Notes under the pieces: generated by a model | Seen by the model: the letters and a program-made list of their open reading frames with translations, nothing else | What the model was told of the DNA's origin: nothing | The model's database searches: none | Virus record (IMG/VR): IMGVR_UViG_3300044833_000114 | Location: 29,932 to 93,931 of that record | Origin: a virus | DNA: 64,000 bases | Direction: 5' to 3' (one strand) | Made by a program: the position numbers and the translations under genes | Part shown: positions 1 through 64,000 of the stretch, in pieces | How positions within the stretch are numbered: position 1 is the stretch's first letter | How the letters are laid out: each line of letters starts with the position of its first letter

Positions 1-2
1 CC

Positions 3-551
3 CCACCGCCACCTCTCGCTGCGAGACCGCGTTTTAGACCGGTAACAGTCTTGGATTTGCTAACCGGCACGACGGGCAGTGGGTTAATTGCACTATCGTC
101 AAGTCCGACAATCTCGAACCCCTTAATCGCAGGGACGATCACAAGTTACAACGGCACCGCCACCGTAGGGGCTGGAATCCCTAGCATAGTCGCGCAAGTC
201 AACAACACTACAGCATCTGCAAACATTGGGACCACAACGCTGTTCTCACCTCAAGCAGCCGGACTCTACCGAGTATCTTACTCAGTAATCGTAAAGACGG
301 TAGGTGGAACATCAACGTTGCCGAATTTGACTTTTGTCTGGACCGATGCCGATAACGCTACATCGCAGTCCGCAAGTTTCGCCGCAGGCACACCTACAGC
401 AAACACCCTCACGACTTTGTTTACCGGGACTCAAATTATGTCTGTTAGGTCTGGAACCCTTATTCAGTACAAGACGGGCGATGTAACAGCATACGCGTCC
501 ACAGGTGCTGCGATGGTTTATTCAGTACGTATCAGACTTGAGGCTCTCTAA
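3..551 (+). CDS. Tail-fibre-like protein, C-terminal part (cut by left edge)
   Basis: The frame is open from base 3 with no stop, so the gene starts left of the window; a TTG at 51 is only an internal codon. The visible part has the Thr/Ser/Gly-rich wording common in phage fibre and collar proteins (TGSGLIALSSSPTISNPLIAG), followed by a beta-rich C-terminal domain with a YRVSYSV strand and ending in VRIRLEAL, like trimeric fibre tips. It would act on the virion surface in host attachment. It sits directly upstream of the ejection-protein genes. The fibre call rests on composition and position; a minor structural protein is possible. Confidence 0.6.
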   Translation, partial: PPPPLAARPRFRPVTVLDLLTGTTGSGLIALSSSPTISNPLIAGTITSYNGTATVGAGIPSIVAQVNNTTASANIGTTTLFSPQAAGLYRVSYSVIVKTVGGTSTLPNLTFVWTDADNATSQSASFAAGTPTANTLTTLFTGTQIMSVRSGTLIQYKTGDVTAYASTGAAMVYSVRIRLEAL

Positions 552-563
552 AAGGATCGTAAC

Positions 564-926
564 ATGGCACCGTCAAAAACAAATCAATCGCTCCTCATGG
601 AGCTAGTCTCTGGACAATCATCCCTCGTGACCGAAGTGAGGATGTTGAACACACGTCTGTTCGAACAGAACGGAGTAATTCCGAATCTCTATCAGAAGCA
701 CGAAGAAGCAATGAAAGAGATTCAAAACGCGAAAGACAAAGTCACAGACGCCGTCAATGAGTTGAAGAACACAGAACTAAAAGAGCACGACCAAAAGATC
801 GGGGATCTGGAAAAGAAAACCTCTCTCGTGTTGTGGCGCACAGCTCTCATAACCAGCGTCGCCGGTTCGGGTGTGGGAATCGGAGTCACAATGTTATTCA
901 AAAAGATTTTCAAGGTCTCAGTATGA
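564..926 (+). CDS. Coiled-coil protein with C-terminal membrane segment
   Basis: A 120-residue protein. Residues about 15-85 are charged and heptad-like (many Glu, Lys and Leu), predicting a coiled coil, and residues about 93-115 form one hydrophobic Gly/Val-rich segment followed by KKIFKVSV. This gives a tail-anchored topology. It lies 12 bases after the fibre gene and its stop overlaps the next start (ATGA at 923). I do not recognise a family. Position between fibre and ejection genes would fit a minor virion or lysis-related membrane protein, but nothing in the sequence proves either. Confidence 0.65.
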   Translation: MAPSKTNQSLLMELVSGQSSLVTEVRMLNTRLFEQNGVIPNLYQKHEEAMKEIQNAKDKVTDAVNELKNTELKEHDQKIGDLEKKTSLVLWRTALITSVAGSGVGIGVTMLFKKIFKVSV

Positions 927-1345
927 ACATTGACTTTCGCGAACCCAACGAAGCAGATCTCCCCCATATTTCCCGATGGATCACAGAGGACTCCTGCCCA
1001 CAGCATCACGGAGTGGATCCAAAATTCTGGTTGCCCGAAGTAGACAAAGACGGCAACCGAACTGTTGGGACCAAGAGCATCGCGGTCACTGAAGCCGGCA
1101 AACCGGTCTTCTACCTGAAGCTCGAGAACGTGATGCGCTGCTACATCCAGTTCCCTCCTGACGCAGAGCGGGACAAGCTGACTACTTCTATCGCGCTCAA
1201 GAAGGCGTTCCTGACCGTGGCCGCTGGCGCGAAAGCACTCGGATATCGCGAAATGATTTTTGAAACAAAGTCGGAAGGACTGGCCGGATTCTTTTCCAAG
1301 TTTAATTTCACCCCTGTCGAAAACAATTTTCTTGTGAGGATTTAG
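923..1345 (+). CDS. GNAT-fold-like protein in virion gene cluster
   Basis: The start is the ATG at 923 overlapping the upstream stop, not the longer frame from 833. The 140-residue protein opens with a GNAT-like strand and helix (FREPNEADLPHISRWI) and has a central helix followed by GYREMIFETKS and a FFSKFNF segment, the usual end of an acetyltransferase fold. Phage T7 gene 13 encodes a similar-sized GNAT-like protein directly before internal core genes 14, 15 and 16, and the order here is the same. It may therefore be a virion-assembly factor rather than an active enzyme. No acetyl-CoA pyrophosphate loop (Q/RxxGxG/A) is evident. Confidence 0.6.
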   Translation: MNIDFREPNEADLPHISRWITEDSCPQHHGVDPKFWLPEVDKDGNRTVGTKSIAVTEAGKPVFYLKLENVMRCYIQFPPDAERDKLTTSIALKKAFLTVAAGAKALGYREMIFETKSEGLAGFFSKFNFTPVENNFLVRI

Positions 1346-2008
1346 ATGAGTACCCTAATCGAATTCAAATACGTTGGACCAACCTACACCAACTGCGATC
1401 CCTCGAACGCACAGAAGGGCGCGCTGTCTTCGGACCAGGGTTGGCAGTCCACACTGACCAACTCCTACAAGAGCGTCTTCGGTCTCGGCACCCAAATGTA
1501 CCAGAAGCTGTCCGCCGGACTGGACAGCGTCATCTCTAAGGGCCGCGAAGCCATGGGGTACAGCCCTCAAGAATTGGCGCTGAAGAACTCTGAGGCAATC
1601 AATTCCGCAGCTGCGTCGGCGAAGTCTGTCAATCGCGCGATCGGAGCAAAGGCCGCGACGTCGAGCGCCACACCTGGTGTTGAGTCCGGCGTAGTTCAGG
1701 CTGAACGCGCAGGCGCTGACACCTCGATCATGAACAATCTTTCGAACAAGGAAGCCGACATCACAGAGTCAGGGTTTCAGGTTCAACGCGAGGGTTTCGA
1801 CAAAGCCGTCGCCGAGAAAGAGGGATCTCTGTCCGCTTCTTTCAGTCCGTCGACGTCGATGGACTCGGGCATCAATTCCGCAAACGCAGCTGTTTCGGAG
1901 CAAGCGAACGCCAACGAGCAGCAGAGTAGCTCGTGGATGGGTATGGTCGGCGGTCTCGCTGACTCTGCCGTCGGCGGACTGTCCCAAGGATTGGCGAAAA
2001 AGATTTAA
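1346..2008 (+). CDS. Probable internal virion / ejection protein (T7 gp14-like position)
   Basis: A 220-residue protein rich in Ala, Ser, Gly and Asn with long helical stretches. A segment around residues 115-140 (VVQAERAGADTSIMNNL) looks like small ejection proteins of podoviruses, and the C-terminus is Gly-rich and mildly hydrophobic (GMVGGLADSAVGGLSQG), suitable for membrane insertion. Its start follows the previous stop with no gap. By analogy with short-tailed phages it would be stored in the capsid and ejected before the DNA. Family assignment is by pattern and order only. Confidence 0.5.
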   Translation: MSTLIEFKYVGPTYTNCDPSNAQKGALSSDQGWQSTLTNSYKSVFGLGTQMYQKLSAGLDSVISKGREAMGYSPQELALKNSEAINSAAASAKSVNRAIGAKAATSSATPGVESGVVQAERAGADTSIMNNLSNKEADITESGFQVQREGFDKAVAEKEGSLSASFSPSTSMDSGINSANAAVSEQANANEQQSSSWMGMVGGLADSAVGGLSQGLAKKI

Positions 2009-2025
2009 TTCAAAGGAGAAAGGTC

Positions 2026-2442
2026 ATGGCAAACACTAAGCGCATCGAAGCCCTAGCCGACGGAATAGCATTCCTGAACAGAATGCACGACCCGGCATCG
2101 GACGCGTATCAACTACGCAATCCAGGGCTCGCAAGAGCCTACAGCTACCGGCATCTCGGAGAAGTAGACAACAAGGGTCGGAGAATTTTCACCTCGCTCA
2201 TCGGTGGTTACCGGTTCCTGATTCAGGACCTGGAGCGAAAATGTTCCGGACAGACTCGGGCTAACGGCTACAACGGAAAGCTCCACAACAACGACAAGCT
2301 TCCCGATCTGTTGAAGACCTTCAAACTCGACAATATCGAGGACGGTCACATCTTCACACTGCTCGACTTTTTGGACAAGGCATTACCTGGGCAAGGCGTA
2401 TCGTCCCAGACTCAACTCTCGTTTTTTCTTGAGGAAAACTAA
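2026..2442 (+). CDS. Hypothetical protein between ejection-type genes
   Basis: A 138-residue soluble protein of mixed charge with no signal peptide or membrane segment. It is preceded by AAAGGAGAAAGGTC, a strong ribosome-binding site. I recognise no domain. It lies between two probable ejection proteins in a tightly packed + strand virion cluster, so a structural or assembly role is likely. The repeated DNIEDGHIF and LLDFLDKAL segments suggest a helical C-terminal half. Confidence 0.55.
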   Translation: MANTKRIEALADGIAFLNRMHDPASDAYQLRNPGLARAYSYRHLGEVDNKGRRIFTSLIGGYRFLIQDLERKCSGQTRANGYNGKLHNNDKLPDLLKTFKLDNIEDGHIFTLLDFLDKALPGQGVSSQTQLSFFLEEN

Positions 2443-2444
2443 TC

Positions 2445-4502
2445 ATGGGCGACGCACAACAGCAACAAGTAGATCCCGCTTTGTCGAATGTTTTGGAGAA
2501 AGCCAACGTTCCGCTCATCACTCCGCAAGAGGACCAGGAACAAGTCGCGCGCGCCGCGCAACCTGCCGCCCAGCCCGCAGCGGCTCCTGCTGCTGGCGGT
2601 GCACCTAGTGCTGCACCCGCTCCGGCTCCAGCTGCCCCGGGGGCTGCGCAGCCAGCTCAACCCGCGGCGGCAGGAAGCGCTCCGGCCCAAGACCAGAGTC
2701 GCCTCGGAAACATAGAGGATAAGGGCAAGCACGTCCTCGGAGACATCTTCCAAACTCTCGCCGGCGGCAAGAAAAAGGAATGGCAGCAAACGCCTAACGG
2801 GCCTGTCGCCACTTACCGCGACCTCAAACCTGGTGAGATGGCTCAAGGTATTTTGGCTGCGGCGATCACCGGTCTGGCTTCCGGCTACGACCCGAAGAAC
2901 CGCGGCAAGGGTCCGGCGATGTCGTCTGCGTTCAGTGCTGGCTTCAAAGGTGAGCAAGAGCAACGCGACAAGCAGGCCGACCAGAAGGAACAAGAAGCTC
3001 AGAAACAATTCAGCAATCAGAACCTGTCCGACGAGATGGTTCTCAGAAAGCAGAGGGCTGCCACCGAGCAGCAAGAAGCGGTCCAGAGAATGTCCAAGGA
3101 CGCCCAGGAAATCCAGCAGATTCAACAGAGGGCTGCAGAAGGAAAAACCCTTTTTGATGAAGGTCAGAAAGATCGCATCATCAACCAGGTCGGAGCCTTC
3201 GAATCCAAGAAGACGGCCGGATGGACTGAGATCCCTCACCCTGTTACGCCCGGAGAAAGTTTCGGGTTTGCTGACATGAAGGAAGCGCAGGAGTACGCCA
3301 ACAAGTATGGCGCTCACCTGCTTAACCCCGGCGAGTTCAACACAGCTCCTGTCTACAATCCGGCGAGCGGCCTGTGGGTTCCGATGCAACAGCCCAAGGG
3401 CTACGACGAACTGAAGCAAGTTCGTTTCGCGAAGATGGAGAACGGGCAGCCCGTGAAGGATCCGAAAAACCCCGGCAAGTATTTGTCGGATGGTTCGAAG
3501 GACGCTACCGGACGCGCGATGACTCCGGCCGAGATGACGAACAAGGACTACGAGAGCTGGTTGACCGGCGACTCGAAAATCAGAATGGACAAAGCCACAG
3601 CTACTGAAAAGTATGCCATGGCATCCGAGCTGATTGCCAAGCAACAGAAAGACAAGATGCTGGCGCAAGCTGATTCTCGATACGCCGACGCCGGCGGTGA
3701 TCCGTTCGCTGTCAACATCAAAGACGGAACATGGACCATGACAGACGGAGATCGCAGCCGCTTGAGAAACGCGGCCGTGAGCAATCTCGCAGGAATGGAG
3801 AAGGCTCGCGAAGCAGCGCAGAAGGAACTGGAGAACGCGAGTACGGCAGATGAAAAAGCCGCAGCAAGAGCGACCTTCGAGAAGGCTGACCAGGGTTGGA
3901 ATTACTACAACACTCAGCTATCCACGTTGAACGGTCGCATCAGCAAGGCGGGTTCTTTGGCCAACTCCTACATCAGGAACTTCTCTGATGAGAACGGGTA
4001 CAGCGGAGATAAGGCCCTGGAGAAGTTTGACGAAGCTGTCAAGCGCGGGGACTACAAGACCTCGGGCATGACGCCCGAAGAACTCACGCGGACTCGAGGG
4101 AATCTTCTCTCAGCTCAATCGAAGGCCGAGGCGGCTAAGAAAAATCCACTCCCCGCAGACCCGATGGCTCAGAAAGCGATCGCACTGTTCCAGAACACAC
4201 CGAAGGAACAGATCGCCGGACACATCTCTGACGCGGTGACGAAGGGGACACTGACCGCAGACCAGGGTGACCAGCTCTACAAATACTACCAACTCACTCC
4301 TCCACCCTCTAAGTCTCAAAGCAAGGCTCAGTCGTCGCTGGAAGGTATCGGCTCCAACTACAGCATGGTGCAAATGCCTGACGGCTCTCAGCAGAAAATC
4401 GGCAACGACCTGGTGTCTGAGTTCGTTTCAAAAAGAGGCGCCAAGCTAATTGGTCAGGGAACCGACGCACGATCCAGCACGGAAGTTGAAAGAGAGAAGT
4501 AA
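2445..4502 (+). CDS. Large coiled-coil internal virion protein (T7 gp15-like position)
   Basis: A 685-residue protein. Residues about 1-85 are a low-complexity Ala/Pro/Gln linker. A small hydrophobic helix (ILAAAITGLASGYD, about residues 128-142) is followed by about 90 residues of Gln/Glu/Lys/Arg heptads, then mixed globular and helical regions to the end. Size, composition and position before a giant protein match middle-size ejection proteins such as T7 gp15, which form a channel through the cell envelope. No enzyme motif is visible. Its start is two bases after the previous stop. Confidence 0.5.
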   Translation: MGDAQQQQVDPALSNVLEKANVPLITPQEDQEQVARAAQPAAQPAAAPAAGGAPSAAPAPAPAAPGAAQPAQPAAAGSAPAQDQSRLGNIEDKGKHVLGDIFQTLAGGKKKEWQQTPNGPVATYRDLKPGEMAQGILAAAITGLASGYDPKNRGKGPAMSSAFSAGFKGEQEQRDKQADQKEQEAQKQFSNQNLSDEMVLRKQRAATEQQEAVQRMSKDAQEIQQIQQRAAEGKTLFDEGQKDRIINQVGAFESKKTAGWTEIPHPVTPGESFGFADMKEAQEYANKYGAHLLNPGEFNTAPVYNPASGLWVPMQQPKGYDELKQVRFAKMENGQPVKDPKNPGKYLSDGSKDATGRAMTPAEMTNKDYESWLTGDSKIRMDKATATEKYAMASELIAKQQKDKMLAQADSRYADAGGDPFAVNIKDGTWTMTDGDRSRLRNAAVSNLAGMEKAREAAQKELENASTADEKAAARATFEKADQGWNYYNTQLSTLNGRISKAGSLANSYIRNFSDENGYSGDKALEKFDEAVKRGDYKTSGMTPEELTRTRGNLLSAQSKAEAAKKNPLPADPMAQKAIALFQNTPKEQIAGHISDAVTKGTLTADQGDQLYKYYQLTPPPSKSQSKAQSSLEGIGSNYSMVQMPDGSQQKIGNDLVSEFVSKRGAKLIGQGTDARSSTEVEREK

Positions 4503-4515
4503 AAGGACTCGATAA

Positions 4516-7500
4516 ATGTCTTCATCTAATCCTCTCGACGCTTTGACTCCTCAGAACCCGACCACCAATCTAGGGGGTCAGCCCATGCCATCGGGCAACC
4601 CTCTAGATCAGTTATCGAAGGAGAATCAAACTCCTTCGCTGCCTGCACCGACTGCGATGTCGCAAACGGCGCCGGTGAACGGGAATCCTTTGGACCAGCT
4701 TCTGACCAAACCTCAGCCGGCGGAAACACCGGTAGCGGCTACCATTGCGCCCACCTCTCTTGCAACGACAGGCGCAGTCGCAGGTAACCCGCTCGATAGT
4801 TTGAATCCGCTCGATCGGCTTTATCCGGCCGGAAGAGTGTTGACCAACAAAGAAGCTGCGTACGGAAACAGCGATCCAGAAAAGATGGAGGACGAGCCCT
4901 GGTACAGCAAGGCGTGGGAGTGGATGGACTCTCCGCTTTACGATTTGCACAAATGGGGTACGCGCACAGGTGCGGGAACATTTGAGCGCGGACTCGAGAC
5001 TGGGTTGGAGGATATCGGATCAGGATTCCTGAGTCCCCTCCAACTCGGTCTAACAATCGCCACGTTCGGCGGCAGCACCGTGGAAGCCGCGGGGATCGGA
5101 GCCCTGCGGTCTATCGGTGTTTCTGAAATCGCTGCGCCGATCGTGGCTCGCGGGGCGAAGGCCTTGATGACCGCAGGTTTCAGCGCACAGATGATCGGCG
5201 GGATGCTGCAGCAGTCCCCGCAGCTCCTGGACGCGCTGAAAGACGGCGACACAGAGAACGCAACCAGGCTTGCGACCAACATCGCGGCGTCCGGACTATT
5301 CCTGACGCAAGGCTTGAAGCACGGCTATGAAGACGTCAACGCCGTCAAGAACTACGTCAAGGGGAAGAACCTCACCACGACAGAGCGCTTGGCTCTGGTG
5401 ACGGAACTCTCCGGCAATTACGACGCTGCGAAAAGCGCAGGCACGGACTACGCGCGCAGCCGGCAGGAAGACATCGTCGCGCAGCTGAAGGCTGCCGGGG
5501 CGTTCGGCAACGACACCACCGAAGCTGGCATGCGTCACTTCATTACTCAGGGCGGCGACCTCGAACGCATCGCCAAGATGCGCGGCATCGCGGACGGCAC
5601 CATCAAGCCTCGGCCTCTGACTGCGGAAGAATCGGCTCAGCAGGACCAGGCGGCTGAACTGCGAGACTGGGCCGGCAAGAGCCACGACATCACGAAGAGA
5701 AACGACGGATCTCTGCAGACCTTCTATCTCGACGACAGCGCGCCGGGTACACACAAGCTGGGCCAGACGTTGTCTGCGTCCGGAGACAAGGACGACGCTC
5801 ACTACGTTCAGATGAAGAATCCTTTCTCTGTGCGGACGGAAGAGTCGTTGCAGAAATACATCGAGCAGGCTGGCGGCGAGGAAGCAGCGAAGAAGAAGTT
5901 AGCTGACGCCGGTTATGATGGCATCGTCTACAAGACGGCGGAAGACGAACCGAAACTCATCACCTTCGGGAACGATCAGTATCGCCCGGTGCCGGAGTTC
6001 AAAGCCGCGCACGATGCTGCGTGGAATCGCGAGCATGTGTACTACGCTGTCGACAAGAAGAATTTGGAGCATGTTCTAAATCAAGGTATCGGAAAGAATC
6101 CAAAGAAAGCAAACGTTGTGTACTCCGCTACTCCTGAGGAAGCTCTCAAGTCTGCGACACTACCAGACAGCGGAAAGAAGAGCGACCTCACCGTTCTATC
6201 AGTGCCACGTCAAGAAGTCGAAGCCGGCGCTCGCGAGACGAACGCCGCCATCCACGGAAAGCTTAAGCGCGGTGCGATCGGCCCTGTCGACGTCGCCGGG
6301 AAATCTCCTGTAGAGGGAGAGGTTGCTTACAGAGTGCGGGACGTCGGGGAGGAAGGAGTTCCTAGCGAGAGCCATTCTCAGGCCACGATGTCACTCTCCG
6401 AAGCCAAGGAAAGAATTTTCGACAGCCGAGGAAAAATCCAAGGCAAGCCTCAGGAGATCGTCGCCATTCCTTTGGGTGGATTAGAGTACGACAGGAAACC
6501 CGGCCCCAACGGAAACGACTGGGTCAAGTTCAAAAAGGATGTTCCGGAATCCAACGTAAAGCAGTTGTCAGATCTGGGACCTAAGCCTGTTGCGGATGAC
6601 ATGCTGATCACCGAGAAGCGGCACATGCCAGGTCACCTCCTGGAAATGGAGACCGACAAGGAAGGAAACCCCAAAGCGACCGGCCGCTCTTTCCCGCTGC
6701 GCCCTCTCGGCGCCGAAGATATGCCAGGTGACAACTCTCGTTTCAACAACAGCTACACCGAAGAAGAGAAGCAGAAATATCTCGCCGGTCTCGACGCAGC
6801 GCAGAAGCTCACGCCTGAACAGCAGCAGATCGCCCAGACGATCCGGAAGATCTACGACAACTCTTTCCAGCGCGCATGGGAGAAGGGTATGGTCCGCGAC
6901 TGGATCCAGTCCTATCACCCGCAAGCATGGGCCAGCGATCCCGGCGGGATGTGGAAGTGGTTGTTCAACAAGGACACCGAGAAGGTCACCAACGGCGCCC
7001 TGAACGACCTCCGTCACCAGACCAACGACGGGAGCTTCGACACCAACATCAACTCCGCGCGCCACCGCGCATTCAACACGGAGTTCCAGGGCATCATGGC
7101 AGGCGAGAAGTTCAAGACCGACGACCTGTCGATGCACCTGTTCAATCACCTCAAGGCCGTCGAGCACGCCGCAGCTGCGCGAGACTACCTGAACAATCTC
7201 CGCAAGCAAGACACCAAGGCTACCGACGGCAGGCCGGCAGTAGTCCTGCAAGGCAAGGCGCGAGTAATCGGCGGAGAAGAGAATCCAGCTGTCGCTATCA
7301 GCCCCGCGTCTGCGCAGTCTATCCGCATCACTCCAGAGAAGATCGAGATGATGCGTGTACCGGATCCCAAGACTGGCGTGAGCCCTCTTGAAGACGGCTT
7401 GGAGAAAGGCATCATTCAGAAACTCCCGTGGACCTCTGCTGACGAAAAGGGCAACAACGTTCCGGCGTACGCCTACACGTCTGACGGCTACGTCCTGATG

Positions 7501-9045
7501 GACCACCCGTCCACGCGCGCGTGGGGATACATCGGCCAAGACACCGCTGGCAACCCGGCGCTGATGGAAGGCAAGATGATGGTGCATCCGGATCTCGAGA
7601 AGGAAGTTCGTCGGGTCCTGGGCATCGATAAGTCCGTAGTTCGTGAGAGTAAGATCCTCAGCGGCATCAACAAGGCTGCAGGCGAAGCCAAAGGATTGAT
7701 GCTCTCCATCTCTCCGTTCCACATCGGGCAGGAAGGGCTGCGCGCTCTTATGGTCGGCATCAACCCGTTCAAGTACGGGCACATGGACATCAACGAAAAC
7801 CCCAACCTGCTGCGAGGCGTTAAGAACGGATTGCTGCGCAACGACTACCAGGCCGAGGACAACTACTCGAGCGGGTACGCAAGCCACAGCAAAATCATCA
7901 GCAAGATTCCCGGCCTCAACCGGATGCAGAGCGCGATGCAATCCTTCCTGTTCGAGAAGTACATTCCCGGACTGAAGGACCGCTCCTACTTGAAGCTGTA
8001 CGAAGACGTCCTCGCGAAGAACCCCAGCCTCCTTCCAGATGAAGCCGCGTCCAGAGCTGCTGACATGACGAACGATGTGTTCGGCGGACAGAACTGGCGC
8101 AAGCTCGGCGTCTCCGCCTCAACGCAAGACTTCATGCGGATGTTCGCTCTGGCTCCAGACTGGCTCACATCGGAAATCAGAATGGGTATGCGCGCGTTCG
8201 GAATGATGGATAAAGAAACCGGAGCCCTGTCGCGCCGGATGATGGCCACGCAGATGGCCTGCATCTGGGGTACAGCTCGCGTCATGAACATGATCACATC
8301 CGGCCAGATGCACAACGAGGCTCCGTTCGGCGTTGTACGGAAGAACGACAAGGGAGAAGAAGTCATCTACTCTGTTCGTACTCTTCCGACCGACATCGTC
8401 CACGCGCTGAGCGATCCCCGCGGATTTATCGCCGGTCGCGTAAACCCTCTCACCGTTCGTCCTGCCGTGGAATTCATTTCCGGTCGCGACGCGATGGGGC
8501 GCAGAGCTCCGATGGATGTGCAGGCTCACGACCTGGTTCGCAACGTCGTTCCGATCGTGGGACAGAACCTCATCAAGGGAAACGACGTCAGCACTCTCGA
8601 CCAGATCTATAAGGGCACGGGCGGGAACGTCTACCGCTACAGAACGGAAGCCGAGAAGATGGCAGAGCAGTACGCCTCCGACCGGATGCCGTCCGGCCCG
8701 GTGGACCCGGAGAATCTCCAAGCTCACCAACGGGAGATCCGTCTCGAGGATGCTTACCGCAAGGGGCAGATCGGGAAGGGAGAGCTCAAGCAGAGTCTGG
8801 CACCGAGACGTGTGGACGAAGTTGTCCGCCGCTCGAAGATGACCCCTCTGCAAGCTCGCTTCGATCGGCTGCCGATCTCGGAAGCCATCAACGTTTGGAA
8901 CTCCGCGACCGCACAAGAGAAGGACACGTTGCACGACGTGCTGTGGAAGAAGAAACGGGAATGGCTGAAGCTCCACAAACCAGCGGAGCGTTCAAGCGAA
9001 CCGGTGTGGCGCAAGATGCAGAACACCTGGGCTGACCTGCAGTAA
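4516..9045 (+). CDS. Giant polyvalent virion protein with ADP-ribosyltransferase-like domains
   Basis: This 1509-residue protein is the largest in the window. Residues 1-110 are a disordered tail containing five copies of the short motif NPLDxL. A mildly hydrophobic region follows at about 170-240. Residues about 395-495 carry a pattern typical of ART domains in phage polyvalent proteins (YVQMKNPF, then GYDGIVYK, then ITFGNDQYRPV), and a second similar unit follows (HVYYAVDKKN). The C-terminal half is long and helical. It takes the place of T7 gp16 at the end of the ejection cluster, so it is probably injected with the DNA and may modify host proteins. I see no lytic transglycosylase motif. 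ART activity is inferred. Confidence 0.55.
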   Translation: MSSSNPLDALTPQNPTTNLGGQPMPSGNPLDQLSKENQTPSLPAPTAMSQTAPVNGNPLDQLLTKPQPAETPVAATIAPTSLATTGAVAGNPLDSLNPLDRLYPAGRVLTNKEAAYGNSDPEKMEDEPWYSKAWEWMDSPLYDLHKWGTRTGAGTFERGLETGLEDIGSGFLSPLQLGLTIATFGGSTVEAAGIGALRSIGVSEIAAPIVARGAKALMTAGFSAQMIGGMLQQSPQLLDALKDGDTENATRLATNIAASGLFLTQGLKHGYEDVNAVKNYVKGKNLTTTERLALVTELSGNYDAAKSAGTDYARSRQEDIVAQLKAAGAFGNDTTEAGMRHFITQGGDLERIAKMRGIADGTIKPRPLTAEESAQQDQAAELRDWAGKSHDITKRNDGSLQTFYLDDSAPGTHKLGQTLSASGDKDDAHYVQMKNPFSVRTEESLQKYIEQAGGEEAAKKKLADAGYDGIVYKTAEDEPKLITFGNDQYRPVPEFKAAHDAAWNREHVYYAVDKKNLEHVLNQGIGKNPKKANVVYSATPEEALKSATLPDSGKKSDLTVLSVPRQEVEAGARETNAAIHGKLKRGAIGPVDVAGKSPVEGEVAYRVRDVGEEGVPSESHSQATMSLSEAKERIFDSRGKIQGKPQEIVAIPLGGLEYDRKPGPNGNDWVKFKKDVPESNVKQLSDLGPKPVADDMLITEKRHMPGHLLEMETDKEGNPKATGRSFPLRPLGAEDMPGDNSRFNNSYTEEEKQKYLAGLDAAQKLTPEQQQIAQTIRKIYDNSFQRAWEKGMVRDWIQSYHPQAWASDPGGMWKWLFNKDTEKVTNGALNDLRHQTNDGSFDTNINSARHRAFNTEFQGIMAGEKFKTDDLSMHLFNHLKAVEHAAAARDYLNNLRKQDTKATDGRPAVVLQGKARVIGGEENPAVAISPASAQSIRITPEKIEMMRVPDPKTGVSPLEDGLEKGIIQKLPWTSADEKGNNVPAYAYTSDGYVLMDHPSTRAWGYIGQDTAGNPALMEGKMMVHPDLEKEVRRVLGIDKSVVRESKILSGINKAAGEAKGLMLSISPFHIGQEGLRALMVGINPFKYGHMDINENPNLLRGVKNGLLRNDYQAEDNYSSGYASHSKIISKIPGLNRMQSAMQSFLFEKYIPGLKDRSYLKLYEDVLAKNPSLLPDEAASRAADMTNDVFGGQNWRKLGVSASTQDFMRMFALAPDWLTSEIRMGMRAFGMMDKETGALSRRMMATQMACIWGTARVMNMITSGQMHNEAPFGVVRKNDKGEEVIYSVRTLPTDIVHALSDPRGFIAGRVNPLTVRPAVEFISGRDAMGRRAPMDVQAHDLVRNVVPIVGQNLIKGNDVSTLDQIYKGTGGNVYRYRTEAEKMAEQYASDRMPSGPVDPENLQAHQREIRLEDAYRKGQIGKGELKQSLAPRRVDEVVRRSKMTPLQARFDRLPISEAINVWNSATAQEKDTLHDVLWKKKREWLKLHKPAERSSEPVWRKMQNTWADLQ

Positions 9046-9060
9046 CAGGAGGCAAGACAG

Positions 9061-9315
9061 ATGAGCAGAACCACGACCAACACGGTGCAACATCCTGAGC
9101 ACGGCGAAGTAGACTGCGACCGTTGCCTCAGGAACGTATCCAATAGCCGACTGCCTGACGGCGGTATGACGGCTGGCTATTACGTGGTGACCGGCCAGAG
9201 CGGTTGGGCTGAGTTCGCCAACCCCGGGGAGCAGTACGTATGTGACGCCTGCATGTGGTCTGACCCACGGTATGCGGCTTCCTACCTGCTACGTGGTGCA
9301 CAGCCATGCAGTTGA
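9061..9315 (+). CDS. Small zinc-ribbon-like protein
   Basis: An 84-residue protein with two CxxC knuckles: CDRC at residues about 20-23 and CDAC near 61-64, separated by a Tyr/Gly-rich stretch. That is a zinc-ribbon layout. An AGGAGGCAAGACAG ribosome-binding site precedes it. It lies between the giant virion protein and the SleB-like gene on the same strand. Function unknown. Confidence 0.6.
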   Translation: MSRTTTNTVQHPEHGEVDCDRCLRNVSNSRLPDGGMTAGYYVVTGQSGWAEFANPGEQYVCDACMWSDPRYAASYLLRGAQPCS

Positions 9316-9339
9316 CAGATCAAAAAGAGGAACTAATTT

Positions 9340-9753
9340 ATGGTGCCATCTGACTACGTAGTTTGCCAGCTCGCAAATTTGATGTGGAACGAAAGCCACG
9401 ACGACCTGCTGCTCGGCATGACGGTGTGCGGATTAATCGTCCGCAACCGCATGCTCGCCGGCTGGGAAGACGGGCAGTGGCTCCGCCTGATCCAGAAGCA
9501 CGACAGCTACAACATGACGGGCGCAGCGCCTCGCGTGTTGAAGATGGGAGACCCCCATCACGACCAGATGTTCCGTCGCTGCCTCGCCGTCGCAGAGAAC
9601 ATTTACAACGCGAGAGAAAGGGATATTTGCGAAGGGGCTGTGTGGTACGGCCGGCTCAATGAATGTTCGGATGAATTCAAAGAGAAAATTGTTCGACGCA
9701 TGGGCGAGCACGCAATGGTCGCCACCGTCGGAAGGAATGCGTGTTTCAAATGA
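9340..9753 (+). CDS. SleB-like cell-wall hydrolase (candidate endolysin)
   Basis: A 137-residue protein with the general plan of the Hydrolase_2/SleB family: an early acidic motif (LMWNESHDDLLLG, with Glu as candidate catalytic residue) followed by a helix ending VRNRM, a mid-protein segment ending MFRRCLAVAENIY, then GAVWYG and a C-terminal MGEHAMVATVGRNACF that loosely matches the family's IGxHxFY end. Such enzymes cut the glycan strand of peptidoglycan. There is no signal peptide or membrane anchor, so a holin would be needed. It ends the virion gene cluster, where lysis genes often lie. Similarity is by eye and partial. Confidence 0.5.
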   Translation: MVPSDYVVCQLANLMWNESHDDLLLGMTVCGLIVRNRMLAGWEDGQWLRLIQKHDSYNMTGAAPRVLKMGDPHHDQMFRRCLAVAENIYNARERDICEGAVWYGRLNECSDEFKEKIVRRMGEHAMVATVGRNACFK

Positions 9754-9980
9754 ACGACGATATCCGCAAGACCAAGTACACGAAAGCAGAAGTCGGCTAC
9801 AAGAAATCAGACGACCCGTGCAAACACCGCTGCGGGATCTGCGAGTATCATCTCCACGTCCCGGGGACATGCCGGCTGGAGTGCGGCATCGTTGCTGGGC
9901 CGATCCAGGACACGGATGGGTGCAAGCTCTTCAGCATCGACCTGGTCGACGCTGCGATGCATCCTTTCCCAAAATCGTAA
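9750..9980 (+). CDS. Cys-rich small protein, HiPIP-like pattern
   Basis: The start is the ATG at 9750 overlapping the SleB-like stop (ATGA), giving 76 residues. Five Cys lie in the pattern C-x3-CGIC-...-C-x3-C-...-GCKLF, close to a recurrent phage family in which the end resembles high-potential iron-sulfur proteins. It may bind a metal or a cluster; no function is proven. Its 3' end overlaps the convergent - strand gene at 9931-10134 by 50 bases. Confidence 0.55.
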   Translation: MNDDIRKTKYTKAEVGYKKSDDPCKHRCGICEYHLHVPGTCRLECGIVAGPIQDTDGCKLFSIDLVDAAMHPFPKS

Positions 9981-10134
9981 GCGTCTTCGGCGAATCACCT
10001 AGCAAACGAGACCACTCTTTCATAGTGTGTAGCTGTCCGCTCTGCAGAGCTCGCGCTATTCGCTCCAACACGCCGTCCGCATCCTGCGGTATCTTATCGC
10101 GTGGTGTCCAACGGTCAGCATATCTGTTTGGCAT
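9931..10134 (-). CDS. Hypothetical small protein at the left end of the leftward block
   Basis: A 67-residue basic protein with an ATG preceded by CCAGGAGAATAG, a good ribosome-binding site. Residues about 22-50 could form a helix pair (GVLERIARALQSGQLHTMKE). It follows the next gene upstream with no gap and converges on the + strand Cys-rich gene. No family recognised. As the last gene of its strand it may be read through only at low level. Confidence 0.5.
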   Translation of the reverse strand: MPNRYADRWTPRDKIPQDADGVLERIARALQSGQLHTMKEWSRLLGDSPKTLTILGKDASQRRPGRC

Positions 10135-10368
10135 CTATTCTCCTGGCTTGCCTGGTTTCAATGTGTCGGGGCTTTCCGTATCATTCTCTCTTAGTATCCA
10201 GCGCACCAAGCGTATGAAGTCTACACGCTCAACTGTCACGGTATCGCCTAGCGTGGTCCTTATTCGTGCTTGGTGCTCTGCTAGGATTATGGTCAATGTT
10301 GGTAAAACTAACGTGTGGCCGGGAAGCGCGCTTGTCAGACTGTAGTATGTGTCGTTCTCTACTTCCAA
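10135..10368 (-). CDS. Duplicated small protein, copy 1
   Basis: A 77-residue protein paralogous to the product of 10392-10643. Both share the plan TY-x-L-x-S, a Leu/Pro stretch, LTI-x-(I/V)-A, then TTLG-x2-VTV-x-R and a terminal LVR-x-ILREND. About half of the aligned positions are identical by eye. No known domain is evident. Its stop abuts the start of the 9931-10134 gene. Confidence 0.6.
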   Translation of the reverse strand: MEVENDTYYSLTSALPGHTLVLPTLTIILAEHQARIRTTLGDTVTVERVDFIRLVRWILRENDTESPDTLKPGKPGE

Positions 10369-10391
10369 AAGGTCATCCTCAATTCTGTCTT

Positions 10392-10643
10392 CTATCCCGT
10401 TTCCCCTATCGCGCGTCTCACGCTCTGTGGCACGCTTTCCACGTCCCTGTCGTTCTCTCGTAGTATCCTTCTAACTAAGCTCATGAACTCCGCGCGGCTA
10501 ACGGTTACGACCTCGCCGAGTGTCGTGTGTATCTTCGCTTCCCTGTCAGCAATGACGATTGTCAAGCACGGTGGCACAGCCAAACTTCCCGACCTGGCAC
10601 TCTTTAGCCTGTACGTTGAATCCTGCGCAGCATCCGTTTCCAT
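10392..10643 (-). CDS. Duplicated small protein, copy 2
   Basis: An 83-residue protein, paralogue of the gene just downstream (10135-10368). The shared core is IHTTLGEVVTVSRAEF and LVRRILREND. The ATG is preceded by GGAAGAAACG. The 293 bases upstream to the MarR-like gene hold no gene I can support. Tandem duplication suggests dosage or diverging partner specificity; the function is unknown. Confidence 0.6.
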   Translation of the reverse strand: METDAAQDSTYRLKSARSGSLAVPPCLTIVIADREAKIHTTLGEVVTVSRAEFMSLVRRILRENDRDVESVPQSVRRAIGETG

Positions 10644-10936
10644 CGTTTCTTCCGTTCTAAATGCCGTTGGCCGAGCCCATCCATGTTAACCGCTATTTTT
10701 CCCCGCGGTTTTAAGCTCGGCCGTTTGGCATCTGTTCCCTCTGGAGTTATTCGGGACATTCCTTTCCAGTGAGCATTACGGCGCCAGGTTACATTTGTTT
10801 TCCTCCCGCATACGTATTACTCCCTAGTCACGTACTGTGTCAAGTGAAATCGTATACTTGATGTATCATCCGCTACGTAGACGGTCCCGATCCGCTCTTC
10901 GACTTCGATCTGGTCTCCGCCGTGCTGTGCTGTGGA

Positions 10937-11329
10937 TTAATGTTTCCCGGGAGATCCCGATCGTGGATCGGGTTCTGGCAGAAGGGCTTTAGCCATCTGA
11001 CGAAGTTCGTTCAGATTCTCTGCGGTCGGCTCCGCTTCAAAATACTTCTCGCTTATCAACTTCACGAGTTCGCGTCCTTTGTCCGTAATCTCCAAGGTAT
11101 TGAACCGCACATCCTTTCTATCCTTGGTCCTTTTCAGCAGACCTTTATCCTGCAGCGAGTTCACCACCTCTGTGACGACGTTCTCATTCTTATCCCGCAC
11201 CTTCGCCACAGCGGTCTGAGTAGCAGGCCGCTCTGCTATGGCTGTGAGCACCAATAGCTCGTTGGCCGAAATCCCCACCACGTCTTTCAGGTCGCGCTCG
11301 ACGCGCTTCCAGCGCGCAGCAGCAGCCAC
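10937..11329 (-). CDS. MarR-like winged-helix regulator
   Basis: A 130-residue protein starting at a GTG with AAAGGAAGCT upstream. Residues about 20-90 show the MarR layout: a helix (ISANELLVLTAIAER), a recognition helix region (TQTAVAKVRDKNENVVTEVVNSLQDKGLLKR), a wing (KDRKDVRFNTLEITDKG), then a C-terminal helix. Such proteins bind DNA as dimers. It lies beside a divergent membrane-protein gene and one gene away from integrase 1, and a 7-bp inverted repeat lies in the shared upstream region. It is a candidate lysogeny or conversion-gene regulator. Confidence 0.7.
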   Translation of the reverse strand: MAAAARWKRVERDLKDVVGISANELLVLTAIAERPATQTAVAKVRDKNENVVTEVVNSLQDKGLLKRTKDRKDVRFNTLEITDKGRELVKLISEKYFEAEPTAENLNELRQMAKALLPEPDPRSGSPGKH

Positions 11330-11394
11330 AGCTTCCTTTACAAATTTAGATATCTTTGAAATTGTTTTACCCTGCCTCTATTACCTTTGCACAC

Positions 11395-11423
11395 ACGTAC
11401 GATACAGAGTAGAATAGTATCGT
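11395..11423. promoter_or_regulatory. Candidate operator in MarR/membrane-gene divergent region
   Basis: A perfect inverted repeat ACGATAC (11399-11405) and GTATCGT (11417-11423) with an 11-base spacer lies between the divergent starts at 11329 and 11549. ACGTACGA at 11395-11402 recurs at 11493-11500. These are plausible binding sites for the adjacent MarR-like protein; no binding evidence exists. Confidence 0.45.
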
Positions 11424-11548
11424 TGGTATACGGCTTATCTACAGGGGACCTGCCCGGTTGTCCGCCGTGGTTTTGAAATTCAATAAATTCTAACGTACGA
11501 ATTTGTTTGCGGAGCATACCTGCTTACCCGCATTAAAGAAAGGGAAAA

Positions 11549-12076
11549 ATGATATTCAACCTGAAGACTCGGAGGTTCGCGCACTTGCACTTTTCCTCCG
11601 CAACTAAGTGTGCCCTTTTGGTATTTGTAGGTTCTTGGGTTGGCGCAACTGTGGCTGTTCATTTTTGGCGCACGACGCTGGGAATACTTTTCGGGAGCAT
11701 CGTCGCCGCAGGGTTATCCGGGTTGGTGTGCAAACTGCAATCCCACAATGTACGTACGGAACTGAGCGGGCTGCAGGCGTACCAGGCGCAGGCGTTCCAC
11801 CACCAAATCACGGTGATGAATTCACTCACCAAAATTTATTTGATGACCGACCTTATCGGGCACCCTAGCCACCAGCCCTGCGAAATTTGCGACTCATATA
11901 AGAGCGCCGTCTACGCTGAGGTTGACAAGATTCGCAAGTCCGTTTACCGAAGTGTGGAGATACTTATGGGCAGTGAAGAGGACTTCGACATCCCGCAAGA
12001 GCTCAAGAATGACGCGACACGGAACAAACAGTTAGCGGAAAAAGAGAAAGTGAAGGCTCACACTAACCGAGGGTAG
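11549..12076 (+). CDS. Membrane protein of lysogeny region
   Basis: A 175-residue protein, the only + strand gene between 10 and 39 kb. Two hydrophobic segments at about residues 21-39 and 44-60 (GILFGSIVAAGLSGLV) form a hairpin in the membrane; the remaining 115 residues are soluble, helical and charged and contain CEIC. A polypurine AAAGAAAGGGAAAA precedes the ATG. Expressed divergently from a MarR-like regulator beside the integrase, it fits a prophage-expressed conversion or superinfection-exclusion protein. That role is inferred from position and topology only. Confidence 0.6.
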   Translation: MIFNLKTRRFAHLHFSSATKCALLVFVGSWVGATVAVHFWRTTLGILFGSIVAAGLSGLVCKLQSHNVRTELSGLQAYQAQAFHHQITVMNSLTKIYLMTDLIGHPSHQPCEICDSYKSAVYAEVDKIRKSVYRSVEILMGSEEDFDIPQELKNDATRNKQLAEKEKVKAHTNRG

Positions 12077-12230
12077 CCCCGGGCCGAAAGAGAGTGAGGG
12101 CTTGTTCAAATACTCATGCTCCTTTCCTTTAGGGTGAATCAAGGGTTAATCCACCCGTTTGCTTTTGTTTCGCTTCTTGCAGATAAGTGGCGCCGATTCA
12201 ACGGGTTAGTTTTTGTAAAACTGATAGTTA

Positions 12231-12274
12231 TTCAGATTCAGAGTCTGGAGTCCTACCAATTGGACGACCTCCCA
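12231..12274 (-). other. Candidate attP core: 5' part of a tRNA-Gln(CUG) gene
   Basis: On the - strand these 44 bases fold as the first 42 positions of tRNA-Gln: acceptor strand TGGGAGG, D stem GTCC/GGAC, anticodon stem CCAGA, loop CTCTGAA with anticodon CTG, then TCTG. The match ends inside the 3' side of the anticodon stem; no T arm or 3' acceptor strand follows. It starts 12 bases beyond the integrase 1 stop. A truncated tRNA next to an integrase is the classic sign of an attachment site, so the host target is probably tRNA-Gln(CUG). Confidence 0.7.
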
Positions 12275-12286
12275 AACTGTATGATT

Positions 12287-13471
12287 CTACGCTGCTTGCG
12301 TCTGTTTTCCCAGTCCTGATTGAGGGTGAACAGGGTGAAGCAGAGATGGAATCGAGTTGAGAATTCGCTTCCTGTACTCTGGTCTGAGATGAGTGTATAG
12401 CTTGACCATTTCATCGCTACCGTGCCCAATCCAAGCGCGAATCGTTTCGATTGGCGTGTTGCATTCGACAAGATAGCTGACCCTGCCGTGCCGGAAAGCG
12501 TGCGTCCCAGATTGCGGGATGCCCAGTTTTCTCAGCAGCGGATACAGAACCCGGTTGAGAATTCTCGGATGTTTGAACGTGGTTCCGTGTTTCGTTTGAA
12601 ACACGAAGCCGAGTGTTCTACCGTTCAAATGTTTTTTGATCATCTCACCCAGGCCGATCTGGATATCGATTGTCCGATAAGCTTTCAGGCTCTTCGGACT
12701 TTGAACCTTGCCGCGCCGTACCGACCGTCGAACATGGATCAGTAAGCGTTGCAGATCGACATCCTCGACGCGCAACCCGTACGCTTCCCCTGAGCGCAAT
12801 CCTGTTTCAGTAAAGACTGCGAACAAAGTCTTGTACGGCTCTCTCACGGCATCAACGATCATCTGCATCTGCTCCGGAGAATGACAAGGATGCTGCCGCC
12901 TCGGTTCCAAGGCGGACGGAAAGTGGATCAGCGTCTTATCAAATTTTCTTCCGAGAACCATCTGCAGCGTCTTCGCGATCCCGCGTTGGGTGTACGGCGA
13001 TAACCTCGACAGTGATCCCAACCACTCGTTCACCGACTCTTCCCCGATCAAATCAACCGGATGCTTCCCCCACTGCGGGAGAAGATACGTGTTGATGTGC
13101 CAGTTCATGGTGTCCTGAGTGCCTAGTTTCTGCCGCACGAGATACATCTGCGTCCACCTGATTACGCGTTTTTCGAATAACTCGCTGGACGGGATAACAT
13201 ACGACGGCTCGTTTAAGCCTTCGGATGCTATGACCGATTTAAGTTTCCGGCGAGCTTCTGATTTGGTCATTTCCGAGACAGGTCCTAGGACGACCGCTTT
13301 GTTGACGCGCCGATCCTGCCCTGGCACATCCACAAGATAGCGACCACGATATGACCCGCTACGGACTTCAACTGAACCGTTCTGCCCGATTCTACGAGAC
13401 AACGATTTACCCCGCTTTCTCGTTGAATCGGCGTCGGCTATCACGGTATCAGGTTTAGGAAATTGGATCAA
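12287..13471 (-). CDS. int: Tyrosine recombinase, integrase 1
   Basis: The C-terminal catalytic domain is complete by eye: first Arg in TGLRSGEAYGLR, the box HAFRHGR, IGHG, and nucleophile Tyr in LYTHL. An N-terminal strand region (SYRGRYLVDV, MTKSEARRKL) resembles integrases I associate with Acidobacteriota. It would carry out attP x attB recombination and probably uses the tRNA-Gln fragment just downstream. The start is uncertain: the frame continues into the upstream gene, but a TTG at 13471 follows that gene's stop and a TTG at 13402 has GGGG upstream. It ends a long chain of coupled small genes. Confidence 0.9.
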   Translation of the reverse strand: MIQFPKPDTVIADADSTRKRGKSLSRRIGQNGSVEVRSGSYRGRYLVDVPGQDRRVNKAVVLGPVSEMTKSEARRKLKSVIASEGLNEPSYVIPSSELFEKRVIRWTQMYLVRQKLGTQDTMNWHINTYLLPQWGKHPVDLIGEESVNEWLGSLSRLSPYTQRGIAKTLQMVLGRKFDKTLIHFPSALEPRRQHPCHSPEQMQMIVDAVREPYKTLFAVFTETGLRSGEAYGLRVEDVDLQRLLIHVRRSVRRGKVQSPKSLKAYRTIDIQIGLGEMIKKHLNGRTLGFVFQTKHGTTFKHPRILNRVLYPLLRKLGIPQSGTHAFRHGRVSYLVECNTPIETIRAWIGHGSDEMVKLYTHLRPEYRKRILNSIPSLLHPVHPQSGLGKQTQAA

Positions 13472-13472
13472 A

Positions 13473-13721
13473 CTAGGCGTCCAGACGTTCCAGAATTCGG
13501 TCGACGATGGCGTAACAATTGACTTCTCCGACTTCCGCGTAGCTACAAATTCCCTCGCGAACAATGTCCACCAGTTCTTCTCGGAGATCTTCCTCGGTGG
13601 TGTCTTCCTCTTCCGGTTCCTCCTCCCAGGGGTGGTATCCAAACTGCGTCCGGTTGTTGTGGACGGAGTTCCGGGGCGACATGCGACACTTCTTGCACGG
13701 ATACGCGGAGACGCTCATCAA
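13473..13721 (-). CDS. Acidic small protein with one CxxC
   Basis: An 82-residue protein. A CKKC knuckle lies at residues 9-12, an extremely acidic stretch at about 33-50 (EEEPEEEDTTEEDLREE), then a helical end. ATG overlaps the stop of the GHKL gene and its own stop lies just before the integrase 1 start, so expression is likely coupled to the integrase. The acidic tract could mimic DNA or bind a basic partner; this is speculation. Confidence 0.6.
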   Translation of the reverse strand: MMSVSAYPCKKCRMSPRNSVHNNRTQFGYHPWEEEPEEEDTTEEDLREELVDIVREGICSYAEVGEVNCYAIVDRILERLDA

Positions 13722-14767
13722 GCCGCCTTTGTTCTTTCTGCCGGGTCCATGCTGGCGATGATTTCATCTAGGTCGTGAGCCATAGTTCTATCCATGTTCC
13801 ACACGTATTTCTTGCGAAAGTCTTTCAGCTGATCCAGAGGGCTAGCCATTGTTGGAATGAAAAACGAACGGAGCAGTCGAAGAACGGATTTCACTTTCTC
13901 CGGAACAAGCACCCACTTGATCCCGGCGTTAGTGGCGCGCTGGATTTCTTCCTGGCTGGAGACAGGCACCGCATGTATTCCGTAGGACGAACTGAAATAA
14001 CTAGCTTGATCTAAGGCCAATCTGGAAGTTGGCGCGGCGTGACTCTCAACGTACTCGACGTCGGGAGCTTCCTCGTTCATGAGCTCTACGGCTCTCTTGC
14101 CGCCTCGATCGGTCCAGAGCTTACTGGTCTCCCACGCCAGGTCGAAGCCGGATACCATCCCGCGGTCCCGATCCAGATTGATGGTGCCGGCACGGAAAGC
14201 GTAGCCGCACTTGAATCCTTTAACTGTGGTCACATACAGTCCGCCGACGTAGATGCGCCCCATCTGGTCTGGAGCCTCGAGGATGCTGTTGAAAGTCTCA
14301 TCTTGTGGCCGGATGTTTTTCCGGATCGTGTCCCAGTCGGACTCCGTCACATCGCCGACGATGAACTCCACGCCTTCGCGTTCTTCCACAGGCTCTGTGT
14401 AGATCTTGAGTACCACGGAGTTGAAGGTGTCATCGTGCTCCAGCTTTGGTTGCCAGCTCTCCGAGCCCGTCAATACTTCGACGGGATTACCCAAGCGCGC
14501 GAGCACGAGCAGAGAAAGCTTGAATCCTTCTCCGAACTTGCCGCGAAGATTTTGTTCGCGCTTCGATGAGTTTCCGAGAACGAGCATCGAATGATCAAGC
14601 CGACCGCGCGTAGTCGCGATGCGAAGTAGATTGCCGTCGTAGGTCAACGAAGCTTTGCAAACTCCGTCCGCGGTTTCGTCGAGCGCATTCTGCCAGAGCT
14701 CACGCACGGCTTCCCACAAACCCCAACCGATCACGTAGCCGTCCGACATTGGTAAAGTAAATTTCAT
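13718..14767 (-). CDS. GHKL (Hsp90/histidine-kinase type) ATPase-like protein
   Basis: A 349-residue protein. The N box is clear (VRELWQNALDE, Glu23, Asn27, Asp30), as are NSSK at 66-69 and the G2 box GKFGEGFK (76-83), the ATP lid of GHKL proteins. The usual G1 Asp (DxG) is not where expected; the aligned segment reads ATTRGRLDHS. The rest is unfamiliar. Phage T4 rIIA also carries a GHKL domain, but size and context differ. It is coupled to neighbours by ATGA overlaps on both sides, in the operon leading into integrase 1. The biochemical role is unknown; ATP binding is plausible, hydrolysis uncertain. Confidence 0.7.
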   Translation of the reverse strand: MKFTLPMSDGYVIGWGLWEAVRELWQNALDETADGVCKASLTYDGNLLRIATTRGRLDHSMLVLGNSSKREQNLRGKFGEGFKLSLLVLARLGNPVEVLTGSESWQPKLEHDDTFNSVVLKIYTEPVEEREGVEFIVGDVTESDWDTIRKNIRPQDETFNSILEAPDQMGRIYVGGLYVTTVKGFKCGYAFRAGTINLDRDRGMVSGFDLAWETSKLWTDRGGKRAVELMNEEAPDVEYVESHAAPTSRLALDQASYFSSSYGIHAVPVSSQEEIQRATNAGIKWVLVPEKVKSVLRLLRSFFIPTMASPLDQLKDFRKKYVWNMDRTMAHDLDEIIASMDPAERTKAA

Positions 14768-14853
14768 CTGATCACCCTATCGCGAAACAAATAACCGATC
14801 GCAAAACAAAGACCGCCAAACACAACCACCACTGCTACGGGGTACCAATCCAT
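14764..14853 (-). CDS. Tiny single-pass membrane protein (29 aa)
   Basis: From the ATG at 14853 (GGGAG nine bases upstream) this encodes 29 residues, almost all one transmembrane helix (PVAVVVVFGGLCFAIGYLF) with a basic RDRVIR tail. Its ATG overlaps the upstream stop (TGATG) and its stop overlaps the GHKL start (ATGA), so it is translationally locked to both. A longer frame exists upstream but lacks coding character. Function unknown. Confidence 0.55.
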   Translation of the reverse strand: MDWYPVAVVVVFGGLCFAIGYLFRDRVIR

Positions 14854-14981
14854 CAGAACCACTCCCATAATTCGTTGTCTTTCAACGGGTAGAAAACATG
14901 ACCGCGCGAAGAATAGTGTGACGACCACACAAACAGACCGTGTTCGGTTCGGATCAAGAGTTCGTTGCATCGCCAAGGCAT
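14853..14981 (-). CDS. Small hypothetical protein (42 aa)
   Basis: The ATG at 14981 follows AAGGAG with eight bases spacing, supplied by the 23-base repeat at 14979-15001. The 42-residue product is aromatic-rich (Trp, Phe, Tyr, His) and ends DNELWEWF. Its stop overlaps the next start (TGATG). No family recognised; short conserved proteins of this kind are common in phage early operons. Confidence 0.55.
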   Translation of the reverse strand: MPWRCNELLIRTEHGLFVWSSHYSSRGHVFYPLKDNELWEWF

Positions 14982-15001
14982 CAGTAGTACTCCTTCAACT
15001 C
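14979..15001. repeat. 23-base direct repeat, copy 1 (start-site element)
   Basis: Identical to 15160-15182. Read on the - strand it contains AAGGAG, eight bases, then TGATG, so each copy carries the Shine-Dalgarno and start codon of the following gene. It also encodes ELKEYY and a stop in the upstream frame. Confidence 0.85.
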
Positions 15002-15162
15002 GTGGTCCTTACAAATGGCGTTTGTTGCTTGAGCCATGCCACAGATTCTTTTGTCGGATACTTGTACAGGTGCAGCGTCCCGGGCGTGTATTTCTGCCCG
15101 TTCATAAAGGCGATTTGCTTTGCTTCTTCCAGCGTGGCCTGTTCGTACTCAACCTTGTTCAT
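14995..15162 (-). CDS. Small hypothetical protein (55 aa)
   Basis: The start at 15162 overlaps the upstream stop (TGATG) and uses the AAGGAG of repeat copy 2. The 55-residue sequence (starting MNKVEYEQATLEEAKQIAF) has a helical N-terminus and a Tyr/Lys-rich middle. It ends inside repeat copy 1. An 18-codon frame overlapping its end repeats the last residues of the upstream protein (HELKEYY), a trace of duplication. Confidence 0.6.
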   Translation of the reverse strand: MNKVEYEQATLEEAKQIAFMNGQKYTPGTLHLYKYPTKESVAWLKQQTPFVRTTS

Positions 15163-15182
15163 CAGTAGTACTCCTTCAACTC
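15160..15182. repeat. 23-base direct repeat, copy 2 (start-site element)
   Basis: Second perfect copy of the element at 14979-15001, here spanning the stop of the 15162-15668 gene and the ATG of the 14995-15162 gene. Duplication of a complete translation-start element is the simplest reading. Confidence 0.85.
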
Positions 15183-15668
15183 ATGTGCCTTCGCGATCGC
15201 GCGTTCCTTAGCTGTAGCTCCGACGTAGCTGATCATGACCCCCACTGGCGGACACACGCTCCACCACTCCATGGTGTCGAACCTCTTATCGATGCCGACG
15301 GCGATGTTGGCAACCCACTCCACGTTCTTGAGGCACTCGAGATATCGGTTGTTGTTTGTCATCCCTCTTTCGTACGGATGGCTCTGAACGAACTTCCTAA
15401 GCTTCACCAGGGCAATGCTGTCCTCCAGCTGCTTGATGAGATCAGGCGTCTCGCCCTTGACTGTGAGTTTCAGGCTGTCGAACATTTCCTTCGTGAATAT
15501 AGGGGGGACCAATATCTTTTTGTCACTCCAATTCATGTACTGGACGGGACCGGGGCCGACCGGTACCCTAACAAGTTTCTCTTTCTCAACAGCGGCTGGC
15601 TTCGTCGGATGGAGTTCGAACCATCGCTTGCGTAGTAATGCTTCTTTCTGTTCGAGCGTTGACATCAA
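15162..15668 (-). CDS. Hypothetical protein (168 aa)
   Basis: A soluble 168-residue protein with a basic N-terminal third and a long central helix region. No signal peptide, metal motif or known catalytic signature. It overlaps both neighbours by a few bases and sits in the middle of the integrase 1 operon. The last residues HELKEYY are encoded by the duplicated 23-base element. Family not recognised. Confidence 0.65.
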   Translation of the reverse strand: MMSTLEQKEALLRKRWFELHPTKPAAVEKEKLVRVPVGPGPVQYMNWSDKKILVPPIFTKEMFDSLKLTVKGETPDLIKQLEDSIALVKLRKFVQSHPYERGMTNNNRYLECLKNVEWVANIAVGIDKRFDTMEWWSVCPPVGVMISYVGATAKERAIAKAHELKEYY

Positions 15669-15829
15669 ACCTTAGCTCCTTCCACCTTTAGGATGCAGCA
15701 TGCTCCGTACGTGAACGGGCCGACGCGGAAGGCTTCGTCACCAACAGGTCTGCAACACCGGGCGCACACGATGCTCCGCGTTGGCTTCAGCGCGACGGTC
15801 GTTAGATTTTCCTGAACCTTGGTGCTCAT
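15665..15829 (-). CDS. Small Cys-rich (zinc-finger-like) protein
   Basis: The ATG at 15829 overlapping the upstream stop (ATGA) gives 54 residues. Cys occurs as CARCC and, 20 residues on, ACC, a possible treble-clef or knuckle metal site. Stop and next start overlap. Function unknown; one of many Cys-rich mini-proteins in this block. Confidence 0.6.
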   Translation of the reverse strand: MSTKVQENLTTVALKPTRSIVCARCCRPVGDEAFRVGPFTYGACCILKVEGAKV

Positions 15830-16149
15830 TGTTTCCCTTCCAGCCATCGCTGTGCCCTGCGTACGAAGTATTCCTTCTTGTGGCAGTGTTCCCATCCATG
15901 ATCGTGCTCAAAACCTGCACAGATGTGATGCAGTGCCTTGAACGCACCTCGGAACTCGCGGTGTAGCTTCTCAGCCAGTGCTTCGACTTCACCGGTCTGA
16001 TTACCGTGTTCTGCTCTCTGGCTTTGTTCAGCCACAGACCGCAACCATGCTAGGCGTTCAGGTGTCATCACTGCCGCTTCCATGTCTTGCAGGAACCGTT
16101 CTGCGGCTTTGCCTGTTATCGGTGGTGTGGCTTCTATAGGTCTACTCAT
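15826..16149 (-). CDS. Hypothetical helical protein (107 aa)
   Basis: The ATG at 16149 (GAGGGAATCGA upstream) overlaps the previous stop. The 107 residues are largely helical with several His (KALHHICAGFEHDHGWEHCHKK, a His-rich stretch near residues 75-95) that could bind metal. The longer frame to 16269 is an Arg-rich shadow and was not used. Family unknown. Confidence 0.6.
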   Translation of the reverse strand: MSRPIEATPPITGKAAERFLQDMEAAVMTPERLAWLRSVAEQSQRAEHGNQTGEVEALAEKLHREFRGAFKALHHICAGFEHDHGWEHCHKKEYFVRRAQRWLEGKQ

Positions 16150-16313
16150 TCGATTCCCTCTTTCACGTCTCGTTCGACGTGGTGCTTCCAATGCTTCTTG
16201 ATGAATGGGAACAGCAAGCCGCTGAGCACTAGGTCGAACAAGACCATCAGGAAGATCTCGAACTGCCAATGCGCCTTGTCGCGGAGCAGCGTCCAGAACG
16301 TTTCGTGATCCAT
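16146..16313 (-). CDS. Small single-pass membrane protein (55 aa)
   Basis: It starts at 16313 (TGATG with the upstream stop, AGAAGGG upstream). One hydrophobic helix at about residues 18-38 (FEIFLMVLFDLVLSGLLFPF) is followed by a basic stretch KKHWKHH. Coupled at both ends. Function unknown. Confidence 0.6.
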   Translation of the reverse strand: MDHETFWTLLRDKAHWQFEIFLMVLFDLVLSGLLFPFIKKHWKHHVERDVKEGIE

Positions 16314-16588
16314 CACCCTTCTCTCAGGAACAAAGCTTCTTTGATTAGATCAAGCGCTGCGTAAAGAGCTTTCTTATATCTCTCTTCTCGCTCGCCTACC
16401 GGTGGCGCCGCTCCACCTTTGTTGTGCTTGCACCGGTCTTCCTGCGGTATCCCGTAATACCATTTCATGAATTTTGAGTCGTAGAAGCGAGGGTCGGGGA
16501 ATCCGTAGTCGTCCACTTTGAGTGAGCACCGCGGACATAACTGAAACTTCGTTCCGCTCGAGAGCGTGTGTCCGATCACTGCGTTCAT
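16313..16588 (-). CDS. Hypothetical protein with CxxC (91 aa)
   Basis: A 91-residue protein with a CPRC knuckle at about residues 18-21 and an isolated Cys/His pair later (RCKHNK), a possible zinc site. The C-terminal third is helical. Its start overlaps the upstream stop. Not recognised. Confidence 0.6.
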   Translation of the reverse strand: MNAVIGHTLSSGTKFQLCPRCSLKVDDYGFPDPRFYDSKFMKWYYGIPQEDRCKHNKGGAAPPVGEREERYKKALYAALDLIKEALFLREG

Positions 16589-16935
16589 TGGGCCTCCACG
16601 GGCTCGCCGTACTCAACCATTTCTTTCAAACTGCTGTTTAAGCGATCCGCGCTCGGTCTTGCTGCAGGTACTTTGCCGTTCTCGTCGGTGCGCGGGTAGG
16701 CTAGGGACCAGGTGCTGCGACACACCAGACGTGTTTGTGGGTCTCCAATGTATCCGGTTGTTTCATACCGCACTGTCCGAAGTTCAATCAGGCCGTCTCC
16801 GTCCGCGATTAGCTCGTTGCCGCTGAACTTCACGACCTGGCGCTCGAGGGCATTACCGTTGCGCTTGAGGTCTTCGAACATCTCGTCGCGCTTGTCTTTC
16901 TCTGTCGTTGTGATCACTTCGAAATTATCGTACAT
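16585..16935 (-). CDS. Hypothetical phage protein (116 aa)
   Basis: The ATG at 16935 has an exact AAAGGAGAAACG ribosome-binding site, so the upstream in-frame ATG at 16959 was not used. The 116 residues begin MYDNFEVITTTEKDKRDEMF; a charged helix is followed by a beta-rich middle and a Pro/Ala C-terminus. No motif known to me. Confidence 0.65.
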   Translation of the reverse strand: MYDNFEVITTTEKDKRDEMFEDLKRNGNALERQVVKFSGNELIADGDGLIELRTVRYETTGYIGDPQTRLVCRSTWSLAYPRTDENGKVPAARPSADRLNSSLKEMVEYGEPVEAQ

Positions 16936-16963
16936 CGTTTCTCCTTTGATGTCAAACATTGAT

Positions 16964-17071
16964 TTAGTTTCTTATCTTCAAACGATACCGAATCCACTTT
17001 GTGTAGTAGCCAGATCGCAGAAGGTGAATGAAAACAGCCAACTTTTCTGGAATGGGTATGGTGATCGTCAT
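16964..17071 (-). CDS. Very small basic protein (35 aa)
   Basis: The ATG at 17071 preceded by AAGGATAT gives 35 residues: an amphipathic N-terminal helix (PIPEKLAVFIHLLRSGYY) and a basic end (RYRLKIRN). Too short for firm proof; the good start site and phage-like composition support it. Confidence 0.45.
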   Translation of the reverse strand: MTITIPIPEKLAVFIHLLRSGYYTKWIRYRLKIRN

Positions 17072-17085
17072 ATATCCTTCAAACG

Positions 17086-17580
17086 TTATCCTGCCACCAA
17101 TGTCTTCAGATCACCCTCTGACGTTTCCTTCGCGACCAGGGCTTCGTGCAGCAGAGCCTCGGCCTTCAGCAGTTCCGATTTGATCTTCTCCACGCGTGCC
17201 AGGTTCTGGGCCCAGTCCTTCGAGGCTTTAGCGTAGGCCGAGGCGGCGCGCATAACCTTGGAGGCGTGGGAGTCGTCAGTCGGCAGAGTGTCGAAAGATT
17301 CCTTGGCCGTTCGCGCAGGGATGAGGCTAGCTTTTCCGTTCGCTATGATCTGTAGGGGCCCCCACGCGTCCGGATCGGTCGACAATTCGAAATCAGTCTT
17401 CTTGTTGAACGCAGCCTGCTCGGCGAGTAGTGCCGGACCATCCATTTGCTCGATGTCCGGCGGTGGGGCTCCTGTGATCTCAGAGGGCGCCGTAGGCACG
17501 AACGTCTGAGGCTTCTTGCGCTCCAGGGATGCGCAGACCATGCATCTCGTTTGGTTGTGTTTCTCGCAACGCTCGTTCAT
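17086..17580 (-). CDS. Hypothetical protein with N-terminal Cys knuckles (164 aa)
   Basis: The ATG at 17580 has AGGAGAAACA upstream and overlaps the previous stop. Residues 5-16 carry C..H....C and CMVC, a zinc-binding head; residues about 90-160 are a long Ala/Lys/Glu coiled coil. That layout would suit a DNA- or partner-binding adaptor. Family not recognised. Confidence 0.6.
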   Translation of the reverse strand: MNERCEKHNQTRCMVCASLERKKPQTFVPTAPSEITGAPPPDIEQMDGPALLAEQAAFNKKTDFELSTDPDAWGPLQIIANGKASLIPARTAKESFDTLPTDDSHASKVMRAASAYAKASKDWAQNLARVEKIKSELLKAEALLHEALVAKETSEGDLKTLVAG

Positions 17581-17747
17581 TGTTTCTCCTGTTCTTTCTT
17601 TATCTGATAATAGGCCGGCAGCGGGTTGCGGTACGTCACAACTCCCGGTGGCTTTGGAAACGCTTTGTCCCACTCGCGCTCCCACCTGATATTCTCTGGT
17701 GTGTTGAAGCTGCTGAAAGATCTTCCCTTCGCTTGTAGCTCCTTCAT
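17577..17747 (-). CDS. Small hypothetical protein (56 aa)
   Basis: It starts at 17747 after GAGGAGAAGGC and overlaps neighbours by ATGA on both sides. The sequence is Trp/Pro-rich in the middle (RWEREWDKAFPKPPG) and ends in a charged KKEQEKQ. Unknown function. Confidence 0.6.
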   Translation of the reverse strand: MKELQAKGRSFSSFNTPENIRWEREWDKAFPKPPGVVTYRNPLPAYYQIKKEQEKQ

Positions 17748-17878
17748 GCCTTCTCCTCTTCCGTCGGAGCGGGATCAACACCGTTCTTCTCCAACTTCTT
17801 GACGCGAGCTTCTAGTTTCTTTACTTTTTCTTCAAGTCCTTCAATTAGACTCTCAACCCACCATCGCGGCGCGTTCAT
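17744..17878 (-). CDS. Small coiled-coil protein (44 aa)
   Basis: The 44-residue product has a short leucine-zipper-like run (LIEGLEEKVKKLEARVKKLE) with Leu/Val at heptad spacing. The ATG overlaps the integrase 2 stop (ATGA), so it is coupled to that gene. It may dimerise; the partner is unknown. Confidence 0.6.
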   Translation of the reverse strand: MNAPRWWVESLIEGLEEKVKKLEARVKKLEKNGVDPAPTEEEKA

Positions 17879-18798
17879 GCGATCTCCTTAGGAAGCGTGA
17901 ATCCCAATCCAGCTTTCGCAGCCCACTGCTTGCGGAGCTCCTCTTTCTCGCCGAGCTTCGAATAACGATCGGTGATGCCCTGCCCTTCGTGGCCCACCCA
18001 GTAGCGGATGATGTCCTCAGGCACGCCGATCTCGCGCAGCCGGGTAATCCGGAGACGCCGGAATGCGTGGAAGCCCTTGATGCCCAGGGGCTTGAGGCTG
18101 TACTTCTTCAGGTGACTCTCCCAGAGGGGCGTGCCCTCGCTCGTCTGGAACAGATAGGCGCCGGCCGGGAGGGTTCGAGAGGCTGTGTAGCCAACCAGGA
18201 ACTCGTTCAGCTTAGGGTCCAGGTCAACGATCCGAACAGCCGCGGGGGTCTTTGGGTCCTGTTCCTGACGGCCCCACAGGCTCAGCCGGACGTCTATGGC
18301 AGCCTTTGTGGGATCCCAGCCTGTGTGCACCCCGTCCCAGCCGTATCGCACGGCTGTGGCTTCACCTATGCGAAGACCGGTACCTGCAAGGATGGCGTAG
18401 AACACTCCGTAGCGATCCTTGAGAGCTGCCGCCAGCTGCTCATCGGTGACCGTGGGTTGCTTCTGCTTGACGACCGGGGGCAGGTCGATGAACTTGTGGT
18501 TCCATTCTCGAGGATAGAGGAGCACTCCGTCTGGGCTGACAGCCGAGGCCACGATCTGCTTGGTCAGCGAGACCACCTCGGTGATACTCTTGGGGCCCAG
18601 GCCTTTCGCCTGCAGGTCCCGAGCGAACTTGCGTAGGCCTCCGTTGTTGAAGGTCGCGAGATCCTCGGCACCGAGCAGAGGCAGGACGTGGTTCTTCAGG
18701 TAGGAGTTGTAAGCCTGAAGAGTCGCAGGCTTGATCGGGCCGCAATTCCTCGTGGTTAGATCTCTCACCAATTCTTCCGACTGCTGCGCGAAGTTCAT
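17875..18798 (-). CDS. Tyrosine recombinase, integrase 2
   Basis: A 307-residue integrase-family protein. It has a core-binding helical domain (ATLQAYNSYLKNHVLPLLG) and a catalytic domain with Arg in TGLRIGEA, HAFRRLR (HxxR), VGHE and nucleophile Tyr in DRYSKLG. The stretch SAVSPDGVLLYPREWN is typical, from memory, of Acidobacteriota integrases. It lacks the N-terminal arm-binding part of integrase 1. It lies 4.4 kb from integrase 1 on the same strand, embedded among coupled mini-genes, without a tRNA fragment nearby. It could serve excision, resolution of dimers, or be inherited from another element. Confidence 0.88.
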   Translation of the reverse strand: MNFAQQSEELVRDLTTRNCGPIKPATLQAYNSYLKNHVLPLLGAEDLATFNNGGLRKFARDLQAKGLGPKSITEVVSLTKQIVASAVSPDGVLLYPREWNHKFIDLPPVVKQKQPTVTDEQLAAALKDRYGVFYAILAGTGLRIGEATAVRYGWDGVHTGWDPTKAAIDVRLSLWGRQEQDPKTPAAVRIVDLDPKLNEFLVGYTASRTLPAGAYLFQTSEGTPLWESHLKKYSLKPLGIKGFHAFRRLRITRLREIGVPEDIIRYWVGHEGQGITDRYSKLGEKEELRKQWAAKAGLGFTLPKEIA

Positions 18799-18998
18799 CC
18801 CTCGCTCCTTTCAAAGGCGCCCTGAATTTCGGCGTATACCTTGTCGCGTTTTCGCCTACGTGCAGATAATCCGCAATCGCAAAAATCTCCGTGGGGCCCG
18901 TTGGTCGCACCGTACGAACAGTCCGGCGAATGTTCTAATGTTTGCGTTTCAAGATACGTAGCCGCTGCCTCCAACGCCTCGCGCACCTTGTTGGTCAC
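18795..18998 (-). CDS. Small Cys-containing protein (67 aa), GTG start
   Basis: The GTG at 18998 overlaps the upstream stop (GTGA), which decides the start against a longer shadow frame. After a helix (VREALEAAATYLETQ) there are Cys/His residues (SPDCSYG, HGDFCDCG), a likely metal site, then a basic helix. It overlaps the integrase 2 start by four bases. Confidence 0.55.
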   Translation of the reverse strand: MTNKVREALEAAATYLETQTLEHSPDCSYGATNGPHGDFCDCGLSARRRKRDKVYAEIQGAFERSEG

Positions 18999-19153
18999 AT
19001 GATCCTCACAGCCACCATAATGCTGGTGGACGACAGCCAGTAGAACGCTTTCTTCCAATCGCCTTGAGCCACGTAGGCCACAGTCGCAGCGACATCGAGA
19101 ACGATCATGATGTTGACTATGAAGTTTCCCCAGTTGATTGTGTGCCAACTCAT
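18995..19153 (-). CDS. Small membrane protein (52 aa)
   Basis: The ATG at 19153 overlaps the upstream stop. A hydrophobic segment at residues about 10-29 (NFIVNIMIVLDVAATVAYV) and a second weaker one at the C-terminus (FYWLSSTSIMVAV) suggest two membrane passes. Coupled at both ends. Function unknown. Confidence 0.55.
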   Translation of the reverse strand: MSWHTINWGNFIVNIMIVLDVAATVAYVAQGDWKKAFYWLSSTSIMVAVRIM

Positions 19154-19401
19154 TCGGGCACCGGGCCGTCAGTGAATCCAACAGGCTCTCCTTTCAAGGT
19201 GACGAGATACGTGTCCCACCCGATGCGATGATCAATTCCGTCTCCGTACCCGTACTTTCGTACCTTGATGTCCGTGCTTCCGTGTAACACATACCCGCGA
19301 GTCTCTTCAAACACGATGTGCTTCAACTCTTCGAGCGTGTTGAACTCCTGGACTTCTTTCATCGCGGTTGCCAATCCGCCTCGCACTGGTCTGAACTTCA
19401 T
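19150..19401 (-). CDS. Conserved-type phage protein (83 aa)
   Basis: The ATG at 19401 has GGAGAAGACC upstream. The start MKFRPVRGGLATAMKEV resembles a small recurrent phage family of unknown function; a beta-rich middle (YVLHGSTDIKVRKYGYG) follows. A sigma70-like promoter lies just upstream (19432-19459), so it may begin a transcript reading into the integrase 2 group. Confidence 0.6.
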   Translation of the reverse strand: MKFRPVRGGLATAMKEVQEFNTLEELKHIVFEETRGYVLHGSTDIKVRKYGYGDGIDHRIGWDTYLVTLKGEPVGFTDGPVPE

Positions 19402-19431
19402 GGTCTTCTTCTCCGTTCCATCAGTTTGAAG

Positions 19432-19459
19432 ATTATCACACGTCAACGTTCGATGTCAA
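19432..19459 (-). promoter_or_regulatory. Sigma70-like promoter
   Basis: On the - strand TTGACA, 16 bases, then GATAAT, in the gap between the ASCH gene and the 19150-19401 gene. Two CGTTGAC words surround the -35. It would start a leftward transcript toward integrase 2. Confidence 0.5.
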
Positions 19460-19463
19460 CGTC

Positions 19464-19826
19464 TTATTTGTTCTCCCAATCCCAAAACCCTTGATGCCCT
19501 CTGGCCGGGACAGGCTCCTTAAACTTCTGGATGCGCTCGAAGAAGTAGCCCCACCGCCCGGGTGCGTAGTCGCCATAAGGGTCCGGAGCGACGAACCGGT
19601 CGGGAAATTGGAGGAGTCCACTCTTGAAAGCCGTACCGAGCACGGCACCTGTTGGAATCGTGTCGGGGTTGTAGCCGAAGCGAATGCAAGCTTCGTGATC
19701 GACGTGCAGACCGGCATGAATAGCGACGGGGCCGACGTGATGCCAGGGACGCGGCCGTGTCTCTATGGGCTTTCGTCCGTCGACGATCAAACTAGCCCAG
19801 GGTTGCCACAGCGTGAGTGCTTTCAT
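19464..19826 (-). CDS. ASCH-domain protein
   Basis: A 120-residue protein that is a whole ASCH (PUA-like) domain: the start LTLWQPWASLIVDGRK with IETRPRPW and GPVAIHAG is the family hallmark, and the C-terminus keeps GRWGYFFE. ASCH domains bind RNA or modified nucleotides. Phages often carry them in early regions; roles in RNA binding or nucleotide recognition are proposed. Its start overlaps the previous gene's stop. Confidence 0.85.
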   Translation of the reverse strand: MKALTLWQPWASLIVDGRKPIETRPRPWHHVGPVAIHAGLHVDHEACIRFGYNPDTIPTGAVLGTAFKSGLLQFPDRFVAPDPYGDYAPGRWGYFFERIQKFKEPVPARGHQGFWDWENK

Positions 19827-20047
19827 CTTCCCTCCGCTCTATTTCGTTCGAACTCTGCTTGCTCATCCCAAAACTTGTCTCCGCAATCGCACGGCACATA
19901 CTTTAAATGTTCAATACCGTCGCAGCATGGGCAGTTGGGAATCGGCCACCGGGCGGCTTTCGGGTCTCCCTTGGCACCGCACTCGCAGTCGGCGGGGTTG
20001 CCGGTCGGCGGAGTGAAGTGGCTGTAAACTATTTTCTTATGCGACAT
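19823..20047 (-). CDS. Cys-rich zinc protein (74 aa)
   Basis: The ATG at 20047 with GGAGATAAAGCTA upstream. Cys pairs CEC, CPCC and CDCGD span the protein, enough for one or two zinc sites, and the C-terminus is a charged helix. Family not known to me. The upstream Arg-rich extension of the frame is a shadow. Confidence 0.6.
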   Translation of the reverse strand: MSHKKIVYSHFTPPTGNPADCECGAKGDPKAARWPIPNCPCCDGIEHLKYVPCDCGDKFWDEQAEFERNRAEGR

Positions 20048-20052
20048 TAGCT

Positions 20053-20517
20053 TTATCTCCCTCCTTCGAATACGTTCGGATCTTTGAAGTGGCCGTCGAC
20101 GACCGAGACGAACTCGAAGACGCCGTGCGGGTCGTTGCTGCCCTCGAAGCTGATCATCTCCACCTGGCTCAGGTAGTTCGTCGGGCAGGTGTGCTCGTCG
20201 TAGAAGTACCGCTGGTGTTCGACGTACTTTTCCTTCGAGTCCTTCTGGCTGTGTGCGTACTTCCACGCATTCAGCGTCAAGATGATCGGCGGTTTCGTTC
20301 TAGACTTGAGCGTGACCGTCACCGGAGTCTCGACCTCACCGGTTGGGGTAAGCTTGAACATCCGCTCGCCGACTCGAGTCACGTTGAAATAATTGTGGCA
20401 CTCGGGGCACGCCCAGGATCCGACCTTCTGACCAACCTTGATATGGCTGACAGCGAAGTCATGTTTCTTGCACGACGGGCAGGTCACGAATAGTTTTTCT
20501 TTAGCTCGTACGATCAT
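20053..20517 (-). CDS. Zinc-ribbon protein (154 aa)
   Basis: The ATG at 20517 has AGGAGAAACA upstream. The N-terminal zinc ribbon is clear (TCPSCKKHDF ... ACPECHNYF, two CxxC 24 residues apart), followed by a beta-rich domain. It resembles nucleic-acid-binding ribbons of transcription factors. A role in DNA or RNA binding is plausible but unproven. Confidence 0.6.
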   Translation of the reverse strand: MIVRAKEKLFVTCPSCKKHDFAVSHIKVGQKVGSWACPECHNYFNVTRVGERMFKLTPTGEVETPVTVTLKSRTKPPIILTLNAWKYAHSQKDSKEKYVEHQRYFYDEHTCPTNYLSQVEMISFEGSNDPHGVFEFVSVVDGHFKDPNVFEGGR

Positions 20518-20779
20518 TGTTTCTCCTCGGATACCGAATGTCGTCATCTCCCATGCTCTTACCGGTGCCGTCGGGCTTAACCCATCCGCGCCCGTCCCGA
20601 TAGTCGATCTTCCCTGCGTAGACGTCTTCCTCTTGCTGCGGAGTCATCCGCATGCCTGGGCAGTCCGTTGGCAGTGACCCTTCGGCGCCGCCGCAGACGC
20701 TGCACAGAAAAAGATTGCAGAGGTTGCAACCGTACGGCTCACCGCATCTTCCGTTGCACCTTGCTCGTGTGTGTTCCAT
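20501..20779 (-). CDS. Phage Cys-rich protein with LPTDCPG motif (92 aa)
   Basis: The ATG at 20779 follows GGGAGAGGTT. It has many Cys in the first 45 residues (CNGRCGE, CNLC, CSVCGG) then LPTDCPG, a Met/Gln stretch, and DYRDGRGWV. This Cys-plus-LPTDCPG layout is a recurrent family in phages of Proteobacteria and others; no function has been established to my knowledge. Confidence 0.7.
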   Translation of the reverse strand: MEHTRARCNGRCGEPYGCNLCNLFLCSVCGGAEGSLPTDCPGMRMTPQQEEDVYAGKIDYRDGRGWVKPDGTGKSMGDDDIRYPRRNNDRTS

Positions 20780-20790
20780 AACCTCTCCCA

Positions 20791-20850
20791 AAAATTTAGA
20801 GAGGCGCGTCTAACATAGATTGCGGGGTGCCCGCCCCACACGCGCCTCTC
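20791..20850 (-). terminator. Two-part hairpin / terminator after helicase gene
   Basis: A perfect 11-bp stem GAGAGGCGCGT (20799-20809) with ACGCGCCTCTC (20840-20850) encloses a GGGG/CCCC hairpin. On the - strand it is followed by TAAATTTTTGGG, a modest U tract, so intrinsic termination downstream of the SNF2 gene is likely. Its layout also resembles the punctuating elements at 28-36 kb. Confidence 0.65.
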
Positions 20851-20878
20851 CTACTGCTTGGGCTGGACTGAGTGTAAA

Positions 20879-22981
20879 TCATTGATCACTGGACTTCACT
20901 CCATAGACCCCGGCCCCAAACAAAACTTCTTGCGGCAGTTGTCGATGATAGAGTCGAATCATCTTCTGACCGATCTTGAACATCTTGTCGGACAGTGACG
21001 TCTTCCCTGCTAGAATCTTTCCAAAGTTCGTGTCTCGTTTGTTGAAGCCGCACCCATCTTGATCTTGGGCTCCGTCGCACGAGGCTGCCAGCATGCGCAG
21101 CCCGCGGAGGACGGCTTGCTCTTGCTCGTCGGTGAAGGTTCGCGTTGCTGCCACAATGTCTTGCACCGTCTCTGGTCTAATGGGGTCGGTGAACGATTCG
21201 GGAAGAGAACCGAACTCGGGCTCGACGCGCATCTTCTCCAGCTCTTCCCGTGTGACGAAGCGACGCGGGATCGTGCCCGGGATGTGCGTGGGTGGTGGCG
21301 TCGGGATAATATCGACGACCCTGAACTCCGGCGCCTTGATCTCCGCCGGCAGCGTGTCTAAGGCCTTGTCGATTACTTCTTGCTTGTCGATGATGATCTG
21401 GGCCATGCGTTCATCGAGCGAACCCTCGAGCACCAGGTGGCGTACGAAGACGGTGTCGGTCTGGCCTATTCTGTGGCAGCGATCTTCGGCTTGACTAACG
21501 TTACCCGGGACCCAGTCGAGCTCACCGAATATGACGGTAGACGAAGCAGTGAGCGTAATGCCAACGCCCGCTGCGCGTATAGTTCCAATAAATACTTTGC
21601 AAGTTGGGTCCGACTGAAATCTGTCAACAGCCGCTTGCCTGTCTTCGTTCTTGCTGCGACCGTCAATATGAACAGCGGAATTCCCAAAGGCAGAAACAAG
21701 AGCATCCACGACCTCGTAGTGATGCACGAAGATGCAAACTTTTTCCAGCTCCTCAAGCGCGCTTTCAACGTGCTCCACGATGAAGGGGATCTTAGCGACG
21801 GCCACTTCCTTTCGTACCTGAGATAGCTGCGCGAAAGCTGGTGTTTCAAAATCCCCGTCAGCAATAGAATCTTTGTACTCCTCATACGTTTGCTTTTCCT
21901 TTTCGAGAATGTCTTCGAGGCCTTTGGACTCGAGCACCAGGACCTGACGGCGCTTCGGTGGAAGCTCTTTCAGCACATCCCTCTTGAGACGACGAACCAT
22001 GAACAAGGAACGCATACGCTCCTGCAGGTCATCCAGGTTGGAGGCGCCGCTGAAGTCCCACCCGAACTTGTGCTTGAATGCACCGCAGTACTTCTTGGCG
22101 TAAGCGAAGAAGTCTTTCTCGAAGCCCGGTGCGAGTGCCGAGATGATCGGCCAAAGTTCCTTTGGGCGGTTTACGATCGGCGTACCCGTTAGGAAGATTC
22201 GCCGCTGGGCTTTGATAGGTGTGATCTCCGGCTTCACTCCGATGACGTTGCCTTCCTCGTCTTTTATTTTTGATTCCTTGCGCCCGAAGATCTCCTGAGC
22301 TCGAGCCGTCTTGGGGTTCTTAACCATATGAGCTTCGTCGACGATCAGAACGTGCCATTCGGTCTTGCGGATGTCTTCCTGCCACTTGTGCAGCAACTCG
22401 TAGTTGAGAACCACGACGTCAGACGTGGGGAATTTCTTGGTGGTGGGCTTCACGATTTCGACCGACAAGTTCTTCGTGTCCCACTTCGTGAACTCGCGTC
22501 GCCAGTTCAGCTTGAGCGACGCGGGGCAGATGACGAGGACCGACCGCGCGTGGGGGTCGGCGTTGACAGTGCCGATGGCTTGGATTGTTTTTCCCAATCC
22601 CATCTCGTCACCGAAAAGAGTGTCTTTATGCTGAGTAGCATATGCAATTCCTCCCCGTTGGTAGGGGAGATAATCAAGGCTGGGTGGATGGGGAATTTCG
22701 ATTGCCGCATCGACTGACCTTGATGCCGCGATGGCTGCGAGACGACCTGCTTCAAACTCTTCAAACTTGGCTTTAGCTTCGGGAGAGATAGTCGGAGCAA
22801 GTGGGCGAAGTCCGGCGAGGCGCTGCGTGGCTGGGGTGCAGTACCACCGTTGTTGGTCCTTTGGTTTCTCCCAGTCGAATTTGAATCCGAATTGCTTGAG
22901 CGTTTCTTTGTGGTCATAGGTATCCCGCGTCCCTGGCGCATCTTCGACTTCGAAGCGATCGTTTTGCCACACGATTCTCAT
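20879..22981 (-). CDS. SNF2-family DEAD-like helicase
   Basis: A 700-residue superfamily 2 ATPase. Walker A is GDEMGLGKT (124-132), Walker B is DEAH in VLIVDEAH, motif III is LTGTP, and the C-terminal domain keeps VGITLTASS, FGELDWVPG and QAEDRCHRIGQ. N-terminal residues include a small HARP-like domain, as in SMARCAL1-type annealing helicases. It would move on double-stranded DNA in replication or repair of forks. The ATG has AAGGAGG upstream. A hairpin terminator follows it, so it may form its own transcript unit. Confidence 0.92.
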   Translation of the reverse strand: MRIVWQNDRFEVEDAPGTRDTYDHKETLKQFGFKFDWEKPKDQQRWYCTPATQRLAGLRPLAPTISPEAKAKFEEFEAGRLAAIAASRSVDAAIEIPHPPSLDYLPYQRGGIAYATQHKDTLFGDEMGLGKTIQAIGTVNADPHARSVLVICPASLKLNWRREFTKWDTKNLSVEIVKPTTKKFPTSDVVVLNYELLHKWQEDIRKTEWHVLIVDEAHMVKNPKTARAQEIFGRKESKIKDEEGNVIGVKPEITPIKAQRRIFLTGTPIVNRPKELWPIISALAPGFEKDFFAYAKKYCGAFKHKFGWDFSGASNLDDLQERMRSLFMVRRLKRDVLKELPPKRRQVLVLESKGLEDILEKEKQTYEEYKDSIADGDFETPAFAQLSQVRKEVAVAKIPFIVEHVESALEELEKVCIFVHHYEVVDALVSAFGNSAVHIDGRSKNEDRQAAVDRFQSDPTCKVFIGTIRAAGVGITLTASSTVIFGELDWVPGNVSQAEDRCHRIGQTDTVFVRHLVLEGSLDERMAQIIIDKQEVIDKALDTLPAEIKAPEFRVVDIIPTPPPTHIPGTIPRRFVTREELEKMRVEPEFGSLPESFTDPIRPETVQDIVAATRTFTDEQEQAVLRGLRMLAASCDGAQDQDGCGFNKRDTNFGKILAGKTSLSDKMFKIGQKMIRLYHRQLPQEVLFGAGVYGVKSSDQ

Positions 22982-23012
22982 TTGATTAGTATACCTCCTT
23001 TATGACGTAATG

Positions 23013-23234
23013 TCAAACGTTATCTTCGAACGTGTCGAGATCCATGACAAACGTTTCCCAGGCCTTCGTTTGGTAGATGATTGAAGACGTTGATTGTTCG
23101 TCGTCCCAAATAATTGTAGCGCCACCGGCAACGTGATCGCCGATGGTTCCGTAACTGTAGCCTTCATCTTCGGGCTGCATATTGAGTCGAACGCGCGCGC
23201 CCTTGGGGAGTTCTACCAGTTGCTCTAGCGTCAA
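23013..23234 (-). CDS. Hypothetical protein (about 73 aa), TTG start
   Basis: The TTG at 23234 overlaps the upstream stop by four bases (TTGA); a TTG twelve bases earlier is an alternative. The product is acidic and beta-rich (ARVRLNMQPEDEGYSYGTIGDHV) with no motif I recognise. It precedes the SNF2 helicase gene with a 31-base gap. Confidence 0.5.
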   Translation of the reverse strand: MTLEQLVELPKGARVRLNMQPEDEGYSYGTIGDHVAGGATIIWDDEQSTSSIIYQTKAWETFVMDLDTFEDNV

Positions 23235-23425
23235 GATTTGTACCAATACTCATAAACTCCGCCGCCACGACCTCCAGCAGCCATATCTGCGTAGACTTTA
23301 AACCTCCAACGCTGTCCGCACCGGGCGCACCTCACTCGGTGCCAATCGCCGTCCCAGTTTTCAAAGCGGGGCGTGAAACCTGGGCAGCGAAACAGACGGT
23401 GGAAAAATAAGAGCACCTTCTTCAA
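23231..23425 (-). CDS. Small basic CxxC protein (64 aa), TTG start
   Basis: It starts with TTG after a strong AAAGGAGAAACA. The first 14 residues are hydrophobic and basic (KKVLLFFHRLFRCPGF); a CARCGQRW knuckle follows, then Gly-rich YADMAAGGRGGG. It may bind zinc. Function unknown. Confidence 0.5.
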   Translation of the reverse strand: MKKVLLFFHRLFRCPGFTPRFENWDGDWHRVRCARCGQRWRFKVYADMAAGGRGGGVYEYWYKS

Positions 23426-23454
23426 TGTTTCTCCTTTGAAACACCGGGGGACAG

Positions 23455-23479
23455 GAAGGGGAGAGATCTACTCCCCTTC
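23455..23479 (-). promoter_or_regulatory. Intergenic stem-loop, forerunner of the 28-36 kb elements
   Basis: A perfect 9-bp stem GAAGGGGAG / CTCCCCTTC with a 7-base loop lies between the stop at 23488 and the TTG at 23425. An outer pairing TTTGAA / TTCAAA brackets it and ends right before AAAGGAG. No U tract follows, so it is not an ordinary terminator. Confidence 0.6.
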
Positions 23480-23487
23480 AAAATATT

Positions 23488-23724
23488 TTAAGAACGGGCT
23501 CCGCGGCGAATACAAATACAGTCATTGCAGAGAAAACCGTCTTCGGCGACTTTTCGTCCACATCCGTCTGCGCAAAATGCCTTGTACTGCGCTTCTCTGA
23601 CTTCACGCTGCATCGTGGTGCGGACTAACTTGGCTTCGCGCAGTGTGCTGTAAACATCGACCAGCTTTCCGTCCGGGTAAAGAACTTCGTAGCCCCAAGT
23701 TTCGCGCTTTTTGATGGTGAACAT
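23488..23724 (-). CDS. Small protein with Cys-rich C-terminus (78 aa)
   Basis: The N-terminal half is beta-like and basic (MFTIKKRETWGYEV); the C-terminal half has CADGC and CNDCIC, a zinc-binding layout. It is followed by the stem-loop at 23455-23479. No family recognised. Confidence 0.6.
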   Translation of the reverse strand: MFTIKKRETWGYEVLYPDGKLVDVYSTLREAKLVRTTMQREVREAQYKAFCADGCGRKVAEDGFLCNDCICIRRGARS

Positions 23725-23726
23725 TT

Positions 23727-24062
23727 TTATTGTTTGACGCTCCGTCTTGATATTTCTAGCGGCGGGGGGACTTCACGCCGCGGAGCAAAGGCTCCTGTTT
23801 GTAGAAAATAGTCAGACATTTGTTTAAGTCTTGTGCCGGCCTCCTCGATGTCGCGGCGCCTTTGTTCCTCAGAAATATTTGAACGCGACGTCAGCGCCTG
23901 GAGGAAGGTCTGCATACCGCCGAGCATTACAACCTGATTGACTTTCCTTTTGATCATGATGGATGACAGGGATCTTGCTACTTCTTCGATGGCCTGGGCT
24001 AACTCAGAATCCGAAATATTGCCGTATTCTGAGTCAGCCAACAACGTGCTGGGATCGTTCAT
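23727..24062 (-). CDS. Hypothetical helical protein (111 aa)
   Basis: An acidic N-terminus (NDPSTLLADSEYG) then long helices rich in Gln, Arg and Ser. The AAGGAG nearest to the ATG is about 26 bases away, with the GC-rich sequence GCGCCCGGGCCC between, so a folded leader may bring the site closer. Function unknown. Confidence 0.55.
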   Translation of the reverse strand: MNDPSTLLADSEYGNISDSELAQAIEEVARSLSSIMIKRKVNQVVMLGGMQTFLQALTSRSNISEEQRRRDIEEAGTRLKQMSDYFLQTGAFAPRREVPPPLEISRRSVKQ

Positions 24063-24092
24063 TTAGGGCCCGGGCGCGGGACTTACTCCTTT

Positions 24093-24494
24093 TTACTTCC
24101 TTTCGTGCATAGCCGCAGTTTCGTGATCGACTACGAAGAAGCGACGCGCATCCTTTCCACCCGGGGACAGCAAAGTATATTTCTTGTCGTACCCGTGCAG
24201 TTTGAACTGGTATCTAATTCGAGCCACAAACCTCTTGGGTGGCATCTCCTTGCCGTCAGGACCTACGAGTTTCTCAGGAATTGCAATCTCCAAAGCTTCG
24301 GATGGAGCTAACCCACCCTCCATTCCTTTCACGATATCGAGCCAGACCGGCATCGCCAAAAGAGCCGCTGGGGTTCCATGTCCTCTCCCCGTCGGTGGTA
24401 GCGCCGAACGGGAAATCTTGCGAACCGTGGGGCCGTCGATACTTGCGGTGTGAATAGTCTTATCTTCCTTCTTACGCATCGTGTGTTTCACCAT
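24093..24494 (-). CDS. Hypothetical protein (133 aa)
   Basis: A basic protein with a Gly/Pro linker (SALPPTGRGHGTPAALL) and a C-terminal beta-rich part ending FFVVDHETAAMHERK. The middle (GLAPSEALEI) resembles no domain I know. Two ATG codons (24494 and 24479) are possible starts; both have purine-rich sequence upstream. Confidence 0.55.
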   Translation of the reverse strand: MVKHTMRKKEDKTIHTASIDGPTVRKISRSALPPTGRGHGTPAALLAMPVWLDIVKGMEGGLAPSEALEIAIPEKLVGPDGKEMPPKRFVARIRYQFKLHGYDKKYTLLSPGGKDARRFFVVDHETAAMHERK

Positions 24495-24498
24495 CTTT

Positions 24499-24523
24499 CC
24501 TGTTCTCGTCTTATCGTCGAGAA
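24499..24523 (-). promoter_or_regulatory. Intergenic stem-loop before ribosome-binding site
   Basis: A perfect 8-bp stem TGTTCTCG / CGAGAACA with a 9-base loop lies immediately upstream of the GGAAAG site of the 24093-24494 gene. Similar in place to the 28-36 kb elements. No U tract. Confidence 0.5.
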
Positions 24524-24559
24524 CATTTGTGCCATCCTACGCCTCCCGTCTTCCGTATG

Positions 24560-24733
24560 TCAAGCGACCGTTGTGACGGTATTAGCACCTCCATTGGCAC
24601 AACCCCAACATGCGGGTTTGAATGCTCCGTCTTTGTCCTTCAGTGCATAACCCGGATATTCCCCTTCGCAGAAGAAACACTTATCGTCATTCGCTGCGGC
24701 CCACGCCGCTCCTTCTGACTTCGTATCTGACAT
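24560..24733 (-). CDS. Small zinc-finger-like protein (57 aa)
   Basis: The ATG at 24733 with GGAGAATCG upstream. It has CFFC near residue 19 and ACWGC near 41, two knuckles about 20 residues apart, hence a probable zinc ribbon. The ends are Ala/Thr-rich and flexible. Function unknown. Confidence 0.6.
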   Translation of the reverse strand: MSDTKSEGAAWAAANDDKCFFCEGEYPGYALKDKDGAFKPACWGCANGGANTVTTVA

Positions 24734-24811
24734 CGATTCTCCGTTTCATTGATCATGTGCTCTAGATACAGTGTGCTCGCGATATACATTTGGTTCAACG
24801 TTACTGTCGTA

Positions 24812-25021
24812 CTAGTGTGCTTGGTACTTCCGGCTACGCAGCACCTCAACGCGTTCAATCTTCCACATCGACCGGCCACGGTCTGGAAAGGCTCCGTGCC
24901 ATAGTTCTTGCAGAGCACGTTCGCGGGCCTGTTCCTCGTCCTCCGCAAACACGTCAACTTTACCGTCGTACTGCTCGTAAAATCCTGGCGTCGAACGAAT
25001 CCACACGCGATATTTGTTCAT
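24812..25021 (-). CDS. Small hypothetical protein (69 aa)
   Basis: The ATG at 25021 overlaps the previous stop (ATGA) and has GAGGAGCTCGG upstream. A beta-alpha-beta type sequence (KYRVWIRSTPGF, VDVFAEDEEQARERALQEL, KIERVEVLRS) resembles compact phage folds that pair a strand with an Ala/Glu helix. No assigned role. Confidence 0.6.
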   Translation of the reverse strand: MNKYRVWIRSTPGFYEQYDGKVDVFAEDEEQARERALQELWHGAFPDRGRSMWKIERVEVLRSRKYQAH

Positions 25022-25293
25022 CCGAGCTCCTCTTCTTTGAGCAGTTCGTCGACCCGAGCTTTCAACCATTTGTCGAAACCAACTTGGTCGTACAGGCGTG
25101 AATGGCGACCATCAAAGAAGAAAAGTTCCGGCCTCTCCTTCTCGGCTTCGTTGATCCGACGTCTCATCCAAAGAATGAAGCCGCACATTTTGCCGCCGGG
25201 ATACGCCTCCTCGTCACGGAGCAGAATGTCTTCCGGCTGCTCTCCGTGCGCCTTGGCGTAGAGCACATACCTAGGATTGAAGTCTGTTGCCAC
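25018..25293 (-). CDS. Hypothetical protein (91 aa), GTG start
   Basis: The GTG at 25293 has CAGGAGGTCGACA upstream and lies inside the previous gene's end (23-base overlap). The charged helical sequence ends in an acidic LLKEEELG. The segment ELFFFDGRHSRLYDQ is beta-like. Not recognised. Confidence 0.6.
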   Translation of the reverse strand: MATDFNPRYVLYAKAHGEQPEDILLRDEEAYPGGKMCGFILWMRRRINEAEKERPELFFFDGRHSRLYDQVGFDKWLKARVDELLKEEELG

Positions 25294-25402
25294 TGTCGAC
25301 CTCCTGGAGAATCTCTGCCATCATCTGCAGCTCGCAGTCCGTGCAGTACTGCACTTCGTCTTTGTCCAGTTCGCAGTCGCACATCCAGCATTTGTTTTCC
25401 AC
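25271..25402 (-). CDS. Small Cys-rich protein (43 aa), GTG start
   Basis: The GTG at 25402 shares its last base with the upstream TAG stop; AGGAGAGACTA precedes it. Knuckles CWMCDC and CTDC, 15 residues apart, suggest one zinc site in a 43-residue protein. Function unknown. Confidence 0.55.
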   Translation of the reverse strand: MENKCWMCDCELDKDEVQYCTDCELQMMAEILQEVDSGNRLQS

Positions 25403-25605
25403 TAGTCTCTCCTCGCGTTCGGGTCTTGTGAAAGATTCGCCAATGCTTCTCGGATATAGTACAGGGCATCGTGCTCTGCGTCGTTTGAGTCTCCGTCGAG
25501 AGCGATGTCTGCCACATCGATCAAATGGTTCAGCTTCGTCAAAGTCAAAATCACTTTCTCGCCGGGTCTAGGTTCCCTTCCGAATTGATACTGACTCTTC
25601 GCCAT
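25402..25605 (-). CDS. Small hypothetical protein (67 aa)
   Basis: Residues about 1-22 are beta-like; residues about 25-60 are two acidic helices (VADIALDGDSNDAEHDAL). It abuts the previous gene's stop. No motif recognised. Confidence 0.6.
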   Translation of the reverse strand: MAKSQYQFGREPRPGEKVILTLTKLNHLIDVADIALDGDSNDAEHDALYYIREALANLSQDPNARRD

Positions 25606-25860
25606 CTACCCCTCCTCTGGTTCGTCGAACGGATCATCGTTACGATGTCCGTGTGCAGCGATGTTCGAAAGTTCCGTGGCCAGGTGGATGCGGACATGCT
25701 CTTCGAAAACATCAGACACAAACTCAGGAAGATTCTTGGCCTTTAGTCCGCGCTTCCCCACCGGAAACTCCCTCAAGACTTCTTCGGCGGCGGTGAGTGC
25801 CTTGTCTAGCACCTCAAGCTGATCGTCGTTCAAACTTAGAAACAAACCCTCTTTGCTCAT
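25606..25860 (-). CDS. Small hypothetical protein (84 aa)
   Basis: The ATG at 25860 directly follows the previous stop and is preceded by GGAGGAATAG. The start MSKEGLFLSLNDDQLEVLDKAL is a short strand then a helix; the C-terminus is acidic. Similar short strand-helix beginnings occur in two neighbours (26400-26627 and 25402-25605), which may be distant relatives. Unknown function. Confidence 0.6.
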   Translation of the reverse strand: MSKEGLFLSLNDDQLEVLDKALTAAEEVLREFPVGKRGLKAKNLPEFVSDVFEEHVRIHLATELSNIAAHGHRNDDPFDEPEEG

Positions 25861-26025
25861 CTATTCCTCCTCGCTCAAAGACTCAATCAAGTCGTCTATC
25901 GCGTCGTCGATGCCGCGCAGTTCTCTGTCACAATCAGTTTTCAGGACGGCTGCGTGGATGGCTTTATCCACAGCAACCTGCGCGACTTTGAGATTCCGAA
26001 GTACTTCCTTGGTGCTGTTCGTCAT
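25861..26025 (-). CDS. Small helical protein (54 aa)
   Basis: The ATG at 26025 has the very strong AAGGAGGATCG. Two helices: basic then acidic (DAIDDLIESLSEEE). Coiled-coil dimer possible. Not recognised. Confidence 0.6.
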   Translation of the reverse strand: MTNSTKEVLRNLKVAQVAVDKAIHAAVLKTDCDRELRGIDDAIDDLIESLSEEE

Positions 26026-26034
26026 CGATCCTCC

Positions 26035-26400
26035 TTAAATTGGAAAGCAGAGTGCGCCGCAGGACGGGCACTCAACATCGGTGTAGACATCGCCCGGGGC
26101 TATTCGTTCCGACAAATCTTTTGCCGGGTTGAGTTGATTTTCGTAGAACTCGGTTTCGCAGTCTTGGCAGGCGTATAGCTTGCCTTCACCTTCCGGCAGC
26201 TTGATGAAGTCTCCGACGTGACCGGTCCATCGGCACTTGCAGGCCGCACCGGATTGTTCGTTCCACTCGTGATCTCCGTCCTCGACAACTGACCCTTCTG
26301 TCGTTAAGCCCACTTGCACATATGCCATGACGCTCAGCCGATCACCGCGCTTACAATTCGGGCACAGATAGTTGAAGTCGTTTCCAAGATGTTCGCTCAT
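26035..26400 (-). CDS. Multi-zinc-knuckle protein (121 aa)
   Basis: The ATG at 26400 overlaps the upstream stop region. Three CxxC-type knuckles are evident (LCPNCKRGD, ACQDCETEF, ECPSCGALCF) plus CKC, fitting two zinc ribbons. Such proteins often bind nucleic acid or act as adaptors. Family unknown. Confidence 0.6.
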   Translation of the reverse strand: MSEHLGNDFNYLCPNCKRGDRLSVMAYVQVGLTTEGSVVEDGDHEWNEQSGAACKCRWTGHVGDFIKLPEGEGKLYACQDCETEFYENQLNPAKDLSERIAPGDVYTDVECPSCGALCFPI

Positions 26401-26627
26401 CAGTCTCTCGCCTCCTCGATGATTACGTTGTCCGCATTTGCGACCCACATGAGCAACTGCTCAGCCTCGTTGGCTTGTTCTAGGAACTGCTCGGAAAGGC
26501 TGCGGATTACTTTGTTTGACTTCGGTTCCAGTTCTCGAACGTTCTCTCTGAACTTGTCTCGCGCGATCTCCAGCGACAACTGCAAGAGACTTCGCTGGTC
26601 TTCTGTAAGTGCTACGCTGACGCTCAT
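26400..26627 (-). CDS. Small helical protein (75 aa)
   Basis: The ATG at 26627 (overlapping the upstream stop) gives a protein that starts with a strand (SVSVALTEDQ) and continues as one long charged helix region ending ADNVIIEEARD. No motif. Confidence 0.55.
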   Translation of the reverse strand: MSVSVALTEDQRSLLQLSLEIARDKFRENVRELEPKSNKVIRSLSEQFLEQANEAEQLLMWVANADNVIIEEARD

Positions 26628-26824
26628 ATTCCTACCTCCGCTCCCTGAGTCGCTTCCGCTTGTCGCATGTACATGTTCGTTGCGATTACGTCTCCGTCGC
26701 GCAGCCCTTCCGTTGCCAACGTCACCGACCAAAAATAGAGACTGTCGGTGTTGCCGCCTTCGGCGACAATGCGCAGCAGCTCCGCGGCCTTCTTGATCAC
26801 ATCCTGACTCGTGTAGGTCTTCAT
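26624..26824 (-). CDS. Small hypothetical protein (66 aa)
   Basis: An Ala/Glu/Leu helical protein, start MKTYTSQDVIKKAAELLR. It overlaps both neighbours by four bases (ATGA). No known domain. Confidence 0.6.
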   Translation of the reverse strand: MKTYTSQDVIKKAAELLRIVAEGGNTDSLYFWSVTLATEGLRDGDVIATNMYMRQAEATQGAEVGI

Positions 26825-27075
26825 CGGATCTGCACTCCTCTCATTTTGGTGTGGTCTTCGTCTTCAAATTCGAAGTAGTCGATGTAGTAGCTTTTCTTTG
26901 GGTTATCGAAGTCGTACTTGTAGGTGTACATAGGGTGCTCTTTGACTTCGGTCGCAGGCACCGGGCCGTAGTCGCTGTCTGCGCGGAACACCGGCAGGCC
27001 CTGCGCTTCGATGCCTAGCTCCTGCAGATGGCGAACAAGTTCACCGACCGTTATTGGTTTTCCGCCTAAGCTCAT
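26821..27075 (-). CDS. Hypothetical protein (84 aa)
   Basis: The ATG at 27075 overlaps the upstream stop. The beginning ITVGELVRHLQELG is a DNA-binding-like helix pair seen in small phage proteins; the middle (LPVFRADSDYGPVPATEV) and an acidic Tyr-rich end follow. The pattern of a short helix then VF..DS.YG.V.. recurs among phage hypothetical proteins. Function unknown. Confidence 0.6.
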   Translation of the reverse strand: MSLGGKPITVGELVRHLQELGIEAQGLPVFRADSDYGPVPATEVKEHPMYTYKYDFDNPKKSYYIDYFEFEDEDHTKMRGVQIR

Positions 27076-27263
27076 GCTGCCACCAGCTTTCCGTCGACGA
27101 TCTCGAACAGCCGCATCGTTCTTGGATCTCCCGGCACCGTTCGTGCGTTGACGTAGACTTTGCCGTTCTCGCACCAGGGGTAGGAGACAAGCTCCTTCCC
27201 CTGAACCATCGCGAACGGTTTCATTCCTTGTGCCACGAGTCGCTCACGCATGCTTAGGCTCAC
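27072..27263 (-). CDS. Small hypothetical protein (63 aa), GTG start
   Basis: The GTG at 27263 overlaps the GP88-like stop (GTGA); the ATG at 27251 is an alternative. Beta-rich sequence with KPFAMVQGKELVSYPW and a VNARTVPGDPRTMRLFEI end. Not recognised. Confidence 0.5.
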   Translation of the reverse strand: MSLSMRERLVAQGMKPFAMVQGKELVSYPWCENGKVYVNARTVPGDPRTMRLFEIVDGKLVAA

Positions 27264-28000
27264 GCTGCCACCTCCATGATTTGAATTAACTGCGGTTGCT
27301 GCACCAGGTGCGTCGTCGGCTGCACGAAGCCGGAGCAGTCTTTCCTTGCGCGTCCCTTTGCGCGCAGACCGATGATGCGGCTGTGTGGGTCCGTCTTGAA
27401 ACGAAGGTCGTGCAAGTCTCCGTCGTAGACTTTGTACCCTTGCCACGTCTTCGGAAGCTGATGTCCTCGCTTGACGCCAAACACTACTGCAACGTTGACT
27501 CCGTGCATTAGTGCGTCCATAGCGTCGTCGATGTTCGTCTCTGATAGTGAGAACGTCAAATGGTAGTTAGGCAATGTCCGTTCCCATGGTCGCGGGTGTT
27601 TTGTGTAGTCGTAAAGCTGAACGTGTGGAAACATCGGCGCAATAGTGTGAGCTAAGTACGGAAGATCAGACGTTCCGTTGAGTCGCACGCAAGGCTTTAG
27701 GCCGTCACGTTTCGCCTTACGGACGAGTGCTTCAATCTCCGAACACAATTGTAGCACGAACGCCGAACGATCTTGAATCAAAAACTTCGTCTTCCGAATG
27801 CGCGCTCGGTTGATCATCGGAAACGCAGCCGCCCTGCCTGCAGTGAACAGGCAAGCCGCCTTGCATCCCGCTGACGCCGAAGCACATGTGTTGGTGACGC
27901 CGGACGAATCAGCTGGAGCGAGATAAAGGATCCCTGTTAGATAACCCTTCTTCTCACCCTTGATCGTCTTGGCGTCGTGGCTTACGGATAGTAGTTTCAT
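27260..28000 (-). CDS. GP88-like phage protein
   Basis: A 246-residue protein. Near residues 35-52 a Cys-rich motif (VTNTCASASAGCKAACL) is followed by GRAA and ARIRKTKFL, then RLNGTSDLPY and a TIM-barrel-like alternation of strands and helices. This matches my memory of the phage family named after mycobacteriophage gene product 88. Three Cys in a tight cluster hint at a metal or iron-sulfur site. The biochemical activity is not established to my knowledge. It overlaps its neighbours by four bases at each end. Confidence 0.65.
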   Translation of the reverse strand: MKLLSVSHDAKTIKGEKKGYLTGILYLAPADSSGVTNTCASASAGCKAACLFTAGRAAAFPMINRARIRKTKFLIQDRSAFVLQLCSEIEALVRKAKRDGLKPCVRLNGTSDLPYLAHTIAPMFPHVQLYDYTKHPRPWERTLPNYHLTFSLSETNIDDAMDALMHGVNVAVVFGVKRGHQLPKTWQGYKVYDGDLHDLRFKTDPHSRIIGLRAKGRARKDCSGFVQPTTHLVQQPQLIQIMEVAA

Positions 28001-28317
28001 GATTGTCCTTGATCCTGGCCCTCCGCTTTGAAGATGGCCTTATTCGCAGCAGCATCGGCAACCATCAACGAGAAGTGTTTCCTAACGTCCAGTTTTACGA
28101 CGCCGCGAAGTTCCCGTCGCAGGTCGCGGAGTGCATCCAACATCTCCGGCGCCGCTGCGATGAGACGTGCGTTGGACATCACTTCGGTGCCCGTCTGTCC
28201 GTTGGATGAGATTTCGGCTATCACTGCCTCACTTCCCGGCGCAATGACTAGACCGTTTGGCGATTCCTCCGAGACTTCAACAGTCCACGGTCCCGGAGTA
28301 AATTTCACTTCAGTCAT
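27997..28317 (-). CDS. Conserved phage protein, FTPGPW family (106 aa)
   Basis: The ATG at 28317 has AAAGGAGAAAAC. The start VKFTPGPWTVEV and the later NARLIAAAPEMLDALRDL are the two hallmarks of a small family found in very many phages and prophages, with no agreed function. Its upstream gap is occupied by the stem-loop element at 28318-28406. Confidence 0.8.
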   Translation of the reverse strand: MTEVKFTPGPWTVEVSEESPNGLVIAPGSEAVIAEISSNGQTGTEVMSNARLIAAAPEMLDALRDLRRELRGVVKLDVRKHFSLMVADAAANKAIFKAEGQDQGQS

Positions 28318-28406
28318 GTTTTCTCCTTTTCTTGGGGCACACAAGTGCATCCCGCACCACGGCCTTGTTAATTAACAGGGCCGTGGTATGTGAGGCGCTT
28401 TGCTTA
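28318..28406 (-). promoter_or_regulatory. Punctuating stem-loop element A
   Basis: The inner stem ACCACGGCC (28356-28364) with GGCCGTGGT (28379-28387) encloses the palindrome TGTTAATTAACA. A purine run AAAAGGAG follows on the - strand. The upstream gene's stop (GAGTAA) begins the element. Outer pairing is weaker than in the other copies. Confidence 0.6.
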
Positions 28407-28607
28407 CTCTTTTTCTTGTACGGGTGTGACGACTGCGATCAGTCCGGGTCGGCGCATCTCCCCGAACTTTCTAGCTGCAGCCTGGTCCATTGCGCGGATG
28501 ATGGTGTAGGTTTGTCCGTCCTTCTCGTCTCGCACTAGGTTCTCGGGGCGCACGCTGCCCCGATACCACTCGATGCGGTACCGCCGGCGGTCAGACATTT
28601 CGCTCAT
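28404..28607 (-). CDS. Small hypothetical protein (about 67 aa)
   Basis: A basic beta-rich N-terminus (RRRYRIEWYRGSV) followed by a helix and GLIAVVTPVQEKE. It starts at 28607 or at the ATG at 28598, both inside the end of the preceding gene. Its stop GAGTAA opens element A. Unknown function. Confidence 0.55.
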   Translation of the reverse strand: MSEMSDRRRYRIEWYRGSVRPENLVRDEKDGQTYTIIRAMDQAAARKFGEMRRPGLIAVVTPVQEKE

Positions 28608-28851
28608 CTTGTTCGTAGGCGAGCTGGTCCAGATAATCCTCTGAACCTTTCAGCGTGTGTTTCTTCACGTTGTTCAAGACTTCCTCCAGCTCCTCGACCG
28701 AGATGACGTTGGCCGCGATGCAGTATTCGCGCAAGTCGAGAATACGCACCTCGGCTGTCTCTGCGTTCTTGGCGAACACGGTATCATGAAACCACTGCTG
28801 CTCGTCGTTGTCGTAGCTGATGACCAAGTAGCGGTTCAGTTTTTTAGGCAT
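28591..28851 (-). CDS. Hypothetical protein (86 aa)
   Basis: A beta-alpha protein: KLNRYLVISYDNDEQQWFHDTVFAKNAETAEVRIL resembles the strand-helix fold of several neighbours (compare 24812-25021). The C-terminal half is helical and acidic. It overlaps genes on both sides. Confidence 0.6.
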   Translation of the reverse strand: MPKKLNRYLVISYDNDEQQWFHDTVFAKNAETAEVRILDLREYCIAANVISVEELEEVLNNVKKHTLKGSEDYLDQLAYEQDERNV

Positions 28852-29461
28852 TGTGTTCTGCTCCGTATTTCTGCGCGGCTGTTTCGCCTTGCGCGGTTAG
28901 CTTTGCTATGTGTGCTGCTTCGCTCTTCGCGGCTGCTGTGGCTTCTTCCCTGCAGTACTTGATATCGCCGATGAAACCCCAGCACGAATCCAGGTGCGAG
29001 TCTTCTGGGCTCTCGATGATGTAGCCGTAGACTTCGCCGGTGAGATAGCTGTCGTACTCGGATACCTCAGCCACCAGCAAGTCGATCGCTTCCTGACGCC
29101 GCTTCTTGGTGACGTTCTTGCACATCCAGTTCTCACGGATATCTTTCTTCTCCGCGTAGATGAATCCAACCTGACCGCTGTCCCACGGACAAGAGAACGG
29201 GGAAGTACGCATCGTGATGCCGCTGTGGTCGTAGAGATAAAGCGGCAGAGCTACGCCGCCCTCTTTCTCAATGCGCTCCACGAACTCTTTGGCTTCTTCC
29301 ACGCTCATGCTGTGCTTGTCGCCCAGGTCGTAGCGACGGTGAAAGCAAACCATGTGGCCGAAGTTGTCGTGGTCGGTGCGCGGATTGAATGGTTCAGAGT
29401 CCTGCAAGATGCGAACGGTTAGCCCGTCCACCTCGAAGCGCTCTACGTCATCGTTGTGCAT
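28844..29461 (-). CDS. Conserved phage protein with MVCFHRRYDLGD motif (205 aa)
   Basis: The ATG at 29461 has AAAGGAGAACGT. The segments NFGHMVCFHRRYDLGDKH, ALPLYLYDHSGITM and GFIYAEKKDIRENW mark a protein family widespread in phages, plasmids and conjugative elements. It has no agreed function; the order of conserved aromatic, His and Asp residues hints at a catalytic or metal-binding core. It is preceded by element B. Confidence 0.8.
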   Translation of the reverse strand: MHNDDVERFEVDGLTVRILQDSEPFNPRTDHDNFGHMVCFHRRYDLGDKHSMSVEEAKEFVERIEKEGGVALPLYLYDHSGITMRTSPFSCPWDSGQVGFIYAEKKDIRENWMCKNVTKKRRQEAIDLLVAEVSEYDSYLTGEVYGYIIESPEDSHLDSCWGFIGDIKYCREEATAAAKSEAAHIAKLTAQGETAAQKYGAEHNA

Positions 29462-29532
29462 ACGTTCTCCTTTTATTGGGCGAGTGATGCCCGACAGCGC
29501 CACCATCACTGATGGCGCTGGCATGCTCACTC
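29462..29532 (-). promoter_or_regulatory. Punctuating stem-loop element B
   Basis: Inner stem CAGCGCCA (29495-29502) / TGGCGCTG (29513-29520). Outer stem GAGTG+ATGCC (29482-29491) with GGCAT+CACTC (29520-29532), with three bases unpaired on one side. On the - strand the outer 5' arm contains the upstream stop (GAG TGA) and the element ends before AAAAGGAG. Confidence 0.75.
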
Positions 29533-29691
29533 CCTGTCTATGTTGAACCACTGCTCTCCCAGCTCTTCTTTCTGCTCGGTGCTTAAGGCTTCGTTTAAGA
29601 CTTGAAACAAGGTCTCTTCCGGCAGCACGTTAATAACCTGCCGAAGTAAATCTGCGGTTTGCTCTGTTGTCAGCTTTCCGATATCGATCAT
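29527..29691 (-). CDS. Small helical protein (54 aa)
   Basis: The ATG at 29691 with GGGAGGAAGC, overlapping the upstream stop. Acidic helices (LTTEQTADLLRQVINVL, LSTEQKEELGEQW). Ends GAG TGA, which opens element B. Not recognised. Confidence 0.6.
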   Translation of the reverse strand: MIDIGKLTTEQTADLLRQVINVLPEETLFQVLNEALSTEQKEELGEQWFNIDRE

Positions 29692-30002
29692 GCTTCCTCC
29701 CTTTTTGCGTAAGATGGTGCGAAGAACTCGAACAAATCTGCGTCGTGTTCGCGCAGGAATTCCCACTCGCGGTCAGACAAGAGCAAATCATCTGCTGGAG
29801 TTGATTCGAGATTGTCATAATCGAGAAGGTCTATATCGACGCCTCCCTCATTGATTGCTATATTGGCGACACCTCCGTTGATCGTCACAAGCAAATACGG
29901 CTTAAATGCTTGCGCGATCTTCTTGCTTGCCGTCCTGAGTCGTCCGTGCTCCAAAGCGCTCGCGGCACTCCGGAGTAAACGTGCTTGTTCTGCTCTGGTC
30001 AT
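29688..30002 (-). CDS. Hypothetical protein (104 aa)
   Basis: The first third is a basic helix (TRAEQARLLRSAASALEHGRLRTASKKIAQAF), the middle beta (YLLVTINGGVANIAI), the end acidic. That pattern could be a DNA-binding helix plus regulatory domain, but no family is recognised. Coupled by four-base overlaps on both sides. Confidence 0.6.
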   Translation of the reverse strand: MTRAEQARLLRSAASALEHGRLRTASKKIAQAFKPYLLVTINGGVANIAINEGGVDIDLLDYDNLESTPADDLLLSDREWEFLREHDADLFEFFAPSYAKREEA

Positions 30003-30187
30003 TTCGCCTCCAATGATTTGTTGTGCAGCTTGACGATGTGCTTTGCGACTTTCTCGGATATAGCTACTCCGGTGACTTCTTCTTCGCCGTCTTCGCTTGT
30101 GATGATGAACATCCCGGCGTGTAGACCGTAGGTCTTCTCGTCATCTGCAAGCTGCCATACCGCCCATTTCTGCTTGAGTATGTTCAT
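29999..30187 (-). CDS. Small hypothetical protein (62 aa)
   Basis: The ATG at 30187 overlaps the previous stop. A compact beta-rich sequence (KWAVWQLADDEKTYGLHAGMFII) then a helix AKHIVKLHNKSLEAK. Unknown. Confidence 0.6.
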   Translation of the reverse strand: MNILKQKWAVWQLADDEKTYGLHAGMFIITSEDGEEEVTGVAISEKVAKHIVKLHNKSLEAK

Positions 30188-30444
30188 GACACCTTCCTTT
30201 CGTTCTGCGCTACGTGGCGCGGGCAGTACTTGCTTCCTTGGGTTGCGTCTTCGATGCACAACCCGGCGTCGCAGCACGAAGGTCCGTAGCTTATTTCTGC
30301 TCCCGCCAAAATATCCGAAAGCTTGTGGTAGGCGTCGCGCGCCGGTCCCTCCGACTCTTCGCCGGAGAACTCACGGTCGATGAACTGCGTGTACTCCGCG
30401 CGCTTCTCGTTGACTTCAATCGTGATCGTGATCTTTGCACTCAT
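30184..30444 (-). CDS. Hypothetical protein with C-terminal Cys cluster (86 aa)
   Basis: The N-terminus is a strand-turn-helix (KITITIEVNEKRAEYTQF); the C-terminus has CCDAGLC and YCPRH, a Cys4/His-type metal site. Coupled at both ends. No known family. Confidence 0.6.
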   Translation of the reverse strand: MSAKITITIEVNEKRAEYTQFIDREFSGEESEGPARDAYHKLSDILAGAEISYGPSCCDAGLCIEDATQGSKYCPRHVAQNERKVS

Positions 30445-30578
30445 GCTGCCTCCCTTTCCTGCTTCTTAAACTCAAGTTTCTGCTTTGGTTTTGGTGTCGG
30501 CCTCACTGCGCGGCCGAAAGAGAGTACGAAACCTACAGACACAACGAACCACGCTGAGAAAACTCCTGCTGCTATCAT
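30441..30578 (-). CDS. Tiny single-pass membrane protein (45 aa)
   Basis: The ATG at 30578 overlaps the upstream stop (TGATG). One membrane helix (AAGVFSAWFVVSVGFVLSF, residues 3-21) followed by a basic Pro/Lys tail (RPTPKPKQKLEFKK). Small membrane proteins of this kind often modulate host envelope enzymes; here the target is unknown. Confidence 0.6.
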   Translation of the reverse strand: MIAAGVFSAWFVVSVGFVLSFGRAVRPTPKPKQKLEFKKQEREAA

Positions 30579-30697
30579 CAGGCCTCCCTTTCTATGAACG
30601 GCTGCACGCGGTTTGCTTCGCGCTGCCATCCCTCAAACTCTTGAATCTCCAGCTCCAGCTCTGTTTCTGTTTGTATTTCTGTTTGAGTCTCTTGCAT
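30578..30697 (-). CDS. Tiny acidic protein (39 aa)
   Basis: The ATG at 30697 has AAAGGAGAAAC. An unusual run of alternating Gln/Thr/Glu (QETQTEIQTETELELEIQEF) makes a highly acidic helix. Its stop overlaps the next start. Possible nucleic-acid mimic or coiled-coil partner; unproven. Confidence 0.55.
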   Translation of the reverse strand: MQETQTEIQTETELELEIQEFEGWQREANRVQPFIEREA

Positions 30698-30771
30698 GTT
30701 TCTCCTTTGCTTGGGAAGTGAATCCCGACGCGCACCCTCTCAGCGAAGGTGCGCGGCATGTTCACTCACGC
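30698..30771 (-). promoter_or_regulatory. Punctuating stem-loop element C
   Basis: Inner stem GCGCACC (30730-30736) / GGTGCGC (30748-30754); outer stem AGTGAA (30717-30722) / TTCACT (30761-30766). The ArdC-like gene's stop lies in the outer arm on the - strand. AAAGGAG follows. Confidence 0.75.
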
Positions 30772-31695
30772 TGCGACTGCTGCCAGCTCCGGTTCTTGTT
30801 GCGGTTGCTCTACGGGCTTCTCGAACTTCACGTCTCGGATGTGATCGCAGGCTTTCTGCGCCGCGCTGATGGATTGCATCAGCATCTTCTTGTTGTTGTC
30901 GTTGAGCTTGAGCTTCTCAAGCCAGTGCTTGATGTAGGCCGCACTGTTCTCGACGACCGCAGGGGCGATGCCGACGACACCGCACAGCATCGAAGCGCCG
31001 AACTCTGCGACCAGCTCCTCAGCGCTGTACTTGTCGCCGCCAAAGCCATCACCGTTCGTGATGCCTTCGCGACTCAGCCTCTTGAGTGCGCCGGTTGAGT
31101 GCACCATCTCGTGGAACAAGGTGCTGTAGTATTCGCGTTGCTCCTTGAATGCTCCGCGAACCGGCGTGCCGATCAGGTCTTCGGACGGACGGTAGAAGGC
31201 TGCACCGGCGTCCACCAGCTTCGGCTTATCCGGGTATCCATCCCAGATTGCTTGCGCCGCCGGCAGATCCTCGATTGGTGCCTGGGGTTTGTTGAGCCCG
31301 AGTTCTTCGGCTAGCTCCGGGTTGCACTGGGTGATGTTGAAGACGTGCCAGGTCTTCCAGTACCCGGCGCGCGTGGTGCCGTCCTCGCCCGTCTCTTCGT
31401 TCCTGCTCTTGCGGTCATAAACTGCGTACTTGCAGATCGCAGTTCCCTTCTCACCCTTCATGACGTGACCGCCCAGGTCCTTGGCCTGCTTCGCAGTGAG
31501 CCACCAGGGAGAAGCCTTCTGCTGCAACATGAGCAGGAAGACATTCATTCCGCGGTACTCTTTCTGACTGATGAGATTCTTGGGAAGGCCTTGACTGACC
31601 CAGGGCTTGCGCCACGGGACAGTGCCTGCCTCAAGCTGCGATATGATCTGGTCTGCCGCTTGCTGATACGGCGACACTTTCTTCTGGTCTTCCAT
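30766..31695 (-). CDS. ardC: ArdC-like antirestriction protein
   Basis: A 309-residue protein with the two ArdC parts: an N-terminal single-strand-DNA-binding-like domain (SPYQQAADQIISQLEAGTVPWRKPW, then GMNVFLLM and WWLTAKQAKDLGGHVMKGEKG) and a zincin metallopeptidase domain with HEMVH at about residues 195-199 and a downstream EELVAEFGA supplying the third ligand. Plasmid ArdC protects incoming DNA from restriction. The ATG at 31695 has GAGGTGACT upstream; the GTG six bases earlier is less likely. In this early block it would act just after DNA entry. Confidence 0.88.
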   Translation of the reverse strand: MEDQKKVSPYQQAADQIISQLEAGTVPWRKPWVSQGLPKNLISQKEYRGMNVFLLMLQQKASPWWLTAKQAKDLGGHVMKGEKGTAICKYAVYDRKSRNEETGEDGTTRAGYWKTWHVFNITQCNPELAEELGLNKPQAPIEDLPAAQAIWDGYPDKPKLVDAGAAFYRPSEDLIGTPVRGAFKEQREYYSTLFHEMVHSTGALKRLSREGITNGDGFGGDKYSAEELVAEFGASMLCGVVGIAPAVVENSAAYIKHWLEKLKLNDNNKKMLMQSISAAQKACDHIRDVKFEKPVEQPQQEPELAAVAA

Positions 31696-31757
31696 AGTCA
31701 CCTCGATTGGGAATGAGTCCCGGTCGCCCTACCAAGGCAGGGCGAACGCGTTCACTC
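31696..31757 (-). promoter_or_regulatory. Punctuating stem-loop element D
   Basis: Inner stem TCGCCCT (31724-31730) / AGGGCGA (31739-31745), outer GAGT / ACTC (31715-31718 and 31754-31757). A small second hairpin GGGA-TCCC lies next to the ribosome-binding site on the - strand. The upstream gene's GAG TGA stop is the outer arm. Confidence 0.75.
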
Positions 31758-32042
31758 CGTAGGTATGTCCAGCTCGAATTCAAACGGATTGAAGTAATGC
31801 GGACGATGTATCTCGTCGCCATCCCCGTCATAAATTGTGTTGTCGAAGTTCTCAATGAACTTCTCGACGTCGGCGGGCAGATCAACTCGCACTTTGAGAG
31901 CCGTGACGGTCGCGTATGAGCCTTCAACGTGCACGATTGTATTCAGAGCTTCACTCATGCACAGAGCTATCGGGCAGTGATTTGGGTCGTCCTGTATTCC
32001 TCTCGCGATGTGGTCTTTCGTAACTTCAAATTTACGCAGCAT
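31752..32042 (-). CDS. Hypothetical protein (96 aa)
   Basis: The ATG at 32042 has AGGAGGACGA. A beta-rich N-terminal half (FEVTKDHIARGIQDDPNHCPIALCM) and an acidic C-terminal half. The segment DDPNHCPIALCMSEAL recalls a small phage family seen near antirestriction genes, without known function. Its GAG TGA stop opens element D. Confidence 0.65.
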   Translation of the reverse strand: MLRKFEVTKDHIARGIQDDPNHCPIALCMSEALNTIVHVEGSYATVTALKVRVDLPADVEKFIENFDNTIYDGDGDEIHRPHYFNPFEFELDIPTE

Positions 32043-32105
32043 TCGTCCTCCTGTTTGGGAATGAGTCCCGGCGAGCCCACCGTGATGGGCTCGACGCGTT
32101 CACTC
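32043..32105 (-). promoter_or_regulatory. Punctuating stem-loop element E
   Basis: Inner stem CGAGCCCA (32072-32079) / TGGGCTCG (32086-32093); outer GAGT (32063-32066) / ACTC (32102-32105). Same frame as element D (CGGGACTCATTCCCAA before the ribosome-binding site) but a different inner stem, so pairing is kept while sequence changes. Confidence 0.8.
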
Positions 32106-32291
32106 TGCGAAAGTAACGAACGTTATTTCGAAGTACTCATCCTGCGGCCCCGACTCATTGTCCATGCCTCGTTCCGGTTCGTACTCCTCTTTCCAGTACT
32201 CTTGCAACTTGTCTTCTGTTGGCTCTTCGCGAAACAGAGCGAAGTCTTCTCCGTGTCTGTGGTGATAAATCCCCAACCAATGACCCTTCAT
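32100..32291 (-). CDS. Small hypothetical protein (63 aa)
   Basis: An acidic protein with a His/Tyr/Trp-rich start (MKGHWLGIYHHRHGEDFAL) and Glu-rich middle. Its stop GAG TGA opens element E. It overlaps the next gene's stop (ATGA at the start). Unknown function. Confidence 0.6.
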   Translation of the reverse strand: MKGHWLGIYHHRHGEDFALFREEPTEDKLQEYWKEEYEPERGMDNESGPQDEYFEITFVTFAE

Positions 32292-32488
32292 GCGACCTCC
32301 TGTTTTCCTGCGTAGTGGATTGTTGGCTTGCTAACGCTGGGTGGTGCGCCTTTCTTGTTGAGCACGTAGCCGTCGAAGTGCATGTCCCGCTCAATCTTCA
32401 AACCAAACGGGCCTTTGACAGACTGAAGCTCGGACAGATTGAAGTAGCCGAGTTCCTTCTCGTGGCCTTCGACCAGACCGAAGAACAT
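32288..32488 (-). pseudogene. DUF2958-like gene, 5' part broken
   Basis: From the ATG at 32488 the product is 66 residues: ELGYFNLSELQSVKGPFGLKIERDMHF is the conserved end of DUF2958 proteins. The same frame continues upstream without a start as WYAVEGS ... TWTEF, also DUF2958-like, until a stop at 32579. A GTG at 32582 with AAGGAGGGCGCT upstream is out of frame by one base, so a single inserted base would explain the break. Truncated translation from 32488 remains possible; a N-terminal part of the family (about 35 residues) is missing either way. DUF2958 genes are often found near ArdC, as here. Confidence 0.6.
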
Positions 32489-32578
32489 AAACTCAGTCCA
32501 TGTCTCCTTCGGGCATTCGGTGCAGTCGAAGCATGCATGCTCGGGGCAGACCAGCGAACCCTCGACTGCGTACCAGGA

Positions 32579-32704
32579 TCACAGCGCCCTCCTTGTGTGG
32601 CCGCATCTTAGGCAACGCCACCACTTACCGAGTACGTTGGCTAACTCAAACTTGCGTTGCTTCTGACAATGTGTGCAGGTCAGCCAGCGAATGTCGGGAG
32701 TCAT
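32579..32704 (-). CDS. Small zinc-ribbon protein (41 aa)
   Basis: The ATG at 32704 overlaps the upstream stop. 41 residues with CTHC and CLRCGH, a minimal zinc ribbon, and a basic end. Its stop overlaps the GTG that could start the DUF2958-like frame. Confidence 0.6.
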   Translation of the reverse strand: MTPDIRWLTCTHCQKQRKFELANVLGKWWRCLRCGHTRRAL

Positions 32705-32961
32705 AACACTCCCGCTGACTTCGCCACTTGTTCCTCAAAGTTGCCGTGGTCCAGCCATCGCGACACAAACTTCGTGACGCAAGATTGTCCACAGACATCC
32801 GCATCGAATGCAGGATTAGTTCCGTTAGAATCTCCCGCTGCCATAATGCGAAGTTCGACGTCGCCACTCTTCAACGTAACCACGACGTGAATCCTCCACC
32901 AGTGGTTCGCCTCTTTCTTCGGCGCACCGCAACAATCGCAAACAACTACTTTGTTCATCAT
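32701..32961 (-). CDS. Cys-rich protein (86 aa)
   Basis: It starts MMNKVVVCDCCGAPKKEANHWW with CDCC and, 48 residues on, DVCGQSCVTKFVSRWL, a treble-clef-like zinc arrangement. The middle is beta-rich. The ATG overlaps the previous stop. No known role. Confidence 0.65.
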   Translation of the reverse strand: MMNKVVVCDCCGAPKKEANHWWRIHVVVTLKSGDVELRIMAAGDSNGTNPAFDADVCGQSCVTKFVSRWLDHGNFEEQVAKSAGVL

Positions 32962-33212
32962 TGGTTGCCTCCAAAGTCGTACTCGAATGCAGCGTCGTGA
33001 CCTAGCGTGCGCAGGCCCACCACCGTCATGCTGCCGTCTTTGGCGCGGTACTCTGAAGTGTCCGAATAGCGGAATTGTTGCTTAGGCCAATACTCTGAAT
33101 CGTGCTTCCGTTGAACCCTTGGCCGCACAGGCTGTAGGGAGATGACTGTGTCCAGGGTGCCGTCATCTTCAAGACACACGTCGAACAGTACGCCGTTTGC
33201 GCGTATTCTCAT
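32958..33212 (-). CDS. Hypothetical protein (84 aa)
   Basis: The ATG at 33212 has GAGG eight bases upstream; the GTG six bases earlier is an alternative. A beta-rich basic protein (RIRANGVLFDVCLEDDGTL, MTVVGLRTLGHDA). Not recognised. It is preceded by element F. Confidence 0.6.
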   Translation of the reverse strand: MRIRANGVLFDVCLEDDGTLDTVISLQPVRPRVQRKHDSEYWPKQQFRYSDTSEYRAKDGSMTVVGLRTLGHDAAFEYDFGGNQ

Positions 33213-33284
33213 CGTCACGCCTCTTGGGGGAAAGTATCCCGCAAGCCCCCAAGCTAAGCCGGAGGGCTTACGCGCTACTTACTC
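33213..33284 (-). promoter_or_regulatory. Punctuating stem-loop element F
   Basis: Inner stem AAGCCC (33243-33248) / GGGCTT (33264-33269) and outer AAGTA (33232-33236) / TACTT (33276-33280). The upstream gene's stop GAG TAA begins the outer arm on the - strand. Confidence 0.75.
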
Positions 33285-33881
33285 CACAGCTTTCTTCCAG
33301 ATGCTGAACGAGATGTCGAACTGACCTACGCCGTCGATGTTGAAGAGCAAACGCTTGTGACCTGCGTCGTGCAAGCGCTTGTATATCGCTTTAGGGTTGT
33401 CATTCTGTCCTGGGTGAAAGCCGCTCTCGAAGTCTCCTTCGAGCTTGATGTAGCCGTAATCGGCTGGGCTGATGTGGTCGTTGAGTGCACGGCGTGGGTT
33501 GTCTTCGATGCTTTCCAGATACTCTTCTATCGGGCAGCAGTCCACACAGAACAGCTCGCAGTCGTTCATGATGAAGTAACTGGGCTGCCATCCCCAGCAG
33601 TTAGGGCTCATGCGAATAGCCTTGTTGCACTCCTGACAGTTAGACCATTCGTCCGACCACTCGATCTCGTAGCCGTAAGCTTCCAGCAAACGAGTCGCAT
33701 CACCGGAGAACTTGTTCCAGTTGCCGAACAGAATTCCCTTCTTCGGGTCTTTGTAGCCTGGTTCCGCGTACTCGTGGGACCAGCCTAGGTTCTCGATCTC
33801 GCTTTCTCTTGCTCGCAAATCGTATGGTCCGCAGGATGGCGGACGACACAGCGACTTGCGAAGAATGTACTCTGGAGTCAT
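33279..33881 (-). CDS. Hypothetical protein with zinc-knuckle centre (200 aa)
   Basis: The ATG at 33881 has AAAGGACTGCT. Centre: NCQECNKAIRMSPNCW and CELFCVDCC, several CxxC pairs. The rest is beta-rich and Trp/Tyr-rich. It is larger than most neighbours. Metal binding is likely; no family recognised. Ends GAG TAA, opening element F. Confidence 0.6.
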   Translation of the reverse strand: MTPEYILRKSLCRPPSCGPYDLRARESEIENLGWSHEYAEPGYKDPKKGILFGNWNKFSGDATRLLEAYGYEIEWSDEWSNCQECNKAIRMSPNCWGWQPSYFIMNDCELFCVDCCPIEEYLESIEDNPRRALNDHISPADYGYIKLEGDFESGFHPGQNDNPKAIYKRLHDAGHKRLLFNIDGVGQFDISFSIWKKAVE

Positions 33882-33959
33882 AGCAGTCCTTTCGCGTTGG
33901 GAGAATGTCCCGCAGCGCCCACACTCTCGGATGGGCGCTACGTGCTCTTCTCTCACTTA
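33882..33959 (-). promoter_or_regulatory. Punctuating stem-loop element G
   Basis: Inner stem AGCGCCCA (33914-33921) / TGGGCGCT (33932-33939), eight perfect pairs; outer GAGAA (33901-33905) / TTCTC (33948-33952). The upstream stop TAA lies at its 5' end on the - strand. Confidence 0.75.
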
Positions 33960-34223
33960 TCCGTTCGGATTCATTGCCTTCTCGCCCCAACCTCTGGGGT
34001 GAGGTTCTTCGTGGTCTACATATTCGTCGTCGCGTTCCGCTTCTATCTCGGCGCACCAGTTGCATGTATCGCCCTGCTCAACATCAGATCCGCATTCTCT
34101 GCACTCAAAGAAGCGCACCCAGTCTTGGCGCTCCTCAACCCAAGTCTTCTTGCTGTTGGGGCAGCCTGTCTCGTGACAGAACACGCCGTTTATCATCAGC
34201 GCTTCGCATTGGTCGCAGCGCAT
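33957..34223 (-). CDS. Conserved phage Cys-rich protein, ING-H-GCPN type (88 aa)
   Basis: The ATG at 34223 has GGAGGTGTGTTC. The wording RCDQCEALMINGVFCHETGCPN then CRECGSDVEQGDTCNWC is a well-known small phage/plasmid family, with several zinc knuckles and no known function. A perfect 9-bp stem-loop lies at 34246-34271 in its leader. Confidence 0.75.
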   Translation of the reverse strand: MRCDQCEALMINGVFCHETGCPNSKKTWVEERQDWVRFFECRECGSDVEQGDTCNWCAEIEAERDDEYVDHEEPHPRGWGEKAMNPNG

Positions 34224-34245
34224 GAACACACCTCCAGTACTTCGC

Positions 34246-34271
34246 GCATCCCAGATGTTAGACTGGGATGC
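34246..34271 (-). promoter_or_regulatory. Leader stem-loop of the 33957-34223 gene
   Basis: GCATCCCAG / CTGGGATGC, nine pairs with an eight-base loop, ends 22 bases before the start codon. The 142 bases further upstream to 34413 show no gene. No U tract follows, so it is not an ordinary terminator. Confidence 0.5.
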
Positions 34272-34413
34272 ACACTGTGCTGGATTATCCGTTCTCCCTA
34301 CGATGTGCTGACGATACGATTCAGAGAGCACACGGTTCAATAGTAGGGAGGTAACTGTCTTTCTAGTACTGGCGTTTACCTGGCACTTCGTACAGTGTGC
34401 GGCGCTGGACGCC

Positions 34414-34587
34414 CTAGGCCACCTTCAGAGTTTCGTGGCGCTCTTGTGTGCCGTACACGCGGTCGTGTTCACGCTTTTCAACAGCTTGTATCAGGCGTTC
34501 AGCAGTCTCAACGGCGACCATTGTGGAATGGTTTTCTGCTGAATAAACCAATGCTGCCATCAAACAAGTTAGAGTTTTCTTGTCCAT
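34414..34587 (-). CDS. Small helical protein (57 aa)
   Basis: The ATG at 34587 directly follows the previous stop with GAGGACCGATAG upstream. A largely helical protein (TLTCLMAALVYSAENH, then VETAERLIQAVEKRE). Not recognised. Confidence 0.6.
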   Translation of the reverse strand: MDKKTLTCLMAALVYSAENHSTMVAVETAERLIQAVEKREHDRVYGTQERHETLKVA

Positions 34588-34806
34588 CTATCGGTCCTCG
34601 TCGAAGTGTTGCCGCAACGCTGGGCAAACGTTCAATTGGTCCGCACTGAAGTACGCGGAAACGTCTTCCGGCGTCCTTGGACCTAGGATGAACTCGTCAC
34701 TCTGGGTAAGATTCTCTTCGACGTAATTGAACTCCTGATTGAAAGCCTGCTCCGTGCTTTCGATTGCACGCCGATGACGCTCAGCGCTAGCTGGATCATT
34801 TCGCAT
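34588..34806 (-). CDS. Small hypothetical protein (72 aa)
   Basis: The ATG at 34806 has GGGAGAACCAG. An Arg/Glu/Gln-rich helical N-terminus, then a beta-turn rich end (SDEFILGPRTPEDVSAYF). Element H precedes it. Unknown. Confidence 0.6.
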   Translation of the reverse strand: MRNDPASAERHRRAIESTEQAFNQEFNYVEENLTQSDEFILGPRTPEDVSAYFSADQLNVCPALRQHFDEDR

Positions 34807-34908
34807 CTGGTTCTCCCTTTGTTGGATTGAGTCCGCGTGAGCCTGACTCGGCAGGCACACTCCGGCGAAGGAATGCACCTGATGTGGCAGGCTGTGTTGG
34901 CGAGATTA
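34807..34908 (-). promoter_or_regulatory. Punctuating stem-loop element H
   Basis: Stem GTG-GCCTG / CAGGC-CAC with one unpaired base on each side (34837-34845 and 34852-34860). GAGT (34829-34832) and ACTC (34859-34862) could form the alternative outer pair. GGGAG follows on the - strand. Longer than other copies on its 5' side. Confidence 0.6.
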
Positions 34909-35079
34909 CTGGCGAGGTTCTGGCGAGGAAACTGGTGCTGGTGTCTCTGTGCTATCCCAACCGAATGGGACATACACGTCGCTGTTCTCGACACCGTTGG
35001 CGTTATAGTCTGCAACGCGCATGGTGCCACGCGCATCTCGGATGTAAGTTCGGTCTGAGGCTTTGATTTCAGTCTGCAT
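34906..35079 (-). CDS. Small hypothetical protein (57 aa)
   Basis: The ATG at 35079 has AGGAGAAACT. A beta-rich first half (IKASDRTYIRDARGTMRVADY) and a Pro/Thr tail. It ends before element H; element I precedes it. Unknown. Confidence 0.6.
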   Translation of the reverse strand: MQTEIKASDRTYIRDARGTMRVADYNANGVENSDVYVPFGWDSTETPAPVSSPEPRQ

Positions 35080-35157
35080 AGTTTCTCCTGTTGGGCGAGT
35101 GGCCCGTGTAGCCCACCTGAATGGGCTACCCATGCTACTCGCGCTACTGACTTACTT
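35080..35157 (-). promoter_or_regulatory. Punctuating stem-loop element I
   Basis: Inner stem GTAGCCCA (35108-35115) / TGGGCTAC (35122-35129); outer GCGAGT (35095-35100) / ACTCGC (35137-35142), six perfect pairs. A small GGGC/GCCC hairpin lies at the downstream end. The upstream gene's TAA is about ten bases 5' of the outer arm on the - strand. Confidence 0.8.
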
Positions 35158-35349
35158 TCCGCAGCTGACGATGAGCGTGTCGCCCACTTTGGTAACGGTG
35201 GGATCTCCGCCGTTCTGGCAGCTTACGCCTACTTCGCTCACACTCAAGCGGGACAGCTTGTAGATGTATTCCACTTTGTCCTTGGCATAAGCTCCCAAGG
35301 CAAAGACCGCTAGCAGTGAAGCAACAAACAGAGTCTTTCGCTTGTGCAT
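35152..35349 (-). CDS. Small secreted or periplasmic protein
   Basis: A 65-residue protein with a textbook signal peptide: basic MHKRK, a hydrophobic core (TLFVASLLAVFALGA) and the cleavage motif AYA before KDKVEY. The mature part is about 43 residues with two Cys (SCQNGG, VSCGK), a possible disulfide. A phage-encoded periplasmic mini-protein could protect the host envelope or block a competing phage; no function is known. The ATG has AAGGGTGACAC upstream. Confidence 0.65.
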   Translation of the reverse strand: MHKRKTLFVASLLAVFALGAYAKDKVEYIYKLSRLSVSEVGVSCQNGGDPTVTKVGDTLIVSCGK

Positions 35350-35416
35350 GTGTCACCCTTGACGCTAGTTGCGTCGTCCTGCCCTCCGTGAAGAGCAGGC
35401 CGCCGAAACTAGCGAC
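35350..35416 (-). promoter_or_regulatory. Punctuating stem-loop element J
   Basis: Outer stem CGCTAGTT (35363-35370) / AACTAGCG (35407-35414), eight perfect pairs, containing the upstream stop TAG; inner CCTGC (35378-35382) / GCAGG (35395-35399). AAGGG follows on the - strand. The clearest example of a stop codon buried in the outer stem. Confidence 0.85.
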
Positions 35417-35582
35417 AATCGCCGAAAGTCTTTGCGTACAGCTTTGCGTACAGGACGATGCGCTCAAACTTGGCGAACCCATCCTCGACACTCTCAGGCA
35501 CCGCTATAGCTTGCGTGCGGTAAGCCTCTGCGATGTCCCGGAACATGTGGCGTGCCGGCCTAACCGTGGTCTCTATACCCAT
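35409..35582 (-). CDS. Small hypothetical protein (57 aa)
   Basis: The ATG at 35582 has AAGGGAGACAAC. A helical protein (FRDIAEAYRTQAIAVPESVEDGFAKFERI). Its CGC TAG stop begins element J. Not recognised. Confidence 0.6.
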   Translation of the reverse strand: MGIETTVRPARHMFRDIAEAYRTQAIAVPESVEDGFAKFERIVLYAKLYAKTFGDCR

Positions 35583-35649
35583 GTTGTCTCCCTTGGGCGA
35601 GTGGCCCATCGAAGGCACCGTAGTGCCCTCGCCGCGCTACTCGCTACTC
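35583..35649 (-). promoter_or_regulatory. Punctuating stem-loop element K
   Basis: Outer GCGAGT (35597-35602) / ACTCGC (35639-35644); inner CGA-GGCAC / GTGCC-TCG (35610-35630) with one unpaired base each. The upstream stop GAG TAG lies at the 5' edge on the - strand. Confidence 0.8.
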
Positions 35650-35820
35650 CAGGTACTCCTGATGCAGTTCTTCATCTAAACGCGCTAGAGTGTTCAGCGC
35701 GTCCGCGTCATGAGCCCAACATTGAGCGTGGAGCAGCATCCTGCGCGCTAGTCTCAGCAAGGTGTAATGGCTCACTTCACCTGTGCGAGACAGTTCCAGA
35801 GCTGTCAGCAATACTTGCAT
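35644..35820 (-). CDS. Small helical protein (58 aa)
   Basis: The ATG at 35820 has GGGAGGAATCC. Leu-rich helices (QVLLTALELSRTGEVSHY, LLRLARRMLLHAQ) and acidic end HQEYLE. Not recognised. Confidence 0.6.
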   Translation of the reverse strand: MQVLLTALELSRTGEVSHYTLLRLARRMLLHAQCWAHDADALNTLARLDEELHQEYLE

Positions 35821-35893
35821 GGATTCCTCCCTTCGTCGCGTAAGTAGACTCAACCTGGCGCTCCGCAGAGCGCTAGGCAAAGGCTACTCAATC
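35821..35893 (-). promoter_or_regulatory. Punctuating stem-loop element L
   Basis: Inner CCT-GCGCT / AGCGC-AGG (35854-35862 and 35869-35877), outer TAAGTAG (35841-35847) / CTACTCA (35884-35890) with one wobble. The upstream stop TGA is part of the outer arm on the - strand. Confidence 0.75.
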
Positions 35894-36070
35894 AATCCAA
35901 GCGAAGTATTGCTCATCTACGCGCACAGGGTTGGGCACCATGCGTAGACTCACACCAACGGCAAGGTGCGCTATGAGCACTAGTTCAGCGTCGTTGGTGA
36001 TGACTGTCTTACCTTGACGCATCTGATACAGCTTAACCTTGGCTTCGTTCAGAACGGATACGGCTTGCAT
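35888..36070 (-). CDS. Small hypothetical protein (60 aa)
   Basis: The ATG at 36070 has AGGAGGAATCCGTCT. A helix, then a beta-rich middle (KTVITNDAELVLIAHLAVGVSLRMV). Ends in WID then TGA within element L. Unknown. Confidence 0.6.
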   Translation of the reverse strand: MQAVSVLNEAKVKLYQMRQGKTVITNDAELVLIAHLAVGVSLRMVPNPVRVDEQYFAWID

Positions 36071-36175
36071 AGACGGATTCCTCCTGTGGACGGCGCTGGG
36101 TGCCCCGATTGGTCACTAAGTGACCGCAGCTATCCCCTGCTCTCATTCAGGGGATAGCGACTGGCACTTACAAAC
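36071..36175 (-). promoter_or_regulatory. Punctuating stem-loop element M
   Basis: Inner GCTATCCCCTG (36129-36139) / CAGGGGATAGC (36148-36158), eleven perfect pairs; outer TAAGTG (36117-36122) / CACTTA (36165-36170). The upstream TAA stop is the outer 5' arm on the - strand. AGGAGG follows about 40 bases later. Confidence 0.85.
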
Positions 36176-36290
36176 TGGCGATAGCGGCATGCATGAAAAT
36201 TTGAGCAAGAAAGCGGCGCAACGTGGGATTAGACTCAAACTGTGGCATTAACCTCATGTACTCATGGTGACAAGCGAGACGAGCAGACAT
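36168..36290 (-). CDS. Tiny helical protein (40 aa)
   Basis: The ATG at 36290 has AGGAGGTAGAACT. His and Met-rich helix (LACHHEYMRLMPQF) then a hydrophobic helix (LRRFLAQIFMHAAIASL). Stop TAA starts element M. Possible membrane-associated peptide. Confidence 0.55.
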   Translation of the reverse strand: MSARLACHHEYMRLMPQFESNPTLRRFLAQIFMHAAIASL

Positions 36291-36367
36291 AGTTCTACCT
36301 CCTAGGATTGAGCCAGTAAGCGCTCGTCATACCCACTCTTTCGAGTGGGCATGGTGTGCGGTTACTT
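36291..36367 (-). promoter_or_regulatory. Punctuating stem-loop element N
   Basis: Inner CAT-CCCACTC / GAGTGGG-ATG (36328-36353), outer AGTAA (36315-36319) / TTACT (36362-36366). The loop on the - strand is GAAA. The upstream stop TAA is in the outer arm and AGGAGG follows. Confidence 0.8.
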
Positions 36368-36670
36368 GACAGACTTGAGATACTCCGCGGCCGCATCAGA
36401 CTGTTCGTCGTTCTTGAAGAACAGCTTGCCGTAGTTGGCGCTAGCGTGGACCATCAGCTTAGGCATGTTCCTGGCTACGATGAGCCATTGCGTAAACGTC
36501 AGGGTAACTGGGAAGTGTCCAAGGCCATACATGGACAGAGAACCCTTCTCGGTTACTTTGATAGCCTGTCCCTTCTGTTCCGCTTTGCGCTCTAGCTGCG
36601 CAATGCGTGCCAGCAATTCTTCACGTGTCGGTTCAGCTGAAACCTGTGGTGCAGTCTGTGTCGTAGTCAT
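36362..36670 (-). CDS. Hypothetical protein (102 aa), first gene of leftward block
   Basis: The first gene after the control region. A Thr/Gln-rich head, then a heptad helix (REELLARIAQLERKAEQKGQAIKV) and a beta-rich C-terminal part (GSLSMYGLGHFPVTLTFTQWLIV). The coiled-coil plus GLGRFPVTLY-type segment recalls a recurrent small phage family of unknown role. It has GAGAGGCATT upstream and a long hairpin-rich leader. Confidence 0.65.
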   Translation of the reverse strand: MTTTQTAPQVSAEPTREELLARIAQLERKAEQKGQAIKVTEKGSLSMYGLGHFPVTLTFTQWLIVARNMPKLMVHASANYGKLFFKNDEQSDAAAEYLKSVK

Positions 36671-36693
36671 AATGCCTCTCTTGTTTTGGATTT

Positions 36694-37033
36694 GAAGTCT
36701 AAAGACTTCCCCTAGACCACGCGCTAGTTAGAACGCGTAGGCTAGAGACTGTCTTTCGACAGCACAGGGCAAGAGTAATCACCCTAGTCACCCGCCGTGT
36801 GAGACACGGCCCGTAAAGCACACCTATAGCGACGGCCCGACAGCGCGGGAAGCTATAGACACACCTCAAGCGGTACCCTTACCGCATGGAGACTTGCTGT
36901 CACGCGCGATGGGCACACTTCGACCCACGCGTGATTCAGACTTGGCTCGGGAGAGACGTTTACCCTACCCCACGACTCCAGTGGCCCAACCTCAAGGCAT
37001 ACCCTGAGTGCTGACTCCCCATCCGCGGTATGC
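36694..37033 (-). promoter_or_regulatory. Hairpin array in leader of leftward block
   Basis: About eight stem-loops in 340 bases, none in a gene. GAAGTC/GACTTC at 36694-36709; CTAG+ACGCG / CGCGT+CTAG at 36712-36745; CTGTC/GACAG at 36749-36762, with loop GAAA on the - strand; CCGTGT/ACACGG at 36795-36809; CTATAGC with CCCG inside / CGGG with GCTATAG at 36824-36858; GCGGTA/TACCGC at 36870-36885; TCACGCG with TGGG inside / CCCA with CGCGTGA at 36900-36934; GCATACC/GGTATGC at 36997-37033. Several have the same two-part build as elements A-N. They would form a structured 5' RNA of the block. Confidence 0.7.
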
Positions 37034-37253
37034 GCGATGGCGTCATCAAGTGCCTTGATTCAATCCACTGGCCATATCGTGGGCTACTCTATCGCAGTAA
37101 CCCGTTGCCTTTGTTCGCTCTTCCTGCGAACCGATTGTCTCTCGATTGCCGGTCTTTCTTGCGAACGCAGTTACTAATGCATTCGCGGAGCCAAACGCGG
37201 AATCGCGTCGAATTTTGAGTTCGAACGTTGAGTTCAAACGACTTTTCGAACGA

Positions 37254-37353
37254 AGTACTAGTATTTTGTTGTCTCATTTGACGTGAGATTCTCACACAAC
37301 TTTTCTCAAACGTGAGAATCGAACCGAGATTTGAGACGACTTTGTACTAGTAC
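37254..37353. promoter_or_regulatory. TCTCA/TGAGA dyads between GTACTAG repeats: operator-like cluster
   Basis: AGTACTAGTA (37254-37263) and the palindrome GTACTAGTAC (37344-37353) flank a set of dyads: TCTCA-N7-TGAGA starting at 37272, the palindrome GTGAGATTCTCAC (37283-37295), TTCTCA-N4-TGAGAA (about 37303-37318) and a half site TTTGAGACGA. Such clustered, evenly related sites are typical of a phage repressor or replication initiator. Bases 37034-37253 show nothing I can assign. Confidence 0.6.
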
Positions 37354-38146
37354 TGCGCTTCAGTGTCGGACCAATGACAACACGCCTAAGCTGTTGAATA
37401 CGCTGGAGTTATTAGTTCTCGAAAAGATAAATGTAACGCGCGTGCGGAGTTATGGCGTCGAACTGCGCGGGCCAGGTGACGAGTCGCGCGTGTCGATCAT
37501 TGCGGCGCCGGGTGCCCCGTTCTGTAGCTTAAAGCAACAGCTGTTGGTTATCTCTTTAGCTTAATCAACAGGTGTCGTTTATCTGGACGTGGGTTAACGT
37601 GTGGATTTTCAGCGGCTTGCGAGCGCAAAAACATCAAGTGCTTTGTTTTCTGCAAGTTACGGCAAACTTTTGCATCCATATATGCACGGAATTTTCGCGC
37701 CGTGCAGATGTTCGTCTCGCGCGCGTCTCTTCAGTGTACAGACTGATGTGACGTAGAGTCGCGCGTGTGTCTCGTATCTTGTTGAGTTTATTAGTCTTAT
37801 TGATAGGGGACCCTATAGGGTAGGGGGGACAGGGTCTTCCACTTCTGGCGCGATTGGTACCGGTCACCTGGCTGATTGAAAACGAAATAAAAAATATCTG
37901 TACATTATATGTACTTCATCCAGGGCTCTCGAAAACAGATCCGAAAATATGTGAAGGCCCCGGGTGGCCCGAAAAAATTCCAGAAAAATTTTTGTCGCGT
38001 GTTGTCGCTCGGCGCTCGAAGAGCAGATGTCGACCAGGGGTGGATCGCTCGCTGAAAATTTCCTGTTCAAGAAAGACCCACCTGGGGGAAACTTTCCAGC
38101 ACGAAATGCGATACGAGGGGCCCTGATTTACACCCTAAAAAGGGTT
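37354..38146. other. Non-coding stretch left of iterons
   Basis: I find no supportable gene. Open frames here lack ribosome-binding sites and phage-like composition. Notable items: the perfect palindrome ACCCTATAGGGT (37810-37821), an AT-rich patch around 37876-37915 with TGTACATTATATGTAC, and GC-rich runs near 37955-38100. Consistent with a control or origin region. Confidence 0.6.
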
Positions 38147-38509
38147 AGGATGGAATTAGGTTTTAATTAGGATGTAATTCAATTTCATCCTAAGATTTGG
38201 GGGTCCGGCGAATTACATCCTTTTCATCCTAAACCGTTTTTAGGGGAAAAATCTAGTCTATCTTGTTGAAAACAAATGACTTGGAATTACATCCTTTTCA
38301 TCCTTGTGTGTCGGTGAACGTTTGAATTACATCCTAATTACATCCTGAACTTTTTAGGTTGTAATTCAGAACCTATACTACAGAAAACAAAGGATATAAA
38401 GTCGCAAAAGTATTTCAACCTTTTCATCCTAGACCCTGTGTGTGTGTGTGTGTGTGTGTGTGAATCACGAACTTACGTTCTTCTTCACACACAGGCTAGG
38501 ATGGAATTC
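38147..38509. repeat. AGGATGNAATT iteron cluster, origin candidate
   Basis: The word AGGATG(T/G)AATT or its reverse (AATTACATCCT) appears repeatedly in both orientations: 38147-38157, 38169-38180, 38210-38221, 38284-38295, 38324-38335, 38335-38346 and 38498-38509. Several are followed by the half word TTTTCATCCT (e.g. 38221-38230, 38295-38304, 38421-38430). TTGTAATTC at 38359-38367 is a degenerate copy. Repeats of this kind next to replication genes usually bind an initiator protein. A (TG)13 tract lies inside. Confidence 0.75.
38437..38462. repeat. (TG)13 dinucleotide tract
   Basis: Twenty-six bases of pure TG repeat within the iteron cluster. Such tracts can form Z-DNA or act as unwinding elements and are rare in compact phage genomes. 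Confidence 0.95.
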
Positions 38510-39047
38510 AAATAACGGCAACTGGACGACTTTATAAGCCCCCAAAGGGGCACCCAGCGCCTCCCGTCCCGCCTCCCTCCCGTCAAGTTTTCCGCCACAA
38601 AAACCTGACACCTTTCACTCTTTCCACCCCGTTCACCGTTCCGTGAAACACCCTCTTTCAGTGAACGCCGCTGTCGCTCCGCTGTAACGAACCCTCGGAA
38701 CTTATGAACAACCTCCGAGGTCTCTGTCCGAAATGCGCAGTCTTCTTCGGACAAACCCCTTGCGGAGAATAGACCCCCAATCTCCGCAACGGATCTTAGT
38801 TGCCAAAAGCGACACATGCCACCAGTCGTCAGTATTACGAAGAGAGTCGGGTGGTAGAAGTCCACAGGCAAAGTCGCTACGGATTGCAATCCGGTGCGGC
38901 AGAGCAAATGGGCCGTTGACCCTACCGACCTCCGCTGAGAGGGCTGGAAGTCTTCTCGAGAAGCCAGGAGCCGCTGCAGCCCCGGTCCACGGACAAGCCA
39001 GCACCGGTTATCCCGTCCGGCCTTTTCAGATTCAAGGAGATCAAATC
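38510..39047. other. Non-coding stretch right of iterons
   Basis: No supportable gene. A C-rich run (38555-38600) is followed by mixed sequence. A - strand frame at 38485-38907 crosses it but has no ribosome-binding site and overlaps the iterons, so it was rejected. At 38815-38844 a short + strand segment encodes MPPVVSIT, echoing the end of the endonuclease VII gene (49660-49690). It could be a decayed gene end or leader. Confidence 0.55.
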
Positions 39048-39191
39048 ATGAGAACACTTGCGATTCTGCTTCTCCTCACCGCTGTCCCCACCAGCATCGG
39101 CGCCGACAACATCGCGCGGCGCTTCTTTCCCGGCTTTCAGACCTTGCCGCCAACTCCTCCGAGGAACATGGACCCCGTGATTTACGCATGA
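39048..39191 (+). CDS. Small secreted protein, first gene of rightward block
   Basis: The ATG at 39048 has AAGGAGATCAAATC. 47 residues with a signal peptide (RTLAILLLLTAVPTSIGA, cleavage likely after IGA) and a short Pro-rich mature part (FQTLPPTPPRN). Its stop overlaps the next start (ATGA). Role unknown; with 35152-35349 it makes two exported mini-proteins, one at the head of each block or near it. Confidence 0.55.
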   Translation: MRTLAILLLLTAVPTSIGADNIARRFFPGFQTLPPTPPRNMDPVIYA

Positions 39192-39469
39192 AGGAGCAGC
39201 CAGTGAAGAAAACACCACGAGCCAAGTTTATAGCGGAAGCGGGCGTCGACACGAAAAGACTCGCCGCATGCGTGTGGGACGCCATGCAACAAGCTTCGTC
39301 ACACGACCCCGATCACGCCGGGGAACTCGATCTCCTGGCCAACCTAATTCAGGCCGAGGCCAAGCTGCAGGAGAGACGGTTTAGAGACGTTTGCGCTCGT
39401 CTATCCGTTCTGGAACGCAACGCCAGCTTAGTGATCCGTCAATGGAATAAATCAGGTAGAAAATCATGA
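39188..39469 (+). CDS. Hypothetical helical protein (93 aa)
   Basis: A basic N-terminus then Ala/Glu/Leu helices (ELDLLANLIQAEAKLQERRFRDVCARLSVLERN). It overlaps neighbours by four bases. Not recognised. Confidence 0.6.
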   Translation: MKEQPVKKTPRAKFIAEAGVDTKRLAACVWDAMQQASSHDPDHAGELDLLANLIQAEAKLQERRFRDVCARLSVLERNASLVIRQWNKSGRKS

Positions 39470-39675
39470 AGATCAGTGACATCCCAACCGATCGTCTGCA
39501 GCAGGTAGCAGAAAATTTCGCGTCCTCGAAATTATCAATGACGGGGGTCTTCTTCGTGTACGACACAACCCAGTCGTCACGAGGAGAAGACGCCATAACG
39601 ACTTTCACCTTCACGAGAAACGAAATCCTCGAGGAGTTGGAGTCCCGACTCGACGTGCAAGAGAGCGGGTACTGA
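39466..39675 (+). CDS. Small hypothetical protein (69 aa)
   Basis: Helix, strand, helix composition (IPTDRLQQVAENFASSK, GVFFVYDTTQSS, TRNEILEELESRL). No motif known. Confidence 0.6.
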   Translation: MKISDIPTDRLQQVAENFASSKLSMTGVFFVYDTTQSSRGEDAITTFTFTRNEILEELESRLDVQESGY

Positions 39676-39676
39676 C

Positions 39677-40006
39677 GTGAACGCCATTCACATCAGAGAT
39701 CCACGCAAAGACAAAGTTCGCGCCGCCATACAGTCGCTCGCCGGCCGGAATCACTACCCAGTCCAAGACGACAGGTTTGGCGGTCGGATAGACAAGAAGT
39801 TCCGCGGATTGATCGACGAACAATCGTTTCTCGATCTGATCGAAGGCGAATCCATTATGGATATCTGGTGCTACCTACAGTCAGATGGCACCAAGCTTTA
39901 CGAGCTCGTTTCCACCGGACTCCTTCTTCGTAAGACCGAATTCGTGCGTGGACTGTTCATCTTCACAGGTCCTCGCGATCTGACTGACCTGGATTTTCGT
40001 CCATGA
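39677..40006 (+). CDS. Hypothetical protein (109 aa), GTG start
   Basis: GTG start one base after the previous stop. Beta-rich with FGGRIDKKFRGLIDEQSFLDLI and IMDIWCYLQSDGTKLYELVSTG. No family recognised. Confidence 0.55.
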   Translation: MNAIHIRDPRKDKVRAAIQSLAGRNHYPVQDDRFGGRIDKKFRGLIDEQSFLDLIEGESIMDIWCYLQSDGTKLYELVSTGLLLRKTEFVRGLFIFTGPRDLTDLDFRP

Positions 40007-40032
40007 TTTTAAAGAACTAAAAGGAGATTGAG

Positions 40033-40362
40033 ATGTCAAATAAATTAGTAGCAGCAAAAACGGAACGGTGGTGCGCAGTCTGTGGAAACGTGTCTAAGTT
40101 CGCCGGCAGCGTGAACCAGGTGCAGATCACAGACAAAATGGTCAAGCACTACGAGACCGCGCACTCTGATCGCATGTCCAAGTGCTTCGACGAGTACGGC
40201 CGCACCTGGAACGAGCAGTACGACGCAGCTCTCAAGGGCCTGTGGAACTGCAAAGGACAGGTCGACAAACTCACTGCCGAACTCAAGTCCGTCACGGATA
40301 CCCGCAACTCTCTGGCTGCGCGACTGAACGCCATCATCATGATCCTCGAGCGGAAAGATTAA
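40033..40362 (+). CDS. Zinc-finger plus coiled-coil protein (109 aa)
   Basis: It has AAAAGGAGATTGAG upstream. CAVC near residue 14 and H...H near 39-44 make a C2H2-like finger; residues about 75-105 form a coiled coil (QVDKLTAELKSVTDTRNSL). Possible DNA-binding adaptor; unproven. Confidence 0.6.
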   Translation: MSNKLVAAKTERWCAVCGNVSKFAGSVNQVQITDKMVKHYETAHSDRMSKCFDEYGRTWNEQYDAALKGLWNCKGQVDKLTAELKSVTDTRNSLAARLNAIIMILERKD

Positions 40363-40371
40363 GGAGAGACC

Positions 40372-40593
40372 ATGTATTACGTTTGTGAGTGCGGTGAAGA
40401 GTTTGATGCAGAGCGGACCGGAGCGCGCGAGCACATGCTCGAGCAGCACCTGGACCTGATCGAAACCAGGTTCGATGATTTCCTATCCGACGTAATCGAC
40501 GATGATATCGACGTCTCGGATGCAGAGATCTACGAAGAAGCAATCGACGATGTACTCGACGACTTGCTCGACGAGTTCGAAGACGGAAACTAA
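40372..40593 (+). CDS. Acidic protein with zinc finger (73 aa)
   Basis: CECG and HMLEQH in the first 25 residues form a C2H2-like site; the rest is extremely acidic (DDDIDVSDAEIYEEAIDDVL). It may mimic DNA or sequester basic proteins. Its TAA shares a base with the next ATG (TAATG). Confidence 0.6.
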   Translation: MYYVCECGEEFDAERTGAREHMLEQHLDLIETRFDDFLSDVIDDDIDVSDAEIYEEAIDDVLDDLLDEFEDGN

Positions 40594-40952
40594 TGGAAAC
40601 CAGACTAACTAACGCCTGGTTGCAACGTCAGTTCAACCACTTCAATAGTGTCTACTTCGGTGGTCGGATCCACCCCTCAGTTAACGTCGTGTTCGGGAAC
40701 ACGCAGAAAGAAGGCTCCAATGGCCTTTATAACTACGCAACTCGAACAATCACTATCGACGATCAACAACGAAAACTGGGAAACGCTCGCCACATAAAGA
40801 CGGATCTTTTGCACGAAATGGTCCACGCCGACTTGGACATAAACGACGGGTACGTAGGAGACCAGATGGAGAAGGATTCATCTCACGGCGCTCGGTTTCA
40901 GGGGGAGATCTGCCGGCTGTGGAGGATCGGCGCATACGACGGATTGTTGTAA
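40593..40952 (+). CDS. SprT-like zinc metalloprotease
   Basis: A 119-residue SprT-family core: FNHFNSVYFGGRI at the start, GLYNYATRTITID, then HEMVH (residues 74-78) with a later HGARF supplying the third His. SprT/Spartan enzymes degrade proteins crosslinked to DNA, and phages carry small versions, possibly to clear DNA-bound proteins. A second, membrane-anchored member is at 47123. Confidence 0.85.
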   Translation: METRLTNAWLQRQFNHFNSVYFGGRIHPSVNVVFGNTQKEGSNGLYNYATRTITIDDQQRKLGNARHIKTDLLHEMVHADLDINDGYVGDQMEKDSSHGARFQGEICRLWRIGAYDGLL

Positions 40953-40986
40953 CGAGTTTGAAGACGGGAACTAAAGGAGATCGAAG

Positions 40987-41238
40987 ATGAGCGAAACGAC
41001 AGACGCAATAAACGCAGCAGAAGCGGCGTTGGAACAAGCGAAGCAGGCACTCGAAGCACAGACGGCAGTCCAAGCGGCATCTGGGGTTTCTGAACAACTT
41101 ACAGGAGCACTGCAAGCGAACAACAGCACGCCTTCGACTGCGGTGACGCGTGAAGAGTTCGACGCAATCCGAGCAGAGCTGAACAGCTTGAACGGTCGCA
41201 TCGCAGACTTCAACAATCGTTCCGGTCAGCGCATATAA
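40987..41238 (+). CDS. Coiled-coil protein (83 aa)
   Basis: It has AAAGGAGATCGAAG upstream. Residues 8-40 are an Ala/Glu/Gln helix (AAEAALEQAKQALEAQ); residues 55-80 a second helix. No hydrophobic segment. Unknown role. Confidence 0.6.
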   Translation: MSETTDAINAAEAALEQAKQALEAQTAVQAASGVSEQLTGALQANNSTPSTAVTREEFDAIRAELNSLNGRIADFNNRSGQRI

Positions 41239-41243
41239 GAACC

Positions 41244-41705
41244 ATGCTCTGTACTTATGCCGGTTGCGGTCGTCAATCTTTAGTAAAAGGGATGTGCCAA
41301 AAGCACTATCAGAAGAAATACGAGAAGGAAAACCCCGATTACGTAGAGAAGAAGAAAGCAGCAACCCGAGCGTGGTACCGGCGTAATCCCTCGAAAACGT
41401 CAGCACACCGCATGAGTCCCAAAGCTAGGTTCGCCAATTTTAGAAAATGTGCGCAAAACAGAAAACTAGAAGTAACAGTTTCGTTCGATGAGTTTTGCTC
41501 TCTGATAATCCTTCCTTGCTTCTACTGCGGAGGGTCTTTGCCTCCCCAAGGGAGCGGCATCGACAGAATAAATTCTGACACAGGCTACGTGAACGGAAAC
41601 GTCAGACCGTGCTGCGGCTCCTGTAACACCGCCAAGAATACTATGACTGAGAATCAATTCAAGGAGTGGGTTCTTAAGGTATTCAACTATTGGGTGAGCC
41701 ATTGA
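41244..41705 (+). CDS. HNH endonuclease 1 (homing-type)
   Basis: N-terminal Cys/His knuckle (CTYAGCGRQSLVKGMCQKHY) and a C-terminal HNH-like domain: CFYCGG, then GIDRINSDTGYVNGNVRPCCGSCNTAKN. This is the layout of phage homing endonucleases of the recombination endonuclease/HNH group, which cut DNA lacking the gene. It stands between small genes and the first glycosyltransferase and shares only a short overlap with the next gene, as expected of an inserted gene. Confidence 0.85.
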   Translation: MLCTYAGCGRQSLVKGMCQKHYQKKYEKENPDYVEKKKAATRAWYRRNPSKTSAHRMSPKARFANFRKCAQNRKLEVTVSFDEFCSLIILPCFYCGGSLPPQGSGIDRINSDTGYVNGNVRPCCGSCNTAKNTMTENQFKEWVLKVFNYWVSH

Positions 41706-42643
41706 GATTCAACATCTGCACCAAACTGGACAACGGCGCGGGACTTGAAGCGGACTACCGTCTGCTCAAGTCCCTGCTGGAGTCTTGGGGCCACGTAGTC
41801 GAAGGAGTGAACCACTTCTACCCGTACCAAGCGTCCGAAGCGGATGTGAATATCTTTCTTGAGCTGATCGCCGAGCCTGTCATTGGGAGGGCGAAGCAAT
41901 CCTGGTTCATCCCGAACCCCGAGTGGTACAGCCTCTGTCACGACGCGCTGCTTACGCGGCTGGATAAGGTGCTCTGCAAGACGCGCGAAGCCTTCAACAC
42001 ATTCTCGCGGAAGGTCGGCGCGAATAGGTGCGTGCACATCGGATTCGAATCCAAAGATTTGTATGACCCGTCGGTCGAACGCCAGCGCAAGTTCCTCCAC
42101 GTAGCCGGCAAAAGCAGCTACAAGAACAGCGAAGCCGTCGCGTATGCATTCGCGAAATTCTTCTCATCGCCGTGGGACAAGGACGACTTCCGAGAACTGG
42201 TCTACGTCGGCGAAAACCAAAATCTCATGAACATCGCGCGCGACCACAAGAACGTCACGTACATCAAGCACGCCGGCGAAGATGAGCTGAAGCGCCTGAT
42301 GAACGAGTGCCTGTTCCACATCATGCCGAGCAAATCCGAAGGCTGGGGTCACGTCATTCACGAAGGTCTGGGATGCGGCGCCGTAATGATCACGACGGAT
42401 TTTCCTCCGATGAACGAGTTCACTGGGGCATCCGTATTCATCCCGTCGCAGAAGAATGAGCCGTGTTGCCTCGGTCACAACGCCTGGGTGGGGGCTTTCG
42501 ACGTCAGAGACTCCATCGAGAAAGCGTGGAAGATGACGCCAGCTGAGATCTTCGCAGCGCAGAAGAAAGCTCAACGTTATTTTTACCAGCAGCGTCAAGA
42601 GTTTCGAGATCGACTTAAACAGGTTGTAGACGGAGCTCTCTAG
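41702..42643 (+). CDS. Glycosyltransferase, GT4-like (GT-B fold)
   Basis: TTG at 41702 overlapping the HNH stop (TTGA) is the most likely start; a TTG at 41690 also fits. About 313 residues. The C-terminal half has MPSKSEGWGHVIHEGLGCGAVMITTD, the E-x7-E donor-binding motif of GT4 enzymes. The N-terminal domain binds the acceptor. It would transfer a sugar from a nucleotide donor. First gene of a sugar-transfer and methylation locus; the acceptor is unknown. Confidence 0.8.
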   Translation: MRFNICTKLDNGAGLEADYRLLKSLLESWGHVVEGVNHFYPYQASEADVNIFLELIAEPVIGRAKQSWFIPNPEWYSLCHDALLTRLDKVLCKTREAFNTFSRKVGANRCVHIGFESKDLYDPSVERQRKFLHVAGKSSYKNSEAVAYAFAKFFSSPWDKDDFRELVYVGENQNLMNIARDHKNVTYIKHAGEDELKRLMNECLFHIMPSKSEGWGHVIHEGLGCGAVMITTDFPPMNEFTGASVFIPSQKNEPCCLGHNAWVGAFDVRDSIEKAWKMTPAEIFAAQKKAQRYFYQQRQEFRDRLKQVVDGAL

Positions 42644-43278
42644 TGGAAGACATCGAAAAACTCGTACTACCCTACACCGGTGTTTCTCCGACGCGCGTGC
42701 ACGCCCTTCGCCTTTTAGCAGAACAGATCGAAGCGAAAGGGATTCTGGGGGACGTCGTCGAATGCGGAGTATGGAACGGCGGCACCGCCGCTTTGTTGGC
42801 TGCAACGGCTACCAGGTCCCCGCAGAAAAGGACCGTGTGGTTGCTGGATTCGTTTGAAGGCTTTCCGGCTTCTACGGAGAAGGACGGCGTGAGTCTTCGC
42901 GACAATCTTGTGGCCAAGGACTTCACCGGCAAGATTGTCGGCAACGTTCAAAAAGTAGAGGAAGTTCTTAGGCTGGTTGGCGCAGACATGGGTCAAGTGA
43001 AGATCCTACCCGGCTGGTTCAAAGACACTTTGCTGTCCGTCACCTCTGAGAAAATCGCGCTCTTGAATATTGATGCCGACTGGTACGCGTCCGTGAAGGA
43101 AGTTCTCGAGGCCCTTTACGACCGCGTGGTTCCCGGCGGTTTCGTTTCATTCGACGACTATGGCTTCTGGCCAGGATGTCGCGCCGCGGTTGATGAATTC
43201 GTAGCAGCAAGAAAACTGAACTTCGTGATGCACGACGTCGATCAGGATATGCGTTGGTTTTGCAAGGAGAGGTCATGA
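42643..43278 (+). CDS. TylF/MycF-type methyltransferase 1
   Basis: A 211-residue protein, GTG start sharing a base with the upstream stop. SAM site VVECGVWNGGTAALL, the family LDSFEGFP, and the metal-binding end IDADWYASVKEVLEALYD ... FDDYGFWPGC. TylF/MycF enzymes methylate sugar hydroxyls with Mg. Position after a GT suggests methylation of a transferred sugar. Confidence 0.88.
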   Translation: MEDIEKLVLPYTGVSPTRVHALRLLAEQIEAKGILGDVVECGVWNGGTAALLAATATRSPQKRTVWLLDSFEGFPASTEKDGVSLRDNLVAKDFTGKIVGNVQKVEEVLRLVGADMGQVKILPGWFKDTLLSVTSEKIALLNIDADWYASVKEVLEALYDRVVPGGFVSFDDYGFWPGCRAAVDEFVAARKLNFVMHDVDQDMRWFCKERS

Positions 43279-43835
43279 CCGTCGAATCTAGATCAGGCCT
43301 GGGCTCGTACTTGATAGAGACAGTAGCCATCCGAGAACAACTTCCGGTTCTGGTTCGAGAACTGGGTGTTCGTACCTTCCTCGACGCTCCGTGCGGCGAC
43401 CTCAACTGGATGAAGCAAACCAACCTCGAGGTTGAAAAATACATCGGTATAGATCTCCTTACAGACGACAACTGGTGGTCTTACGCCAGTCTGAAACGTG
43501 AGTTCCTGGTCGGGAACATCTTGTACTTCTACCTGCCCCGCGTCGATATGATTTTCTGCCGCGACTGCCTGGTGCATCTCTCGAACGCGTCGGCGATCAA
43601 GGCCTTAGAAAATTTTAAGCGAAGCGGCTCGAAATATTTGGTAGCCACTACCTACCCCAACGTCCGCACGAATAGTGATCTAGACGGCGACATGGTTGGT
43701 TGGAGGAAAGTGAATTTGGAACTGCCACCCTTCAATCTCGGAAATCCTCTGCGAATCATTACCGAAGCCGGCCCACGGTGCGAACCCGGACAAGACGATT
43801 TCGGAAAAGTGCTCGGCGTTTGGTCTTTGCAATGA
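43275..43835 (+). CDS. SAM-dependent methyltransferase, class I
   Basis: The ATG at 43275 has CAAGGAGAGGTC and overlaps the upstream stop. 186 residues with motif I TFLDAPCGDLNWM, an acidic YIGIDLLTDD and MIFCRDCLVHLS. It resembles small sugar or glycan methyltransferases. Substrate unknown; the neighbouring genes suggest a glycan. Confidence 0.8.
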   Translation: MTVESRSGLGSYLIETVAIREQLPVLVRELGVRTFLDAPCGDLNWMKQTNLEVEKYIGIDLLTDDNWWSYASLKREFLVGNILYFYLPRVDMIFCRDCLVHLSNASAIKALENFKRSGSKYLVATTYPNVRTNSDLDGDMVGWRKVNLELPPFNLGNPLRIITEAGPRCEPGQDDFGKVLGVWSLQ

Positions 43836-44548
43836 GAGACACGATGCAAAGCATGTGGGTGGGGGATCGACTGTCGTCGATGGAGCAGTTGTGCATCAAG
43901 TCGTTCCTCGACAACGGTCATCCGTTCCATCTGTACACGTACGGCGCCGTCGCAAACGTCCCCGAAGGTGCGACGGTCCTGGACGCCAACACCATACTGC
44001 CGGCATCAAGCATTTTCAAGACCTCCGGCGGCTTCGGCGACGGATCCTACGCCGGTTTCGCAGACCTATTTCGTTTCAAGCTTCTGATGGAAAAAGGCTC
44101 TTGGTGGGTGGACACGGATGTGATCTGCCTAAAACCTTTTGAGTTCGCAGGCGCTTTTGTTTTGACAGGCGCACCTCCCATCTACACCAACGCGATCATG
44201 AGGGTTCCGACGAATAGTATTTTCGCGTCCTGGCTGTATACAGAAGCCGAGCGCCGTCGATCCGTGGGAATGGCATGGGGGACGATAGGAACAAGGTTGA
44301 TCACCGAAGCGATCGCCACATTCGGGATGCAGGGGTACCTGTACCCGCACGAACTTTTCTATCCGATAGACGACCACATGCTGATTGCCTCAGGTCGATC
44401 ACAAGAAATTGATCAGCTGTGCGAAGGATCAGTTGGGATCCACTGCTACAACGAGTTGTGGCGACAATCCGGCCGAGACAAAGACGGCAACTACCCAGCT
44501 GACTGCTTGTATGAAAGGCTGCTGCGGAAATTTGGAATAAGGAATTAA
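43832..44548 (+). CDS. Glycosyltransferase, GT32-like, copy 1
   Basis: The ATG at 43832 overlaps the previous stop, which rules out the longer upstream frame. 238 residues. The start SMWVGDRLSSMEQLCIKSFLDNGHPFHLYTY and the DxD region GSWWVDTDVICLKPF are typical of GT32 (OCH1-like/capsular) enzymes that use a metal and a nucleotide sugar. It is paralogous to 46258-46968. Confidence 0.85.
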   Translation: MRDTMQSMWVGDRLSSMEQLCIKSFLDNGHPFHLYTYGAVANVPEGATVLDANTILPASSIFKTSGGFGDGSYAGFADLFRFKLLMEKGSWWVDTDVICLKPFEFAGAFVLTGAPPIYTNAIMRVPTNSIFASWLYTEAERRRSVGMAWGTIGTRLITEAIATFGMQGYLYPHELFYPIDDHMLIASGRSQEIDQLCEGSVGIHCYNELWRQSGRDKDGNYPADCLYERLLRKFGIRN

Positions 44549-44558
44549 GGAGACAGCG

Positions 44559-45164
44559 ATGGACTTCGAGCAGATCTTTCAACTAATTAGCAAAGACGAA
44601 CGCGTGCTGCTAAGCCGAGATCGGGCCCGGTGCCTCTACGACTGCGCACAAGATGCGCTGCGAGTCGACGGCGAGTATTGGGAGACCGGAGTGTTTCAGG
44701 GCGGCAGCGCACGTCTGCTGGCGGAAGTGCTACGTGGTAGGGATCGCACGTTGAGACTGTTCGACACCTTCGAAGGGTTCAAAGGTCTGACTCAGGAAGA
44801 TGGAGACTTCGGTCACGTCGGCTGGTTCTCCAACACATCCCTGGGGATGGTGAAGCAATTCGTGGACGCAGACTTCGCGCTCTACTACCCAGGCCTCGTG
44901 CCAGAGACTTTCGCCGGCCTCGAAAATTCGAAGATCGCATTCGCCCACCTGGACACGGATCTGTACGAACCCATCAAGGCTGCATTGGATTTTGTTCTTC
45001 CACGCCTGACACCTAACGGAATCATCGTTGTCGACGACTACGGGGACTCGAACTGGCCCGGTGTCAGGGCAGCTGTGATTGAGTCATTCGACCCAAAGAA
45101 GTTTCCCCTGAATCTGTACGTACGCAAGTATGGCGAGCACGATTGCCAAGCGGTGATTCGGTGA
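44559..45164 (+). CDS. TylF/MycF-type methyltransferase 2
   Basis: 201 residues, AAGGAGACAGCG upstream. YWETGVFQGGSARLL, LFDTFEGFKG, LDTDLYEPIKAALDFVLP and VVDDYGDSNWPG match the TylF family and keep the Mg-binding Asp residues. Paralogue of 42643-43278, suggesting two methylation steps. Confidence 0.88.
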   Translation: MDFEQIFQLISKDERVLLSRDRARCLYDCAQDALRVDGEYWETGVFQGGSARLLAEVLRGRDRTLRLFDTFEGFKGLTQEDGDFGHVGWFSNTSLGMVKQFVDADFALYYPGLVPETFAGLENSKIAFAHLDTDLYEPIKAALDFVLPRLTPNGIIVVDDYGDSNWPGVRAAVIESFDPKKFPLNLYVRKYGEHDCQAVIR

Positions 45165-45859
45165 GCGGGAAAGTCAGCATCATCATTCCCGTCTTCAACG
45201 GTCAACGATTCATCCACGATGCAATCGAGTCTGCGTTGGGTCAGACGTACAAGAACAAAGAAGTGATCGTGGTCGACGATGGTTCCACGGACATAACCTG
45301 GAACATCGTCCGCAGCTATCGGTTCCGCGCAATGGGCATCTGGCAGAAAAATTCTGGCGCATCCGCGGCCCGAAACAACGGGATCGCAAACTCTAGTGGA
45401 GAGTTCATTCTACCTCTCGATGCGGACGATCGGATCGATCCGCTGTACCTGGAGAAGACGGTTCCTTTGATGTCGGACTCTGCGGTTGGTGTCGTCACCA
45501 CGCAGTACCAGTGTTTTGAAAACGATGATCGCACGTTCCGTCCAGTTAATCCAACGCTCACCCTGGAGACGGCAGACAACGTCATTCCGGTCTGCTCTCT
45601 GATACGCCGTAGCGCATTCGATCAAACCCCTGGCTACACGAGTCGCTTTGTTGACGTCAACGGCGTCGGGGCGATCGGCTACGAAGATTGGAACCTGTGG
45701 CTCGACATCCTCAAGCGTGGGTGGAAGGTTGCCGTTGTGGACGAACCACTTTTTCATTATCGCGTGAAGGTTGCTCCAACGTGGAAGAAAGAACCGTCCG
45801 ATGAATCGTTGCGGCAAATCATTCGAAGCCTGCACCCAGAGTTGTACGGGAGAACGTAG
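45161..45859 (+). CDS. Glycosyltransferase family 2
   Basis: GTG at 45161 overlaps the upstream stop (GTGA). 232 residues of GT-A fold: VSIIIPVFNGQRFIHDAIESALGQTY, EVIVVDDGS, ASAARNNGI and the metal-binding DADDR. A late EDWNLWLDIL is the typical catalytic ED motif. It would add a sugar with inversion; the acceptor is unknown. Confidence 0.92.
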   Translation: MSGKVSIIIPVFNGQRFIHDAIESALGQTYKNKEVIVVDDGSTDITWNIVRSYRFRAMGIWQKNSGASAARNNGIANSSGEFILPLDADDRIDPLYLEKTVPLMSDSAVGVVTTQYQCFENDDRTFRPVNPTLTLETADNVIPVCSLIRRSAFDQTPGYTSRFVDVNGVGAIGYEDWNLWLDILKRGWKVAVVDEPLFHYRVKVAPTWKKEPSDESLRQIIRSLHPELYGRT

Positions 45860-46261
45860 ATGGGAGATACCATTCAAAACCTTTGCGGATGCGGGTGCGG
45901 AGTTCGTGTTGCACGAACGTTTAAACGCGGACACGGCGCCCGAGTCGGTAGAGGGCCGAGGACCCACGGAAGAACACACACTCCTGAATACTCTTCTTGG
46001 GATGCGATGAAAAGTAGATGCAACAACCCTAACACGAAAGATTGGGATAGGTACGGAGGGCGTGGAATAAAGGTTTGTGAACGCTGGATGTTATTCGAGA
46101 ATTTTCTTCAAGACATGGGGCCAAGGCCTGAAGGAACAACTTTAGACCGCAAAGATAACGACGGAAATTATGAACCCGGAAACTGTAAATGGTCGACGGA
46201 CTCTGAACAGGCCAAGAACAGAGCGAATAGAGAACGAACGGTCGGAGGACAATTCGCATGA
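45860..46261 (+). CDS. HNH endonuclease 2 (homing-type)
   Basis: 133 residues. CGCGCGVRV at the start, then the phage homing pattern [41 protein letters not shown] and [21 protein letters not shown]. It lies exactly between two glycosyltransferases with an ATGA overlap downstream, consistent with insertion of a selfish gene into the locus. Confidence 0.85.
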
Positions 46262-46968
46262 GAGACACCATCAGTAGCTTGTGGGTCGGCAGCTCCCTGT
46301 CTCCGATGGAGAACATGTGCATCAAGTCCTTCCAGCGACAGGGGCATCCGTTCCGGCTGTACGTCTACAACCCAGTCGCGAATGTTCCCGCGGGAACCCT
46401 CGTCGCCGACGCGGAGCAGATCGTCCCAAAGTCTGACATCGCGCGTTTTCAAAATCTCGCAAATTTCTCGGACTACTTCCGGTACTCGATGCTGTTTCAG
46501 AACGGCGGTTATTGGGTAGACCTGGACAACTTCTGCCTGCGGCCGTACGACTTCCCCGAAGAGTACGTGTTCTCTTCGCAGCTAACATCCGACCGCGGAA
46601 TGGACGAAGGAAACGCCGGAGTGATTAAGGCTCCGAAAAATAGTCCAGTGATGCAGTACTGCCTGAACAAGATTGATCGCATGGATGTGTCGAGATCCGA
46701 GTGGGCTGCGATCGGCCCCATCATGTTGCGCGAAACTTATCAGCCGCTCCGCCTGGGCCACTACATGAAGCCTCACCACACGTTTTGTCCCCTGCACTAT
46801 TTTGAGGCACCGGCCAACGTTTTTAGTTTCGGTACATGGGACATTCAGTTCCCTTCCTCGACTTACTCAGTCCACCTGTGGAACGAAGAAGCTCGTCGTT
46901 CCGGCATCGACAAGTACGCCGCGCACCAGGGAAGTCTCTTCGAGAGGCTGAAGGAGACGGTGCAATGA
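46258..46968 (+). CDS. Glycosyltransferase, GT32-like, copy 2
   Basis: 236 residues, paralogue of 43832-44548. Shared start [20 protein letters not shown] and [18 protein letters not shown]; DxD region [16 protein letters not shown]. Differences in the acceptor half suggest a different sugar or linkage. Confidence 0.85.
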
Positions 46969-47126
46969 TTCAGACCATTCTTGCTCTGCTCTCTCTGGCA
47001 GTGTCGATCCTCGGCATCTTCATGTCCCGCGCCAGGACGAAGAAGCTCGAAGATCGCGAGACCGCGATCGAGGCGCGCGAAGCAAGACTAGAACGCGCTG
47101 TCGGTTTGACGGGTGAATCCGAATGA
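46965..47126 (+). CDS. Small membrane protein (53 aa)
   Basis: ATGA overlap at 46965. One hydrophobic helix (TILALLSLAVSILGIFM) followed by a basic, charged coiled coil (KLEDRETAIEAREARLERA). It could recruit locus enzymes to the membrane; speculative. Confidence 0.65.
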   Translation: MIQTILALLSLAVSILGIFMSRARTKKLEDRETAIEAREARLERAVGLTGESE

Positions 47127-47521
47127 ACTCAAACACGAAACTTAAAGTGGTCTTAACCATAATTCTAGCTGTGATTTTCGTGTACATCCTTCAGGGCGCC
47201 GAGCCAATCTGTCGGGGACTGAAGCTCAAATACCTAGAGTACAACGACGCGTACTTCGACGGCGTGCTCCCACGAAACACAATCGTCGAATACGGAACGT
47301 GCCCAGACGCTCAATCAATAGCTTGTACGACGCACCCGGGAGATGTTTTTAAGATCACTCTCGTTAAGGAATACAACCTCGCTCCAGTTCAGGCGCACGT
47401 AAATCTGCTCCACGAAAGCTGTCACATCGTTACCTGGACGGAGTTGGAGGAACACGGGCCTAGATGGAAAGATTGCATGCACCGAATTTATCAAAAGGGT
47501 GCATTTGAGGGAATACTATGA
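47123..47521 (+). CDS. Membrane-anchored SprT-like metalloprotease
   Basis: 132 residues. Residues 8-24 are a membrane or signal segment (KVVLTIILAVIFVYILQG), then a SprT-like domain: YNDAYFDGVLPRN, HESCH (97-101) and HGPRWKDCMHRI as third-ligand region. The zinc site is intact. Two Cys pairs suggest an oxidising compartment, so the domain is probably periplasmic, unlike the cytosolic copy at 40593. Confidence 0.7.
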   Translation: MNSNTKLKVVLTIILAVIFVYILQGAEPICRGLKLKYLEYNDAYFDGVLPRNTIVEYGTCPDAQSIACTTHPGDVFKITLVKEYNLAPVQAHVNLLHESCHIVTWTELEEHGPRWKDCMHRIYQKGAFEGIL

Positions 47522-48411
47522 AAGACATCATCCTACTTCCAACTTACTATCGTCCGGAGTATCTGCAGCTCTGCCTCGAGCATCTCGCGCAAGCTGATGG
47601 CATCACGAACAAACAGATTTGGATTCTGCAGGACCAGCACCAGGACGACCTCATCCGTCACGCCGCCGAAGAGAACTGGACACAGGAAGTGCTCGCGGCA
47701 TGGCAACCATATCTCGCCCTGGACATCAAGTTCTTCCGAGCCTCCTCACACACCACCGTCGGGAACAGCCGAAACGTTCTGGAAGGATACCGGCGCGCGT
47801 TCGAAACAGACGCGCAGTTCGTCTACCAGATTGAGGACGACGTGTTCGTGCAACCAGATTTCTTCAGGTGGCACGAAGCCGTGCAGAACGATGGTGACTA
47901 TTACTGCTCGATTGCCAACGGCTGCTACTACCGAAACAAAGAAGTCCGCACCGACGTCACCGATCCCGGCGCCTACCTCACTTCACACAAAGACTTCGGT
48001 TCGTACGGCGTGTGCTGGCGCCGCGAGAAGATCGGTCTGTTCGTGGAGCACGCGCGCAACGAGTACTACACCAACATGGACAGTTACGTTCGTCAACACC
48101 TCTCTGGCACTCCGCTTGGGGACGCGTTCACGGAGCAGGACGGACTCATCGAGCGCGTGATGTGGAAGACGAACGGAGTCACCGCATGGCCTTATACGCC
48201 GCGCGCATACCACATGGGTTTTTACGGATATCACCGCGCCGGCCAGCGGCCTAACGGATTCCTTGAAGCCAAGCTGGAAGGCCTTCGCAAGATGGTTTCG
48301 GATCCCGCCACGTTCGCGAACCCAATCAACAACCCCTACAACGATTTGGTTCCCTTCCCCTCCACGCCCCCAGGCCCGTGGGAGAAGGTGACGAAGGTTC
48401 AGGAGTTCTAA
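47518..48411 (+). CDS. Glycosyltransferase, GT-A fold, EDD type, copy 1
   Basis: 297 residues. IILLPTYYRPEYLQLCLEHL at the start, a helix-strand region, then VYQIEDDVFVQPDFF with the acidic metal site (EDD). The C-terminal half is aromatic. It is paralogous to 48411-49250. The GT call is by fold pattern. Confidence 0.75.
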   Translation: MKDIILLPTYYRPEYLQLCLEHLAQADGITNKQIWILQDQHQDDLIRHAAEENWTQEVLAAWQPYLALDIKFFRASSHTTVGNSRNVLEGYRRAFETDAQFVYQIEDDVFVQPDFFRWHEAVQNDGDYYCSIANGCYYRNKEVRTDVTDPGAYLTSHKDFGSYGVCWRREKIGLFVEHARNEYYTNMDSYVRQHLSGTPLGDAFTEQDGLIERVMWKTNGVTAWPYTPRAYHMGFYGYHRAGQRPNGFLEAKLEGLRKMVSDPATFANPINNPYNDLVPFPSTPPGPWEKVTKVQEF

Positions 48412-49250
48412 TGCGAGACATCGTCATTGTGCCGACATACGATCGCCCAGAATTTCTTTGGGTCTGCCTCGAGCAGCTCTTCAAGGCGAAAGGCGCCAAC
48501 GAAAAGTGGGTGTGGGTCTGTGAAGATATTCACGCTGACAAGCCGAAGAGTTTTGTAACCGAAATGGAAATGCTGGCGACGATCCGGTATTTCGAAAACC
48601 TCACTGAAAGATATCTGTGGCCTAAGCTGAAGTATGTCGGACGAAAACCTCACACCACTTATGGAAACAGCTACAACCTCCTGGCCGCGGTGCAAGAAGC
48701 ATCGACGGCAGACGCGGAGAAAGTCTACATCGTTGAGGATGATGTTCTAGTAACGAAAGATTTCTTTGAGTGGAACGACCAAGTGTTCAGCAACTTACCC
48801 CCATGGGTTGCATGCGCCGGCCGACTGAACCGAAGTCTCAACTTCGCGATGAACGGGCCCGACGCAATGGACGAGAGCATCAAGGACGTCAACGCGTGTA
48901 AGGCTGTCATCGGCGCCTACAACTCCTGGGCGACATGTTTCAGCAGGCAAGCCCTAGACGAAATCGTCAGCATCATTCCGTCTTACGATACGTTCAGGCC
49001 AGGGTTTGAACAAGACATGCTGATTCAAAATCATATGAGACGTAACAAGCTAGTGTCTGTTTGGCCGTTCGTCGAACGTGCGTTCCACTTCGGTTGGACC
49101 AGTTACCACAGGTGCGGACGGCCCATCACAGGGAATCTTGAAGAAAAGGTGAAGTTCATTCAGACGGCCGTGCGTAGCAAAAGCATTCTGTGCGAGATGG
49201 CGTCGCTGCAAGAAATGGATACGTTCTTCGATCCGACGGAAGCTAGGTGA
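48411..49250 (+). CDS. Glycosyltransferase, GT-A fold, EDD type, copy 2
   Basis: The ATG at 48411 with CAGGAGTTCTA, sharing a base with the previous stop (TAATG). 279 residues: IVIVPTYDRPEFLWVCLEQL, KVYIVEDDVLVTKDFFEW and a GWTSYHRCGRP end that matches the paralogue. Last GT of the locus. Confidence 0.75.
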   Translation: MRDIVIVPTYDRPEFLWVCLEQLFKAKGANEKWVWVCEDIHADKPKSFVTEMEMLATIRYFENLTERYLWPKLKYVGRKPHTTYGNSYNLLAAVQEASTADAEKVYIVEDDVLVTKDFFEWNDQVFSNLPPWVACAGRLNRSLNFAMNGPDAMDESIKDVNACKAVIGAYNSWATCFSRQALDEIVSIIPSYDTFRPGFEQDMLIQNHMRRNKLVSVWPFVERAFHFGWTSYHRCGRPITGNLEEKVKFIQTAVRSKSILCEMASLQEMDTFFDPTEAR

Positions 49251-49699
49251 CGCCCGCGGCTCGAGCGCGGTATTTGATGGACAACTACAAGTTGACCATC
49301 GAGCAGTCTGATGCGATCGACGCTTATCAGAAGGGTCTTTGCGCCGTATGTGGTCGTCCAGAGCACGTCCCCGGTCGCCGCCTCGCAAACGATCACGCGC
49401 ATCTCGACGGTCTCATTCGCGGTCATCTTTGCTCGCAATGTAACCCTCTACTGGGAAAGCTGGAAAACGCCTTTATACGCCTAGGCCTACACAAAGTACC
49501 AGGTCTGGACTTCGTGCAAATTGTTGAAAACTTAGCGGCTTACGTGAAGAACCCCCCAGCCACGGCAGCTCTCGGCCAGCCTAAGTTTGGGTACCCGGGA
49601 AAGACGAACACCAAGAAACACCGAAAGATGCTCACGAAGCTTCGGAAGGTGGAGAAAGGCATGCCACCACTGGTCAGTATTACGGAGGAGCCGAAATGA
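49247..49699 (+). CDS. Recombination endonuclease VII-like
   Basis: GTG start overlapping the upstream stop. 150 residues: CAVCGRPEHVPGRRLANDHAHLDGLIRGHLCSQCN has the Cys/His/Asp set of endonuclease VII (His-Me finger), and LLGKLENAF follows as in T4 gp49. It resolves branched DNA before packaging. It may also be a homing-type member. The C-terminal MPPLVSITEE is echoed in the non-coding region at 38815-38844. Confidence 0.85.
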   Translation: MTPAARARYLMDNYKLTIEQSDAIDAYQKGLCAVCGRPEHVPGRRLANDHAHLDGLIRGHLCSQCNPLLGKLENAFIRLGLHKVPGLDFVQIVENLAAYVKNPPATAALGQPKFGYPGKTNTKKHRKMLTKLRKVEKGMPPLVSITEEPK

Positions 49700-50418
49700 G
49701 CACAACACCCAACCCGATAGCAACCCTGGTCCCCTCCTGGGTGCACAACTACGCGGCTTTCATCAAAGCCCACGAGAAGCTCCTGATCATCGCAGCGGCT
49801 AGCTTCCTGACTTTCCACTTTTACTCGAAAGCGATCAATGCCTGGGAGGCGTTCGATAAGCGCCGCGTCAACATAGACCAGCAGAAGATCGACTCGCAGC
49901 ATCAAGAGAACGCCACCCTGGCCGAGCAGCTCTCCGCCCTCAAGATCACGGTGGACACCAACGCAAAGCTGGCAGCACAGCAGATCGCAGCGAGCCACAA
50001 GCAAACGCAGCAGCAGCAGCTGTTGGACCTGCAGCTCCCGCTCCCAAATCTAGGGCAGCGCTGGATCACCCTCCTGAACCTTCAACCTGGAGACATCACA
50101 GCTACTCCCGACAACAAGCTTGCCGTTACAGAATCGGCGTCCCACACCACGGTGAACGCGCTGGAAACAATTCCTGATCTGACATTGACGCTGTCTAAGA
50201 CGAAGTCTGAGCTCGACGGTTGCAACACGGTTCGTTCGAAGCAAGACGAAACGATCGCAGGCGTGAACAACGAGTTGGTTCTAGAGAAGAAGGGCAGAAC
50301 AGACGACGCGAAGCTCGCGAAGGCTGCGCAACGGAAAGCATGGAAGAACGGCTTCAAGTGGGGTTTCGGAGCCGGGGCAGCAGCAGTCGCCGCAATCAGA
50401 ATCGTTTTTCACTTCTAA
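49696..50418 (+). CDS. Membrane protein with coiled coil, spanin-like layout
   Basis: 240 residues. One membrane helix near residues 27-45 (KLLIIAAASFLTFHFYS), a long Gln/Ala/Leu coiled coil to about residue 110, a globular part, and a weak hydrophobic helix at the end (GFGAGAAAVAAIRIVFHF). An i-spanin such as Rz has a similar N-terminal plan, but no o-spanin is seen nearby and the second hydrophobic end is unlike Rz. Lysis role possible, not proven. Confidence 0.5.
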   Translation: MSTTPNPIATLVPSWVHNYAAFIKAHEKLLIIAAASFLTFHFYSKAINAWEAFDKRRVNIDQQKIDSQHQENATLAEQLSALKITVDTNAKLAAQQIAASHKQTQQQQLLDLQLPLPNLGQRWITLLNLQPGDITATPDNKLAVTESASHTTVNALETIPDLTLTLSKTKSELDGCNTVRSKQDETIAGVNNELVLEKKGRTDDAKLAKAAQRKAWKNGFKWGFGAGAAAVAAIRIVFHF

Positions 50419-50427
50419 GGAGCTTTG

Positions 50428-52119
50428 ATGTCGCACAACACCGAAGCAGGGTCGGCACTAATCGCGGAGACAGTGAAAGTTTACGAGAAGAACGGTGGAA
50501 ACATTCGCGCCACCGCAATAGAGCTGGGTATCGCACGCAGCTCGGTTCGCCGGCGCGTCGCGAAAGTAGGCCTAGGAAAGAAGCCACTGGCTGGCGGAAC
50601 GCGTCACGGAGTCAAAGCGAAGGTCGAGAAGCTCCCGGTAAGCGGGGAGATCAAGAGATTCATCCTGACATCTGCGCAGAACAATACGTACGTCAACGAA
50701 GAATTTCTCGATAACTTGGAAGCCCTGTCCGATTACTACGACGCCGAGATCATAGTCGGAACGTACACCTACAATCAGAATGCCTACGGCCCCAAGAGCG
50801 TTAAGAAAGACAGTTGGAGATCGAAGGCAAGCAACGGTTCATACGACAAAGAACTCTGGTACGACCCGAAGCTAAGGGATTACATCAAGGATTACCGCAT
50901 CCAGTTGGCGCCGGGTCTTGTGTGGGCGGGTGAATACAATGCGCTCCCGACCAACGTCAACCCTCTAGCCGGACTCGAGTCATACACCAGCCGAAACTCC
51001 GCGATCTTCCCTCATGCCAAGTTAGCGCTGCGCAGCATCCCGACGATGCAAGGCGAAGGCGTGAAGCTGAACTACACCACGGGCACCGTCACCGAGCGCA
51101 ACTACATTCAGAAGCGCGAAGGCGTGATAGCAGAGTTCCACCACATTTACGGCGCGCTGCTTGTCGAAGTAAACGAGAACGGTAACTGGTGGGTGCGCCA
51201 ACTTAACCAGGACGAAGGCACCGGCACACTGCAAGACCTGCACGTTCTTGTGCAGCACGGCGAGGTCATCTCGACGGATGCAACCGTCGAAGCGGTGACA
51301 CACGGCGACCTGCACGGCACGATGGCAGATCCGGAAGTGGTCGAGACCACGCTGGATATGGTCGACGCGCTGAAACCCAAATACCAATTCTTCCACGACG
51401 TGATGGAGGGGGCGGCAGTCAATCCGCACATGCGCAAGTACGCGGCGAACCACGAGAAGTTTTACACATGGCTGCGTGGCTACCACAAGCTGGAGAACGA
51501 AATCGTTGACACCGTCAAGCTGATGGTGCGATACGTTCGGCCCTTCTCGCAGAACGTGGTCGTGGATTCAAACCACGACGACGCGTGGATCAAACGGTGG
51601 CTACGCGAGTACGACTACCGCAAGGATCCACCCAACACCGAGATCTTCCTGGACCTGCAAGCCTACCTGTATGGGCAGATCCGCAACGGCGTGACTGACG
51701 AACAGTCCCGCGCCCGCAACGCGAACCCGAAGTATGTGCGCGACATCAACGTGCTCGAGTATGCGCTGCAGAAGTACGGCGCCCTGCGGCCAGATCAATT
51801 CAAGTTCCTGAAGGCCGACGAACCGTTCAAGACCTGCGGCAAGAAGATCGAGAACGGCATGCACGGCCACCTGGGTCCTGCCGGAAAGTTCGGCAGCCCC
51901 GCGGAACTCTCGAAGATGGGCCGCAAAGCTAACACGGCGCACACACACAGCACCGGCATATGGAACGGCCTCTACGTCGCCGGCACGAGCAGCAAGCTGC
52001 GATGGGATTACACCAAGGGTCCTAGCAACTGGACCAACAGCCACATCCTGACGTACCCGAACGGCAAGCGCACGATCGTCACCGTCTACAACGGCGCGTG
52101 GAGAGCGGAGAGCAAATGA
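50428..52119 (+). CDS. HTH and metallophosphoesterase-like fusion protein
   Basis: About 563 residues; the ATG at 50428 (or 50425) has AAGGAGCTTTG. An N-terminal helix-turn-helix (GNIRATAIELGIARSSVRRRV, about residues 26-46) is followed by a large domain. Motifs in order: EFHHIYGALLVE, THGDLHGTM (like the GDxH motif), VVDSNHDDAWI (like GNHD) and NGMHGHLGPAG (like GHxH). This order is that of calcineurin-type phosphoesterases, which include phage T5 protein A1. Catalysis is inferred; the HTH suggests DNA binding. Confidence 0.6.
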   Translation: MSHNTEAGSALIAETVKVYEKNGGNIRATAIELGIARSSVRRRVAKVGLGKKPLAGGTRHGVKAKVEKLPVSGEIKRFILTSAQNNTYVNEEFLDNLEALSDYYDAEIIVGTYTYNQNAYGPKSVKKDSWRSKASNGSYDKELWYDPKLRDYIKDYRIQLAPGLVWAGEYNALPTNVNPLAGLESYTSRNSAIFPHAKLALRSIPTMQGEGVKLNYTTGTVTERNYIQKREGVIAEFHHIYGALLVEVNENGNWWVRQLNQDEGTGTLQDLHVLVQHGEVISTDATVEAVTHGDLHGTMADPEVVETTLDMVDALKPKYQFFHDVMEGAAVNPHMRKYAANHEKFYTWLRGYHKLENEIVDTVKLMVRYVRPFSQNVVVDSNHDDAWIKRWLREYDYRKDPPNTEIFLDLQAYLYGQIRNGVTDEQSRARNANPKYVRDINVLEYALQKYGALRPDQFKFLKADEPFKTCGKKIENGMHGHLGPAGKFGSPAELSKMGRKANTAHTHSTGIWNGLYVAGTSSKLRWDYTKGPSNWTNSHILTYPNGKRTIVTVYNGAWRAESK

Positions 52120-52562
52120 AAACTGTATACCTTGCCGGCCTGATTTCAACGGAGAAGACGGAATCATTGACGTGGAGATATGACGCTGCGTCAGCGTTTG
52201 AAGGGAAGATGCGTGTTCTTTCTCCGATGCGAGGAAAGGACAAGCTCGGGAGCACGTCTAAGGACGGCGGGATCACCACGTCGGAACTTACAGCGAACGA
52301 CATCTTGATGCGTGACTATCACGACGTCAAGGAGTCACACGTAATCCTGGCGCACCTGGAAACGTTCGGGTCAACTCGACCGATGGTCGGAACGATCGCA
52401 GAGCTCGCTTGGGCGTGGATGTTGCAGATACCGGTTGTAGCTATCTGCAACAAGGATAACTACCTAATGCGAAATCACCCGTTCGTCAAAGCATTCGTTT
52501 CGCATTTCAGCGAAACAGTAGAAGAGGGTGTCACGTTCGTCGCCACCTATTACGGAGAATAA
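52116..52562 (+). CDS. Nucleoside 2-deoxyribosyltransferase-like protein
   Basis: The ATG at 52116 overlaps the upstream stop. 148 residues: VYLAGLIS, RVLSPMRGKDK, then MRDYHDVKESHVILAHLETFGSTRPMVGTIAELAWAWMLQIPVV, the order seen in nucleoside deoxyribosyltransferase-like (DUF4406-type) proteins. It would exchange or cleave bases of deoxynucleosides. Next gene is a predicted dNTP diphosphohydrolase. Confidence 0.7.
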   Translation: MKTVYLAGLISTEKTESLTWRYDAASAFEGKMRVLSPMRGKDKLGSTSKDGGITTSELTANDILMRDYHDVKESHVILAHLETFGSTRPMVGTIAELAWAWMLQIPVVAICNKDNYLMRNHPFVKAFVSHFSETVEEGVTFVATYYGE

Positions 52563-52564
52563 CC

Positions 52565-52927
52565 GTGACTGACACCAATCAATTTGTTGTTAAGGATTCC
52601 GGAGAAAGAGCGCAGTTCGATTCCGGAATGGTTCGAGACGTAACCACAGACAAAACAAACGTTTCGTTGGTGTTTGACGGCCCGATGTTTTGGAGATGGG
52701 CTGTACATCTCACGAAGGGCGCAATCAAGTACGCGCTCCGAAACTGGATGAAGGCCAACGGCGAGTCAGAACTGGAAAGGTTTCGTCAGTCCGCTTCCCG
52801 ACATTTCTACCAGTGGTACAGGGGAGACGTCGACGAAGATCACGCCGCAGCAGTGTTCTTCAACATCAACGGCGCGGAATACGTGAAGGAAAGATTAGCT
52901 GCAGAAAATTCAAAGGAGAAACAGTAA
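52565..52927 (+). CDS. dATP/dGTP diphosphohydrolase-like protein
   Basis: 120 residues. MVRDVTTDKTNVSLVFDGPMF, GAIKYALRNWMK and RFRQSASRHFYQWYRGDVDEDHAAAVFFNI match the phage family annotated as dATP/dGTP diphosphohydrolase, N-terminal. It likely trims purine dNTPs. In some phages such an enzyme helps to change the base composition of the genome; no other gene for that is seen here. Confidence 0.65.
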   Translation: MTDTNQFVVKDSGERAQFDSGMVRDVTTDKTNVSLVFDGPMFWRWAVHLTKGAIKYALRNWMKANGESELERFRQSASRHFYQWYRGDVDEDHAAAVFFNINGAEYVKERLAAENSKEKQ

Positions 52928-53415
52928 TGATCACAGACGTCACACTACGCACGCTGGCGAGAACCACCCCCGAGGGTCAGGAAACAGTCACGTACAACCC
53001 CCAGGTCAAAGAAGAAGTGGAGAAGTTGCCCGAGTGGGCGAAGCAGTTTTCGTCGACCGACTCTCAAATTCGTACGATCAAGTGCGACGGAAAAGATGAA
53101 AAGGGCGTTGACTGCGTGAACACCGCTTCTTTCGATGTGCAGAATCAGGAACAGATCGCGTCGCTCCCCGACTGGATCAGGACGTTTCGCACCATCACTT
53201 TGGGGAACAACCGTCGCTTCGGGTACTGCTCGGACGTTTGCGAGGTCAACGGTGTAACCACCGGTGACCACAACGTTCCGGAGCCGAAGCAGGTGCAGGA
53301 AGCCACCCCGCTCGACGCGCAGCGCGCGATCGCAGAAGCGAAGGTCGCTGAGTCGATGAAGACGAAGAAGACCGACAGCGGCAAGCGCAGCAAGAAAATC
53401 CACATCGTCGAGTAA
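52927..53415 (+). CDS. Hypothetical Cys-containing protein (162 aa)
   Basis: The ATG at 52927 shares a base with the previous stop (TAATG), ruling out the upstream shadow frame. Residues about 55-75 contain IKCDGKDEKGVDCVN and later FGYCSDVCEV, a possible zinc site; the C-terminus is Lys-rich (KTKKTDSGKRSKKI), suggesting nucleic-acid contact. Family unknown. Confidence 0.6.
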   Translation: MITDVTLRTLARTTPEGQETVTYNPQVKEEVEKLPEWAKQFSSTDSQIRTIKCDGKDEKGVDCVNTASFDVQNQEQIASLPDWIRTFRTITLGNNRRFGYCSDVCEVNGVTTGDHNVPEPKQVQEATPLDAQRAIAEAKVAESMKTKKTDSGKRSKKIHIVE

Positions 53416-53420
53416 ACCGA

Positions 53421-53771
53421 ATGGACACCATGGTTCACTTCAAGGGAATTCTGAAAACGCCCATCGTCACAGAAGTTGACGGTGGGTGGTTTCGGAACTG
53501 GTTTTGCCCCCGCCGGGTTCTGACGACATTTAAGTCCCAGAAACTGACGGTGCGCCACCGACTTGATCAAGAGCTCCGTGACGTCGTCGACAAGGTTATG
53601 CAGGACATGCAGCGCACACAGGGTCTAGTCGTGGTGAAAGATGAGACCAAGCCTCAAACGGATGCCAGCAATTTACAGTTCTGGCCACTACACAACTTCA
53701 GCCACATTGAGATCGAACTGAAAGTTCTAACCGTTCCGATACCGGCAGCTGGGAAGGAGACAGTCAATTGA
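53421..53771 (+). CDS. Hypothetical protein (116 aa)
   Basis: Beta-rich basic N-terminus (FKGILKTPIVTEVDGGWFRNW) and a mixed C-terminus ending VLTVPIPAAG. It overlaps the ClpP-like start by four bases. No motif recognised. Confidence 0.55.
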   Translation: MDTMVHFKGILKTPIVTEVDGGWFRNWFCPRRVLTTFKSQKLTVRHRLDQELRDVVDKVMQDMQRTQGLVVVKDETKPQTDASNLQFWPLHNFSHIEIELKVLTVPIPAAGKETVN

Positions 53772-54235
53772 AGACATTCTTCGCAGTAGGAGAGATCAAC
53801 CCTGACATGGCTCGATCTTTTTTCTCCGGCCTGGTTCCTAAGGGCTTCACAGATGTGGTGATCAGTTCCCCAGGCGGCGACATCGGACTCACGTTTGGGA
53901 TGCATGACGTCATCAAGTTCTACGGTCTCCGTACGCACGGCGTAGGCCTTCTGCAATCGGCTGCGTCTGTGCTTCTGCAGGCCGGCAAGTGGCGCACTAT
54001 GACGAACGCCAGTTTGTTGGTCTTCCACGCGCCGGAAGAAAAGATCAGCGACGCGCAATGGCGCTTGCACACGCAGCTGGTGGAGATGGTGGCGCAGCGA
54101 ACCGGTCTCAACATCGCCGAGGCGCACGATCTGTTCGACAACATGTTTATCAACGCGAATCGGGCCCTGGAGCTAGGCCTGATCGACGAAATCGCGGAAG
54201 ACGCGAAAGTGATGAGGTGGGTCAAAGATGAGTAA
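53768..54235 (+). CDS. ClpP-like serine protease
   Basis: TTG start overlapping the previous stop (TTGA). 155 residues of ClpP fold: VVISSPGGDIGLTFGMHDVI, then LLQSAASVLLQAG with candidate nucleophile Ser67, SLLVFHAPEE with His87, and ALELGLIDEI near the end. Phage ClpP-like enzymes usually mature capsids, but this one lies in the replication half, far from virion genes. It may process another phage or host protein. Confidence 0.8.
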   Translation: MKTFFAVGEINPDMARSFFSGLVPKGFTDVVISSPGGDIGLTFGMHDVIKFYGLRTHGVGLLQSAASVLLQAGKWRTMTNASLLVFHAPEEKISDAQWRLHTQLVEMVAQRTGLNIAEAHDLFDNMFINANRALELGLIDEIAEDAKVMRWVKDE

Positions 54236-54455
54236 CGAAAAGTTGAAGGATGCCAAGGCGGCGTTCACATTCTCGCGGTTGCCGCGTTGGCACCGCATCG
54301 CAATCACGCTGTGGGAGATCATGCAGAAGAATGATTTTAATTCAGCTGAAGTCAACTTCGATGAGCAGATCGCTCCGATTGCGAAAGAGCTTGCTCAGTA
54401 CTCCGTGAAAGACTTCGCGGTTCGCTACGGACACTTGGCTGATGGCAAGGCGTAA
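54228..54455 (+). CDS. Small hypothetical protein (75 aa)
   Basis: A helical basic N-terminus (KLKDAKAAFTFSRLPRWHRIAITLWE) and acidic middle. It overlaps both neighbours by 8-14 bases. Not recognised. Confidence 0.6.
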   Translation: MSNEKLKDAKAAFTFSRLPRWHRIAITLWEIMQKNDFNSAEVNFDEQIAPIAKELAQYSVKDFAVRYGHLADGKA

Positions 54456-54765
54456 ATTCACCGACGGTGCCGACGAACTCGCACACCGGTTTAGACAGAT
54501 CCTCCAACAGCGGGATCCTCGGGACCCGAAAGCGTGGGTTGCTCGTTTGGCGTCGATCGCAGCTCTAGCGAGTATGTGGAAGATAGATTTGGGGCCGCAT
54601 TTTGCAGCCATCATTGCGTCTGAGTTTAAGCCACGAAAGAACACCATACCGGTTGACTTTGTGGATCCCGAAACCAAGATGCCGACCCCGCTAGAAGGTC
54701 CAGAAGAAAGCTCGGAACCGCCAGTTGGCGGCGGCAGCATTCTCGACGAGATGGGAGACAACTAG
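54442..54765 (+). CDS. Hypothetical protein (107 aa)
   Basis: A basic start (MARRKFTDGADELAHRFRQIL), a helix (ARLASIAALASMWKIDLG) and a Pro/Glu-rich acidic tail. The tail suggests a flexible protein-protein contact. No family known. Confidence 0.6.
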   Translation: MARRKFTDGADELAHRFRQILQQRDPRDPKAWVARLASIAALASMWKIDLGPHFAAIIASEFKPRKNTIPVDFVDPETKMPTPLEGPEESSEPPVGGGSILDEMGDN

Positions 54766-55173
54766 ATGGCGAAGATTGAATACGTTTCGTTCCAAGACAA
54801 AGTCAGCCCGTCCGATTGGCGCGTCGAAGCTATCGACGACATGACAGGCGAAGTCTACATCACACTCTTCGCCGGACCAGACGCCGAAGAGCGTTCTGTC
54901 GAATACGCGTCCTTCAAGAACGGGACACATCCGATCTTCAAAAAGGCTGCGCCAGTTGTTCCAGCCCCTCCACCGGCAACCGCGCCGATGAACCCTATCG
55001 ATATGGTTCGAGCAGCGTTGCCCAACACCATTCACCTCGTCACTGATAACGGACACGAGATTATGGTGACGCCGAGCGAAGTCAAGTGGAACTACGACGC
55101 TCGCAGAAAAGTTCTTACCGGCCGACCGAGGCCGGCGATCGAAATCCAAAAGGGGTTCACCCCGAAAGGGTAA
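54766..55173 (+). CDS. Hypothetical protein with Pro-rich linker (135 aa)
   Basis: Residues 1-65 are beta-rich, about 66-85 a Pro/Ala linker (APVVPAPPPATAPM), then a second small domain with a basic end. It abuts the previous gene with no gap. Two-domain adaptor possible; unrecognised. Confidence 0.6.
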   Translation: MAKIEYVSFQDKVSPSDWRVEAIDDMTGEVYITLFAGPDAEERSVEYASFKNGTHPIFKKAAPVVPAPPPATAPMNPIDMVRAALPNTIHLVTDNGHEIMVTPSEVKWNYDARRKVLTGRPRPAIEIQKGFTPKG

Positions 55174-55177
55174 CAAA

Positions 55178-55891
55178 ATGCTAATCGCCGTCTTTGACTT
55201 CGAAACAACAGGGCTGGACCGAAACCAAGATCACGTCATAGAGGTTGGAGCCTTGCTGTACACCACCGGCCACAAACGGGTGGTGATGGCTGAGGATTTT
55301 CTGGTGGACCAAGAAGTCCCAGTCCCCAAAGAGGCTTCAAACGTAAACAAGATAAACAACCCGATGATCGATAAGTTCGGGCTCACTTCCCCGGACGGTC
55401 TGTCGAGGCTGCAGAACTACTTCGACATGGCAGAGGTTGTGGTCGGCAAGAACATCATCGACTTCGATCTTCCTTTCTATCGCAACTGGTGCCTTCGCGA
55501 GAAGGCGGAGCCGATCGAGCGTCCCACGATTGACATCGAGACTGATCTGATTGGTGTCGAAAACAAGAAGCTCTGCTACATGGCAGCAGACGACGGGTTC
55601 TTGAATCCGTTTCCGCACGCAGCTTTGCCAGATTCCTGGACCACACTTCGGCTGCTCGAGAACAACATCGAGAAGCACGGCCTGGAGAAGATCATGCAAC
55701 GCGCCGCGTCTCCGCGTGTTTATTTGCAGGCCATGGTCACATTCGACACGAACTACCAAGCGAAGCAACGAAAGTATCAGTGGAACAGCGATCGCAAGGT
55801 GTGGTTCAAGACTGTAAAAGAATCTGACGTTGAACTGGAAGCGAAAGACGCTCCGTTCGACATCAAGCGCATAGAGCCTGTTGCGCGATAA
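55178..55891 (+). CDS. DEDDh 3'-5' exonuclease
   Basis: 237 residues. Exo I FDFETTGLD (Asp7, Glu9), Exo II-like GKNIIDFDLPFYRNW, Exo III-like PHAALPDSWTTLRLL with His and Asp five residues apart. DnaQ-family nuclease, proofreading or DNA degradation. It precedes the SSB-like gene in a replication cluster. Confidence 0.85.
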   Translation: MLIAVFDFETTGLDRNQDHVIEVGALLYTTGHKRVVMAEDFLVDQEVPVPKEASNVNKINNPMIDKFGLTSPDGLSRLQNYFDMAEVVVGKNIIDFDLPFYRNWCLREKAEPIERPTIDIETDLIGVENKKLCYMAADDGFLNPFPHAALPDSWTTLRLLENNIEKHGLEKIMQRAASPRVYLQAMVTFDTNYQAKQRKYQWNSDRKVWFKTVKESDVELEAKDAPFDIKRIEPVAR

Positions 55892-55893
55892 GT

Positions 55894-55911
55894 TTCGGAC
55901 GAAAGTCCGAA
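55894..55911 (+). promoter_or_regulatory. GNRA-capped hairpin before SSB-like gene
   Basis: TTCGGAC / GTCCGAA, seven perfect pairs closed by a GAAA tetraloop, starting two bases after the exonuclease stop. No U tract follows; AAAAGGAAAACAA and ATG come 25-37 bases later. It may stabilise or separate messages. Confidence 0.6.
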
Positions 55912-55947
55912 GATAGAGTACTAAATCAAAAATCAAAAGGAAAACAA

Positions 55948-56544
55948 ATGGCAATCATTTCAGACGACAAGCCACTGGGCCCAAAGAAAGAGTATCCGAT
56001 AGCGTCGGAAGGCGTAACCCTCCTCGTCCTGGCAGACGTGGAAGATCTCGGAATTCAGAACAGCGAGTTGTATGGACCGAAGCCACAGGTTCGGTTGACG
56101 TGGGTTCTCGACGAAAAAGATCCGGAAGGAAATTACTTCGTGGTCTCTCGAACCTTCACCAACTCTCTTCACGAGAAGTCCAACCTGTACCCCGTCGTGA
56201 CGGATATGTTGGGCGCTCGACCGCCCGTTCCTTACGACCTGGAAAATCTTCTGGGACGCGTCAACCTCGGCGTGATCAAGCGCAAGGTGGCCACCAAAGG
56301 AAAACACGAAGGAAGAACGTTTGCGAACATCGTGTCGTTCTTGAGCCCCAAAGCCGGCCAGACAATGGCGATCCCATCCGACTTTGTTCGCGGCAAGGAC
56401 GGCGGCTCATTCGGCAAGCTGCCCCAGCAACGTACGAATGGCGCTCAACCCCAACAGCAATCACGCACGGCGGCTCCTGCGCAGCGGCCCAACACGGCCC
56501 CAGCTGCTCCGGTGGAAATAGCCGACGAAGACATCCCGTTCTAA
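55948..56544 (+). CDS. ssb: SSB-like protein with acidic tip
   Basis: 198 residues. A beta-rich N-terminal 110 residues (EGVTLLVLADVEDLG, QVRLTWVLD, YFVVSRTFTNSLHEKS) fit an OB-fold binding domain; then a Gln/Pro/Ala linker (about 150-190) and the C-terminal EDIPF that ends bacterial SSB proteins. That tip recruits replication enzymes. Position between an exonuclease and the primase-helicase fits. Confidence 0.7.
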   Translation: MAIISDDKPLGPKKEYPIASEGVTLLVLADVEDLGIQNSELYGPKPQVRLTWVLDEKDPEGNYFVVSRTFTNSLHEKSNLYPVVTDMLGARPPVPYDLENLLGRVNLGVIKRKVATKGKHEGRTFANIVSFLSPKAGQTMAIPSDFVRGKDGGSFGKLPQQRTNGAQPQQQSRTAAPAQRPNTAPAAPVEIADEDIPF

Positions 56545-56655
56545 GCACCGCACTGATAAAGCGGAAAAGCTGGTAGGGACAACTGGAAAGCCCCGGGCCC
56601 CGGGTAAGCAGGCTTGACACGTCGGAGAGACGGCGACTTATTCCAAAGGACAAAA

Positions 56656-58806
56656 ATGTCGTTCAAAGACCTAGCGCTTCCGATGGCGATGATGGGTGTT
56701 CCGGTTGCGCGTCTGCAGCCGAAGAGCAAGGTTCCGATGGACAAGGCGTGGCAGAACCTCGCCACCACCGACGTAAATAAGATTCTCGCCTGGGACTCAG
56801 AGACTCCCGGCGCCAACTGCGCATGCGTTGCCAAGCCCGACGGCGTGTTGTTCTTCGAGACAGACGAGCCAGGAGTAATCGAACGATATGAAAAAGAAAC
56901 CGGAGAAAAGCTCCCGAAGACGTTCACCGTTTGTTCCCGCAAGGATCGATTTCACTTCTACTTCAATCAGACTGACGAGACTCGCAGATGCGGATCGATT
57001 ACTCAGAAAGAAATTCCATTTGGTTCGCTCCGCCAAAACAACGCTTACGTTGTGTCTCCAGGATCTATTCATCCTACGACAGGGCAGCCTTACGCTGTCC
57101 ACGACTCCTCCCCAATCATCCCTGCACCCGCGGGGCTAGTTGCTTGGCTCCTCTCCCAAAGGACCAAGGCTCAAACAACTAGCCCTTCCCTCCAAGGCGC
57201 AGATCCGATTCCTCTCGGGCAGCACGACGTAACTCTCGCGGCGATCGCCGGCAAGTTGCGACAAGACGGACTGGAGCGGGAAGAGATTGAGGCCGTGCTG
57301 GTTCGTACCTGCGAGCAGCGCTGCCAAGGTTACGGCAGCGACTACGTCGATATGTGCAAGAAGATCGCGAAGTCCATCTGCCGCTACCCGGCTGGAAACG
57401 CGGGACCAACCGTTTTGATCGGCGGAAAACTTCCGGGGCAGAACGTGACGCAAGCCCGGGCCCAGGAGAATTCTCCGCGTCCTGGCGTCGAACTTCTTCC
57501 CTCCGACCACGAGATCGTCGAGAACAAAATTCAAGCGACAGTTTTCGAATACCCCTATTGGTGTTGGAACGGAACGTTGTACGAAGACTTCGCCACACTC
57601 TGCGGAGAGAACAACGTAGTCCCGAAAGAGTATTTCATCGAAGCAGTCAAAACGGTTGTGGGGGCGATATGCGGCCACCGGATATTCCCGTTCAAGACCC
57701 CGAGTCAGGAAGGTCGATTCTACACAATTCTTATCGGGCCAGGGGGTTCCGGGAAATCCTCAGCAGCCAGGTGGGCTCGGGATTTGTTTATTAGCACCGG
57801 CCTTCTCTACGAGCTCAATCAGAGCGGGGGCTTTTTGAACATCGGAGTGGCACAGGGGTCTTTCGCCTCCTCGAGCGGACTGATCAAGAACGGATTCAGT
57901 AAGCACTCTCGCATTCTGCAGTTTTATGACGAAGCCACTACTGTGATTGAGAAGTTCGGAATCACCGGTGCGGGCGATTCGTTTCTAGACGCTGTCAACC
58001 AATTGTATGAATCAGGAGCAATGCCACAGCTGATCACCAAGAGCGACAAAGAGCCGAGCGTATCTTCAGGACGTCTCGTACACAACAGCATTTTGGGCTG
58101 CACGACAAAAGAGAAGTGGGCATCTGCGTTCGTTAAGACGAACTCTGAAAGCTCTGGATTCTTCCAACGATTGAACATAGTAACAAATGATTCCGAGGAT
58201 CGTGTTGCAAACTTCCAAGACCCTGATCTGTCTGCGCTTCGTGACCGGTTCGTTCGTAAGATTCAGCCTCTGGAGTTTCAAGAAGTTGTCGTTGTTAAGA
58301 CCCCAGAAGCTTCAGACATATTCGAGAAATGGTACAGGGATAAGAGAGGTGAGTGGCGCGATCTGCCAACAGATGTTACCGGCCGTATTCAGGTCCTCAC
58401 GCTAAGAAACGCGTCTCACCTGGCGTGGTTAATGTCTGGTGATGATGTTTTACCAGACGCCGAGAAGGCTGCTATTCCGATTGAGGTCCTGTGCGACGAA
58501 GACATCATGAATCGCGCCATCGCTCTAGCAGAGTATGAAATAGAAGCTAGGCAGGCGCATCAACCCGCTCGCGGAAAGAACGACTACGCGATCGTCGAGG
58601 ATCTTGTTCGTGTAGCAGTTAAACGCGCAGGGTCCATAGCCAGATACAAACTGAGTCGCGAGATCCGCGCTGATAACTACGGCGTTCAGATATTTGACAA
58701 GGCTATTCAAAACCTCGTTCAAGAGGGTTACATCAAAGTCGGCCAGCGCGAAGGAGAAGCTAAGCGCGGAAGAAAAACCCAGATCCTAATGTGGGTCGCC
58801 GAATAA
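56656..58806 (+). CDS. Prim-Pol and SF3-type helicase fusion
   Basis: The ATG at 56656 has CCAAAGGACAAAA upstream; the earlier in-frame ATG at 56614 lacks one. 716 residues. The N-terminal Prim-Pol domain (LFFETDEPG, FHFYFNQ, YVVSPGSIHP) makes primers. The C-terminal helicase has Walker A GPGGSGKSS (about 361-369), Walker B-like ILQFYDEA and a HNSILGCTTKEKW segment. It is the main replication initiator enzyme candidate. The ATG follows a 111-base gap that holds CCCCGGGCCCCGGG and a weak TTGACA. Confidence 0.85.
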   Translation: MSFKDLALPMAMMGVPVARLQPKSKVPMDKAWQNLATTDVNKILAWDSETPGANCACVAKPDGVLFFETDEPGVIERYEKETGEKLPKTFTVCSRKDRFHFYFNQTDETRRCGSITQKEIPFGSLRQNNAYVVSPGSIHPTTGQPYAVHDSSPIIPAPAGLVAWLLSQRTKAQTTSPSLQGADPIPLGQHDVTLAAIAGKLRQDGLEREEIEAVLVRTCEQRCQGYGSDYVDMCKKIAKSICRYPAGNAGPTVLIGGKLPGQNVTQARAQENSPRPGVELLPSDHEIVENKIQATVFEYPYWCWNGTLYEDFATLCGENNVVPKEYFIEAVKTVVGAICGHRIFPFKTPSQEGRFYTILIGPGGSGKSSAARWARDLFISTGLLYELNQSGGFLNIGVAQGSFASSSGLIKNGFSKHSRILQFYDEATTVIEKFGITGAGDSFLDAVNQLYESGAMPQLITKSDKEPSVSSGRLVHNSILGCTTKEKWASAFVKTNSESSGFFQRLNIVTNDSEDRVANFQDPDLSALRDRFVRKIQPLEFQEVVVVKTPEASDIFEKWYRDKRGEWRDLPTDVTGRIQVLTLRNASHLAWLMSGDDVLPDAEKAAIPIEVLCDEDIMNRAIALAEYEIEARQAHQPARGKNDYAIVEDLVRVAVKRAGSIARYKLSREIRADNYGVQIFDKAIQNLVQEGYIKVGQREGEAKRGRKTQILMWVAE

Positions 58807-59450
58807 TGCCGGCCACATTTACCTGTCCAGGAAATGAAGGGCACCCGTGTGGGAAGACGGTTGAACGAACCTCGTCTAGGCACCGATTTTGCGTGGAGTG
58901 CTCGCGAGAACACGAGAAGGCAATCGACGCGGCGTACAGAGTTGCACACAAGAAAGAAAAGAATTCGTACGACGTAGCGTACCGCGCTGCGCACAAGGAA
59001 GAGATCAAGGCGTACAACCTCGCGCACAGAGCCGCACACAAGGAACAGCACAAGGTGTACGACTCTGAGCGCAAGGAAGAGAGTTCTGTCAGAAGCCATC
59101 ATCGAATGATTTTCGGGACAAATAAAACTCCCCCAAGAAAGAACAACGAAGGCATGCCTTTCTGTGACGCCTGGAACCCAAAGAAAGGCGGTTCTTATAG
59201 AGCGGGAGGCGACTGGATCATAGCGAACCTAGGCAGAAAGCCAGAAGGTTGCACTCTTCACATCGTCGAGCACGAAAAAGGATTCGTCCCCGGCAACCTA
59301 GTGTGGACCGACCCGGTGAAGCAGAACGCTGAACAGATGTTCAAGATCATTGCTCGATTGAGGCGCGAGGTCAAGATTCTACAAGAACAGAACGATAATC
59401 TGAAAGCTCGTGTCAGCGTGTTCGAACACAACGCTCGGGTGGCAGCATGA
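58806..59450 (+). CDS. HNH-type protein with basic 13-residue repeats
   Basis: The ATG at 58806 shares a base with the previous stop (TAATG). 214 residues. N-terminal zinc knuckle (CPGN ... CVECSREH), then three repeats of about 13-15 residues (YRVAHKKEKNSYDVA, YRAAHKEEIKAYNLA, HRAAHKEQHKVYDSE) that form basic helices, then an HNH-like domain (GCTLHIVEHEKGFVPGNLVWTD) and a coiled coil. It resembles homing endonucleases and sits between the helicase and the polymerase genes. Confidence 0.7.
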   Translation: MPATFTCPGNEGHPCGKTVERTSSRHRFCVECSREHEKAIDAAYRVAHKKEKNSYDVAYRAAHKEEIKAYNLAHRAAHKEQHKVYDSERKEESSVRSHHRMIFGTNKTPPRKNNEGMPFCDAWNPKKGGSYRAGGDWIIANLGRKPEGCTLHIVEHEKGFVPGNLVWTDPVKQNAEQMFKIIARLRREVKILQEQNDNLKARVSVFEHNARVAA

Positions 59451-61597
59451 GAGAGCTCCATTTCGATTACGAAACCCGCAGTCCGCTCGAGCTTTCAGAC
59501 GTCGGCGTCGATGTTTACTTCTCATCACCTCTTACCGAAATCCTGATGATGGCGTACGCGTTCGACGACGGCCCGGTCAAGGCGTGGGAGACTCACAAAG
59601 GTCCGTTTCCCCAGGAAGTAAAGGAAGCTTTCGTTGATCCGAACGTAACGAAAGCAGCCTGGAACGCCAGCTTCGAGCGCACAGGCACAGAAAAGAAGTT
59701 CGGCGTACTCATCCCCTTCGAGCAATGGAAAGACCCGAGCGTCGGCTCCCGGCACATGAGTATGCCCGGTGGTCTCGACAAAGTCGGAAAAATTATTGAT
59801 CTGCCGAAGGACCTTCAGAAGAACGAAGAACGCGGCGAAGTCCTGCGCCGTATGTTCTGCATGCCGGCTCCGCTCAAGAAGAGAAAGCAAGCTACGAACG
59901 AGAACACCCTGTTCGACGTGTCGCCCGTCGAAGCGCCGGTGTACGAATACACATACCGCGACCACATCACGAATCCAAAAGAGTGGGAAGAGTTTGTGGA
60001 GTATTGCCGGCAGGACGTTGTAGCCGAGCGCGCGGTCGGAAAGCGCGTGGACGTCTTCCCACTCACCCCAACCGAGCAGCGCATGTATTATCTGGACCAG
60101 AAGATCAACTGGACAGGAATGTTTGCGGACAAGGATTTCGCGTCCAAGTGTTTCGACCTGGCCAAGAGAAACAAAGACGAGTACACGGACAAGCTGAAAA
60201 AGATCACCGGGCTCGAGAACCCCAACTCCAACCAGCAGATGCTTCAGTGGGTTCAGGCTCGAGGCTACCCCTACAACTCATTGCGTAAAGAGCCCGTCCA
60301 CGCCGCACTCACCGATGATCAAGTCAAACTCACAGACGTTGGCCGCGAAGCCCTGTCGATGCTCAAGTATTCGAAGAAGACTTCGTATACCAAGTTGTCG
60401 GCGATCGTGGATTGCCTCGGAGTGGACGGGCGTCTGCGTGATCAGTTCCTCTTCCTGGGCTCTGCGCGTGCAGGCCGCTGGGCCGGACGTAACGTGCAGC
60501 TGCAGAACATGGCGCGGCCGATCAAGGCCCTCGAGAGGAAGGGCATGCTCGAGCGAGCGATCGAGCTGATCCGAGCCTTTGATTACGAAGGCGTGCAGAA
60601 GGAGTTTCCGAAAGAGCCTGTCATCGATGTGATGACTTCGTGTATTCGATCAGCTTTCGTTGCTGCTCCCGGCAAGCGCCTCGACGTTTGCGATTTGAGT
60701 GCCATCGAAAACCGAGTGATCGGTTGGGTCTCCGGAGAGGACAAGATCCTCAAAGTATTTCGAGACGGGAAGGATCCGTACCTAGACTTCGCCTCCCGCT
60801 GGTTCAACATTCCGTACGCTGTTCTGGAAGCCGCATACAACAACGGAGATCCCGACGCCAAGTTCATGCGCCAGATCTCGAAGCCGGCTGTGCTCGGTTG
60901 CGGATACAGATTAGCCGGCGGCGACTGGGGCGAGAACAAGTACGGCGACAAGATCAAGACGAGCTTGTGGGGCTACGCAGAAAACATGCATTGCCCCATG
61001 ACGAAAGACCAGGCCCACCAGGCCGTTGCAGTGTTCCGCGGCGAGTACAAGAAAGTCGTCCAACTTTGGTACGACTCCGAGCGCGCCGTCGCGCGTTGCT
61101 TGAAGACGGGATCGACTGAGTGGATAGGCCCTACGCAGCTCGTTTGGTGTGACCGCCGCAAGAGAAAGAATGGCACCTACGTTCTACGCATTCATCTACC
61201 TTCCGGTCGATGTCTGCACTACATCAACGCTCGAATTCTAGATGTTGAGATGAACGGAAGGGACGGCGGAACGTACGTAAAGGAAACGTTCGTCTACGAA
61301 GGGATCGATCAGATCCTCAAGATATGGACCGACATCAAGTCCCACGGCGGGAAGATCGTTGAGAACATCGTTCAAGCAATTGCCCGAGACATTCTCGTTG
61401 AAGCGATGCTGAAGGCCGACGAGATCGGTTTGAAGATCGTGGGACACGTCCACGACGAGATCGTCACTGAGAACGACGACACCGAAGACGGACTCGGCCT
61501 AGAAGATTTGACCTGGTGTATGTCACAAACTCCGGAGTGGGCTCCAGGGCTTCCACTTAAGGCTGCTGGGTATTCTGGGCAATTCTATAAGAAATGA
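59447..61597 (+). CDS. polA: DNA polymerase, family A
   Basis: 716 residues, ATGA overlap at the start. 3'-5' exonuclease domain: LHFDYETRS (Asp7, Glu9), WNASFERT, YCRQDVVAERAV. Polymerase domain: motif A DLSAIENRVIGW, a motif B region around RQISKPAVLGCGY, motif C HVHDEIVTE. No 5'-nuclease domain, as usual for phage enzymes. It would replicate the genome together with the Prim-Pol helicase and SSB-like proteins. Confidence 0.95.
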   Translation: MRELHFDYETRSPLELSDVGVDVYFSSPLTEILMMAYAFDDGPVKAWETHKGPFPQEVKEAFVDPNVTKAAWNASFERTGTEKKFGVLIPFEQWKDPSVGSRHMSMPGGLDKVGKIIDLPKDLQKNEERGEVLRRMFCMPAPLKKRKQATNENTLFDVSPVEAPVYEYTYRDHITNPKEWEEFVEYCRQDVVAERAVGKRVDVFPLTPTEQRMYYLDQKINWTGMFADKDFASKCFDLAKRNKDEYTDKLKKITGLENPNSNQQMLQWVQARGYPYNSLRKEPVHAALTDDQVKLTDVGREALSMLKYSKKTSYTKLSAIVDCLGVDGRLRDQFLFLGSARAGRWAGRNVQLQNMARPIKALERKGMLERAIELIRAFDYEGVQKEFPKEPVIDVMTSCIRSAFVAAPGKRLDVCDLSAIENRVIGWVSGEDKILKVFRDGKDPYLDFASRWFNIPYAVLEAAYNNGDPDAKFMRQISKPAVLGCGYRLAGGDWGENKYGDKIKTSLWGYAENMHCPMTKDQAHQAVAVFRGEYKKVVQLWYDSERAVARCLKTGSTEWIGPTQLVWCDRRKRKNGTYVLRIHLPSGRCLHYINARILDVEMNGRDGGTYVKETFVYEGIDQILKIWTDIKSHGGKIVENIVQAIARDILVEAMLKADEIGLKIVGHVHDEIVTENDDTEDGLGLEDLTWCMSQTPEWAPGLPLKAAGYSGQFYKK

Positions 61598-61606
61598 GGA
61601 AAACAA

Positions 61607-62641
61607 ATGAATACGTCTGATTCCATCGTGGTGACAGGAGATCTGCTTCAGCTTTCTGAAGAAGAACGAAAGAAGTTCTACGTTCAAGTCTGCGACGCGA
61701 TGCAAATCAACTTTCGGACACGTCCGCTCCAATACTTCGAGCAGGTCGATCGGGGCGGAAGGCGCAGTCTGATTCTCTACGCGCTGCGCGATGCATCGAA
61801 TCAGCTTCGTGCACTGCACGGCATCGACGCAGAGATTTCGGACGAGCGCATCGTCGGAGACGCAGTCGTGTTCACTGCGACGGCGACCAACAACAAGGGC
61901 CGGAAAGATTCCGCTGTCGGGGCAATGTCTCTCAAGGGCCTCTCCGGAAAAGATTACGCCGACGCCATTATGGCTGCGCAGACGAAGGCCAAGCGGCGCG
62001 TGACCCTCGACATCTCCGGGTGCGGATTGCTCGACGAATCTGAAGTCGAGGGGATGCACGGATCCGTGGTGCCGGTCGGCACAGAAGGCATGTCCTCATC
62101 CTACGTTCCCATTCCCGCGGCCCCTACACCTGTGCTAGCCAGCGCGCCAGCGACGGAGGTTGTCGAGCTGAAAGGTGATGCTGCCAAAGTGTTTGTTGAC
62201 GCGTTGCAGAATCCTCCAGCTCCGGCGCCAGCAGCAATTGCAGCAGCGAACAAATACGCGGCTGCAGTCGATGAAGTTAAGTGGGAGGATTACCACAAAT
62301 CGGTCACCATCGTCGTCACCGAACCATCCATTGACCCGAAGATTATCGCTGCTCTGCCGACCTCCGAGAGCGTTGCAGCCAGCTTCGCAAAAGACCGAGT
62401 ACAAGACGAACAAGAGATCACCTCTCGCCTCAATTCATTCAGAAAAGACACGCTCTCTCTAGGCGGCATGAAGCCGTCGAAGGGGTTTGGTATCGCAGCC
62501 AAGTGGTCGAAGTTCTTGGCCAAGCATGCTCCGAACAAAACGATCGAAGAATATCAAACACTTCTCATAGCTCTCGACTTAGCGCTGGAGCAACTGGGGC
62601 CGTCCGGCGTGGTCGCGAAGATTGAACAGGAGATCGCGTGA
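61607..62641 (+). CDS. Conserved phage recombination-associated protein
   Basis: 344 residues. The N-terminal half (LQYFEQ, SLILYALRDASNQLRALHGI, VVFTATATNNKGRKDSAVGAMSLKGLSGKDYADAIMAAQTKAKRRVTLDI) matches a common phage protein placed with single-strand annealing or RecT-type genes. An Ala/Pro linker (about 170-230) leads to a helical C-terminal part. The activity is uncertain. It is coupled to the UvrD-type helicase by GTGA. Confidence 0.55.
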   Translation: MNTSDSIVVTGDLLQLSEEERKKFYVQVCDAMQINFRTRPLQYFEQVDRGGRRSLILYALRDASNQLRALHGIDAEISDERIVGDAVVFTATATNNKGRKDSAVGAMSLKGLSGKDYADAIMAAQTKAKRRVTLDISGCGLLDESEVEGMHGSVVPVGTEGMSSSYVPIPAAPTPVLASAPATEVVELKGDAAKVFVDALQNPPAPAPAAIAAANKYAAAVDEVKWEDYHKSVTIVVTEPSIDPKIIAALPTSESVAASFAKDRVQDEQEITSRLNSFRKDTLSLGGMKPSKGFGIAAKWSKFLAKHAPNKTIEEYQTLLIALDLALEQLGPSGVVAKIEQEIA

Positions 62642-64000
62642 GCACATTCCCCCTCAATCCAGAACAGAAGGAAGCCGTAGCGTTTCGCGAGGGCTACGCC
62701 GTTGTGCAGTCCGGCCCCGGCAGCGGCAAGACTCGCACGACAGTGGAGCGCGTCCATGCCATCCTCGACGAAGGTTATCCGGCCGAGACTCTCCTGGCTC
62801 TCACCTTCACGCGCGAAGCTGCCCAAGAGATGGCCAAGCGCGCGAAGCTGCCGGATGATCAGAAGATCTTCCGAACCTTCCACAGCTTCTGCCTGGAGCT
62901 GATTCACCAGGAGCGATCGCACTTGCCGTTCACACTCCTGCACGCTCCGCCCGAAGCCGGCCAGCAGCGCAAGCTTCTCGGAACGCTCTGCCGCAGTAAT
63001 CGTCTGGACTTCAAGAAGTTGGTCTCTTATATCTCCGCGATGAAGCGAAAAGGCTTTTCATTCGACGGAGCTATGGAGCAGGCACGCGGCGCCGAGGGAA
63101 TGCGGCTCGCGCTCGCGTACAAGCAGTACGAAACCAAATGCCGCGAAGAAGGTTGGTTGGATTTTGATTCAATGCTGATCGAGAGCGTCCGACTACTGGA
63201 AGCGAACGAAGAGGTTCGCGCCCGGTGGCAATTCAAGTTCGTTCTAGTAGACGAGGCACAAGACACCGATGACATTCAATGGAAACTGGTCCAGCTCCTC
63301 TCCGAACGGCACAAAAACGTTTTCGCTGTTGGAGACGAGGAGCAGCTTATTTACGCGTGGCGTGGAGCAGAAGCTGACGGACTTTCTAAGTTCGCTGGTC
63401 GATTCCCTGGATGCAAGACTATCTTCCTTTTCAGAAACTATCGATCAACAGAGGAGATCGTTCAGTTTTGCAAGAAGCTTTCTCCTAAACGAAGCGAACT
63501 CATCGACCGTATGGTATCCGAAGTCGGTCATGGAGCAGCTCCGGTTGTCCGCCGGTTTGCCTCCGATTCGGACGAGGCTTCAAAAATTCTCTCGATGGTT
63601 GCGGAACCAGAACGATCTGCCATCCTCACTCGCACGAACCGTCAGCTTGCCAGGTTCGAGAATGCGTGCATTGATAGGGGAATTAAGTATAACCTCCTCG
63701 GGAAGTCTGGATTTTGGACTCAACCAGAAGTCCGGTACCTTCTCGCTTACGTACAGGCCTCCCAGTTCCCTTCCGACGCAGCAGTAAAGACCATCATTCA
63801 GTCCCCCTATCGCGAGACTAAGTACCTCAAGAAGAAGGACTTGATCTCAGCTTTGGACAAGAACGCCAAGGATGAAAAAGCAAGCCTCGGGAAGTCCACA
63901 CCGTACATCACTGCTATGACGACACCCACCATCCTGAGGCAGTTCGACCCCCACCAACAAGACAATATCAAGAGGGTTGCGCAGTTCGTTCGGTCGTTTC
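62638..64000 (+). CDS. UvrD/Rep-type helicase, N-terminal part (cut by right edge)
   Basis: GTG at 62638 overlaps the previous stop. At least 454 codons are visible with no stop before 64000. SF1A motifs: LNPEQKEAV, Walker A SGPGSGKTRT, ALTFTREAAQEM, Walker B VDEAQDTDDIQW, GDEEQLIYAWRGA, FLFRNYRSTEEI and AILTRTNRQL. It unwinds DNA 3' to 5' in replication or repair. Confidence 0.93.
   Translation, partial: MSTFPLNPEQKEAVAFREGYAVVQSGPGSGKTRTTVERVHAILDEGYPAETLLALTFTREAAQEMAKRAKLPDDQKIFRTFHSFCLELIHQERSHLPFTLLHAPPEAGQQRKLLGTLCRSNRLDFKKLVSYISAMKRKGFSFDGAMEQARGAEGMRLALAYKQYETKCREEGWLDFDSMLIESVRLLEANEEVRARWQFKFVLVDEAQDTDDIQWKLVQLLSERHKNVFAVGDEEQLIYAWRGAEADGLSKFAGRFPGCKTIFLFRNYRSTEEIVQFCKKLSPKRSELIDRMVSEVGHGAAPVVRRFASDSDEASKILSMVAEPERSAILTRTNRQLARFENACIDRGIKYNLLGKSGFWTQPEVRYLLAYVQASQFPSDAAVKTIIQSPYRETKYLKKKDLISALDKNAKDEKASLGKSTPYITAMTTPTILRQFDPHQQDNIKRVAQFVRSF

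Follow-up and report, generated by a model that had tools for sequence, protein, structure and literature searches.

The closest described counterpart of the elements reported here, as a repeated two-part phage element near gene starts, is the SAS/ESAS pair of the cluster K mycobacteriophages. This inverted-repeat element lies just before the starts of some non-structural genes; its function is unknown, and it recurs as sequence, with GGGATAGGAGCCC and 17 bp arms that have a consensus (PMC3203893). Whereas SAS/ESAS is a conserved sequence, the elements described below keep their structure while their stem sequences are unrelated. A search for GGGATAGGAGCCC with up to two mismatches in the window (the whole 64,000-nucleotide stretch analysed) gave three matches, which is within chance, and none was at an element.

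Hairpins between phage genes are also found in T4-type phages, where they carry stable tetraloops. They resemble the present elements in being stable, in lying between genes and in not being terminators, but we know of none among them with an arm at the stop codon or a second fold that excludes the first. The put RNA of HK022 consists of two tandem hairpins in the early phage transcript and is present in few copies per genome with no tie to stop codons, whereas here 13 copies occur in one operon. In layout the strongest likeness is to the early processing sites of T7 (R0.3, R0.5, R1, R1.1, and R1.3), whose folds we compared using what we take to be the RNase III cut positions. These sites are irregular hairpins with a lower stem, an internal loop, and an upper stem of about 9–10 bp, and they lie in intergenic gaps similar in length to those of the operon studied here. 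The lower stem of R0.5 spans the stop-codon region. The T7 early region also encodes ocr, and the present operon has an ArdC-type anti-restriction gene.

Structured elements at the long junctions of a leftward operon

The window covers bases 29932–93931 of a 93.9 kb virus record. The phage of this record encodes an integrase, an A1-like DNA transfer protein, a primase-polymerase, and a family A DNA polymerase. Its leftward operon starts at about 36.67 kb of the window and runs downwards on the minus strand. We read this strand, listed its genes, and folded every long gap of the operon. From about 36.67 to 28.3 kb the operon has 15 long gene junctions, and 13 of them (A–F and I–O) carry one family of RNA element. 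The remaining two have structured elements of other kinds: junction G (34893–34840, minus strand) has an internal-loop sequence that is near-identical in a related phage (L051, see below), and the element at junction H (34283–34234, minus strand) is the final hairpin in a long structured gap. The initial annotation had proposed 14 stem-loops, A–N, at successive junctions. The long gaps are indeed filled, but the long junctions number 15, with 13 in one family and G and H set apart. That annotation overlooked the distinctness of G and H, the overlapping junctions without an element, and the fact that the two parts of each element belong to competing folds.

Within the leftward operon the elements occur at long junctions only. 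None was seen at overlapping or abutting junctions, including those at 28.0–24.8 kb, and no further copy was found in the remainder of the 93.9 kb record. An apparent long gap at 32579–32291 is occupied by a truncated DUF2958 frame, and another before 28350 is occupied by a gene (28607–28404) that terminates at element O. Scanning the minus strand with a descriptor recovered 11 of the copies. When a Shine-Dalgarno sequence and a start were also required, there were nine matches on the minus strand against none in the shuffled strand, and two on the plus strand against one when shuffled. No promoter-like site falls on any element. We rejected intrinsic terminators, as the initial annotation had done, since all of the elements lack a U tract and the terminator-like matches on the transcribed strand lie elsewhere.

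Anatomy and mutually exclusive folds

The element has two folds. One is a long irregular hairpin of about 22 steps comprising P1, a mismatched core, and P4 with its small loop, while the other consists of P4 plus a small hairpin, P5, downstream. P1 is 5–8 bp long. In about 10 of the 13 copies its 5' arm overlaps the stop codon of the upstream gene, and in the others it lies close behind it. The core, made up of a C-G pair, a purine-purine mismatch, and a Y-G pair, is invariant in 12 of 12 aligned rows. P4 begins 6–22 nt past the upstream stop codon and forms 9–13 bp around a small loop, in many copies one of the stable tetraloop types (UACG, UGCG, GAAA, or GUGA). In most copies a spacer of 2 nt separates P4 from P5. 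P5 is followed by AA and usually then by the Shine-Dalgarno sequence, which is unpaired in both folds in the main family. P5 itself has 3–4 bp and comes in several versions (GGGC/GCCC, GGGA/TCCC, GAGC/GCTC, GGTC/GACC, and GACG/CGTC). A small GGGA/TCCC or GGGC/GCCC hairpin had been regarded as an optional addition; instead, a clear version is present in 12 of the 13 copies, the other being C with three weak pairs.

Because the 3' arm of P1 sits in the loop and stem of P5, P1–P3 and P5 are mutually exclusive; every modelled element uses some bases of the P5 stem for pairing in the long state as well. A pseudoknot holding P1 and P5 together is disfavoured, since P1 usually extends into the P5 stem and the 5-nt loops would need near-full pairing.

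Individual copies, all on the minus strand, vary around this plan. Element A (36308–36366), assigned by its folds and a model match, has P1 AGTAA/TTACT across its TAA stop and the P5 variant GAGC/GCTC. In B (36111–36170), P1 TAAGTG/CACTTA starts at the stop and P5 is GGTC/GACC. Element C (35835–35890) pairs TGAGTAG/CTACTTA in P1 and has a weak P5, GTC/GAC. P1 is GCGAGT/ACTCGC and P5 GGGC/GCCC in D (35593–35644), while E (35361–35414) has P1 CGCTAGTT/AACTAGCG and P5 GACGC/GCGTC. Element F (35091–35142), in which P1 begins 9 nt after the stop codon, folds identically to D and E, and the three share one dot-bracket pattern despite unrelated stem sequences. P5 is GGGA/TCCC in I (33897–33952). Elements J (33224–33282) and M (30711–30768) lay outside the seed of the covariance model and were recovered by it; the minimum free energy structure of M is the P4+P5 fold. 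The TGA stop of K (32055–32106) is within P1 GAGTGA/TCATTC, and L (31707–31758) lies upstream of the ArdC-like gene. Element N (29476–29533) has P1 GAGTGA/TCACTC with P5 GGGC/GCCC, and O (28334–28409) has a strong, extended P5 and a poor P1.

Partition-function calculations gave P5 near zero in the intact form of 12 of the 15 elements, with B, M, and O already partly in P5. Removal of everything upstream of P5, which mimics cleavage, brought P5 to 0.84–1.00 in 15 of 15, and masking the RNA as a ribosome would, up to 9 nt beyond the stop codon, gave the same range in 14 of 15. F alone did not respond to the mask, because about 22 nt separate its stop codon from P4.

Covariation of both folds

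In the P4+P5 alignment (A6), which was fitted to the P4+P5 model so that its counts are biased towards P4 and P5, 99.3% of cells pair compared with 70% in shuffles, and none of 500 shuffles reached the observed value. Doubly changed cells numbered 38 against a shuffle mean of 10. RNAalifold gave the same P4+P5 structure, with double changes at 10 of its 13 pairs. Free of the alignment's bias, a swap test of P5 among six representatives placed the observed pairing at 1 in 720 permutations, and three held-out copies recovered by the model support P5 independently.

For the long hairpin, P2–P4 pairing counts were above those of shuffles. The P1–P3 pairing, which is absent from the model, beat swapped partners in an energy-based test (63 of 200000 permutations with 16 elements; 693 of 362880, or 0.0019, with nine non-redundant elements). 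It also beat shuffled upstream arms by a Fisher value that treats paralogous copies as independent (5e-7 for all elements and 7e-6 for the non-redundant set). The energy-based swap was picked after a free-register longest-helix permutation test of the non-redundant elements had given a marginal result (11034 of 362880, p ~0.03). We take the P1–P3 statistics as supportive evidence whose exact values should not be read literally. The two folds are mutually exclusive and each is backed by covariation. The initial annotation had read covariation from inner stems that are unrelated in sequence and still pair, and had placed the outer 5' arm at the stop; both observations hold up, and a check for the absence of significant covarying pairs found significant covariation.

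Distribution among other genomes

We searched for the element outside this phage with pattern scans, a covariance model, and protein searches. The pattern scan covered 2.9 million viral contigs, and of the matches inspected, only those of a second phage (L051/G008, 69 kb) proved to be copies of the element. It is a true but diverged relative, matching at 76% in the primase, 70% in the DNA polymerase, and up to 79% in other proteins. The first gene of its leftward operon is homologous (43%), and the set of small genes is largely different. At least three elements are present, at 539, 1776, and 123, together with a variant at 1262–1198 whose outer stem contains the Shine-Dalgarno sequence. Pattern-scan matches at five loci (L041, L042, L047, L061, and L062) were rejected as chance on inspection, and seven further loci were left out.

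The covariance model describes P4+P5 and was built from nine copies, with element E kept out of the seed. It recovered three held-out copies (M, J, and the L051 copy at 123) with E-values of 1e-5 to 9e-4 in 670 kb searched, and it scored up to 63 bits on the element strand compared with at most 23 on the other. A covariance search of related phages had been suggested by the initial annotation; in five partly related phages the model found nothing credible. Relatives were also sought at the protein level, by searching viral contigs with the ArdC-like protein, the DNA transfer protein, the first gene of the operon, and the primase. Only the L051 phage among those found has the element; G001, G002, G003, G005, and G007 have the DNA transfer protein in common with the phage studied here, yet they lack the element. 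A DNA similarity search against known phages gave nothing useful. No family in Rfam 15 reached its gathering score, the one sub-threshold match being to a miRNA (E 0.057). A model search of 396 genomes of Acidobacteriota, a phylum that is a guess at the host, gave seven matches with E-values up to 0.05, which is below chance expectation, and the two best were without the element architecture. With the host phylum guessed, this result is weak evidence of absence.

Possible mechanisms

Our best explanation, held tentatively and at a little under an even chance, is that the element is a T7-like site for a double-strand RNase, and that the downstream product of the cut folds anew with a hairpin at its 5' end. 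Such elements would punctuate the leftward transcript at the RNA level. The intact element would fold as a single irregular hairpin with P1 over or adjoining the upstream stop codon, and host RNase III or an equivalent enzyme would cut the mismatched core on its 3' side. P4 would stay with the upstream mRNA as a 3' hairpin, which may be protective, while the downstream mRNA, released from the P1 arm, would refold to give P5 as a 5'-terminal hairpin a few bases before the Shine-Dalgarno sequence. Cutting and refolding of this kind would explain the short spacer between P4 and P5, the exclusivity of the folds, and the conservation of P5, with the 2 nt spacer leaving a hairpin at each new end. 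Consistent with it are the covariation of P4 and P5, the significant P1–P3 pairing, the use of P5-stem bases by both folds, the formation of P5 in every element once the upstream part is removed, the placement at long junctions, which the T7 early hairpins share, and the ArdC-type gene in the operon. The overlap of P1 with the stop codon counts against it, as a pure processing site would not require this beyond compactness, as do O with little P1 and C with little P5. The T7 sites themselves also differ: their upper stems share AAGG..CCTT whereas those of this phage are unrelated, they show no consistent alternative hairpin corresponding to P5, and the nine-copy model has no match in T7 800–6700. 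Although both are irregular hairpins at gene junctions, we do not file the elements as T7-type RNase III sites because the model finds nothing in T7.

The strongest rival, which we regard as a real if doubtful possibility, is a ribosome-operated translational switch. A terminating ribosome would cover the 5' arm of P1–P3 and not P4, and the freed 3' arm would form P5, altering the region by the downstream Shine-Dalgarno sequence and so coupling or insulating translation of the next gene. The switch accounts better than RNase processing for the overlap between P1 and the stop codon, and the distance from there to P4, the conversion of 14 of 15 elements by the ribosome mask, and the Shine-Dalgarno sequence inside the outer stem of the L051 variant all point the same way. 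Overlapping junctions, which are already coupled, have no element. However, F is insensitive to the mask, and with the Shine-Dalgarno sequence of the main family paired in neither fold, the benefit of P5 is hard to see. Structure directly after a stop codon has been reported to reduce coupling, which declines with distance (PMC12548453); these data would favour insulation over coupling. A serial form of the switch, in which each long junction reports translation of the preceding gene and controls the following gene or the mRNA, seems rather unlikely to us. RNase processing and the ribosome-operated switch are compatible, since a ribosome that has reached the stop codon would hide the cutting site too. 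Static hairpins that stabilise mRNA, or a binding site for an RNA-binding protein of the phage or its host, neither cut nor switching, would suit the stable loops, and the invariant core could be a recognition site; we consider this improbable, as retention of both exclusive folds would be left unexplained. Antitermination acting on RNA polymerase in the manner of HK022 put RNA is more doubtful still, and we give it very little weight. In its favour, the operon transcript has tandem pairs of hairpins that lack a U tract, but put acts from a single early site, and the 13 copies, the tie to stop codons, and the competition between P1 and P5 would all need another explanation. Set against the open-ended list of functions in the initial annotation, RNase III-type processing or mRNA punctuation, like a translation-linked switch, suits the anatomy better than put-like antitermination. 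The least probable reading, already disfavoured, is a feature of the DNA itself (integron-like recombination sites, operator palindromes, or dispersed mobile repeats). Small accessory genes are indeed punctuated by the elements, and those of L051 adjoin different genes. Paired RYYYAAC/GTTRRRY boxes of integron attC sites are, however, absent from the six elements checked, and the strong orientation bias of the model, the unrelated stem sequences, and the covariation of both alternative folds speak against it.

Implications

We conclude that the intercistronic elements of these two related phages form a genuine family of bistable RNAs, whose mechanism is probably either processing or a ribosome-operated switch. 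Intercistronic hairpins were already known in phages. The literature searched describes no repeated element with two exclusive folds, both kept by covariation, that stands at each long junction of an operon and mostly involves the stop codon. If the elements are processing sites, they would be a compact design in which a polycistronic mRNA is cut and a hairpin is left at each new end; if they are operated by ribosomes, they would form a serial translational switch. The 13 natural variants with differing stems make the mechanism directly testable, and as parts the elements could serve in synthetic operons.

Other features of the operon and its surroundings

The structured RNA at junction G of the leftward operon (34893-34840, minus strand) has a counterpart at 2223-2176 (minus strand) of L051, a related 69 kb phage contig that was its sole find in the viral scan. 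The internal loop (GCCTGCCACATCA ... GCCGAGTCAGG) is near-identical in sequence between the two phages and the inner stem differs, and this element is possibly a separate RNA motif. Many stable hairpins crowd the operon leader, 5' of the first gene, in both phages (37000-36670 in the window and 3030-2767 in L051, minus strand). A motif close to GGGGCACCCAGCGCC also recurs on this strand in the leader region and some gaps of both (at about 36105, 34412, and 37520 in the window and about 3955 and 2170 in L051); its junction H version is GGGCGTCCAGCGCC. Upstream of the operon, the divergent region at 38570-38130 (minus strand) carries TAGGATGAAAAGGATGTAATT-type repeats and a CA run and is a possible control or replication region.

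The minus-strand reading frame at 32577-32291 opens immediately 3' of the preceding gene's TGA and runs for about 30 codons without an ATG before the C-terminal part of DUF2958. Its N-terminus is unlike that of intact DUF2958 relatives from two other loci (L018 and L034), and the frame may represent a truncated gene, an unusual start, or read-through.

In a variant of the bistable intercistronic hairpin (L051 1262-1198, minus strand), the outer stem contains the next gene's Shine-Dalgarno sequence (GGGAG), an arrangement that hints more clearly than any other observation at a role in translation.

Follow-up and report, generated by a model that had tools for sequence, protein, structure and literature searches.

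The stretch of DNA that we analysed (the window, 64,000 bases) comprises bases 29932-93931 of the 93,931-base IMG/VR virus record IMGVR_UViG_3300044833_000114. The phage is uncultured and comes from soil. The major capsid protein encoded in the record (L001:14901-15932) is 64% identical to its counterpart in the Tunturiibacter phage Tunturi_3, a podovirus of Acidobacteriota, and by this sequence match an acidobacterial host is likely. Positions 41702-49250 of the window contain, in one run on the + strand, six glycosyltransferase (GT) and three methyltransferase genes, all intact, and the same run also includes one HNH gene and two genes for membrane proteins, one of 53 aa and the other SprT-like (Table 1). 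A sequence-only reading of this DNA had listed this gene content, which our analysis bears out in full, and had pointed to stop-start overlaps, which we find at 11 of the 13 junctions counted from HNH1/GT4 through EDD2/endonuclease VII-like (1-4 nt each). The two other junctions are a 10-nt gap before TylF-b and a junction of 0 nt before HNH2. The GT4 gene has a TTG start that overlaps the HNH1 stop and agrees with the MRFN start of the homolog in L015, a related locus described below. The six GT genes are predicted to be co-transcribed as one unit. That reading also placed HNH genes at the edge of the locus and inside it; HNH2 does lie inside, whereas HNH1 sits just beyond the 5' edge and the gene at the 3' edge is an endonuclease VII that belongs to the flank.

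Table 1. Genes of the cassette and its immediate borders (window coordinates)
Feature	Position	Strand	Basis and remarks
HNH1 endonuclease, 5' edge, likely passenger	41244..41705	+	Homologs within L066 and L068 cassettes; no Pfam match
GT4-family (GT-B) glycosyltransferase, conserved first gene	41702..42643	+	Pfam Glycos_transf_1 1.2e-8
TylF-a, TylF-type sugar O-methyltransferase	42643..43278	+	Pfam TylF 1.3e-48; similar to Che8 gp108
MT3, class I SAM methyltransferase	43275..43835	+	PHROG 3382 8.8e-42; homolog of Mycobacterium phage Ariel gp17
GT32-a, GT32-like glycosyltransferase	43832..44548	+	DXD motif; Pfam Gly_transf_sug 0.0014 (under curated cut-off); paralog of GT32-b
TylF-b, TylF-type sugar O-methyltransferase	44559..45164	+	Pfam TylF 9e-17; tblastn match to Che8 gp108
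GT2 glycosyltransferase, no membrane helix	45161..45859	+	Pfam Glycos_transf_2 3e-33; hydropathy
HNH2, free-standing HNH-type endonuclease, likely passenger	45860..46261	+	blastn to phage HNH/endonuclease genes; no Pfam match
GT32-b, GT32-like glycosyltransferase	46258..46968	+	Pfam Gly_transf_sug 8e-6 (above cut-off); 50% identical homolog in same L015 slot
53-aa membrane protein	46965..47126	+	Single hydrophobic segment
SprT2, membrane-anchored SprT-like (HESCH), likely passenger	47123..47521	+	Pfam SprT-like 5.7e-5, slightly under curated cut-off
EDD1, GT-A glycosyltransferase of phage EDD family	47518..48411	+	AlphaFold model and family profile; GnT-I profile match 4e-7
EDD2, EDD1 paralog, last cassette gene	48411..49250	+	32% identity to EDD1; equivalent position in L015 and L066
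Endonuclease VII-like, conserved flank, outside cassette	49247..49699	+	Pfam Endonuclease_7 3e-15; present in relatives without cassette

The two paralogous GT pairs and the methyltransferase pair noted earlier are recovered as GT32-a/GT32-b (33% identity, E 1e-44), EDD1/EDD2 (32%, E 4e-39) and TylF-a/TylF-b (32%, E 1e-20). Degradation of the genes had been named as a finding that would speak against a functional locus; at the sequence level the genes are intact, as are the catalytic motifs EX7E in GT4, DxD in GT2, GT32-a and GT32-b, EDD and EQD in EDD1 and EDD2, and HExxH in SprT2. Hydropathy gives no membrane helix in any cassette transferase or methyltransferase, and the locus encodes only two membrane proteins, each with a single helix. 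The GC content of the cassette is 0.540 (window 0.542), and its GC3 and codon use resemble those of neighbouring genes. Recent acquisition of the cassette is unsupported, the base and codon composition fitting the genome. Between the window and L015, EDD1 has a dN of 0.28 and a dS of about 3 (near saturation), and on this comparison the gene is under purifying selection. We dropped SprT2 as a pathway enzyme because homologs occur outside GT clusters in the sister phages G002-G004; the SprT-like and HNH genes are probably passengers rather than members of the pathway.

The cassette slot in related phages

Relatives of the slot were collected via the downstream 563-aa gene (55-76% identical), with genes called by a simple purpose-written caller on contigs that may be incomplete. 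The order endonuclease VII-like, membrane protein, 563-aa gene is kept in most of them. No glycan cassette was found upstream of the 563-aa gene in L003, L005, L007 or L010, and several relatives that have none in the slot have glycosyltransferases elsewhere. In L015, GT4 on one side and EDD1 and EDD2 on the other enclose two other methyltransferases and a homolog of GT32-b in the same slot. In L066, the slot contains GT4, a second GT4-like gene, EDD1, epimerase-like, GT2-like and methyltransferase-like genes and EDD2, followed by the same flank. The cassette genes common to the window, L015 and L066 are 44-66% identical. Both relatives share the GT4 and EDD genes and differ inside, from which we conclude that the cassette keeps its ends and exchanges its middle. 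These versions in the same slot, together with a composition that fits the genome, also speak against the locus being a recent host fragment absent from relatives, a possibility that had been raised before.

Such variation of interior genes between close relatives, along with HNH genes inside and at the edge and HNH2 homologs near several other GT cassettes, could be read as a loose set of selfish or auxiliary genes brought by homing endonucleases and sharing no common pathway. We regard this as very unlikely: the recurring genes are mostly sugar and methyl enzymes, the order of GT4 and EDD is kept, and the 1-4 nt overlaps, the intact catalytic motifs and the purifying selection on EDD1 are hard to reconcile with it.

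A GT4-EDD pair and the fold of EDD1

Searching viral contigs with GT32-b or EDD2 as single sequences gave no matches, and profiles were needed. The EDD profile found 33 viral loci, five of which were set aside because no more than about 1 kb of sequence precedes them; a GT4 homolog lies upstream on the same strand in 27 of the remaining 28. In the other direction, the GT4 profile found 80 loci, 71 of them in the subfamily (E<1e-40) and 57 of these with at least 3 kb of downstream sequence. EDD follows downstream on the same strand in 51 of the 57 (one more has EDD upstream), which corresponds to 26/31 GT4-subfamily lineages at 60% identity, and it is downstream of none of the nine distant GT4s. 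Among 50,697 phage records, the GT4 and EDD queries match the same seven Streptomyces phages (Frankenweenie, Kradal, Kela, JustBecause, Satis, Quantum and EhyElimayoE); the GT4 of the window is 31% identical to Frankenweenie gp60 (E 3e-41). Between GT4 and EDD stand 0 to 12 genes whose Pfam content is mainly FkbM and other methyltransferases, NDP-sugar epimerase/dehydratases and glycosyltransferases. Judged from these sequences, GT4 as first gene and EDD as last gene form a conserved phage pair with a variable interior in dozens of diverse phages. The sequence-only reading knew no phage with this gene set; the exact set was indeed not found elsewhere, but the GT4 and EDD bookends are widespread and relatives of MT3 and the TylF genes occur in mycobacteriophage glycosylation clusters. 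The sole EDD-profile match in bacterial genome contigs was spurious, running antisense to an acetate kinase-like gene. One scan of bacterial genomes gave no credible EDD match and, being based on peptide patterns, makes the absence of EDD from bacteria only suggestive.

Neither EDD1 nor EDD2 has a match reaching the Pfam cut-off, and both are assigned through the family profile and structure modelling. The AlphaFold model of EDD1 (pLDDT 90.5) has a GT-A fold, whereas the model of GT32-b is poor (pLDDT 64.5). GnT-I and POMGnT1 are glycoprotein and protein-O-mannose GlcNAc-transferases. These two, then MGAT2, are the nearest solved structures to the EDD1 model, with TM-scores of only about 0.5, so that donor and acceptor are not readable from the fold. 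A profile-to-sequence search with the EDD family retrieved GnT-I at 4e-7 with the EDD motif aligned on the EDD of GnT-I, and the residues invariant in 25 family members (EDD1 numbering) include E106, D108, E206-Q207-D208 and H232. The GT-A fold and metal motif align with those of the GT13 and GT16 enzymes, but identity is 10-18% and the phage enzymes are soluble proteins of about 280-340 aa. By sequence they do not belong to these families: for GT13, the GnT-I family, a Pfam GNT-I match was obtained in only one of the 25 EDD members, at 0.007, and the resemblance is a distant one of fold. Taken together, the model and the conserved residues support EDD as a metal-dependent sugar-nucleotide transferase.

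Virion-gene context and known glycosylation systems

The neighbourhood search in other phages that had been proposed shows the GT4-EDD pair recurring, often beside capsid, portal or tail genes. In Frankenweenie, the two genes overlap and the major tail gene follows about 1 kb later; in L017, EDD adjoins the portal gene; in L025 and L038, portal or terminase genes are nearby, L038 being beside TerL. L068 belongs to the wider phage family of the window; its cassette is bordered on one side by a homolog of the Tunturi_3 major capsid protein (1.7e-154) and on the other by further virion genes. In the sister phages G002, G003 and G004, the late module ends with a giant protein, and an EDD homolog comes directly after it. 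When one flanking protein per lineage was probed (n=20), 12 matched portal, TerL, major head or tape measure PHROGs, one a DNA helicase, and seven were uninformative; the probed proteins were picked mostly for size (largest ORFs), which biases this count towards structural genes. Linkage to virion genes, a common but not obligatory feature of phage virion glycosylation clusters, is seen in many other lineages and in the relative L068 but not in the window's own genome, where the cassette has small early-type genes on one side, replication genes on the other and no adjoining virion genes.

These replication genes, the position of the GT clusters of sister phages near DNA-metabolism genes, and the phage GTs known to decorate DNA (as cited in PMC12619734) would suit hypermodification of the phage DNA with methylated sugars against restriction. 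However, the thymidylate-synthase/dCMP-hydroxymethylase family (PF00303) is absent in G000 and four sister phages in searches whose controls worked, there is no Pfam match to a T4-type DNA glucosyltransferase, and GT4-EDD repeatedly adjoins capsid, portal and tail genes. A TET/JBP search likewise gave no match, but neither did its control. We consider DNA as the target highly improbable.

Clusters for virion glycosylation have been described in mycobacteriophages, namely Che8 gp108-110, Corndog gp38 and Myrna (Freeman et al. 2023, as cited in PMC12363180). With reference to that study, PMC12363180 also reports that Che8 gp110 is essential for glycosylation of the capsid. Like the window locus, these clusters encode several GTs and a methyltransferase-like domain in + strand genes that overlap. 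Che8 gp108 is a relative of TylF-a and TylF-b and sits two genes from gp110, with an HNH gene close by; the homology concerns a gene in the tested cluster but not the transferase reported as essential. Unlike the window locus, the mycobacteriophage clusters have no GT4-EDD pair that we could find, the GT4 and EDD queries matching only Streptomyces phages. The window locus, known here from sequence, is also larger, containing three methyltransferases and two pairs of paralogous GTs. In the Omegavirus Ariel, gp14-gp21 have the order GT-GT-kinase-MT-protease-GT directly 3' of the major capsid gene; gp17, the methyltransferase, is homologous to MT3, and a protein annotated as a zinc-finger protease accompanies the GTs. 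Here, only MT3 is clearly homologous, the GTs differ, and the window locus is not beside a capsid gene. Frankenweenie gp60-61 match the window's GT4 and EDD in family and in order, but they are two genes only, with one EDD and no methyltransferase between. In the literature we found no experimental work on either this phage or a GT4-EDD pair.

The remaining alternative is modification of the host envelope (conversion of O-antigen or another surface glycan), for example to exclude superinfecting phages. Seroconversion genes are known in phages, GT2 matches GtrB-like PHROGs at 7e-12, and the phage family has an integrase-like gene (window 17875-18798, read by eye, with homologs in sister phages). 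Yet the locus has no GtrA-like flippase or polytopic ligase, the GT2 has no membrane helix, unlike the membrane-anchored GtrB, and the module sits with virion assembly genes in other lineages. These points make an envelope target unlikely in our judgement.

A proposed role in virion glycosylation

The earlier proposal of a methylated glycan on the virion, the host surface or the DNA is supported as far as glycan building is concerned; among the three targets the evidence favours the virion, the other two being less likely. We consider it probable that the locus is a phage virion-glycosylation cassette placing a methylated glycan on virion proteins, because GT4 and EDD are linked in both search directions, the pair lies in a virion-gene context elsewhere, relatives occur in Ariel and Che8, and the EDD1 fold resembles GnT-I and POMGnT1. 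The lack of membrane helices in the cassette enzymes and the purifying selection on EDD1 point the same way. Against this reading we count the distance of the cassette from the virion genes in this phage, though the tested glycosylation genes of Che8 also lie away from its virion genes, at the far end of the genome. We note that sister phages have other large glycan clusters at a different site, with GDP-mannose dehydratase, aminotransferase, GT6 and GT11 genes, and the phage family as a whole therefore invests in glycans. In the proposed scheme, cytoplasmic glycosyltransferases would use nucleotide sugars to assemble a short chain on at least one virion protein. The GT4 and EDD bookends may start the chain and act at an early or closing step; elongation would fall to GT2 and the two GT32-like enzymes, and methylation of sugar hydroxyls to MT3 and the TylF-type methyltransferases. 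The target, the sugars, the order of steps and the biological role of the cassette are all what we infer. With its ends conserved and its middle changeable, such a cassette would allow the coat to vary among related phages.

More tentatively, and with somewhat less than even confidence, we suggest that GT4 and EDD could be the fixed core of a phage-specific protein-glycosylation system that uses a GnT-I-like enzyme unseen in the scanned bacterial genomes, with exchangeable transferases, methyltransferases and epimerases diversifying the coat of the virion in many phages of soil and of actinobacteria. Glycosylation of the phage particle has been demonstrated in a small number of mycobacteriophages. 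A core of two genes, conserved and recognisable around a variable interior, makes it possible to look for such systems by sequence, and to test them, in uncultured phages, probably those of Acidobacteriota among them; the cultured Streptomyces phages with the two-gene version provide a simple test system. Glycosylation has been reported to shield phages from antibodies (PMC12363180, PMC11652166), and such coats therefore bear on phage recognition.

Genes flanking the cassette and EDD

Shortly 5′ of the cassette lies another SprT-like gene, weakly related (22% identity) to SprT2, the membrane SprT-like gene within it; in L066, a relative with a cassette version in the same slot, both SprT-like genes sit 5′ of GT4. 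On the 3′ side, most relatives carry the endonuclease VII gene and a membrane protein gene, followed by that of a highly conserved 563-aa protein, in which Pfam gave a helix-turn-helix-like match at the N-terminus and none beyond it. Judged by eye, this protein looks metallophosphoesterase-like. In several soil phages (L021, L031, L042-L046), the EDD glycosyltransferase gene is followed on its 3′ side by genes for a protein of ∼228 aa whose sequence is conserved (MPPYN...PGVPxYAFGS) and for large proteins, of which some have an N-terminus resembling a signal sequence; PHROG comparison returned no match.

Coordinates of the features described
Feature	Locus	Positions
Upstream SprT-like gene	window	40593-40952
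563-aa protein	window	50428-52119
Third EDD copy	L066	13094-13920
Glycan cluster	L062	4617-14941
Glycan cluster	L060	4025-11205
Glycan cluster	L063	7815-18265

Glycan clusters in sister phages

Further glycan clusters in sister phages include GDP-mannose 4,6-dehydratase, DegT aminotransferase, and GT6 and GT11 enzymes, and are adjoined by DNA-metabolism-type genes.

Possible duplication and exchange

The third EDD copy of L066 appears broken across two reading frames, which suggests that duplication and decay took place inside a cassette. Homologs of the cassette endonuclease HNH2 (42-51% identical) repeatedly adjoin glycan cassettes of other viruses (L021, L031, L037, L042, L044), a recurrence hinting at exchange driven by homing.
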